Shown: one piece after another, positions 1-32,633 of the stretch
Numbering within the stretch: the stretch's first letter is position 1
How the letters are laid out: each line of letters opens with the position of its first letter
DNA from: Bacilli bacterium
GTDB taxonomy: Bacteria > Bacillota_I > Bacilli_A > RFN20 > CAG-826
DNA: 32,633 nt
Direction of reading: 5' to 3'
NCBI GenBank assembly: GCA_024408505.1
Contig: JAKSUZ010000012.1
Span: 1-32,633, forward strand
Made by a program: the position numbers and the translations under genes
The notes under the pieces: model-generated
Told to the model about the DNA's origin: nothing
What the model saw: the letters and a program-made list of their open reading frames with translations, nothing else
Database searches by the model: none

Positions 1-31
1 TAGTAGGCTTATGATATAATCCAATTAACTC

Positions 32-86
32 GTCCAGTTTATTGGGTACACATCAGTTGGTTGTCCAACTTTTGGGGTTCACTTCA
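32..86 (+). mobile_element. Probable right end of an IS3-family insertion sequence
   Basis: Two imperfect 24-bp direct repeats, 32-55 and 63-86, match at 18 of 24 positions and have a 31-bp period. The reverse complement of the second begins TGAAGTGAACCCCAAAAG, which closely resembles the left-end inverted repeat I associate with IS3/IS150-group elements of Firmicutes, and it ends in the expected TG/CA. The transposase would lie left of the window. The family call rests on recall of that terminal motif; no transposase coding is visible here. Confidence 0.45.
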
Positions 87-120
87 TTTTACTTGTTCAT
101 ATTTAAGATTTATAATAAAC

Positions 121-1205
121 ATGTTAATGATATTAGTTTTATTGTTTTTTATAGTCATTGTAGTTTATCTTTCTTACCGTAAAACTACTACTGCTAGTAA
201 CAATTACGATTATTTAGATAAGCGTGTTACACAATCTATATGTGGTTTTTTTGTTGTTATAATCTTCTTAAGTCACTTCTCTGTTAACGTTTTAAACCCA
301 ACGCCTTTAGACGATTGTTTAACATATATTTGTCATAATGTGATTGGGCAACTCATGGTCGCTCCTTTTTTGTTTTATGCGGGGTTTGGAGTTACATGTC
401 AATATCAAAATCCAAACGGGGGGGGCGATATTTAAAAAAACTTTTGTTTTCTCGAATATTTAAAGTTTACATAACATATTTATTTTGTTTAATAGTTGTA
501 AAATCGTTTGAATCAATAAGTACACATTCGTTTATTTTTGATCCATTAGAGCTACTGATTTGGCAAAACGATTACTATTGGTTTGTATTCATAATATTAT
601 TTGAATACATTTTGTTTCTCTTGTTATTTGTTATTGTTAAGAACAAAAAGACAGCATTTTGTATATTATCGTGTTTACAAATAGCCCTAGTTATCTTGTT
701 GTATAAAACTAATAAGCCGGGTTTTTGGTATGATACCCTAATTGCTTTTCCTTTTGGAGTTTTCTGGGCTTTATATAGAAATAAGATTGATACTTTTTTT
801 ACCATAAAACAAAATTCATTACTTGTATTAATCTCCACGGCCGCCATAATTATATCTTCGTTCGCCCTTATTAATACTTTTCCTATGCCTATATATTTTT
901 ATGTTTTTACACGTTGGGTTTTATGTATATCTTTTATAACTTTTATTTTGTCCTTTTGCGTTTTATTTAAAACAGCAAATAAATTACTAATTTGCTTAAG
1001 CAGTTATTCTTTTTATTCTTATATTTTGCAAAGTGTATCTTTCTTTTTGTTTGCAACGACTGCTGAAGTTGCATCATTTAATACCGTGCTATTCTTTATT
1101 TCTTGCTTGACGTTTACTATAGCTCTTTGTTTTGCAATTAAATTCATTATCGATAAAATTTGGTTGTTTACATTCAATAAAATAAATACAAAGTTATCTA
1201 AATAA
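121..1205 (+). CDS. Acyltransferase-3 family membrane protein, out of frame at a G8 tract
   Basis: Two overlapping reading frames (121-435 and about 396-1205) give one coherent protein if one base is added, or two removed, in the G run at 418-425. The joined product would be about 361 residues, normal for acyltransferase-3 (OafA/NodX-like) proteins that O-acylate surface polysaccharides. The first part has an N-terminal membrane helix and a segment ending in the LSHF motif that resembles the conserved His of the family. The second begins RYLKKLLFSRIFKVY, like the family's arginine-rich loop, followed by about eight hydrophobic helices. I take ATG 121 as the start: an earlier in-frame TTG at 61 lies inside the IS end. 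No Shine-Dalgarno is seen; TATAAT sits at 111-116. As read, translation stops at 433-435, so the gene is off unless slippage or frameshifting occurs. It could also be a true pseudogene or a sequencing error. Confidence 0.62.
418..425 (+). repeat. Homopolymeric G8 tract, candidate phase-variation switch
   Basis: There are eight consecutive G in strongly AT-rich DNA, inside the acyltransferase gene. Frame 121 enters the tract as GGG GGG GGC GAT ATT TAA. With nine G, or six, the frame continues into the downstream half as Gly-Gly-(Gly)-Arg-Tyr-Leu-Lys-Lys. Length change by slipped-strand mispairing would switch the protein on and off. No other G or C run of this length was noticed in the window. 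Confidence 0.65.
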
Positions 1206-1733
1206 GAATTTCTTACGTGTATAGTAATTAAAAGTTAACACAAATAAAGATTTAACAACAAAAGCTAGAGCAAAGTACCAAAAAGCAATGTTAGTTAATA
1301 CGCCTGAAATCCATGCACCAATTTTCTGCCAAAAATTATAATCTGTAGGAATGCTAACATTCATCCACGTGTCTATATTAATTCCTAAACCACTGTTTAA
1401 ACTAACTTTAAATATGCTCATAATTCCAATGCCAATCATCAAACCGGCAGCGCTTAATAAGGTAAAGAATAACAAATGTGTTTTTTTATGTTTACTTATT
1501 TTATTTTTGTCAGCATCTTGGTAAACCCATTTAACCGATAATGGATATCCAACGCCTATGCTGGCTAAGAAACCAATGATTGTTCCGATTACTGTACACC
1601 AAACGCTATTACCTGGAATACCTGCTTTTTGCGAAATAAATGAAGCCAAAAAAGAGAATATAAAATCAACTATTGCTGATAATACGCCTGTGACAATAAA
1701 GCGAATAATTTCACCTTTATTAAGGTTTTTCAT
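1194..1733 (-). CDS. GtrA-family membrane protein
   Basis: This 179-residue protein has four hydrophobic segments (about 10-33, 42-65, 85-107, 140-170) and the GtrA pattern: an N-terminal RFIVTGVLSAIVDFIFSF helix and a C-terminal FALAFVVKSL...YYTRKKFLF end. GtrA-like proteins are thought to move undecaprenyl-phosphate-linked sugars across the membrane for cell-surface glycosylation. It is somewhat longer than the usual 120-150 residues because of an insert around residues 70-135. Its 3' end overlaps the end of the convergent acyltransferase by 12 bp. It is divergent from rfbA. A TATAAT box lies 10 nt before the ATG and no Shine-Dalgarno is visible. Confidence 0.8.
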   Translation of the reverse strand: MKNLNKGEIIRFIVTGVLSAIVDFIFSFLASFISQKAGIPGNSVWCTVIGTIIGFLASIGVGYPLSVKWVYQDADKNKISKHKKTHLLFFTLLSAAGLMIGIGIMSIFKVSLNSGLGINIDTWMNVSIPTDYNFWQKIGAWISGVLTNIAFWYFALAFVVKSLFVLTFNYYTRKKFLFR

Positions 1734-1743
1734 AATTGTTTTT

Positions 1744-1771
1744 ATTATACTATCCTTAATGATTATTTTAA
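1744..1771 (-). promoter_or_regulatory. Putative gtrA-family gene promoter
   Basis: On the minus strand, a perfect TATAAT (1749-1744) lies 16 nt downstream of TTAAAA (1771-1766), a 4/6 match to TTGACA. The expected transcription start, near 1737, is only about 4 nt before the ATG at 1733, which implies a leaderless or nearly leaderless mRNA. The surrounding DNA is very AT-rich, so chance matches are possible. Confidence 0.4.
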
Positions 1772-1790
1772 TATAAAATAATAGTTAGTT

Positions 1791-2702
1791 ATGAAAGGGA
1801 TTATTTTAGCAGGTGGGAGCGGATCTCGCTTATACCCTCTTACCTTTGTGACATCTAAGCAATTATTACCGGTTTATGATAAACCAATGATTTATTATCC
1901 ATTAAGCGTTCTAATGATGGCGAAGATTAGAGATATCTTAATTATTTCTACTCCGACTGATTTACCACGTTTTAAAGCATTATTAGGAGATGGGTCTAAA
2001 TTCGGCGTTCATCTTAGCTATGCAAAACAAGATAAACCAGAGGGATTAGCGCAAGCATTCGTAATTGGTGAGAAATTCATTGGTAAAGATGCCTGTGCAC
2101 TTATCCTAGGCGATAACATTTTCTATGGTTCTGGTTTAGTGGCGCATTTAACTCATTCCGTTAATCGTGCTGAACGTCATAACCGTTCTACAATTTATGG
2201 CTATTACGTTAAAGATCCTACTCGTTATGGTGTGATTGAGATTGGAGAACACGATACTCCACTTAACATTGAAGAGAAACCTACTCATCCAAAATCTAAT
2301 TATTGTGTTACTGGTTTATATTTCTATCCTAGTGATGTTGTTAAGATGGCTAAGAAAGTAAAGAAATCTAAACGTGGTGAATATGAGATTACTGCATTAA
2401 ATAATATGTATATTAATGCTAAGAGAACTCATCTTACTTTATTAGGACGTGGTTACTCTTGGCTTGATACCGGAACTCCTGATGCACTTAATGATGCTAG
2501 TGATTATGTAAAGATGATTGAAGAGCATCAAGGCATTAAGATGATGTGTCCAGAAGAAATAGCATATATCAATAAATGGATTAATAAGAAGACATTAATT
2601 GAAATTGCTAAATCAATGAGCAAAAACGATTATGGTGAACATTTAATGAATGTTGCTAAAGGTAAAATCCTTTATGCATCATCAATTATTAATGAGAAGT
2701 AA
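1791..2702 (+). CDS. rfbA: Glucose-1-phosphate thymidylyltransferase
   Basis: First step of dTDP-L-rhamnose synthesis: dTTP plus glucose-1-phosphate gives dTDP-glucose. The 303 residues fit RmlA (about 290-300). The nucleotide-binding motif GGSGSRLYPLT (residues 8-18) is followed by SKQLLPVYDKPMIYYPLS, and the metal-binding LGDNIFYG (Asp108) and EEKP motifs are present. The signature usually reads GGSGTRL; Thr is Ser here. The WLDTGT motif is followed by PDAL rather than the common HDSL, conservative departures that should not abolish activity. It is the first gene of the four-gene rhamnose operon, 2 nt ahead of rfbC. No clear Shine-Dalgarno precedes it; an A/T-rich -10-like stretch lies at 1772-1779. 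Confidence 0.95.
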   Translation: MKGIILAGGSGSRLYPLTFVTSKQLLPVYDKPMIYYPLSVLMMAKIRDILIISTPTDLPRFKALLGDGSKFGVHLSYAKQDKPEGLAQAFVIGEKFIGKDACALILGDNIFYGSGLVAHLTHSVNRAERHNRSTIYGYYVKDPTRYGVIEIGEHDTPLNIEEKPTHPKSNYCVTGLYFYPSDVVKMAKKVKKSKRGEYEITALNNMYINAKRTHLTLLGRGYSWLDTGTPDALNDASDYVKMIEEHQGIKMMCPEEIAYINKWINKKTLIEIAKSMSKNDYGEHLMNVAKGKILYASSIINEK

Positions 2703-2704
2703 TT

Positions 2705-3259
2705 ATGCTTAAGTTTACTAAGACCGCTATTAAAGATGTTTATATTATCGAACCCCAAGTATTTGGAGATAATCGTGGATACTTTATGGAAACTTATAGT
2801 GAATCCGATTTTAAAAAAGCGGAATTAAACTATAACTTTGTTCAAGATAATCAATCTAAGTCTAAGAAAGGTGTGCTTAGAGGCTTACATTTTCAAAAGA
2901 AACATCCACAGGCTAAATTAGTGAGAGTTATTAAAGGTGAAGTATTTGATGTAGCGGTCGATTTAAGAGAGGGTTCTTCTACTTATGGTAAATGGGTAGG
3001 GGTATTGCTCTCAGAAGAAAATAAGAAGCAATTATTAATCCCGAGAGGATTCGCTCATGGCTTCTTAGTTATATCTGACACAGCCGAGTTTGTTTATAAA
3101 TGTGATGAATTTTATCATCCTGAAGATGAGGGTGGCATTATTTATAACGATAAGGATATAAATATTGAGTGGCCTATTATTGATGCTCCTATCTTATTGA
3201 GTGATAAAGATAAGAAACATCCTACACTTAAGGAAGCGAAGATTAGCTTTAAATTATGA
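2705..3259 (+). CDS. rfbC: dTDP-4-dehydrorhamnose 3,5-epimerase
   Basis: Third step of the pathway: it epimerises C3 and C5 of dTDP-4-keto-6-deoxyglucose. The 184 residues are normal for the cupin-fold RmlC. Motifs seen are DNRGYFMETY (22-31), QDNQSKSKKGVLRGLHFQ with the catalytic His62, Lys71 in AKLVRV, and Tyr in EFVYKCDEFY near 130. The gene ends in TGA, overlapping the ATG of rfbD as ATGA (3256-3259). This junction is one of the places showing that TGA is a stop codon in this genome. Confidence 0.95.
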   Translation: MLKFTKTAIKDVYIIEPQVFGDNRGYFMETYSESDFKKAELNYNFVQDNQSKSKKGVLRGLHFQKKHPQAKLVRVIKGEVFDVAVDLREGSSTYGKWVGVLLSEENKKQLLIPRGFAHGFLVISDTAEFVYKCDEFYHPEDEGGIIYNDKDINIEWPIIDAPILLSDKDKKHPTLKEAKISFKL

Positions 3260-4143
3260 ATTTAGACCTAAAAATACTTGTTACAGGCGTTAAAGGCCAA
3301 TTAGGCTACGATTGTGTGCGTGAACTTAAAGAACGCGGTTATAAGAATGTTTTAGGTATAGATAAAGATGAATTAGATATCACTAATGAACAAGCAGTGC
3401 ATAAGTTTATCAATGACTATAAGCCAGATATCGTTATGCATAATGCTGCATGGACTCAAGTCGATAAAGCAGAACAAATGGAAGATTTAGTGTATAAGGT
3501 TAACGCATTAGGCACTAAATATATTGCAGAAGCCTCTAAAGAAGTTAATGCTACTATGTTTTATATTTCTACTGATTATGTATTTGATGGCAAAGGCAAT
3601 CAGCCATTTGAGGTTAATAGTCCTAAGAATGGATTATCAGTGTATGGCAAGACTAAATCACAAGGCGAAGACTTTGTAACATCTACATTATCTAAATACT
3701 TTATTATTCGTATTTCATGGGTATTTGGGATTAATGGTAATAACTTTATTAAGACTATGCTTAAATTAGCGGAATCTCATAAAGAACTTAATATCGTATG
3801 TGATCAAATAGGTTCGCCTACTTATACATATGATTTATCTAAATTAATGTGCGATATGATGGAGTCTAATAAGTATGGTATTTATCATGCCACTAATGAA
3901 GGGTATTGTTCATGGGCTGAATTTGCAGAGTATATATTTAGAGTCGCAAACAAGAATGTCAAAGTTAATCATGTCACTACTAGTGAATATAAGAAGATTA
4001 ATCCTAATCAAGCGGATAGACCACTTAATAGCAGAATGAGTAAACAAAGTTTACTAAATTCAGGATTTAAATTATTACCTAGTTGGGAAGATGCGACTAA
4101 TCGATATATTAAAAATGAGTTAGGAGTTAAGTATTATGGCTAA
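3256..4143 (+). CDS. rfbD: dTDP-4-dehydrorhamnose reductase
   Basis: Last step: NAD(P)H reduction of dTDP-4-keto-L-rhamnose to dTDP-L-rhamnose. It is a 295-residue short-chain dehydrogenase-type protein with the dinucleotide motif VTGVKGQLG (9-17), the NAAWTQVDKAE segment, STDYVFDG, and the catalytic pair Tyr130/Lys134 in YGKTK. The start overlaps the rfbC stop by 4 nt and the end overlaps rfbB by 8 nt, so translation of the whole operon is probably coupled. The two extra residues before the first strand (compared with many RmlD proteins) are unremarkable. Confidence 0.95.
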   Translation: MNLDLKILVTGVKGQLGYDCVRELKERGYKNVLGIDKDELDITNEQAVHKFINDYKPDIVMHNAAWTQVDKAEQMEDLVYKVNALGTKYIAEASKEVNATMFYISTDYVFDGKGNQPFEVNSPKNGLSVYGKTKSQGEDFVTSTLSKYFIIRISWVFGINGNNFIKTMLKLAESHKELNIVCDQIGSPTYTYDLSKLMCDMMESNKYGIYHATNEGYCSWAEFAEYIFRVANKNVKVNHVTTSEYKKINPNQADRPLNSRMSKQSLLNSGFKLLPSWEDATNRYIKNELGVKYYG

Positions 4144-5149
4144 GTTCTTAGTTACTGGTGGTGCAGGCTTTATTGGCGGTAATTTCCTCCACATGATGGT
4201 GAAGAAATATCCTAAAGATAAATATGTATGTTTAGATGCATTAACCTATGCTGGCAATATGGAAACCTTAAAACCGATTATGAATAAGAAGAACTTTAAG
4301 TTCGTTCATTTAAATATCTGTGACCGTAAAGGTGTTTATAAGTTATTCGCTAAGGAACATTTTGATTATGTCATTAACTTTGCAGCTGAATCACACGTAG
4401 ATAGAAGTATTGAAGATCCTGAGATATTTATTAAGACTAATGTATTAGGCACCCAAGTATTAATGGATGCATGTCGTAAATATGGTATTAAAAGATATCA
4501 TCAAGTATCCACCGATGAAGTATATGGAGATTTACCATTAAATAGAAAGGACTTATTCTTTACTGAGAAGACACCTATTCATGCATCTTCTCCTTATAGT
4601 GCATCTAAGGCTGCTGCTGATTTACTCGTATTAGCGTATCATCGTACATTTAAGCTTCCAGTTACTATTTCTCGTTGTTCTAATAACTATGGTCCTTATC
4701 ATTTCCCTGAGAAGTTAATTCCATTAATGATTAAGAATGCTTTAGCGAATAAGAAACTACCAGTGTATGGTAAAGGTCTTAATGTCAGAGATTGGTTATA
4801 TGTTGAAGATCATTGTGAAGCAATTGACCTAGTAGTGCGTAAAGGTAGAGATGGCGAAGTATATAACATAGGCGGTCATAATGAATATAGCAATTTAGAG
4901 ATTGTTAAAATCATTCTTAAGGAATTACATAAACCAGAATCATTAATTCAATTTGTGAAAGATAGACCAGGCCATGATTTAAGATATGCAATGAATCCTA
5001 GTAAAATCTCTAAAGAGTTAGGATGGAAACCTAAACATAACTTTAAGACCGGTATTAAAGAAACCATTAAGTGGAACTTAAATAACCAGAAGTGGATTAA
5101 AAACGTTGAATCTGGTGCGTATTTAAATTGGATTAAGAAACACTATTAA
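4136..5149 (+). CDS. rfbB: dTDP-glucose 4,6-dehydratase
   Basis: Second step of the pathway: NAD-dependent conversion of dTDP-glucose to dTDP-4-keto-6-deoxyglucose. The 337 residues fit RmlB. Motifs are TGGAGFIGGNF (7-17), FAAESHVDRSI, the active-site STDEVYG with Asp127/Glu128, and Tyr154/Lys158 in YSASK. GPYHFPEKLIPLMI and the NVRDWLYVEDH segment bind the nucleotide sugar. It is the last gene of the operon. Its stop overlaps the stop of the convergent lipoprotein gene by 4 bp, leaving no room for a terminator between them. Confidence 0.96.
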   Translation: MAKFLVTGGAGFIGGNFLHMMVKKYPKDKYVCLDALTYAGNMETLKPIMNKKNFKFVHLNICDRKGVYKLFAKEHFDYVINFAAESHVDRSIEDPEIFIKTNVLGTQVLMDACRKYGIKRYHQVSTDEVYGDLPLNRKDLFFTEKTPIHASSPYSASKAAADLLVLAYHRTFKLPVTISRCSNNYGPYHFPEKLIPLMIKNALANKKLPVYGKGLNVRDWLYVEDHCEAIDLVVRKGRDGEVYNIGGHNEYSNLEIVKIILKELHKPESLIQFVKDRPGHDLRYAMNPSKISKELGWKPKHNFKTGIKETIKWNLNNQKWIKNVESGAYLNWIKKHY

Positions 5150-5580
5150 TAGTTGCTTGGGAAGAAAGTTCCCTGGCTGCCACTATATTCACCGCCAGCA
5201 TCAACAAGCTCTTTTAACTTTTTAAAAGGCGTAGCACTAGTTTCCAAAATTTTGCCTTGTTTACTTGTAAGATCATAATAAGTGGTTGGATAAATACGAC
5301 GCGGTGCCTTTTCATCTGATGCGGTAATGGTTATTTCGCCATAGTAATAATATCTATTAACCGGAAAGGTTTCTTTGTCTCCGGTCTCATTTAATAAAAT
5401 GTATTGCATTTCACCATAGTTAATATTTGTTAGAGTCTCAACTTTATAGTGAACTTTTATTTCATTAACAAGAGTTAATTTAGCGTTTTGAAAAGCTTGC
5501 TGTGGTGAAACAGTGCAGCTAGTTAACGCGAACACAAGTGGTAGTAATGATAATTTAGTTATCTTCTTAAACATATTCAT
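5146..5580 (-). CDS. Small lipoprotein of unknown function
   Basis: This 144-residue protein has a signal peptide: basic start (KKITK), hydrophobic core and lipobox LTSC with Cys22 as the lipidated residue. The mature part of about 123 residues is rich in Tyr, Thr and Ser and predicted mostly beta; I recognise no family. It is the last gene of the leftward exporter operon, 8 nt after the DUF4422 gene. A GGGAG at the end of that gene may serve as its ribosome binding site. Methionine 3 is an alternative start. A role at the membrane surface in polymer export or anchoring is only suggested by position. Confidence 0.7.
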   Translation of the reverse strand: MNMFKKITKLSLLPLVFALTSCTVSPQQAFQNAKLTLVNEIKVHYKVETLTNINYGEMQYILLNETGDKETFPVNRYYYYGEITITASDEKAPRRIYPTTYYDLTSKQGKILETSATPFKKLKELVDAGGEYSGSQGTFFPSNY

Positions 5581-5588
5581 ATTCTATA

Positions 5589-6437
5589 CTATCTCCCAAT
5601 AATTGTATGGTAGATGCAACGTAGTGCACGACCATACCATGTAAATTCCGATATTTTTAATTTAATGCCTTTTTTCTTACTAGCGTCGAAACTTTCTTCG
5701 GTGCCGATTAACACTAATGGACATTCTTTTATTTTAATATCTTTATATTTATCTTTGATGTATAGCATATAGATGGTGAATAATCTCTCAGCTATAAATC
5801 CAACTGACCGTTTATTATAAACAGAACTATTTGAATAATCCTTCCCTTCGTGAAATTTAAATAAGATTGGGAACAGCCACTCACAATATTCAAAAAAGTA
5901 TTTCTTTTTTATAACAAAGATATTGTTGAAGTACACCTTTTTCATTTTTAGCGCCTTCTTAGCATATTGATCAAATTCAGGATGTAATTCATGAAGTATT
6001 GCGATAGCGTTATCTAAATCTTTAATATCGTGTTCAAAAGCATATTTATATTGTCTGCGCATGGAAGAAAATAAACCATTTGATATAATTAGGTTCTTTG
6101 CATATGGCAAAACAATATCATATTGATTAAGTGTTGCTTTTAGATTTGCATCATCAAGTCCATATTTATTCAAAAAGTCATTAGATAGCATTTCCTCTAG
6201 AACCGGGTATTTATTTTTAAGTTCTTTAAATGACAAGAAACGACGATAGTGAAAAAAACCATAGTAATTAGCGTCAATGTTTTTCCAAGCCCAATATGCG
6301 TAGGCAACTTCGCCAAAAAACTTGGAATCAATTTTGCTATCCAAAACTGTATTACTTTTGTAAGCTATATATTTTGAATTTAAATTGTCGGTTGGCTTAT
6401 TGCAAACGGCAATTATTGAAATGTTCGATTTGATCAT
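5589..6437 (-). CDS. DUF4422-type capsular glycosyltransferase
   Basis: The 282 residues show the hallmark pattern of the DUF4422 family found in polysaccharide clusters: AYAYWAWKNIDANYYGFFHY (about 45-64) followed by RRFLSF, and near the C-terminus RSVGFIAERLFTIYML. These proteins are predicted cytoplasmic GT-A-like glycosyltransferases; donor and acceptor cannot be read from sequence. It begins 1 nt after the stop of the ABC ATPase gene, in the same leftward operon, which fits a transferase acting on a polymer exported by that transporter. The N-terminus MIKSNISIIAVCNKP fits the first beta strand of the fold, so the start looks right. Confidence 0.82.
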   Translation of the reverse strand: MIKSNISIIAVCNKPTDNLNSKYIAYKSNTVLDSKIDSKFFGEVAYAYWAWKNIDANYYGFFHYRRFLSFKELKNKYPVLEEMLSNDFLNKYGLDDANLKATLNQYDIVLPYAKNLIISNGLFSSMRRQYKYAFEHDIKDLDNAIAILHELHPEFDQYAKKALKMKKVYFNNIFVIKKKYFFEYCEWLFPILFKFHEGKDYSNSSVYNKRSVGFIAERLFTIYMLYIKDKYKDIKIKECPLVLIGTEESFDASKKKGIKLKISEFTWYGRALRCIYHTIIGR

Positions 6438-6438
6438 A

Positions 6439-7170
6439 TTATTTGCGTTTAGTATACGCGTCCATTACCTTAGTAGCGTCACCAATCATTTTAATATTGC
6501 CTTTATCAAGCCACAAAGCACGATGGCAATATGTTTTAATTGCAACAGCGTTGTGTGTGACAAGCAATACTGTTGCGCCACTTTTAATTAATTCTGCAAT
6601 GCGCTTTTGGCTCTTTGTTCTAAAGCGATCATCACCCACAGATAATACTTCATCAAGAATTAATATTTCTGGTTCCATTTCAGCGGCAATCGAAAATCCT
6701 AAGCGCATAAGCATGCCACTAGAATAAGTTCTGATTGGTTGGTGTAAGAAATTGCCTAACTCTGAGAATTCGACAATTTTGTTATACTTTTTATCAATTT
6801 CTTCTTTTGAATAACCTAATATAGCAGCATTAAGATAAATATTTTCGATTCCGGTTAATTCCATATCAAATCCGCTGCCTAAACCTAATAGAGGAATAAT
6901 CTTGCCATTGAGAATTACATTCCCACTATTTGGCTTAAGAATGCCAGAGATAATTTTAAGTAATGTTGACTTACCAGCGCCATTAACACCGATAATTCCC
7001 ATAACTTCTCCTTTATCGACGCTAAAGGAAATGTTGTTAAGCACTTGATGATCAATGCGCTTTAATTTACGCGAAAACCATTTAACTGTGTATTCTTTTA
7101 AAGAGCGAATGTCTCCTTCGGCCATTTTATAAGACATGGAGATGTTTTTGACTTCTATCATATTAGACAT
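6439..7170 (-). CDS. Polysaccharide ABC exporter, ATP-binding subunit (Wzt/TagH/RgpD type)
   Basis: The 243 residues form one nucleotide-binding domain: Walker A GVNGAGKST (61-69), signature YSSGM (149-153), Walker B EILILDE (168-174) and switch His206 in VTHNAV. The N-terminal segment MIEVKNISMSYKM followed by an inserted helix before the QVLNNISF strand is typical of the teichoic acid and O-antigen export group. It ends soon after the domain and lacks the C-terminal polymer-binding domain of some Wzt proteins. It probably powers export of an undecaprenyl-linked polymer with the permease gene, which it overlaps by 8 nt. Confidence 0.92.
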   Translation of the reverse strand: MSNMIEVKNISMSYKMAEGDIRSLKEYTVKWFSRKLKRIDHQVLNNISFSVDKGEVMGIIGVNGAGKSTLLKIISGILKPNSGNVILNGKIIPLLGLGSGFDMELTGIENIYLNAAILGYSKEEIDKKYNKIVEFSELGNFLHQPIRTYSSGMLMRLGFSIAAEMEPEILILDEVLSVGDDRFRTKSQKRIAELIKSGATVLLVTHNAVAIKTYCHRALWLDKGNIKMIGDATKVMDAYTKRK

Positions 7171-8170
7171 AAAGACTAAATTTCTCCTGTTGTGTTTTGA
7201 ATGTTATGCAACCAATAGCAAACATTCCGGCTGCGCTTATTAAGCACCATAAATAACTATAAAGATTAGGGCTAACACGATCTATAATCAACATTCTCGA
7301 AACTTTTAAGAAGTGGAATAACGGATTAAATTTCATAACCATTTTAAACGTTTCATTTTGGATTCTCTCTACGGAGTAGAAAATAGGTGTAGCATACATC
7401 CATGCTAATCTAATTACACCCCATATGAAGTGCATATCACGAAAGAATACCATAATAGTAGCTAAAAACATTGATAGACCCAAGCAAAATACAAATAATA
7501 ATCCAATATTGAAGAAAAACAGTAAGAAACCTGGAGTAGGCCAAAGTTGCATTGCTAACATAAATATAAATAAAGGAATTAATGCAAAACCAAAATTAAT
7601 AGTAGCTGACAACGCTTTTGACAAAGTATAGATATATTTAGGAACATACACTTTTTTGATTAATGAAGCATTGCCTGTAATAGATTCCATTGATGTGGTG
7701 GTACATTCACTAAAGAAATTAAATGTAACTATGCCTACTAGCAAATAAACCGGGAAATAAGGTATGTTTTGATTGCCTAAAAGAGTTGAAAATACTAGAT
7801 ATTGGGTGCCCATCATTAAAAGAGGATTTAAGAAACTCCAAAGTACCCCCAGTACACTACGTTTGTATTTTCTTTTAAAATCGCGTTTCACAAGTTGCTT
7901 TAGTAAAAAACCATATTTAATCATTTTGTCAGCAATATTTACTGCCAAGCAATGCTTATTATTCTTTGCACGAATAACGCTCCAAATTCCGTAGCATATG
8001 AATGCTCCGAAAATTAGACCCATAATCAACCAATACCATTGACCAAAAGTAGAATGAGCGTTTTCTTCCACATTAAATATTGCTAAAAAATAGAAAAGAA
8101 TAATGCTAACAGCAAGAACTATTGAAACAATAATTTGATTTTTAAGTACGCATTTTGTGAGTTTATTCAT
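7163..8170 (-). CDS. Polysaccharide ABC exporter, permease subunit (Wzm/TagG/RgpC type)
   Basis: The 335 residues belong to the ABC-2 permease family for surface polysaccharides. From about residue 85 the family core is seen: LVKRDFKRKYKRSVLGVLWS, then six membrane helices, with FFRDMHFIWGVI and YATPIFYS before the last helices. Core proteins are about 260-270 residues; here an extra N-terminal section of about 80 residues adds two hydrophobic helices (about 12-30 and 45-65). It is the first gene of the leftward operon and is divergent from the 8298 glycosyltransferase, with 127 bp between them. Confidence 0.9.
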   Translation of the reverse strand: MNKLTKCVLKNQIIVSIVLAVSIILFYFLAIFNVEENAHSTFGQWYWLIMGLIFGAFICYGIWSVIRAKNNKHCLAVNIADKMIKYGFLLKQLVKRDFKRKYKRSVLGVLWSFLNPLLMMGTQYLVFSTLLGNQNIPYFPVYLLVGIVTFNFFSECTTTSMESITGNASLIKKVYVPKYIYTLSKALSATINFGFALIPLFIFMLAMQLWPTPGFLLFFFNIGLLFVFCLGLSMFLATIMVFFRDMHFIWGVIRLAWMYATPIFYSVERIQNETFKMVMKFNPLFHFLKVSRMLIIDRVSPNLYSYLWCLISAAGMFAIGCITFKTQQEKFSLYV

Positions 8171-8253
8171 ATTATTGCTATCATTAGTCTATCATTTTTC
8201 CGCTATTTTGTTCATACTTTAATTAAGGCTTATATTTTGTAGTCTAATGCACA

Positions 8254-8282
8254 TTGTACAAATTAATTACATGTGATAATAT
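8254..8282 (+). promoter_or_regulatory. Putative promoter of the large glycosyltransferase operon
   Basis: TTGTAC (8254-8259), 17 nt, then TAATAT (8277-8282), with TG one base before the -10 (8274-8275, extended -10). The predicted start near 8289 leaves a leader of only about 9 nt before ATG 8298, with no Shine-Dalgarno. Confidence 0.5.
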
Positions 8283-8297
8283 TTCAAGTATTGAAAT

Positions 8298-10868
8298 ATG
8301 ATAAAAATTTCAGTCATTTTGCCACTATTTAATCAAGAAAAATACATAAAGCGTTGTTTGTTGAGTGTTGTTTCTCAAAGTTTTAGTAATATTGAAATCA
8401 TTGTAGTAAACGATGGATCCACCGATAATTCCGTTAAAATAGTTAAGCAAATCGCTAAACGCGATAAGAGAATAAAATTAATAAATAAAAAAAATACTGG
8501 TTATGGCAACTCGATGAATGTAGGTTTGAGAGCGGCAAAAGGTGAGTACATTGGGATTGTTGAAACTGATGATTTTATCGATAAAAATATGTACAAAACT
8601 CTATATTCTTTATCGTTGAACGGAGAGGCTGATATTGTAAAAGGCAATTTCTGGAATTACTATGAAGAAAAAGATGGAAAGTCTAATGAATTTAGTAATG
8701 TTGAACGCAATGATGTACCTATAATTTTTCCATATTTCAGTGTGAAAGATCATCCTGAAATTTTATTTGGTCATCCATCTGTTTGGAGCGCCATTTATAA
8801 AAGAAAGTTTTTGCAAGATAACAAAATCGTTTTTAAAGAAGAAAAGGGTGGAGGATGGGTTGATAATCCGTTTTTCTTTGAAACTCTTTGTTTAGCTAAA
8901 AAGGTGGTATATACAAATAAACCTTTATATCATTATCGGAAAAACCCTGAAACATCATCTTCGAGTGGGATAGTTAATCCAAATACTCCATTTAATCGAA
9001 TGAATGATAATTTAAATATTTTGCAAAAATACCACCTCACCGATGACTATACTAATAAATTCGTTTATTCAAGAGCGTTGCAATACGTATATGGTTCGTT
9101 GATGGAATGCGATTACGATTCAAATTATGCACTTATTGATAGCAAAGCTCAATCGATGTTAAGAAGATTAAATCCTGATATTTTTAGAAAGTATTTTAAT
9201 AATAAAGATGTCAATTTTTATTATGAATTTACTTCCCCTATTAAAACTATAATTGATGGGTTTCCAAAAATATTAATCTATAATTGGCTTCCTTATGATA
9301 ATCCCTTTGGTTATGGTGGTGGTGTAAGTATTTATTGTAATAATTTAGTAAATTCGTTAATTAAAGAATGCCCGAATATCCAAATTTTCTTTCTATCAAG
9401 CGGCTTTGCATACGATGCTACTACAAAAAACACTTTTGTAAGGCTTTTAAATTCGTCTCATTATGGTCTTGTTAAACAATATGAAGTTGTGAACTCGCCT
9501 ATTCCTGCTGATCAAAGATTTTTATACAGAAATCCTTTAGCTGCCTTGCGTTGCGAACGCTTAAAATCTGTTTTTAACGATTTTATTAAAAAACACGGAC
9601 CATTTAAAGCAATTCATTTCAATAATATTGAGGGGCTGTCATTTGATATATTTGACTTAAAAAAAGATTATCCAAAAACCAAATTTGTCTACTCTATGCA
9701 TAACTATATCCCTTTTTGTGTTACTAATAGTTACTATATGAGACATAAGCATTGTATTTGTTCGCCTAAACATTCTGCTTTGGATTGTTTTAAATGTTCT
9801 AGAGTAGATATTTTTGAGGATTTGGATAATATGATGTACGATCGTGGAAAATTTGGATATCATACAGAACGATTTATTCCTAAAGAAGAATGGATTAAAA
9901 GCTTACATCTGAATTTATTGTCGACAAATGTTAAACAACAAAATATGTTAAAATTTTCTCAAAGTTGTGTTAAAAAACTTAATGATAATTTTGATCATAT
10001 TTTAGCGGTTTCAAAAAGAACTAAAGATATAGCAATTAGTCAGGGTATTAGTAGAAAAAAAATTAAGTTGTCGTATATTGGAACTCATGTTGCTGAATGC
10101 CAAAGATTATCATCGGCACCTGTTAATGATTATTTTAAAGTAGTTTTTTTAGGCGACAACTATTTTTATGAAGAAAAGGGTTATCCTTTTCTTATGAAGT
10201 CTTTATCAAATTTAGATTGGAGACATGCTCGTAAAATTGATGTTGTGTTGACAACTAGATCTAATGTAAGTAAACAAATTAAGCATGAACTGCATTCTTT
10301 TCATAAAGTAACGGTAATAAATGGTTATACGCATGACGACTTAAGAGACATTCTAAAAGATTGCAATTTAAGTATTATCCCAGTAATGTGGGAAGATAAT
10401 TTACCACAAATCGCAGTTGAATCAATTGCTTATGGAGTTCCTGTTTTATCAAGTAGTTTTGGTGGCGCAAGTGAACTGTGTTCCTCTCCGTTATTTAAAT
10501 TTAAGGGCGGGGACGAAACAGATTTTCTGTCAAAATTAAAACATTTGATAGATAATCCAAATGATCTAGAACAATTTTGGAAATATCATAATGGCTTAAA
10601 AACAATGAAGGATAATGTTAGAGAATTGATTGAAATATATGGAATTCAACCTACAAACAAAATTGTTATCAATAACTGCGATTTCAGTTATTTATTACAG
10701 CAGTATCAATTTTTAAGTCACTTGCCCCCAACTGAAATACGAACTACAGTTAGGTTAACTCCGGCGATGTCCTTTTATGCTAAACATAGAAAAGCGATTG
10801 ATAAGGCTCTTCCGCACGGATCTACAAGACGTGCTATAATATCCAAACTAATTAAAAAACACATGTAA
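8298..10868 (+). CDS. Two-domain glycosyltransferase (GT2 followed by GT4)
   Basis: This 856-residue protein joins two glycosyltransferases. Residues about 3-300 are a GT-A family 2 domain: ISVILPLFNQEKYIKRCL, VVNDGSTDNS and the metal-binding VETDDFID (about 88-95). Residues about 325-800 are a GT-B family 4 domain: a glycine-rich start YGGGVSIY (near 337), a Cys-containing insert (HCICSPKH...CFKC, about 483-500) often seen in this group, and EDNLPQIAVESIAYGVPVL (about 697-715) with the catalytic Glu motif and nucleotide-binding loop. It probably adds two successive sugars to a repeat unit. By eye it uses more AAA and AGA codons than the rfb or ribosomal genes. The fusion gene follows 8 nt later. 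Confidence 0.88.
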   Translation: MIKISVILPLFNQEKYIKRCLLSVVSQSFSNIEIIVVNDGSTDNSVKIVKQIAKRDKRIKLINKKNTGYGNSMNVGLRAAKGEYIGIVETDDFIDKNMYKTLYSLSLNGEADIVKGNFWNYYEEKDGKSNEFSNVERNDVPIIFPYFSVKDHPEILFGHPSVWSAIYKRKFLQDNKIVFKEEKGGGWVDNPFFFETLCLAKKVVYTNKPLYHYRKNPETSSSSGIVNPNTPFNRMNDNLNILQKYHLTDDYTNKFVYSRALQYVYGSLMECDYDSNYALIDSKAQSMLRRLNPDIFRKYFNNKDVNFYYEFTSPIKTIIDGFPKILIYNWLPYDNPFGYGGGVSIYCNNLVNSLIKECPNIQIFFLSSGFAYDATTKNTFVRLLNSSHYGLVKQYEVVNSPIPADQRFLYRNPLAALRCERLKSVFNDFIKKHGPFKAIHFNNIEGLSFDIFDLKKDYPKTKFVYSMHNYIPFCVTNSYYMRHKHCICSPKHSALDCFKCSRVDIFEDLDNMMYDRGKFGYHTERFIPKEEWIKSLHLNLLSTNVKQQNMLKFSQSCVKKLNDNFDHILAVSKRTKDIAISQGISRKKIKLSYIGTHVAECQRLSSAPVNDYFKVVFLGDNYFYEEKGYPFLMKSLSNLDWRHARKIDVVLTTRSNVSKQIKHELHSFHKVTVINGYTHDDLRDILKDCNLSIIPVMWEDNLPQIAVESIAYGVPVLSSSFGGASELCSSPLFKFKGGDETDFLSKLKHLIDNPNDLEQFWKYHNGLKTMKDNVRELIEIYGIQPTNKIVINNCDFSYLLQQYQFLSHLPPTEIRTTVRLTPAMSFYAKHRKAIDKALPHGSTRRAIISKLIKKHM

Positions 10869-10876
10869 AATAAGAT

Positions 10877-13800
10877 ATGAAAAAAAGAAAAACGATTCGA
10901 ATAGGCATATATGGTTGGTGGTGCCATGAAAATTATGGCGGCGTATTAACGTATTACGCTTTGAACCAAATTTTAACAAGCGAAGGATACGATGTATATA
11001 TGATTCCGGAAGCTTATGGCATTGAACCTAGATATAAACTTAGGCCTACTTCAACATCAATGAAGTTTGCTTCATCGTATTATAAGACAATCCCTCAACC
11101 ATTGTATAAAGATTTGCATTTATTAAATGATATGTTTGATGTCTTTTTTGTTGGAGGTGATCAGTTGTGGAATAATTTAATATCGTTTGTAAAAAATGAT
11201 TATTATTTAAGTTTTGTTCATGATGATAAACTTAAACTCTCTTTCGCTACCTCCTTTGGAAATAAAAAACATAATCCTTCTGCTGAATTTTTAAAAGAAA
11301 AAGGAGATCTATTAAAGAGATTTAATGCAGTATCTGTAAGGGAAGATTACGCTGAAGAAATCGCAAAAATTAAATATGGAGTTGATTCGACATCTATATT
11401 AGATGCAGTTTTTTTGCTAAAAAAATCACAATATGTTGAATTAGCAAAGAAGAGCAATATTAATTTACCAAATAAATTTTTATTCGCCTTTATACTTAAT
11501 CCATCAATTGAAAAAAGGCAACAAATCGAATTTATCGCAAAAAAATTGAATTTGGAAATTATTTTATGTTCTGATTTAGCTATCGCTTATCATGACGAAT
11601 TTAAAAAAGTGTTTTCAGGAATGAATGCTTTTACTAATTTTTCGATTGAAGACTTTTTAAAATGTTACGAAAAATGTTCATACATTGTTACTGACTCGTT
11701 TCACGGAACGTGTTTTGCTTATATTTTTAGGAAACCTTTTAGTTTTTATTTCAACAAAGAGAGAGGGTCAGATAGATTTAAATATCTAATGAACAGCGTG
11801 CTACTTCTTGAGGAAAGGAGTTTAGATCAGAAGACCAGCGTAGAAATGTTACATGATAATCCAAACATCTCTTTAGAGATTGATTTTTCTAAAAGTGATT
11901 TTAATGTTAGTAATTTGATTAATAAAACAAACAATTGGCTTAATAAAGTTTATAAATTGATTAATAAAACAACTAAGAAACGCAAAAATGGTTTTTCAAT
12001 TAATAATTTAATTAATAAAATTCATTTAAAACAAAAAATAATACATGTAAATGATTGTAAGCATCTTGATTACAACAAATTTAAGATTGATGCAGAAGCT
12101 GATAGTGCAACTTCATTAAAAAGAATAGAAAACACAAATCCAAAAAGTAACATCGTCGGTGTTTTAAACGTTATTGATGAATGCGTAGGTTGCTCATCTT
12201 GTGAAAATTCATGCCCTGCTTCAGCAATTAAACTTATCGAAAATAAAGATGGTTTTTTAAATCCGTCCGTAGATTTAAACAAATGTGTTCATTGTAATAA
12301 ATGTGTTAAAAATTGTTCTGTGCTAAATCACAAATTTGATAATGCGGTGCAACCAAAATGTTATGCTGGGATTGCTGAAAATAAAATTCGTGAAGAAAGT
12401 TCATCTGGTGGCTTATTTTCTGTATTAGCTAATTATGTAATCAAAAACAATGGTTACGTGTGTGGAGCTGTTTTTACTGAAGAATATAAAGTTTGTCACA
12501 TTCTATCTAATAATATTAATGATATTGCTAAAATGAGAGGATCTAAATACTATCAAAGCAATTTGGGAGGAGTGTTTAAAAATATTAGAGAAAAACTAAA
12601 GGATGGAAAAGTTGTGTTATTCTCTGGTATGCCATGTCAAGTGGCTGGTTTGTATTCTTTTTTAGGCGAGCGCTATGATAATTTATACACTATTGATATA
12701 CTGTGTCATGGAATATCCTCTTTTAAAGTTTTCCGAAAATACGCAAACGATGTTTTAAAGAATAAGAAAATTGTAGATTTAAAATTTAAAGCAAAAAAAC
12801 CTTGGGGATGGCATGCCGGAATAAATGCTAGTTTTGATGATGGCACAAGTTACCGTGCTGCTCATGAGCATGACCTATTTTATATGAGTTATCTCAATAA
12901 CTTATCAAAAAATAAACCTTGCGGTACATGTAGTTTTGATAGATTACCGAGACAAGGCGATATAACTTTATCAGATTTTTGGGGAATCGAAAAATTTGAT
13001 CCAAAACTTAATGACGATATGGGTACCTCATGCATTTTATTAAACAATCATCATGGAGAGACTTTGTATAAGAAAATTGAGAACGAATTAAATGTCTCGG
13101 TACAAGTCCCTCTTGAATATGCTGTTTTTGGTAACAGAGCAGTGACTAAGCCCTTCCCATCGAACAAAAATAGAAACATCTTTTTTAGTAGATTGGATAG
13201 TGAAAATTTTGTTATCAACACTAAACGGTGTTTATCTGATTTAAATATAGAAAATAATGAATTTGCTCCGATAATCAATTTAATATCTTCGAATATAAAA
13301 AATAGAAGCTTGGTTGCGATTGGTAGAAACAGCGAATTCGAAAAGCAACTTGCAATGTTTTCGCATTTAAAAATAGATTATTATATAAGTGATAATCAGC
13401 TAGATTTTAATGAAAAATGCGGCCCCTTTTCTTATCTTAAAAATAAAAAACATCTTTGCTATGTTGTTTACATAGTTTCGCAGTCCGGTTTTGCTAAAGC
13501 AAAAGAAATACTTAATTTATGTGGGTACAAAGAAAATGATGACTACATTTCGTTTGTAAAAGAACCGATTGTTATAACTAACTTTGACTTAAGCAAAAAT
13601 AAATATAATGATACTTTTGGCAACAGAATCATTGGCTTTGATGGAATAATTAAAAAGGTTGTATTTAGAGGATATAACAATCATTTGACAATTGGACGCA
13701 ATGTAAATTTAAAAGGAGTAGATTATTTTATTTTTTCTAATAATTCATCCTTAACAATTGATGATAATACAGTATTTAAAAGAGATACTAAATTTGAATT

Positions 13801-15220
13801 GAATGGTGGTTTAGTTGATGGATATAATACATTACATATAGGCTCAAAATGTATTTTTGAAAAAGCGCTTTTTAGAATGTATAACAACATTAATAAATCC
13901 GCCATTAATATTGGCAATAATTGCATTTTTGGGCAAGATATATATTTTCATGCAAATACAGGCAAAAGAATAGTTATCGGCAATAATTGCATGTTTTCTA
14001 GATTTATTAGTATCTTTAGTGGTGATGGCCACTCTCTTTTTGATTTACAAAGCGGCAAAAGAACCAACAATTATTGTGCTGATGATACTCTTTTAAATTA
14101 TGTAATAATTGGCAGTCATACATGGGTTGGAGTTAAATCTATAATTCTCTCCAAATCATATATTGGAGATGGGTCCACTATAGGTGCAGGCAGCGTTGTA
14201 AAGGGAAAATTTACCAACAACTGTATAGTGGCTGGAAATCCTGCCAAAATTGTAAAGTTAAATACTGCTTGGTGCGATAATAACAATATTAGTGAATTAA
14301 AATACTGTGGCAATTATATATATCCTTCTAGAAATGAGCAAAAATTGCCGTTAATTGGTAAGAAAGTTTTAGTCATAGGAGGTACAGGACAAAATGGAGT
14401 AGCATTGGTTGATAAATTATTATCCTACGGGAACGATGTCACTATTGCTACCAGAGGAAACAAAAAGGATAATTTTGGAAATCGAATTGAAAGAATTGTT
14501 TTAGATGTTTCTAATCTTGATAGTACCAAAGCAGGCCTATCTGGCAAAAAATATGATGTTGTGTTTCATAATTTAGCATATAGTTCTAATTACTTAAAAA
14601 ATATTTTAGATTATGTGCATTGCGACAAAGTTGTTGAATTATCTTCTATTGCTGTATACAAGGATAAACAAAACATTGATGTTAAAGAAGATGATTTTAA
14701 TCCTTTCAGCGAAAAATTTGATTGGAATTCTTCTCCTGCTAGTTATGGCGCGGGTAAAAGAGATGCTGAGTGTGCATTATTCCAAAATTATAAAAATATT
14801 CCATCTGTCGCTGTGCGTATACCATATGTAGTTCCTACTGAAAGACTTGATTATTATTGTGATTGCATTGTCAATAATAAACCTATGTCAATTCGAAATC
14901 TCGATGCTTGTCTTTGTTTTATAAAAACAACCGAAATAGCCGATTTTCTTGTGTGGGTTGCTAATCAAGAATTATATGGCCCAGTTAATTTTTCAAGCGA
15001 AGGATATGTAAAAATTATTGATATTATTAGATACATTGAAAAAAAGACTCTCAAAAAAGCTTTCTTTAATACTTCTGGTGCTCCATCACCTTTTCTTCAA
15101 GAGATTTATCTTAATTTAGACAAAGCGAAAAAGGCCGGATATTACCCATTGAAATTAAGCGATTGGTTTTGGAATACACTAGACTCCCATATAATCAAGG
15201 CGCTAAAAAATAAGTCATAA
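10877..15220 (+). CDS. Giant multidomain polysaccharide-modifying protein: pyruvyltransferase, FrhB-like ferredoxin, acetyltransferase, epimerase
   Basis: The single 1447-residue frame holds five recognisable parts. 1) About 5-340: polysaccharide pyruvyltransferase (GWWCHENYGGVLTYYAL; DVFFVGGDQLWNN; TDSFHGTCFAYIFRKPF). 2) About 430-775: two [4Fe-4S] motifs, CVGCSSCENSCP and CVHCNKCVKNC, then an F420-hydrogenase beta (FrhB)-like domain (ESSSGGLFSVLANYV; GMPCQVAGLYSFL; DITLSDFWG). 3) About 795-900: Rossmann-like segment beginning SLVAIGRN. 4) About 920-1130: left-handed beta-helix hexapeptide acyltransferase of WbbJ type, with GDGHSLFD and IVAGNPAKIVK. 5) About 1155-1440: NAD-dependent epimerase/dehydratase with VIGGTGQNG and the YGAGK catalytic Tyr/Lys. 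Parts 1 and 2 are known as neighbours or fusions in capsule clusters; all five in one chain is unusual. It probably decorates or prepares sugars of the exported polymer. I see no frameshift or stop at the domain borders. Confidence 0.85.
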   Translation: MKKRKTIRIGIYGWWCHENYGGVLTYYALNQILTSEGYDVYMIPEAYGIEPRYKLRPTSTSMKFASSYYKTIPQPLYKDLHLLNDMFDVFFVGGDQLWNNLISFVKNDYYLSFVHDDKLKLSFATSFGNKKHNPSAEFLKEKGDLLKRFNAVSVREDYAEEIAKIKYGVDSTSILDAVFLLKKSQYVELAKKSNINLPNKFLFAFILNPSIEKRQQIEFIAKKLNLEIILCSDLAIAYHDEFKKVFSGMNAFTNFSIEDFLKCYEKCSYIVTDSFHGTCFAYIFRKPFSFYFNKERGSDRFKYLMNSVLLLEERSLDQKTSVEMLHDNPNISLEIDFSKSDFNVSNLINKTNNWLNKVYKLINKTTKKRKNGFSINNLINKIHLKQKIIHVNDCKHLDYNKFKIDAEADSATSLKRIENTNPKSNIVGVLNVIDECVGCSSCENSCPASAIKLIENKDGFLNPSVDLNKCVHCNKCVKNCSVLNHKFDNAVQPKCYAGIAENKIREESSSGGLFSVLANYVIKNNGYVCGAVFTEEYKVCHILSNNINDIAKMRGSKYYQSNLGGVFKNIREKLKDGKVVLFSGMPCQVAGLYSFLGERYDNLYTIDILCHGISSFKVFRKYANDVLKNKKIVDLKFKAKKPWGWHAGINASFDDGTSYRAAHEHDLFYMSYLNNLSKNKPCGTCSFDRLPRQGDITLSDFWGIEKFDPKLNDDMGTSCILLNNHHGETLYKKIENELNVSVQVPLEYAVFGNRAVTKPFPSNKNRNIFFSRLDSENFVINTKRCLSDLNIENNEFAPIINLISSNIKNRSLVAIGRNSEFEKQLAMFSHLKIDYYISDNQLDFNEKCGPFSYLKNKKHLCYVVYIVSQSGFAKAKEILNLCGYKENDDYISFVKEPIVITNFDLSKNKYNDTFGNRIIGFDGIIKKVVFRGYNNHLTIGRNVNLKGVDYFIFSNNSSLTIDDNTVFKRDTKFELNGGLVDGYNTLHIGSKCIFEKALFRMYNNINKSAINIGNNCIFGQDIYFHANTGKRIVIGNNCMFSRFISIFSGDGHSLFDLQSGKRTNNYCADDTLLNYVIIGSHTWVGVKSIILSKSYIGDGSTIGAGSVVKGKFTNNCIVAGNPAKIVKLNTAWCDNNNISELKYCGNYIYPSRNEQKLPLIGKKVLVIGGTGQNGVALVDKLLSYGNDVTIATRGNKKDNFGNRIERIVLDVSNLDSTKAGLSGKKYDVVFHNLAYSSNYLKNILDYVHCDKVVELSSIAVYKDKQNIDVKEDDFNPFSEKFDWNSSPASYGAGKRDAECALFQNYKNIPSVAVRIPYVVPTERLDYYCDCIVNNKPMSIRNLDACLCFIKTTEIADFLVWVANQELYGPVNFSSEGYVKIIDIIRYIEKKTLKKAFFNTSGAPSPFLQEIYLNLDKAKKAGYYPLKLSDWFWNTLDSHIIKALKNKS

Positions 15221-15227
15221 AATCGGT

Positions 15228-15287
15228 CCCATCCTTGCTACGCAATCATGGGAGAGGAGATACCACCTTGTATTGCATACAACGTGG
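15228..15287 (+). repeat. Two-hairpin element, copy 1
   Basis: Hairpin A (15228-15252): CCCAT pairs with ATGGG, a CC/TC mismatch step, then TTGC pairs with GCAA around loop TAC. Linker AGAGGAGATA. Hairpin B (15263-15287): CCAC pairs with GTGG, one C/C mismatch, TTGTA pairs with TACAA around TTGCA. It starts 7 nt after the stop codon of the fusion gene. An alternative ACCACC/GGTGGT pairing (15262-15267 with 15292-15297) is also possible. Confidence 0.6.
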
Positions 15288-15442
15288 GGTTGGTGGTTAA
15301 TAGAAGAGAGTTTGTTAGTGTTCTCTTAGGTCTCTTATTAGTAGAATGACTATTATTTGATAATAATTATCTATATTTATATAAGATATGTTTCTTTATT
15401 ATGATTATTTAGTTAATAAATATATTATATAGTAGTATGTAA

Positions 15443-15506
15443 CCCATCATGACTTTTTGTCATCATGGGAGTAGTTTCCCACCTTGTCTTAATGATAACG
15501 TGTGGG
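15443..15506 (+). repeat. Two-hairpin element, copy 2
   Basis: Same layout as copy 1. Hairpin A (15443-15469): CCCAT/ATGGG, one C/C mismatch, ATGAC/GTCAT around TTTTT. Linker of eight bases beginning AGTAG. Hairpin B (15478-15506): CCCAC/GTGGG, small asymmetric bulge, TTGT/ATAA around CTTAATG. CATGGGAG, CCACCTTGT and AACGTG are identical in both copies, while the upper stems differ but still pair. Confidence 0.6.
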
Positions 15507-15529
15507 CCATTTTTATGAAACACTAGATT

Positions 15530-15538
15530 TGTTATAAT
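15530..15538 (+). promoter_or_regulatory. Extended -10 promoter of the HNH nuclease gene
   Basis: TGTTATAAT matches the extended -10 consensus TGnTATAAT exactly. No good -35 is present, as is usual for this class. The expected transcription start, near 15545, is about 3 nt before ATG 15548, so the transcript would be leaderless. Confidence 0.5.
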
Positions 15539-15547
15539 TAAATTAAT

Positions 15548-16780
15548 ATGGAATGGTATAAACTTACAGAAAAACTAGTTGATTGTTTTGTTCGTTATTA
15601 TAACAATCAGAAAGAATTTAGAGATAAGGTTAATAGAGCATATATGAATTTTTGCGAAAAAGCAGGTAAAGAGCCGCAAAAAGTTAATTTGGAAGGTGGT
15701 TTTCCAGAAACAATTGATCCATTTAGTGTTTTTGGCATATTGAGTTTGCATAGATCGCTTAAAAAAAGAAAGATGCTATATGATGAGTTGTGCAGCGAAT
15801 TTTCTATTGCTAATAACGATACCGAATGTATAGACTGGGATATACCGCATCTTACTGTTTTTTCTATGTTTTATAATTTTGATGGTGAAACATATAAAAC
15901 GCAAACTTCAATCTTGTGGGAGTTTTTTGTTTTAGCTTCAAAATATAAATCTATTAAAAGAGAACCAAGTAAATTAAAAAAATTTGAAGACTTGTTTAAT
16001 GACATTATTAACTTTAAATCAAATGATGTAGCAAAAATATCTATTATACTTTTCACAATAAATCCAAAACAATTCGTTAGCCTAGATTCTAATGATATTT
16101 CTTATCTATATTACATAAAAGGAATCGATTTAGTTGCTGAGCTAGAAATTCCTAAGGTTGATTCAAATTTTCATTTTAAAAAATGCAAAGGTTTTCAAGG
16201 AAAACATTATATTAAAATTTTAAATTATTTAAAAGACAAAAAAATTAACTTCATTAAAAATGCTAAAGATAGCAATGGTTTCGATTTTAAACTGTTTAAG
16301 ATGGGTTACTACGAGAAGCCTGTAATTTCTAAAGAATCACGCAAGATAACCACGTTTTCTGATGATCCTAAAAAGCCAAAGCGGAATCATGATAAGAAAA
16401 CCAAGACTTATCAACCGTTTAAACGCAATCCTAAAATTGCTGATTATGTAAAACATGAAAGCGGTTATCGTTGCGCATTATCTTGTAATCATGCACTATT
16501 TGAAAGCAAGAAAAATCCTCACAATAATTATGTTGAAGTGCACCATATAATTCCATTTTGGGCACAATCATTTTTTGAGAGCGGTCTAGATAATCCTGCC
16601 AATATGGTAGCACTTTGTCCTAGTTGTCATCGCGAAATTCATAATGGCACCAATAGACAACAATTAATTAATTTACTTTTAACACAGGATCGAATGTCTA
16701 GACTTAAACAGGCGCTGTTGTGCAAAAATAAATCAAATGAAGAAGTGAACTTAAGTTATCTTATGAAATTATATAAATAA
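15548..16780 (+). CDS. HNH endonuclease, candidate modification-dependent (type IV) restriction enzyme
   Basis: This 410-residue protein has a C-terminal HNH nuclease domain: Cys pair in YRCALSC (about 305-311), the HH motif in VEVHHIIPFW (about 328-337), then LDNPANMVALCPSCHREIHN (about 347-366) with the catalytic Asn/His and second zinc Cys pair. The 280 residues before it are not an obvious family; the NPKQFVSLDSNDISYL segment (about 175-190) recalls the N-terminal recognition part of McrB/HNH restriction proteins. No methyltransferase is adjacent, which favours a solitary restriction enzyme cutting modified or foreign DNA. It is not IscB-like: there is no RuvC motif. No Shine-Dalgarno; extended -10 just upstream. 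Confidence 0.75.
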   Translation: MEWYKLTEKLVDCFVRYYNNQKEFRDKVNRAYMNFCEKAGKEPQKVNLEGGFPETIDPFSVFGILSLHRSLKKRKMLYDELCSEFSIANNDTECIDWDIPHLTVFSMFYNFDGETYKTQTSILWEFFVLASKYKSIKREPSKLKKFEDLFNDIINFKSNDVAKISIILFTINPKQFVSLDSNDISYLYYIKGIDLVAELEIPKVDSNFHFKKCKGFQGKHYIKILNYLKDKKINFIKNAKDSNGFDFKLFKMGYYEKPVISKESRKITTFSDDPKKPKRNHDKKTKTYQPFKRNPKIADYVKHESGYRCALSCNHALFESKKNPHNNYVEVHHIIPFWAQSFFESGLDNPANMVALCPSCHREIHNGTNRQQLINLLLTQDRMSRLKQALLCKNKSNEEVNLSYLMKLYK

Positions 16781-16822
16781 TATTTGGTACGAAATAACTA
16801 CGCCATACTATTTTAGAAATTG

Positions 16823-16852
16823 TTGGTAAATTAGCAATTTGCCAGTTAATAT
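16823..16852 (+). promoter_or_regulatory. Putative promoter with an internal palindrome
   Basis: TTGGTA (16823-16828), 18 nt, TAATAT (16847-16852); the predicted start falls on or next to ATG 16859. Between the two boxes GGTAAATT (16825-16832) and AATTTGCC (16836-16843) form an 8-bp inverted repeat with one T/G pair and a 3-nt centre. It could be an operator, or the base of a weak hairpin after the HNH gene. Confidence 0.35.
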
Positions 16853-16858
16853 ATAAAT

Positions 16859-17443
16859 ATGTCAACTTCTGAAATTTCAACAATAATTATTAGTTCAATT
16901 TCAATTTTTTTATCATTAATAACCATCATAATTACATATTGTGAATTGCGAAAAGATAGAAGTTATAAGAGGTTAGATATAATAGTTGGGTTATTGAAAG
17001 ATACACGGATGGATGATGATTTTGCATTTATATTTGAATGTATAGATCGCGAATTGTCATTTAAATATAAAAAACCAGGATATTTTGATATTTCTGATGA
17101 TATTAGGAAATTGTATGGTAAAAAAATAAATAATTTTGAATTCGGCAGAAAGATTGATTATGTTCTTTCAATATATGATAGCTTTATCTATTCGTCCTCA
17201 AAACGGCTGCTCTCTAAGAAAGAATTTAATTTTTTTCATTATAATCTGGCAATGATTTTTGACAACAAAGAGATAGTAAATTTTTTATATTCAATAAACC
17301 TTTATTGCAAAAAGCGAAATATTATTTGTCCTTTTAGTAATTTAGTTGAGTATGGTATTAAACACAAATATTTAAAAATCGATTTCTATAACGATAATTC
17401 TCCTACCTATAAATGCCTTATTAAAGATGCAAAATCAATTTGA
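16859..17443 (+). CDS. One-pass membrane protein of unknown function
   Basis: The 194 residues begin with a short polar stretch and one strong membrane helix (about 7-28, IIISSISIFLSLITIIITY), then a positively charged step and a cytoplasmic, mostly helical domain with many Asp, Lys and Tyr. The layout resembles small DUF4760-like membrane proteins, but I cannot confirm the family. Lying between a restriction-type nuclease and an Abi-like operon, it could be a membrane effector, or simply island cargo. It ends in TGA. No Shine-Dalgarno; -10-like boxes directly precede the ATG. Confidence 0.6.
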   Translation: MSTSEISTIIISSISIFLSLITIIITYCELRKDRSYKRLDIIVGLLKDTRMDDDFAFIFECIDRELSFKYKKPGYFDISDDIRKLYGKKINNFEFGRKIDYVLSIYDSFIYSSSKRLLSKKEFNFFHYNLAMIFDNKEIVNFLYSINLYCKKRNIICPFSNLVEYGIKHKYLKIDFYNDNSPTYKCLIKDAKSI

Positions 17444-17493
17444 TGTAACTCTTAAGCAAGTGCTACTTAACACTATAGGCCGCTTATGACAAT

Positions 17494-18033
17494 TCACAAA
17501 AGTGTTTCTACTATTTTCTTGAATTGATATGTTAGTGTGCGTGGGAAGAGAAGATATTCTTTTAGATGTAAGATGGTGGATTCCACTAATTTACCAAAGG
17601 CATATGCTTCTATTTCACTAGTGAGATTTTCGTATTTCTTTTGTTGAGATATAGTCCATTTATCACTATTTCGAGGTAATTTAGTTTCATAATAAAATTC
17701 TTTTAAATATTTATCACGTGAATACTTAAATTGATTAAGATGCATAAGTTCATGCGATATTACTTTTGCAATCATTGCATAAGCTTTTTTCTTCTTTTTC
17801 TCATTAGTTGCTTCTACAAAATCATTTCACATCTGATCATCCACGGCGATAATAGATTTATCTTCGACTATAGCGCTTAGACCAGTCGGCATATAAAAGT
17901 CATCTGGTTGTTCTCCACTTGTGTCAACTAAGATGAAATCATACCAAGACTCTTCAATCTCTAATATGCTATTGATTGCATTTAACAGTTTATCAAGTGA
18001 TTCTCCTTCTTTAATTTCTTTTGATATAAACAA
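17494..18033 (-). pseudogene. Zinc metallopeptidase-like gene interrupted by an in-frame TGA
   Basis: Two segments lie in the same minus-strand frame, separated by one TGA at 17829-17827: an upstream part of 68 codons and a downstream part ending at 17494. Read through, the product would be about 179 residues. The downstream part carries HELMH (the zinc-binding HExxH) in VISHELMHLNQF and, about 45 residues later, EIEAYAFGK, a possible third ligand, as in short zincin peptidases. The upstream part contains DTSGEQPDDFYMPTGLSAIV and IIAVDDQM just before the stop. TGA is one transition from TGG (Trp), giving DDQM-W-NDF, so a recent nonsense mutation is likely. The start is TTG at 18033 with a perfect AGGAGG five bases before it. 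ATG at 17775 could still start a 93-residue fragment with the metal site. Confidence 0.65.
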
Positions 18034-18438
18034 AATGTCCTCCTATATAGTTATTCGCTAAAATTGAGAGATAATTTTCACTAAAATAGAAGTATATTTA
18101 TTTTATAGATATAAATAATTATTAAATGCCACGCTTGGTTTACATAATATAGTGGGTCGTACTCTTCTTTTGATTTCAAAGATTCCATCATTTTTGAAAT
18201 GACGTACTTATTTGATTTTACTGACTTATTTTGCTTAAATTTGCACTTTTCCATCATTTTTACCCTATGTTTTTTTGCATTTTTCCAACTTTTAAGCGAT
18301 TCACTAATCAAAAAATATATGTAATAAAGCATAAATTAATTAAAAATATGATTATAACGATAAAAAAACGATATAAAGTTAAAATTGACTTGCTTTATTT
18401 ATAAATACGCATATTATTATAGTAAGGAGCTCAAAAAA
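18034..18438. other. AT-rich intergenic stretch, mostly featureless
   Basis: 405 bp between divergent genes. The left edge holds AGGAGG (minus strand, 18044-18039) for the metallopeptidase gene, the right edge the ATPase promoter and ribosome binding site. A minus-strand frame of 83 codons (18332-18081) is lysine-rich with a hydrophobic, low-complexity C-terminus and no ribosome binding site; I do not count it as a gene. A 13-bp direct repeat (18183-18195 and 18249-18261) has a 66-bp period. Confidence 0.5.
18390..18429 (+). promoter_or_regulatory. Promoter and ribosome binding site of the ATPase-TOPRIM-AbiTii operon
   Basis: TTGCTT (18390-18395), 16 nt, TATTAT (18412-18417); an overlapping TTGACT at 18385-18390 is an alternative -35 but with poor spacing. 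AAGGAG at 18424-18429 is nine bases before ATG 18439 and decides that start. Confidence 0.45.
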
Positions 18439-19584
18439 ATGAAATTACTCAAAGTCAAAGTACCTAATGGGTATTTAATGCTAAAACCAGGCACAGAAAT
18501 TAATTTTTTAACAAAAACAAGAATTAATAAGGATGTTGATAATACTGATTTAATTGAATTAGAACCTAATTTTTACTATCCTTTAGAAACGGTTTTTATT
18601 GGTAAAAATTCTTCTGGTAAGTCTACTACCATGCGCTTAATTTTTATTGCCACATATATTCTTGATCATGGCCGTGTTAGATCAACCGACGTAGATGCAG
18701 ATGATTTTGATATCGAAATAACTTTTTACGGGAACGATAAAAATATATATCTATACAAAGGTTCATTCAAAAAAGATTTAACTTCTGGTTCTGAATATTT
18801 AAAAATCGTTTTTGAATCATTAGAGAGAACAATAATGAAAGAAAGTTATAATAAAGACCTTTCAAATGCTTCGTATACAAACATTAGTGCGTTCAAACCT
18901 TCCATAGGTTCTGATACATCTATGGTTGCTAGAGTTGATGAAATAAAAGGATTTAATGCTCCTATCAATTTATTCGCGTATAAATATAGTTCGAGCGCTT
19001 TTGCTGAAATTTATAGATTCCTTAATTTAAATACCAACAACAGAGTTTTTGAAAAACTCATTAGATTATTTGATGATAGTATCGAATCTATTTCCCCGCG
19101 TTACGAAAATAATAAATTCATTGGGTATTATTTTAAGAGAACTGGTGAAGATATGGTATTAGTGGATTATCGAACGTTAGATCGTATTTTATCTGAAGGA
19201 ACCATAAGAGGGTTGATTTTATTTTCAACTTCGATTATCGCTTTTAATTTAGGCGGGCATATTATGGTAGATGAAATCGAAGCGCATTTTAATAAAAATC
19301 TCGTCGAAAATTTAATCATCATGTTCAATGATGAAAAAATTAACAAAAAAGGCGCTTCACTAATATATTCAACCCACTATGCGGAAATATTAGACGAGAA
19401 TAAACGTCTAGATAATATTAATGTTCTTCATAGAAATGGAACTTCTATTTCTATAGAAAACTTATCTAAAGATTATGATGTAAGTACAGAATTGTTAAAG
19501 AGCAAACAATTTGATCAAAATGCCTTTGATAATTTGATAAATTATAAGCGCTTAATGGAATTAAAGGATGAATTAAGAAAATGA
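18439..19584 (+). CDS. ABC-type AAA ATPase of a putative defence operon
   Basis: The start at 18439 is set by AAGGAG nine bases upstream; an earlier in-frame ATG at 18385 has none. The 381-residue protein has an SMC/OLD-like ATPase plan: Walker A GKNSSGKST (55-63), a middle region of about 190 residues, ABC signature-like LSEGT (about 251), Walker B HIMVDEIEAHF (about 274-284) and a switch His in STHYAEIL (about 311). Such ATPases (AAA15/AAA21 class) work with nuclease or toxin partners as sensors in OLD, RloA, PARIS-like and Abi systems. Its TGA stop overlaps the ATG of the next gene (ATGA), so the two are translationally coupled. Confidence 0.85.
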   Translation: MKLLKVKVPNGYLMLKPGTEINFLTKTRINKDVDNTDLIELEPNFYYPLETVFIGKNSSGKSTTMRLIFIATYILDHGRVRSTDVDADDFDIEITFYGNDKNIYLYKGSFKKDLTSGSEYLKIVFESLERTIMKESYNKDLSNASYTNISAFKPSIGSDTSMVARVDEIKGFNAPINLFAYKYSSSAFAEIYRFLNLNTNNRVFEKLIRLFDDSIESISPRYENNKFIGYYFKRTGEDMVLVDYRTLDRILSEGTIRGLILFSTSIIAFNLGGHIMVDEIEAHFNKNLVENLIIMFNDEKINKKGASLIYSTHYAEILDENKRLDNINVLHRNGTSISIENLSKDYDVSTELLKSKQFDQNAFDNLINYKRLMELKDELRK

Positions 19585-20078
19585 TATTTCTACTGGTCGA
19601 AGGTAACACCGAATTATACGAGATAGATTATTTATTGAATAATAATCTACTTATATTTACTAGTGGACAAATTTTCGATCATCGTCCTTTACATAAAAGG
19701 CAGCTCACCTCACTTATTCCAGAAATTAGCACCCTTGATTTTAATGAACCTTTAGAATTTTATCGTATAGGCGATACGCTTAATGATGAATTAAATATCA
19801 CTAGAATCGAAGCTCGTAAGCAATATATAAGTATTCATCGAGTGTGCACTAAACCTGAGTTCGAAATTTTAATCATAATTAACGAAAACAAATATGATGA
19901 TTATTTGAAGAGAACACATGAAGTATCACCAAAAGAATATATTAAACAATATTTAGAAATATCTGATATTAAAGGTTATATTGATTCACATAATTTAACG
20001 AACGCTATTAAAGAATATAAAAGGCTTAAAAAGCATGATAAATGTGAAATGTATTTAGCGGATATATTGAAGGAGTAA
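19581..20078 (+). CDS. TOPRIM/RloB-like partner protein
   Basis: This 165-residue protein begins IFLLVEGNTELYEIDYLL, matching the Glu-containing first motif of TOPRIM-like RloB proteins (EGxTE). It continues with a possible acidic motif RIGDTLNDEL (about 72-81) and KPEFEILIIINEN (about 111-123), which parallels the P-x-FE-hydrophobic motif of RloB. RloB and DUF4435/AriB proteins are the nuclease or effector partners of AAA ATPases in anti-phage systems. It is shorter than most of them (about 200-300 residues), so assignment is by motif only. The start overlaps the ATPase stop. The end LKE-stop provides AAGGAG for the next gene. Confidence 0.6.
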   Translation: MIFLLVEGNTELYEIDYLLNNNLLIFTSGQIFDHRPLHKRQLTSLIPEISTLDFNEPLEFYRIGDTLNDELNITRIEARKQYISIHRVCTKPEFEILIIINENKYDDYLKRTHEVSPKEYIKQYLEISDIKGYIDSHNLTNAIKEYKRLKKHDKCEMYLADILKE

Positions 20079-20084
20079 AAGATT

Positions 20085-21065
20085 ATGAAAGATAAAACTA
20101 AAGAATGCTTAGAATTAGCGGAAGAAATAATTTCTCATTTTGAATTATCTGATTTGCCTGCTGAAAACATAATTTTAAAATGTTTGCGTTTATGCCGCTT
20201 ATTGAACGATGATTACGGAGTAAAATTATTTGAATATGAATCGAGTGGGTATCCTTCTTCTCCTGACGGTATCCCATGTGATGTTTTTAATAACTATTGT
20301 CGCGCTGCGGGTAGAATATTTGAGCTTAAAGAAAATAATGTTAATGAAGAAAGAGCTAATACAAAAATACTCCCTCTCCTGGATCAAGAGTTTTTAGCGC
20401 TTAAACTAGCTTTGGAAAACAGCCGTGATCCTAATATTTCAATTTCTTCTTCTAATCCTAATCAGTATGTATCTAATCCGATGGGGAATTGGGCGCAAAG
20501 AAATAGCATAGTTTCACAAATTTCAGAAAATAGACAAACATATTATAAAGTTCGTGGAAAATTATACGGATACATTTTAAATAAGAGGAATTCTTTAATT
20601 TATAGTAACATTGTTGAAAATAATTTTTCGCGTTATAAAAGTATTGTTGACACAGAACTGACAAGTTATTGTCCTGAAGCATTAAAGAAATTCATTTCTT
20701 CGTATGACAATTTAACTTCATCTAACGAAGAGGATTGGGCTAACGCTGTTCATTCCTGTCGCAGAATCATAAAAGATTTAGCTGATAAACTTAATCCAGC
20801 CAGCCAAGAAGATTCTAAATTAAGTGATGAGAAATATATTAATAGATTAATTCACTTTATTAGTAAGCAGTGTGATTCTAAAACATATTGTAATTTAATA
20901 GGGGCAACATTAGAAAATATTGGAAAGAGAATTGATGCTATATATGATGCATCTAACAAAGGAACACATGAAAACGTAACGAAAGATGAAGCGGAAAGAA
21001 TAATTATTTATACATACTTGCTTGTTGGCGATATATTGCTGATAGTCAAAAACAAAAAGAAATAG
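20085..21065 (+). CDS. AbiTii-domain protein
   Basis: The 326-residue protein starts with a helical domain containing ILKCLRLCRLLNDDYGVKLF and then EYESSGYP (about 25-56), the pattern of the AbiTii domain (short helices ending in W/F-x-x-x-E-L-x-GY). The C-terminal half has WANAVHSCRRIIKDLADKL (about 221-239) and IDAIYDASNKGTHENVT (about 285-301), resembling the HEPN-like tail common in AbiTii proteins. The middle (about 95-190) I do not recognise. AbiTii was named from lactococcal abortive infection. It is third in the operon, 6 nt after the TOPRIM gene, and probably functions with it and the ATPase, perhaps as the toxic or sensing arm. Confidence 0.72.
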   Translation: MKDKTKECLELAEEIISHFELSDLPAENIILKCLRLCRLLNDDYGVKLFEYESSGYPSSPDGIPCDVFNNYCRAAGRIFELKENNVNEERANTKILPLLDQEFLALKLALENSRDPNISISSSNPNQYVSNPMGNWAQRNSIVSQISENRQTYYKVRGKLYGYILNKRNSLIYSNIVENNFSRYKSIVDTELTSYCPEALKKFISSYDNLTSSNEEDWANAVHSCRRIIKDLADKLNPASQEDSKLSDEKYINRLIHFISKQCDSKTYCNLIGATLENIGKRIDAIYDASNKGTHENVTKDEAERIIIYTYLLVGDILLIVKNKKK

Positions 21066-21077
21066 ATAACAATTTAT

Positions 21078-21106
21078 TTGACACGCACTCTCAAAGGGAG
21101 TATGTT
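21078..21106 (+). promoter_or_regulatory. S10 operon promoter
   Basis: Perfect -35 TTGACA (21078-21083), 17 nt, -10 TATGTT (21101-21106). The spacer contains an ACTCTC/GGGAGT inverted repeat (21087-21092/21096-21101) with a 3-nt centre. The -35 lies 13 bp after the stop of the AbiTii gene. Predicted transcription start near 21113, leaving a leader of about 130 nt. Confidence 0.75.
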
Positions 21107-21129
21107 ATTCCTACTTGCACTCGCGAGGA

Positions 21130-21212
21130 CTAATCGAGGTTGCTGACACACGAATAGGCGTTGTCATGAGACGGTGTCAGGGAATTCGATTATAGCGAAG
21201 CTAGTAAATAGC
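21130..21212 (+). ncRNA. Structured 5' leader of the S10 operon
   Basis: TAATCGA (21131-21137) pairs with TCGATTA (21186-21192). A symmetric 5x5 internal loop (GGTTG opposite GGAAT) follows, then CTGACAC (21143-21149) pairs perfectly with GTGTCAG (21174-21180) around a 24-nt apical region. A small GCTA/TAGC hairpin (21200-21203/21209-21212) follows, then the rpsJ ribosome binding site. No U-run terminator is visible. The position suggests an autoregulatory leader bound by an encoded ribosomal protein (L4 does this in enterobacteria), but the ligand here is unknown. Confidence 0.6.
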
Positions 21213-21241
21213 CTAATTAAAGAAAATAAGGAGGAAAATTC

Positions 21242-21553
21242 ATGGCAAAAACAAAAGTAATCAGGGTTCGCTTAAAAGCTTATGACCACAAGATTCTTGA
21301 TCTTGGGGCCCAAAAGATTTTAGAAGCGGCCAAGAAAACTGGTGCAACAACCGTTGGACCAATTCCGTTACCTACGGATAAACAAGTATTTACTGTTTTA
21401 CGCGCGGTTCATAAATATAAAGACGCTCGTGAACAATTTGAAATACGCACACATAAGAGATTAATCGATATCTCTAATCCAACTAAGGAAACCGTCGATA
21501 CTTTACGTCGACTTGATTTACCTAGTGGAGTAGATATCGATATTAAACTTTAA
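21242..21553 (+). CDS. rpsJ: 30S ribosomal protein S10
   Basis: The 103 residues are the usual length. It carries the S10 motifs [15 protein letters not shown] (6-20), a GPIPLPT loop and [12 protein letters not shown]. It sits in the 30S head and binds NusB in antitermination. It is the first gene of the operon, preceded by AAGGAGG eight bases before the ATG at the end of the structured leader. It is one of the few small-subunit proteins here without a charged extension. Confidence 0.98.
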
Positions 21554-21575
21554 TCAGTAAGGAGGAGAGTCAATT

Positions 21576-22427
21576 ATGAAACAATTAATCGGACGTAAGT
21601 TAGGCATGACTCAAATCTTTGCCACTGATGGAACACAATATGCGGTGTCAGTGATTGAAGTTTTACCTAACGTTATTACTCGTATTAAAACCGAAGAGAA
21701 AGATGGCTATAAAGCCTATGTTGTCGGTTATGACAGTAAAAAAGAATCTCGCGCGAATAAGTGCGAAAAAGGCTTTAGCAAGAAGAGTAACACTCCACTT
21801 GCAAGATTCTATCGTGAAGTCACTGGTAAAGATCTAGACGCTCTTAACTTAACCGTTGGTGGTAAGTTAGATGCTTCGATCTTTAAGGCTGGTGATATCG
21901 TAGACGTAATCGGTACTAGTAAAGGTAAAGGTTATACTGGTACCATTAAACGTTACCATCACACTATTGGTCCTAAAGGACATGGTTCTGGTTATCATAG
22001 ACAAGTTGGTAGCTTTGCTAACAATGGTCGTTGTAATAACCGTGTATTACCAGGAAAGAAGATGAGTGGTCATCGTGGATTTGAACAAGCAACAATCCTT
22101 AATCTTTTAGTAGTGGAGACCAATGCTGAGAAAGGTTACATCTTAGTTAAAGGTGCAATCCCAGGCGCAAAACAATCATTAGTAAAGATTAGAAGCGCAA
22201 TTCGCACTCAATTAGGTAAACCTCAACAAGTGAAACCACTCGTTGATTTAAGTGCGAAGAAAGAACAACCAAAGGCTGTTGAAGCTCCAAAAGCAGAAGC
22301 TAAACCAGCACCTGCCCCAAAACCAGAAGTAAAGAAGGAAGCTGCACCTAAAGCCGCTCCAGCTAAACCAGCTGAAGCACCAAAGGCTGCTCCTAAGAAA
22401 GAAGAAGTTAAGAAGGAGGCTAAGTAA
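21576..22427 (+). CDS. rplC: 50S ribosomal protein L3, with long Lys/Ala/Pro tail
   Basis: The core (1 to about 220) has LIGRKLGMTQIF at the start, the KGHGSGYHRQVG loop and PGKKMSGHRG near the peptidyl transferase centre. The usual length is about 205-215, but this one is 283: the last 60 or so residues are a low-complexity tail of Lys, Ala, Pro and Glu (AKPAPAPKPE, APKAAPAKPA). The tail ends KKEAK-stop, whose codons form AAGGAGG for rplD. Confidence 0.97.
   Translation: MKQLIGRKLGMTQIFATDGTQYAVSVIEVLPNVITRIKTEEKDGYKAYVVGYDSKKESRANKCEKGFSKKSNTPLARFYREVTGKDLDALNLTVGGKLDASIFKAGDIVDVIGTSKGKGYTGTIKRYHHTIGPKGHGSGYHRQVGSFANNGRCNNRVLPGKKMSGHRGFEQATILNLLVVETNAEKGYILVKGAIPGAKQSLVKIRSAIRTQLGKPQQVKPLVDLSAKKEQPKAVEAPKAEAKPAPAPKPEVKKEAAPKAAPAKPAEAPKAAPKKEEVKKEAK
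22413..22419 (+). promoter_or_regulatory. rplD ribosome binding site inside the L3 tail
   Basis: AAGGAGG is formed by the Lys-Glu-Ala codons of the L3 C-terminus, exactly 10 nt before ATG 22430. Confidence 0.85.
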
Positions 22428-22429
22428 TT

Positions 22430-23056
22430 ATGGCGGAAACAAAGAAATTAACCGTTGATGTTATTAATGCTAGTGGTAATAAAGTCGCTAGTGTTGATTT
22501 AAATAGCAAGATCTTCGGTGTTAAAGTAAACAATCACGCGATTTATGAAGCCGTTAAACTTCATAACGCGAATAAAAGACAAGCCACTGCAAAAACCAAG
22601 AAACGTAGTGAAGTTTCTGGTGGTGGTAAGAAACCTTGGAGACAAAAAGGTACTGGTCGTGCTCGTGCAGGATCTACTCGTTCACCTATTTGGGTGGGCG
22701 GTGGTACCGTCTTTGGTCCTAAAGGTGTTCAAAACTTTAAGTTAGATCAAAACCGTAAGGCTTATGATTTAGCGCTTCGTTCATCTTTAACTCTTAAAGT
22801 GAATAAAGGTTTAATCGTTTTAGATGATATGAAAGCTAAGAAGAGCAAAGAAATCGCTAAAATGATGAAATCACTTAAGGTTAAGAAAGGTTTAATTGTT
22901 GTGGATAAGAATAGTAAGGAATTAACTCTTGCTAGCCGCAACATTAACAATATTAAATTAGTGGATGTCGCGCATCTTAATGTCTATGACATTATGAACG
23001 CGAACCATCTATTAATCACTACTAAAGCACTTAAAGCGCTTGAGGAGGTTAGATAA
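22430..23056 (+). CDS. rplD: 50S ribosomal protein L4
   Basis: The 208 residues are standard. The tunnel-loop motif is intact: [20 protein letters not shown] (about 67-86). In enterobacteria L4 also represses this operon through its leader, which makes it the first candidate ligand for the structured leader upstream, though that is not established for this lineage. The end LEEVR-stop provides GAGGAGG and the TAA overlaps the rplW start as TAATG. Confidence 0.97.
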
Positions 23057-23496
23057 TGGCTACTGAGAAGAAAGAAGCAGTGACTAAAGAAGTTAAGAAA
23101 GAAGCTGCGCCAAAGAAGGCTGAAGTAAAACCAGTCGAAAAGAAAGCTAAAGCCAAGAAAACTGAAGTTAAGGTTGATACCACTAAGAAAGATATCGCCA
23201 AAGCTACTCATACAGACTTTAGTGTGATTTTAAATCCAATCATTACTGAAAAGAGTATGGCCATGATTCAAAATAGTAATCAAGCCACCTTTAAGGTCAA
23301 ACCAAGTGCTAATAAAGCAGAAGTTAAATTAGCGTTCGAGCGCTTATTTAAAGTTAAAGCCGTACATGTATCAATTGTTAATGTACGTGCGAAGAGCACC
23401 TCTCGTGGTGGTCGTTACCAAGGAAAAATCCAAGGTTATAAAAAGGCCATCATTACCATTAAGAGCGGTGAAGCCATTGATTTATTCAAAGAATAA
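23056..23496 (+). CDS. rplW: 50S ribosomal protein L23, with N-terminal extension
   Basis: The core begins near residue 53 (DFSVILNPIITEKS) and continues through FKVKPSANKAEVKLAFERLF and RGGRYQGKIQGYKKAI to the end. L23 is normally about 95 residues, so 146 reflects an added 50-residue Lys/Glu/Ala-rich N-terminus. L23 lies at the tunnel exit and is the docking site for trigger factor and SRP, so the extension may lie near emerging chains. The start overlaps the rplD stop. Confidence 0.95.
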   Translation: MATEKKEAVTKEVKKEAAPKKAEVKPVEKKAKAKKTEVKVDTTKKDIAKATHTDFSVILNPIITEKSMAMIQNSNQATFKVKPSANKAEVKLAFERLFKVKAVHVSIVNVRAKSTSRGGRYQGKIQGYKKAIITIKSGEAIDLFKE

Positions 23497-23530
23497 ATGA
23501 AAGTTAACTAAATTATAGGAGGAAACATTT

Positions 23531-24364
23531 ATGGCAGTAAGAAATTATAGTCCCACATCTCCCAGCCGTCGTGCGATGGCTAGTGTTGTTTACACGGAGA
23601 TTACGACTAACCTTCCTGAAAAAAGTTTAACTACTACGTTAAAGAAGACAGGAGGTCGTAATAACCAAGGCGTTATTACAACTAGACATATTGGTGGTGG
23701 TAACAAACACAAATATAGAATCATAGACTTTAAGAGAAATAAAGACGATGTTATTGGTGTTGTTTCAACCATTGAATATGATCCAAATAGAAATGCAAAC
23801 ATTTGCTTAATCAAATATCGTGATGGTGAAAAAAGATATATCTTAGCGCCAAAAGATATTAAGGTTGGTAGCATTGTTATTTCTGGTAAAGTAACCGATG
23901 TTCAAATTGGTAATGCAATGGAAATGCAGAATATACCTGAAGGTACTTTTGTACATAACGTTGAATTAGCACCAGGTAAAGGCGGACAACTTTGTCGCGC
24001 GGCTGGTACCAGTGCACAAATCTTAGGTAAAGAAGGTAAATACGTGATCGTAAGATTAGCCAGTGGCGAAATGAGAAAGATTCTCGCTAATTGCCGTGCC
24101 ACGATTGGCATTGTTGGTAATGAAGACTATACGCTTATTAATAAAGGCAAAGCCGGCAAGAATAGATATTTAGGTATTCGTCCTACCGTTCGTGGTAGTG
24201 CGATGAACCCACCTGATCACCCACATGGTGGTGGTGAAGGTAAGTGTCCTGTTGGACGTGATGCACCAAGAACACCTTGGGGCAAACGTGCTTTAGGCGT
24301 GAAGACCCGTAGAGTTAAGAAGGCGTCTACTAAATTAATGATTAGACGTATCAATGATAAATAA
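23531..24364 (+). CDS. rplB: 50S ribosomal protein L2
   Basis: The 277 residues are normal length without extension. Motifs: [20 protein letters not shown] (about 42-61), and the conserved [18 protein letters not shown] segment with the peptidyl-transferase-centre His. It binds 23S domain IV and aids subunit association. It is separated from rplW by 34 bp with ATAGGAGGAAA before the start. Confidence 0.98.
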
Positions 24365-24374
24365 GGAGTAAATT

Positions 24375-24779
24375 ATGGCAAGAAGTTTAAAGAAAGGTCC
24401 ATATGTTGAAGCTTCATTAATGAAGAAAGTTGAAGCCATCAATAAATCCGGAAAGAAAAGTATCATCAAAACCTGGAGTCGTCGTTCAACGATCTTCCCA
24501 GATTTTGTTGGTTTAACCTTCGCGGTCTATAACGGCCACGAACATATTAGCGTCTATGTCACTGAAGACATGGTCGGTCATAAATTAGGTGAATTTGCAC
24601 CAACCCGTACATTTATTATGCATACCGGTAATAACGCAGAAGATAAAGCTGCAGCGACCGAAGGAGCAGCACCAGCTGCGCCAGCCGCCGGAGCGAAACC
24701 TGCCGCAGGAGCAGCACCAGCCGCGAAACCAGCAGCCGCACCTGCACCAGCAGCCGCACCTAAGAAGGAGGGCAAGTAA
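24375..24779 (+). CDS. rpsS: 30S ribosomal protein S19, with Ala/Pro tail
   Basis: The core (1 to about 90) is standard: [51 protein letters not shown]. It is normally about 92 residues; here 134, with a tail of about 42 residues almost wholly Ala, Pro, Gly and a few Lys. The tail DNA is much more GC-rich than its surroundings. It ends KKEGK-stop, forming AAGGAGG for rplV. Confidence 0.96.
24765..24771 (+). promoter_or_regulatory. rplV ribosome binding site inside the S19 tail
   Basis: AAGGAGG is formed by the Lys-Glu-Gly codons at the S19 C-terminus, exactly 10 nt before ATG 24782. Confidence 0.85.
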
Positions 24780-24781
24780 TT

Positions 24782-25207
24782 ATGGCAGTCTTTAAGAAAA
24801 AAGATAAAGCAGTCAAAGAAAAAGAAGAAAAGAAAGAAGCTGCTAAAGCAGAAAAGAAAGTCAAAGCACCGGTGACGGAAGCAAAAGCCATTGGTCGTGA
24901 CTTAAGACTTACTCCACGTAAGGCTAGATTACTTATTGACTTAGTTAGAGGTAAGAATATTTCTAATGCAGTCGCCATCCTTAACAATACTAATAAGTTA
25001 GGCGCGCGTGACATTATTAAAGTTATTAATAGCGCTGCGAGTAATGCGACTAATAACTTCTCCATGAATTATGACAAGTTATATATTAAAGAGATTTACG
25101 CAGGCGATGGTGTGAAGATGAAACGCTATATGCCAAGAGCGAAAGGTAGCGCATCCGGCTTAGTTAAAAGAGCTTGTATCGTTACAGTTGTGGTGAAGGA
25201 GAGATAA
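24782..25207 (+). CDS. rplV: 50S ribosomal protein L22, with N-terminal extension
   Basis: The core starts near residue 36 with AIGRDLRLTPRKARLLIDLV and keeps the long tunnel loop (MKRYMPRAKGSASGLVKR). Added N-terminus of about 33 residues is Lys/Glu/Ala-rich (KKKDKAVKEKEEKKEAAK), giving 141 against the usual 110-115. The last codons VKER form GAAGGAGAG ahead of rpsC. Confidence 0.96.
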   Translation: MAVFKKKDKAVKEKEEKKEAAKAEKKVKAPVTEAKAIGRDLRLTPRKARLLIDLVRGKNISNAVAILNNTNKLGARDIIKVINSAASNATNNFSMNYDKLYIKEIYAGDGVKMKRYMPRAKGSASGLVKRACIVTVVVKER

Positions 25208-25208
25208 T

Positions 25209-25979
25209 ATGGGTCATAAAGTTAATCCAGTAGGTTTTAGAATGGGTATCAATCGTGATTGGAATTCACGTTGGTACGCTGATGGTAAGAAATATAGTGA
25301 TTTCTTACTCGAAGATATTGAACTTCGTAAATATTTAGCGAAGCAATGTGAAGGTGCTTTACTTTCACATATTGAAATTGAAAGAAAGAAAAATAACGAT
25401 GGAAGTTACAAGATCGTTGCGATGGTCTTTGTCGCTCGTCCAGGTGTTATTTTAGGTCAAGATGGCACGAATATTAACCGCATTAAGAAAGAAGCCGCTA
25501 AGGTTGCAAAATCTGGCCAACTTCGTATTGATGTAGTTGAAGTTAAACATCCTGATTTAGATGCTCATATTGTTGCGCAAAGTATCGCAACTGAACTTGA
25601 AAATCGTGCATCATTTAGAACCGCACAAAAGAAAGCCATTGCTCGTGTCCGTAAAGCGGGTGCGAAAGGTTGTAGAACCTTAGTCGGTGGTCGTCTAGGC
25701 GGTGCGGATATTGCTCGTAACGAAGGTTATAAAGAAGGTATCATTCCTCTTCATACTCTTCGTAGTGATATTGATTTCGCAATTGCGGAAGCAAGAACTA
25801 CTTATGGAAGACTCGGCGTTAAGGTTTGGATTTGTAGAGGAAACTACAAGACTAAAGAAGAACTTGAAGCCGAGAAGAATGCTCCAAAAGTAGAAGAAGC
25901 ACCACGTCGTCCACGTTTTAATAACCGTAGACCACGTCGTGAAGGAGGAGAAGCTAATGTTACAACCAAAGAGAACTAA
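25209..25979 (+). CDS. rpsC: 30S ribosomal protein S3, with Arg-rich tail
   Basis: It starts [22 protein letters not shown] as expected. The KH domain carries [13 protein letters not shown] (GxxG) and the C-terminal domain has [17 protein letters not shown] and [13 protein letters not shown]. 256 residues against the usual 210-220; the extra part is an Arg/Pro/Asn tail ([15 protein letters not shown]). The gene end overlaps the rplP start by 23 nt, and the tail codons REGGE contain GAAGGAGGAG, the rplP ribosome binding site. Confidence 0.97.
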
Positions 25980-26367
25980 GTATAGACGTCCTCATGCTTT
26001 AAAGTATGAAGGAAGATCTAAAGCTGGTAATAATGTTGAATTCGGTGACTATGGATTAGTCGCTATGGAAGGAAACTATGTTACCGATAGACAAATTGAA
26101 GCTGCGCGTATCGTGTTGGCGGGTTATACCAATAGATCTGGTAAAGTGTGGATTCGTATATTCCCACACTTAGCCAAAACTAAGAAGCCAGCTGAAGTAC
26201 GTATGGGTTCTGGTAAAGGTAATCCAGAATACTATGTTGCAGTAGTAAAGAAAGGTAGAGTCTTATTTGAAATTGGTGGCGTGCCTGAAGCTAGCGCGAA
26301 AGAAGCACTTCGTTTAAGTGGCTACAAACTTCCAATTAAGACTAAGATTGTTAAGAAAGGAGAATAA
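25957..26367 (+). CDS. rplP: 50S ribosomal protein L16
   Basis: The start at 25957 ([13 protein letters not shown]) is preferred over an in-frame ATG at 25939 because the family begins there and GGAGGAG lies just before it. 136 residues, standard length. It contains the [13 protein letters not shown]-like N-terminal part, the [14 protein letters not shown] segment and [17 protein letters not shown]. It sits in the A-site region of the 50S subunit. Confidence 0.97.
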
Positions 26368-26370
26368 AGT

Positions 26371-26655
26371 ATGAAGATAGAAGATGTAAAAGCTCTTCCA
26401 ACTGATGAGCTAAAAGAAAAGCTTTATGCTTTAAAAGAAGAATTATTTAATCTCCGTAGAAAGAAAGCGGTTGGTCAACTTGAACACGGAGAACAAATCC
26501 GTGGTGTGAGAAAAGATATCGCACGTGTTAATACCGTTTTAAAAGAAAGAGAATTAGCGAAGAAGAGCGCTCCTAAAACTGCTCCAGCTAAACAAGTGGA
26601 AGCACATAAGGTTGCTGCTCCTAAAAAAGTAGAAGTTAAGAAGGAGGCTAAGTAA
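26371..26655 (+). CDS. rpmC: 50S ribosomal protein L29, with Lys/Ala tail
   Basis: The core (1-65) is the usual helical hairpin: [40 protein letters not shown]. The extra 28 residues are Lys/Ala/Pro-rich and end VEVKKEAK-stop, nearly the same end as L3. The last codons supply AAGGAGG for rpsQ. L29 is next to L23 at the tunnel exit, and both are extended here. Confidence 0.95.
26641..26647 (+). promoter_or_regulatory. rpsQ ribosome binding site inside the L29 tail
   Basis: AAGGAGG from the Lys-Glu-Ala codons at the L29 C-terminus, exactly 10 nt before ATG 26658; the 25 bases around it nearly repeat the rplC-rplD junction. Confidence 0.85.
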
Positions 26656-26657
26656 TT

Positions 26658-27137
26658 ATGGCAGAACTAGTTAGAAATCAACGTTCATCCTTCCAAGGCG
26701 TCGTTATTAGCGCCAAGATGGATAAGACCATTGTTGTATTAGTTGAAACGTATCGTAAACATGCTAAGTATGGAAAACGTGTTAAATACGCGAAGAAATA
26801 CTATGTTCATGATGAAAAGAATAAAGCCAAGGTGAATGATGTAGTTACTATTATGGCTACTCGTCCTATTAGTAAAACTAAGAGATTTATTCTCGTTAGT
26901 ATTGATAAGAAAGCCTTAGCGGAAATTAAGATTGATACCAAAGAACTTAATGTCGAAGAAAAGATGAAAGACGTGAAAGCAGCGGAGAAAGAAGTCACCG
27001 ATAAGAAAGTGGCCGAGATTGAAGCTGAACACGCCCGTTTAAGAGCAGAAAAAGAAGCGGAAGAAAAGAAAGCCGCGGAAGAAGCGAAGAAGGCTGAAGC
27101 AAAGAAAGCAGCTGAAGATAAAAAGGAGGCTAAATAA
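26658..27137 (+). CDS. rpsQ: 30S ribosomal protein S17, with long charged helical tail
   Basis: The OB-fold core (1 to about 86) has [36 protein letters not shown] and the ISKTKRF motif. S17 is normally 80-90 residues, but this one is 159. The tail of about 72 residues alternates Lys and Glu with Ala ([20 protein letters not shown]) and would form a long single helix or coiled coil. The final codons give AAGGAGG for rplN. Confidence 0.96.
27123..27129 (+). promoter_or_regulatory. rplN ribosome binding site inside the S17 tail
   Basis: AAGGAGG from the Lys-Glu-Ala codons at the S17 C-terminus, exactly 10 nt before ATG 27140. Confidence 0.85.
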
Positions 27138-27139
27138 GT

Positions 27140-27514
27140 ATGGTTCAAAATGAAACTAATTTAGTCGTGGCGGATAATAGCGGCGCACGTAGCGTACGTA
27201 TCTTCCGTCTCTATGGAGGTGGTAACCGTAAGTCATCCACGATTGGTGACATCGTTTTATGTGCGGTTAAAGAAGCCATCCCTAATGGTAAAGTAAAGAA
27301 AGGTGATGTTGTTAGAGCAATCATTGTTCGTACTAAGAAGGCGATTAATCGTCCTGATGGTAGTCAAATTGCTTTTGATGATAACGCTTGCGTGTTAATT
27401 AATGAAGACGGTACACCAGTAGGCACTCGTGTCTTTGGTCCAGTCGCTCGTGAACTTCGTGATAAGGGTGAAGGATTTATGAAAATCGTCTCCCTCGCGA
27501 TTGAGGTGTTATAA
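27140..27514 (+). CDS. rplN: 50S ribosomal protein L14
   Basis: Starts [19 protein letters not shown], matching the very conserved N-terminus; 124 residues against about 122, no tail. It retains [18 protein letters not shown] and [13 protein letters not shown]. It binds L19 and 16S rRNA at the subunit interface and is the RsfS target. Confidence 0.98.
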
Positions 27515-27525
27515 GGAGATAATTT

Positions 27526-27831
27526 ATGAAAATCAGAAAAGGTGACAAAGTCAAAGTTATTTCTGGAAGCGAAAAAGGCAAAGAAGGCATTGTTCAAGCT
27601 GTCTATCCAAAAATTAATAAAGTAGTTGTGGAAAATGTGAACGTTCATAAACGTCATCATAAGCCCACTCAACAACAACCAGAAGGTAGTGTAGTTGATA
27701 TTTATGTTCCAATCGATGCTAGTAAAGTTGCGATCATTGATCCAAAAACTAAGAAACCCGTTAAGGTTGGATATAAAGTAACGAAAGAAGGAAAAGTCCG
27801 CGTCGTTAAGAAGACCGGTGAAAAGATTTAA
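27526..27831 (+). CDS. rplX: 50S ribosomal protein L24
   Basis: 101 residues, standard. KOW motif at the start: [20 protein letters not shown], then [20 protein letters not shown]. It is an assembly-initiator protein of the 50S subunit. ATAAGGAGATAA precedes the start. It has no low-complexity tail. Confidence 0.97.
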
Positions 27832-27842
27832 GGAGGTTATTT

Positions 27843-28487
27843 ATGGCTGAAGAAAAGAAAGTTGAAGCTAAAAAACCTGCTGCGAAGAAAGAAGCTGCTC
27901 CTAAAGCAGAAAAGAAAACCGCAGCGCCTAAAGTGAAGGATAATTATGTTCCTCGTTTAAAGACGAAGTACTTTAATGAAGTAGTTCCTCACTTAATGGA
28001 TAAGTTTAAATATACCAGTAAGATGGCTGCTCCTCGTTTAGAGAAGATTGTCATTAATATTGGTTTAGGCGACGCCACTAATGATAGTAAAGTTATTGAC
28101 GCTAGCGTTAAAGAACTTGCGTTAATTACTGGTCAACATCCAGTGACTACTAAAGCAAAAAAGAGTATCGCAACCTTTAAACTTAGACAAGGTCAAGCCA
28201 TTGGTTGTAAGGTGACTTTACGTGGAACGAGAATGTATGAGTTCTTTGATAAACTCGTTAGCATCGCGCTTCCTCGTGTGCGTGACTTCCGTGGAGTCTC
28301 TAATAAAGCATTCGACGGACATGGTAACTATACCTTAGGTATTAAAGAACAATTAATCTTCCCGGAAATTGATTACGATAAGGTTTCTAAAGTCCGTGGT
28401 ATGGATATTGTAATCGTTACTACTGCGAATAAAGATGAAGAGGCGAAGGCTCTGCTTGATGAGTTAGGCATGCCTTTCCATCGTTAA
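27843..28487 (+). CDS. rplE: 50S ribosomal protein L5, with N-terminal extension
   Basis: The core begins near residue 37 ([20 protein letters not shown]) with [38 protein letters not shown] and [19 protein letters not shown]. The first 35 residues are Lys/Ala/Glu/Pro-rich; 214 residues against the usual 179. It binds 5S rRNA with L18. TAAGGAGG lies shortly before the start. Confidence 0.96.
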
Positions 28488-28502
28488 TAAGGAGAATAAG
28501 AT

Positions 28503-28688
28503 ATGGCAAAAACTTGTAAGAAAATTGCTTGTAAAAGAAAACAAAAATTCTCAACGAGAGAATATACACGTTGTGAACGTTGTGGACGTCCACATGCGGT
28601 TTATAGCAAATTTAAACTCTGTCGTATTTGCTTAAGAGAACTCGCTTATAAAGGTGAGATCCCAGGCATGAAGAAGAGTTCGTGGTAA
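28503..28688 (+). CDS. rpsN: 30S ribosomal protein S14, zinc-binding type
   Basis: The 61-residue zinc form has Cys24-x2-Cys27 and Cys40-x2-Cys43 as ligands, and the conserved end [25 protein letters not shown]. This is the form found in most low-GC Gram-positives. Two further Cys at 5 and 10 are not part of the known site. Confidence 0.97.
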
Positions 28689-28701
28689 GGAGGAGTTAAC
28701 T

Positions 28702-29097
28702 ATGTTAGCAGATCCAATTAGCGATATGCTTACTCGCATTAGAAACGCCAACGCCTTACGTTACGAAAGCGTTTCAATGCCAAGTAGCAAAATGAAAAAA
28801 GAAATTGCAACGATTTTAAAGGATGAAGGTTTTATTACTGACTTTAAGATTAGTGGCGACAAGATTAAAAAAGAATTAACCATTACTTTAAAGTATGGTC
28901 CAAAACAAGAAAGAGTTATTAGCGGTCTTAAGAAGATTTCTAAACCTGGTTTACGTGTCACGAGTGACTCTGATCACCTCCCACGCGTATTAAAAGGATT
29001 AGGGATTGCAATTATCTCCACCTCTAAAGGTGTGATGACTGATTCTAAGGCCCGCGCACTAGGAGTAGGCGGAGAAGTTCTCGCCTATATCTGGTAA
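28702..29097 (+). CDS. rpsH: 30S ribosomal protein S8
   Basis: 131 residues, standard. Starts [13 protein letters not shown], has [19 protein letters not shown] and ends with [20 protein letters not shown]. It binds the central domain of 16S rRNA; in E. coli it also represses the spc genes, but no leader is visible within this continuous operon. Confidence 0.97.
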
Positions 29098-29107
29098 GGA
29101 GGTATTT

Positions 29108-29689
29108 ATGTCCCGAATTGGTAATAAAACAATATCAATTCCCTCAACAGTGACGCTTGATATCCGTCCGAATGTCAAAGTGAAGGTTATGGGTCCTAAG
29201 GGTACACTTGATGTCCTTTTACTCCCAGGTATCTCAGTTGACTTTAAAGATGGGGTTTTAACTGTTAAGAGAGTTAATAATGAACAAGTTAATAAAATGA
29301 ATCATGGCACCGTACGTGCGAATTTAAATAACGCAGTTAAAGGTGTTACTGAAGGTTATAAGAAAGCCTTAGAGATTCGTGGTATTGGTTATCGTGCGAA
29401 TATGCAAGGTGAGAAACTTTGTTTACACATTGGTTATTCTCATCCAGTCATTATTCAACCAGAACCAAATAGTAAGATTTCTTGTAAAGACGCGACTAAT
29501 ATCATCGTGGAAGGTATTGATAAACGCGCAGTTGGTCAAACCGCTGCATTCATTCACGATGCTAGAGCGCCTGAAGTTTATAAAGGTAAAGGTATTCGCT
29601 ATGTTGGTGAATATGTACCACACAAAGAAGGTAAGAGAGCGACTGCTGCTGCCGGTGGTGCCGGTGGTGCGGCTCCAGCTGGTAAATAA
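29108..29689 (+). CDS. rplF: 50S ribosomal protein L6, with short Ala/Gly tail
   Basis: The core (about 1-178) starts MSRIGNKTISIPSTVTLD and keeps VKVMGPKGTL, EIRGIGYRANMQG and EVYKGKGIRYVGE. The last 15 or so residues (TAAAGGAGGAAPAGK) are an added Ala/Gly tail. L6 lies near the factor-binding site. Confidence 0.96.
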   Translation: MSRIGNKTISIPSTVTLDIRPNVKVKVMGPKGTLDVLLLPGISVDFKDGVLTVKRVNNEQVNKMNHGTVRANLNNAVKGVTEGYKKALEIRGIGYRANMQGEKLCLHIGYSHPVIIQPEPNSKISCKDATNIIVEGIDKRAVGQTAAFIHDARAPEVYKGKGIRYVGEYVPHKEGKRATAAAGGAGGAAPAGK

Positions 29690-29701
29690 GGAGACTAGAT
29701 T

Positions 29702-30058
29702 ATGATTAGGAAAAATTCTCGTAATTCTGAACGCGTACGTCGTCACGCACGTGTTAGAGGAAAAGTATTAGGTGATAATAAGACTCCTCGTTTAGTCGTG
29801 TTCCGTTCTAATAAGAACATTGAAGCACAAATTATTGATGATAATAAGAAAGTCACATTAGTGTCCGTTAATTCCAAAAGTTTAAAACTTAAGAATGGCG
29901 GTAATGTGGAAGCTGCTAAAGCCGTTGGTAAAGCAATTGCTGAAAAAGCCAAAGAAAAGAAGATTAGTGCGGTTAAGTTTGATCGTGCTGGTTATTTATA
30001 CCATGGACGTGTTGAAGCGCTTGCGAATGCTGCGCGTGAAGCAGGATTAAAGTTCTAA
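29702..30058 (+). CDS. rplR: 50S ribosomal protein L18
   Basis: 118 residues, standard. Arg-rich N-terminus [35 protein letters not shown] and the end [27 protein letters not shown]. It binds 5S rRNA. ATAAGGAGAC precedes the start. Confidence 0.97.
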
Positions 30059-30067
30059 GGAGATGTT

Positions 30068-30790
30068 ATGACCGAAGAAATTAAGAAAGAAGAAAAGAAA
30101 GTGGAAGCTCCAAAAGCTGAAGCAAAACCACAAACTAAAGCAGAAACTAAACCTGCTAATCAGAAAGTAGAGGGTAAGCCAACTGACAAGAAACCAGATG
30201 CAAAACCTGGTGAGAAGAAAGAAGGTAAACCCGGTGATAATAAACATGGTCCTCGTAAAGATCATCGTAGACCACGCCGTGAAGAGGCTAAAGAATACGA
30301 AGAAAGAGTCGTTGAGATTAACCGTATTTCTAAGACCGTTCAAGGTGGTCGTCACATGCGTTTCTCTGCATTAGTGGTTATTGGTGATAAGAAAGGTAAA
30401 TACGGCTTTGCGATGGAAAAGAGTGGTGAAGTCCCGGATGCGATTAAGAAAGCTCTTGAAGCCGCGAAACACAATATGTTTACCATTCATATCGTTAAGA
30501 AAGGATTTACCATCGCCCACGAAGTGATGGGTAAATATGGAGCAACTAAAGTTTATTTAAAACCTGCTCCTGCTGGTACTGGTATTATTGCCGGTGGTCC
30601 AGTCCGCGCGATTCTTGAATTAGGTGGTTTAAAGAACGTCGTTAGTAAAGTTTATGGTGCTAGAGCATCGATTAACGTCATTCGGGCCACTCATAACGCA
30701 ATTATTAATTTAAAGAGCTTCCGTGATGTTCAAACATTACGTGGTAAGTTAGAAAATAAACCTGAAACAAATACTGAGGAGGCGAAGTAA
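30068..30790 (+). CDS. rpsE: 30S ribosomal protein S5, with long N-terminal extension
   Basis: The core begins near residue 76 (EERVVEINRISKTVQGGRHM) and has FSALVVIGDKKGKYGFA and the APAGTGIIAGGPVRAILEL segment. The first 75 residues are Lys/Glu/Pro/Asp-rich, making 240 against the usual 165. S5 is at the mRNA entry channel, so the added arm may be near incoming mRNA. The end TEEAK-stop provides GAGGAGG for the next gene, which is rplO and not rpmD. Confidence 0.96.
   Translation: MTEEIKKEEKKVEAPKAEAKPQTKAETKPANQKVEGKPTDKKPDAKPGEKKEGKPGDNKHGPRKDHRRPRREEAKEYEERVVEINRISKTVQGGRHMRFSALVVIGDKKGKYGFAMEKSGEVPDAIKKALEAAKHNMFTIHIVKKGFTIAHEVMGKYGATKVYLKPAPAGTGIIAGGPVRAILELGGLKNVVSKVYGARASINVIRATHNAIINLKSFRDVQTLRGKLENKPETNTEEAK
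30776..30782 (+). promoter_or_regulatory. rplO ribosome binding site inside the S5 C-terminus
   Basis: GAGGAGG from the Glu-Glu-Ala codons at the S5 C-terminus, exactly 10 nt before ATG 30793. Confidence 0.85.
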
Positions 30791-30792
30791 TT

Positions 30793-31233
30793 ATGGCATT
30801 AAACGAATTAAAGAAAGCCGAAGGTAGTACCACGAAAGCGTACCGTAAAGGTCGTGGCGTGGGCTCAGGAAATGGTAAAACATGCGGTAAGGGCCATAAA
30901 GGTCAACATAGCCGTTCTGGTCATATGAAACCAGGATTCGAAGGTGGTCAAAACCCATTATATAGACGTTTACCAAAATTCGGTTTTACCCATTATGCGC
31001 GTATTGAATATGCGACCGTTAATGTTGGTCAATTAAACCGTTATAAAGATGGCACTACAGTGAATATTTCTTTATTAAAGAAAGATGGTGTTATAAAATC
31101 ATTAAAGGACGGTCTTAAGATTTTAGGTGGCGGTGAACTTAAAGTTAAACTTAATGTTGAAGCAAATAAGTTCGCAAAATCCGCTAAAGATAAAATCACT
31201 AAGGCTGGTGGAACAGTTAAGGAAGTTAAGTAA
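30793..31233 (+). CDS. rplO: 50S ribosomal protein L15
   Basis: 146 residues, standard. Gly-rich N-terminus: GRGVGSGNGKTCGKGHKGQ, HSRSG and PGFEGGQNPLYRRLPKFGF. It is a late assembly protein of the 50S subunit. Usually it follows rpmD, but here it starts 2 nt after rpsE. It is followed by secY after 7 nt. Confidence 0.97.
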   Translation: MALNELKKAEGSTTKAYRKGRGVGSGNGKTCGKGHKGQHSRSGHMKPGFEGGQNPLYRRLPKFGFTHYARIEYATVNVGQLNRYKDGTTVNISLLKKDGVIKSLKDGLKILGGGELKVKLNVEANKFAKSAKDKITKAGGTVKEVK

Positions 31234-31240
31234 TTAACCA

Positions 31241-32596
31241 ATGAAAAAAATTGCTAACATCTTTAAGAATAAGGAAATCATGAATCGTATTTTCTTTACG
31301 ATTATGATTCTTTTAGTTATTCGTATTGGTGCAGCAATTACTATTCCTGGTGTTACGGTTAGTGAAGAGCTCCAAAAGGAAATGCAAAATGCCGGTGCAA
31401 TCGGTTTAATGGATCTTCTTGGTGGAGGCGCTCTTCAAAACTTCTCCGTATTTGCGTTAGGTGTATCTCCATACATTACTGCGCAAATTATCGTTCAATT
31501 ATTATCAAAAGACGTATTACCCGCATTAACCGAATTAAGTAAACAAGGTGAATACGGACGTAAGAAAAGCGAAATGGCTACCCGCTACTTAACCTTATTA
31601 TTAGGTGCGGTTCAAGCGTATGGCATTATTAAGACTATGGAGAATAAGAGTTACATTACCTTAAATATTGGTAATGGATTCTGGAGCTATGCTTATATCA
31701 TTGTTATTATCCTTGCTGGATCAATGCTAATGATGTGGCTTGGTGACCAAATTACTTCTAAAGGATTAGGTAATGGTATTTCCGTCATTATCTTTGCCGG
31801 TTGTGTACGTAGTCTACCAATTCAAATCTCGACGGCATTCAATAAATGGATCATCCAAAATCAAGGTCATGGTAGTAGTGAATTACTTAAAGGTGCGTTC
31901 CAATTCTTAATCTACATCTTAGTATTTATTCTTATTATTGCCTTTGTTATCTTTATTGAATTAAGTAAACGTAAGATTCCAGTTCAACACGCTGGTCGAG
32001 GCGGCGCGAATCCAAGTATGGCGAAAGCCAGTTTCTTACCAATTAAGATTAATAGCGCTGGAGTTATTCCAGTCATCTTCGCGAGTAGCATTATGCTTGC
32101 GCCATCTGTTATTGCAAGCTTTATTTCGGCTGAAGCCGGTAATGCTCCTTGGTTAAAGATCTTCTCATATAGTGAGATGACACCAATGCCAGGGGGATGG
32201 GAAATGCCATGGGGCTTATTAATCTATTTAACTTTAACGGTCTTATTCTGTTTCTTCTATGCCTCTATTCAAATTTCTCCTCAACAATTAGCGGAGAACT
32301 TCCAAAAGTCTGGATCATACATTCCAGGTATTAGACCAGGTAATGAAACCGAAAGATATGTCGCAAAGGTTCTTAACCGTGTGACTTGCTTAGGTGCAAT
32401 CTCTTTAGGCTTCATTGCTGGTTTACCAGTAATCTTAACTTTAAGCGGCGTATTTGGTGGCGACTCTTCATTAGCGTTAGGTGGCACATCCTTAATCATC
32501 GTCGTCGGTGTCGCAATCGAACTCAATTCGCAAATCGATGGTTTACTTGCAGGTAAATCATTTGAAGAAGTACAAGCCGCAGGAGCAAATAACTAA
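31241..32596 (+). CDS. secY: Protein translocase subunit SecY
   Basis: The 451-residue, ten-helix channel protein has a conserved start (IANIFKNKEIMNRIFFTIMI), the plug region LMDLLGGGALQNFSVFALGV, PYITAQIIVQLL, RGGANPSMAKASFLPIKIN and ENFQKSGSYIPGIRPG. With SecE and SecG (not in the window) it forms the export and membrane-insertion pore. The ribosome binding site is weak: TAAGGAAG lies about 15 nt before the ATG, so initiation may depend on coupling to rplO. Confidence 0.97.
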   Translation: MKKIANIFKNKEIMNRIFFTIMILLVIRIGAAITIPGVTVSEELQKEMQNAGAIGLMDLLGGGALQNFSVFALGVSPYITAQIIVQLLSKDVLPALTELSKQGEYGRKKSEMATRYLTLLLGAVQAYGIIKTMENKSYITLNIGNGFWSYAYIIVIILAGSMLMMWLGDQITSKGLGNGISVIIFAGCVRSLPIQISTAFNKWIIQNQGHGSSELLKGAFQFLIYILVFILIIAFVIFIELSKRKIPVQHAGRGGANPSMAKASFLPIKINSAGVIPVIFASSIMLAPSVIASFISAEAGNAPWLKIFSYSEMTPMPGGWEMPWGLLIYLTLTVLFCFFYASIQISPQQLAENFQKSGSYIPGIRPGNETERYVAKVLNRVTCLGAISLGFIAGLPVILTLSGVFGGDSSLALGGTSLIIVVGVAIELNSQIDGLLAGKSFEEVQAAGANN

Positions 32597-32598
32597 TT

Positions 32599-32633
32599 AT
32601 GAAAACGAATATTATCCTTATGGGACCTCCAGG
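32599..32633 (+). CDS. adk: Adenylate kinase, partial (N-terminus only)
   Basis: Only the first 11 complete codons are present, MKTNIILMGPP, followed by the start of a Gly codon. This matches the start of the adenylate kinase P-loop (GPPGAGKGT), and adk is the usual neighbour of secY. It begins 2 nt after the secY stop. The rest lies outside the window. Confidence 0.85.
   Translation, partial: MKTNIILMGPP

Follow-up and report, generated by a model that had tools for sequence, protein, structure and literature searches.

Genomes noted for phase variation through G tracts hold many such tracts, and in Mycoplasma hyorhinis a homopolymer run, poly-A in this case, lies in the promoter region of the genes for the Vlp surface lipoproteins. 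In Campylobacter jejuni, tracts of at least eight G have been shown to switch, and a length of at least seven is the cut-off that has been used (PMC6321876). Acyltransferase-3 (AT3) genes are also known to be phase-variable, examples being oafA of Haemophilus influenzae, oafB of Salmonella and Lot3 of Neisseria (PMC9558356; PMC3526765). Most known examples of multi-locus phase variation come from pathogens; a recent review leaves this apparent restriction open and names bias in the databases as a possible cause (PMC11868660).

The window analysed here, a stretch of 32,633 nucleotides that makes up the whole of contig C4 in the 1.23-Mb, 53-contig genome of an uncultured gut member of the Bacilli, carries a run of eight G (GGGGGGGG, in the context ...AATCCAAAC-G8-CGATATTT...) at the junction of two reading frames of one AT3 gene (Table 1). 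The N-terminal frame (ORF-N), which has a further TTG start at 61, ends at a stop codon (433-435) shortly 3' of the tract, and the frame encoding the remainder (ORF-C) runs on without a stop for 259 codons 3' of the tract. The stops in the three frames leave frame 3 open from 339 and close frame 1 at 433, so that the change from frame 1 to frame 3 is confined to 339-432, an interval that contains the G8 tract. The shift required at the tract is -1, equivalent to one extra G, and a unit change in its length joins two frames that are otherwise intact, as judged from the stops and from homologs that are continuous across the site; the tract is the sole lesion of the gene. The sequence, the ORF list and the stop positions thus confirm the original prediction that eight G lie where two frames of one AT3 protein meet. 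The accompanying claim that either 9 or 6 G would restore 361 residues is correct for 9 G when counted from the ATG at 121; 6 G gives 360 residues. The position of the RXXR motif relative to the tract (Table 1) was taken from the homolog alignment and from PMC9558356.

The predicted AT3 identity was borne out for both parts of the protein. ORF-C matched the Acyl_transf_3 family over profile positions 63-324, with 50.2 bits against a curated cut-off of 31, ORF-N aligned with the N-termini of seven intact homologs, and the two together aligned end to end with seven single-frame homologs. ORF-N contains a first helix with the His of ..FLSHF and a second helix with VAPFLFYAGFG. The latter resembles the described second-helix motif V-x-x-F-F-x-[IVL]-S-G-[FWY] (PMC9558356), with A for S, where homologs read FYSGYG. 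In the first-helix signature R/K-X10-H the His is present, and the residue at -11 is Cys, a position at which intact homologs have K, R, N or L. Among solved structures, no sequence relative of the protein was found.

Neighbouring polysaccharide genes, also foreseen, were recovered by Pfam as rml genes, glycosyltransferases and an ABC exporter. Downstream of the AT3 gene lies a gene for a GtrA-like protein, the match of which fell just below the cut-off; the exporter consists of an ATPase (6439-7170) and an ABC2 permease (7163-8170), and the large multidomain protein comprises polysaccharide pyruvyl transferase, FrhB, hexapeptide and epimerase parts. The few homologs whose neighbours were examined likewise sit in surface-polysaccharide loci, L011 and L015 next to or fused with flippases and the others beside sugar transferases, GT2, LicD-like or glycerophosphotransferase-like genes. 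Because its own neighbours and those of its homologs are polysaccharide genes, a role of the AT3 protein in acylating the exported polysaccharide is well supported by gene context. The acyltransferase-flippase fusions themselves, found in L010, L013 and L015 (genomes G233, G235 and G224), have about 870 residues, and the domains in L015 are Acyl_transf_3 and Polysacc_synt_3. Further along the window, the stretch 15548-21065, which separates the polysaccharide genes from the S10 ribosomal operon, is probably a block of phage-defence genes; its products include an HNH endonuclease protein, an AAA_21 ATPase and an AbiTii protein.

On its 5' side the AT3 gene is flanked by IS3 debris and a palindromic repeat, which ends 35 bp upstream of the ATG at 121. 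Window positions 1-54 recur with 100% identity at C12:855-909, where an rve_2 ORF (Pfam, 1e-12) has its end at 868, and with the same identity at the end of C34. The 48-bp near-palindromic repeat recurs, complete or in part, at C12:135023, C26:55, C12:23908 and C10:32; some copies lie beside ribosomal protein genes, among others, and at C4 and C10 the repeat adjoins ends of IS3-type elements, which makes it look like a target for insertion. The sequence before the ATG contains no Shine-Dalgarno sequence.

Table 1. Features of the window and positions of the TTGAC-linked homopolymer tracts
Feature	Position	Strand	Description
IS3-type insertion sequence, right end	1..54	+	last transposase ORF codons (..IVGL stop, 1-14), terminal repeat ending GTACACATCA
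48-bp near-palindromic repeat, right half	55..86	+	TGAAGTGAACCCC...GGGGTTCACTTCA
Candidate promoter TTTACT-17-TATAAT	88..116	+	directly upstream of ATG 121; read from sequence
ORF-N	121-435	+	frame 1; N-terminal AT3 part; from ORF list
ORF-C	396-1205	+	frame 3; remainder of acyltransferase; PF01757 2.6e-13
G8 tract	418-425	+	frame junction; loop after second helix, just before RXXR motif position
rmlA, rmlC, rmlD, rmlB (dTDP-rhamnose)	1791..5149	+	Pfam NTP_transferase, dTDP_sugar_isom, RmlD_sub_bind, GDP_Man_Dehyd/Epimerase
DUF4422 protein and polysaccharide-type ABC exporter	5589..8170	-	Pfam
Glycosyltransferase (GT2 and GT1 domains) and large multidomain protein	8298..15220	+	Pfam
TTGAC tracts, this genome (G000)	C21:1618, C23:83608, C23:84420, C52:4544(-), C1:86351(-), C1:89553(-), C50:12399(-)		
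TTGAC tract, genome G004	C1:224010		
TTGAC tracts, sister species	L202, L204-L206, L208, L209, L212, L213, L230		

We regard slipped-strand ON/OFF switching, with the assembled copy in the OFF phase, as the best reading of this arrangement, and put its chances slightly above even. The G8 tract would be a contingency site within the AT3 gene, the product of which would O-acylate the surface polysaccharide that the neighbouring genes specify, a rhamnose-containing polymer and the presumed acyl acceptor. Polymerase slippage would alter the number of G, and tract length would accordingly vary in the population; in-phase lengths, such as 9 or 6, would give the full-length multi-helix membrane enzyme (ON), and with the assembled G8 translation would end after 104 codons, or about two helices (OFF). 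From the original prediction of a phase-variable surface acyltransferase, the family, the polysaccharide setting and the G tract at the junction stand as found, and switching itself stands as the best single explanation.

The tract lies above the cut-off of at least seven G or C within a reading frame or promoter that we adopted from PMC6321876. A census of the genome counted 451 runs of G4, 63 of G5, two of G6, three of G7 and one of G8, with no C run longer than six, so that the G8 tract is both the longest G/C run and the sole G or C run of at least eight in 1.23 Mb. The existence of one G8 somewhere in the genome is not remarkable, since Markov models of order 2-5 give 0.18-0.44 expected G8 words genome-wide and the number of G7 words in the window was reached in 13 of 100 shuffles of it. 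What stands out is that it lies within a gene, at the one lesion found there, in a GGG-poor genome (across 13 window genes, GGG makes up 4.8% of the counted Gly codons). That the longest run sits at the only lesion supports phase variation; every slippage explanation predicts this coincidence, which by itself does not tell them apart. All three G7 runs of the genome were inspected and none breaks a gene comparably, and the resulting isolation of the G8 tract, as the only G/C run of at least seven that breaks a gene here, counts against phase variation. Viral contigs searched for the G8 tract yielded none. G8 tracts are present in 130 of the 224 genomes of the family; most of the 30 loci that were read look intergenic or lie at gene edges, and an apparent frame break in L024 turned out to be two adjacent ABC permease genes, so that the family shows no sign of many tracts within ORFs. 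Two further runs were seen along the way: in L033 (~1501-1510, genome G106), from another genus of the family, the gene for an MBOAT-type O-acyltransferase has a G10 near its 3' end that overlaps the following ORF, and in L023 (791-799, genome G089) a G9 directly follows the apparent lipobox cysteine codon of a solute-binding lipoprotein gene.

Comparison with other genomes provided arguments in both directions. None of the four sister-species genomes yielded the AT3 gene, a result that gives no sign of the tract being maintained and counts against phase variation, and no close relative was found in 58 relatives or, by single-protein search, in the collection of genome contigs. The 279 genomes of the order gave only matches of ~22-30% identity, and 392 genomes across the phylum together with an alignment-based search gave only homologs of ~23-32% identity. 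About 23 homologous loci in other bacteria are nearly all single-frame, and none has a G run longer than five at the aligned site; the family pattern there is roughly K-x-G-x-x-Y, and the window copy has one or two extra residues. Two of the 14 loci drawn from the genome collection have a clear frame break. In L218, a distant homolog from an Akkermansia MAG, the frame changes exactly at a G7 (4659-4665), in the -1 sense as in the window, and the second frame opens at 4660 and continues into the expected membrane helix. This break supports G-tract slippage in such genes, and its weight is lessened by the composition of the Akkermansia contig, which has 52% GC and two G7 runs in 8.6 kb, G7 being commoner there. 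The other broken locus, L226 from a rumen Ruminococcaceae MAG, is interrupted near the aligned site of the window tract, with no homopolymer; together with a decayed second AT3 gene on contig C20, it shows that plain loss also happens.

Such loss is the main rival explanation. A laterally acquired AT3 gene, severed by IS insertion, would have suffered one recent indel at its most mutable site and would now be decaying. We take this rival seriously because IS debris abuts the gene and because the second AT3 gene has decayed, and rate it as possible but unlikely. The C20 gene (C20:834-1874, L009) adjoins an IS3-type transposase end, as the window gene does, and is a pseudogene here; sister species G003 holds an intact counterpart (L199:104-1267, 387 aa, 90% identical over the matched part). 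The missing Shine-Dalgarno sequence speaks against phase variation, and the failure to find the window gene in sister species fits loss. Singleton frame-broken genes are, moreover, usually indels or errors (PMC3711429), which calls for caution. Loss does not, however, account for how a GGG-avoiding genome comes to contain a G-rich tract, and the two AT3 genes differ in their damage: C20 has several lesions, none of them at a long homopolymer, whereas the window gene has a single lesion, at the sole long G tract, followed by 259 codons that are still free of stops.

Programmed slippage at the G run, either by RNA polymerase or as a -1 shift of the ribosome, which would produce some full-length enzyme from a fixed G8, had been offered as an alternative alongside the original prediction. 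The shift needed is indeed -1, G-GGG-GGG permits re-pairing, and the L218 homolog also has a -1 break at a G run. The alternative was nevertheless not borne out: the sequence from 418 to 520 folds no better than its shuffles (z -0.04), giving no downstream structure, the slippery site is not conserved, with homologs nearly all single-frame and lacking a long G run there, and such a device would be unusual for a surface-polysaccharide modifier, so we consider it improbable. Least probable of all is an assembly or sequencing error that hides a tract of another length in a gene that is simply intact, for although the tract lies 418 bp from the end of a single metagenome-type contig and homopolymers are the usual error sites, 15 contig-end pairs overlap by exactly 55 bp, the mark of a k=55 de Bruijn assembly of short reads, in which homopolymer error is low and a G8 is normally read correctly, and 146 of 148 comparable genes have no frame break, neither of the two breaks being at a homopolymer (the comparison took in 303 kb of sister species G003 with 204 ORFs, 148 of which matched the genome at an identity of at least 45%), making a consensus miscall unlikely.

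Slipped-strand switching also draws support from other homopolymers at switch-like positions in the genus, where runs of T8-T14 or G6-G10 stand directly behind a -35 TTGAC (Table 1). In this genome, four of the six T runs of at least nine directly follow TTGAC, versus 16 of 23,489 runs of T4-T7 (Fisher p ~6e-12, a descriptive value, the comparison having been made after the pattern was noticed). The independent check is the scan of other genomes, in which TTGAC-T9 occurred in four of five genomes of the genus; among 215 other genomes of the family two had it, and the reversed control gave no match in the genus. TTGAC-G6 and TTGAC-G10 also occur. The genes 3' of these tracts often encode lipoproteins or membrane-anchored proteins, the best -10 lies mostly 14-18 bases from the -35, partly dependent on tract length, and on C1 two paralogous promoters with T8 and T10 precede paralogous proteins. 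From their sequence, the tracts look like tunable promoter spacers and are candidate phase-variable promoters; they may be a better lead than the G8 gene, and whether they switch is directly testable in existing metagenome reads. Tentatively, the G8 acyltransferase could belong to a wider, undescribed homopolymer phasome in this genus of uncultured gut Bacilli. Its main switches would be the T8-T14 or G6-G10 runs placed directly against the -35 TTGAC in the promoters of surface lipoprotein genes, and all of these together would vary the coat of a commensal.

If the reading of slipped-strand switching is true, on-off acylation of the surface polysaccharide in an uncultured gut Bacilli member would widen the pathogen-centred picture of phase variation, and such switching could bear on phage resistance and host recognition. 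Compared with the Vlp promoters of M. hyorhinis, in which the run is poly-A, the candidate promoter switches of the genus have poly-T or poly-G directly behind the -35 TTGAC. With the poly-G contingency genes of C. jejuni (PMC6321876) the window gene shares a run of at least seven G inside the ORF of a surface-structure gene, a change of frame by gain or loss of G and an AT-rich genome; Campylobacter, however, has many tracts with a peak at 9-10 G and observed variation, whereas here a single G8 is seen in one assembly of an uncultured gut Bacilli member. The oafA gene of H. influenzae, encoding a lipooligosaccharide (LOS) O-acetyltransferase (PMC9558356), is likewise an AT3 gene acting on a surface glycan and phase-variable by intragenic repeats, for which the window gene is a candidate; its repeats are tetranucleotides rather than a G run, its substrate is a Gram-negative LOS and its variation has been shown experimentally. 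Lot/Lot3 of Neisseria meningitidis, an AT3 LOS O-acetyltransferase reported to be phase-variable (PMC9558356; PMC3526765), is likened here by description and differs in targeting the LOS inner core of a Gram-negative. The G8 AT3 gene is probably a further case of a mechanism type that is already known, both from poly-G contingency loci and from phase-variable AT3 genes.
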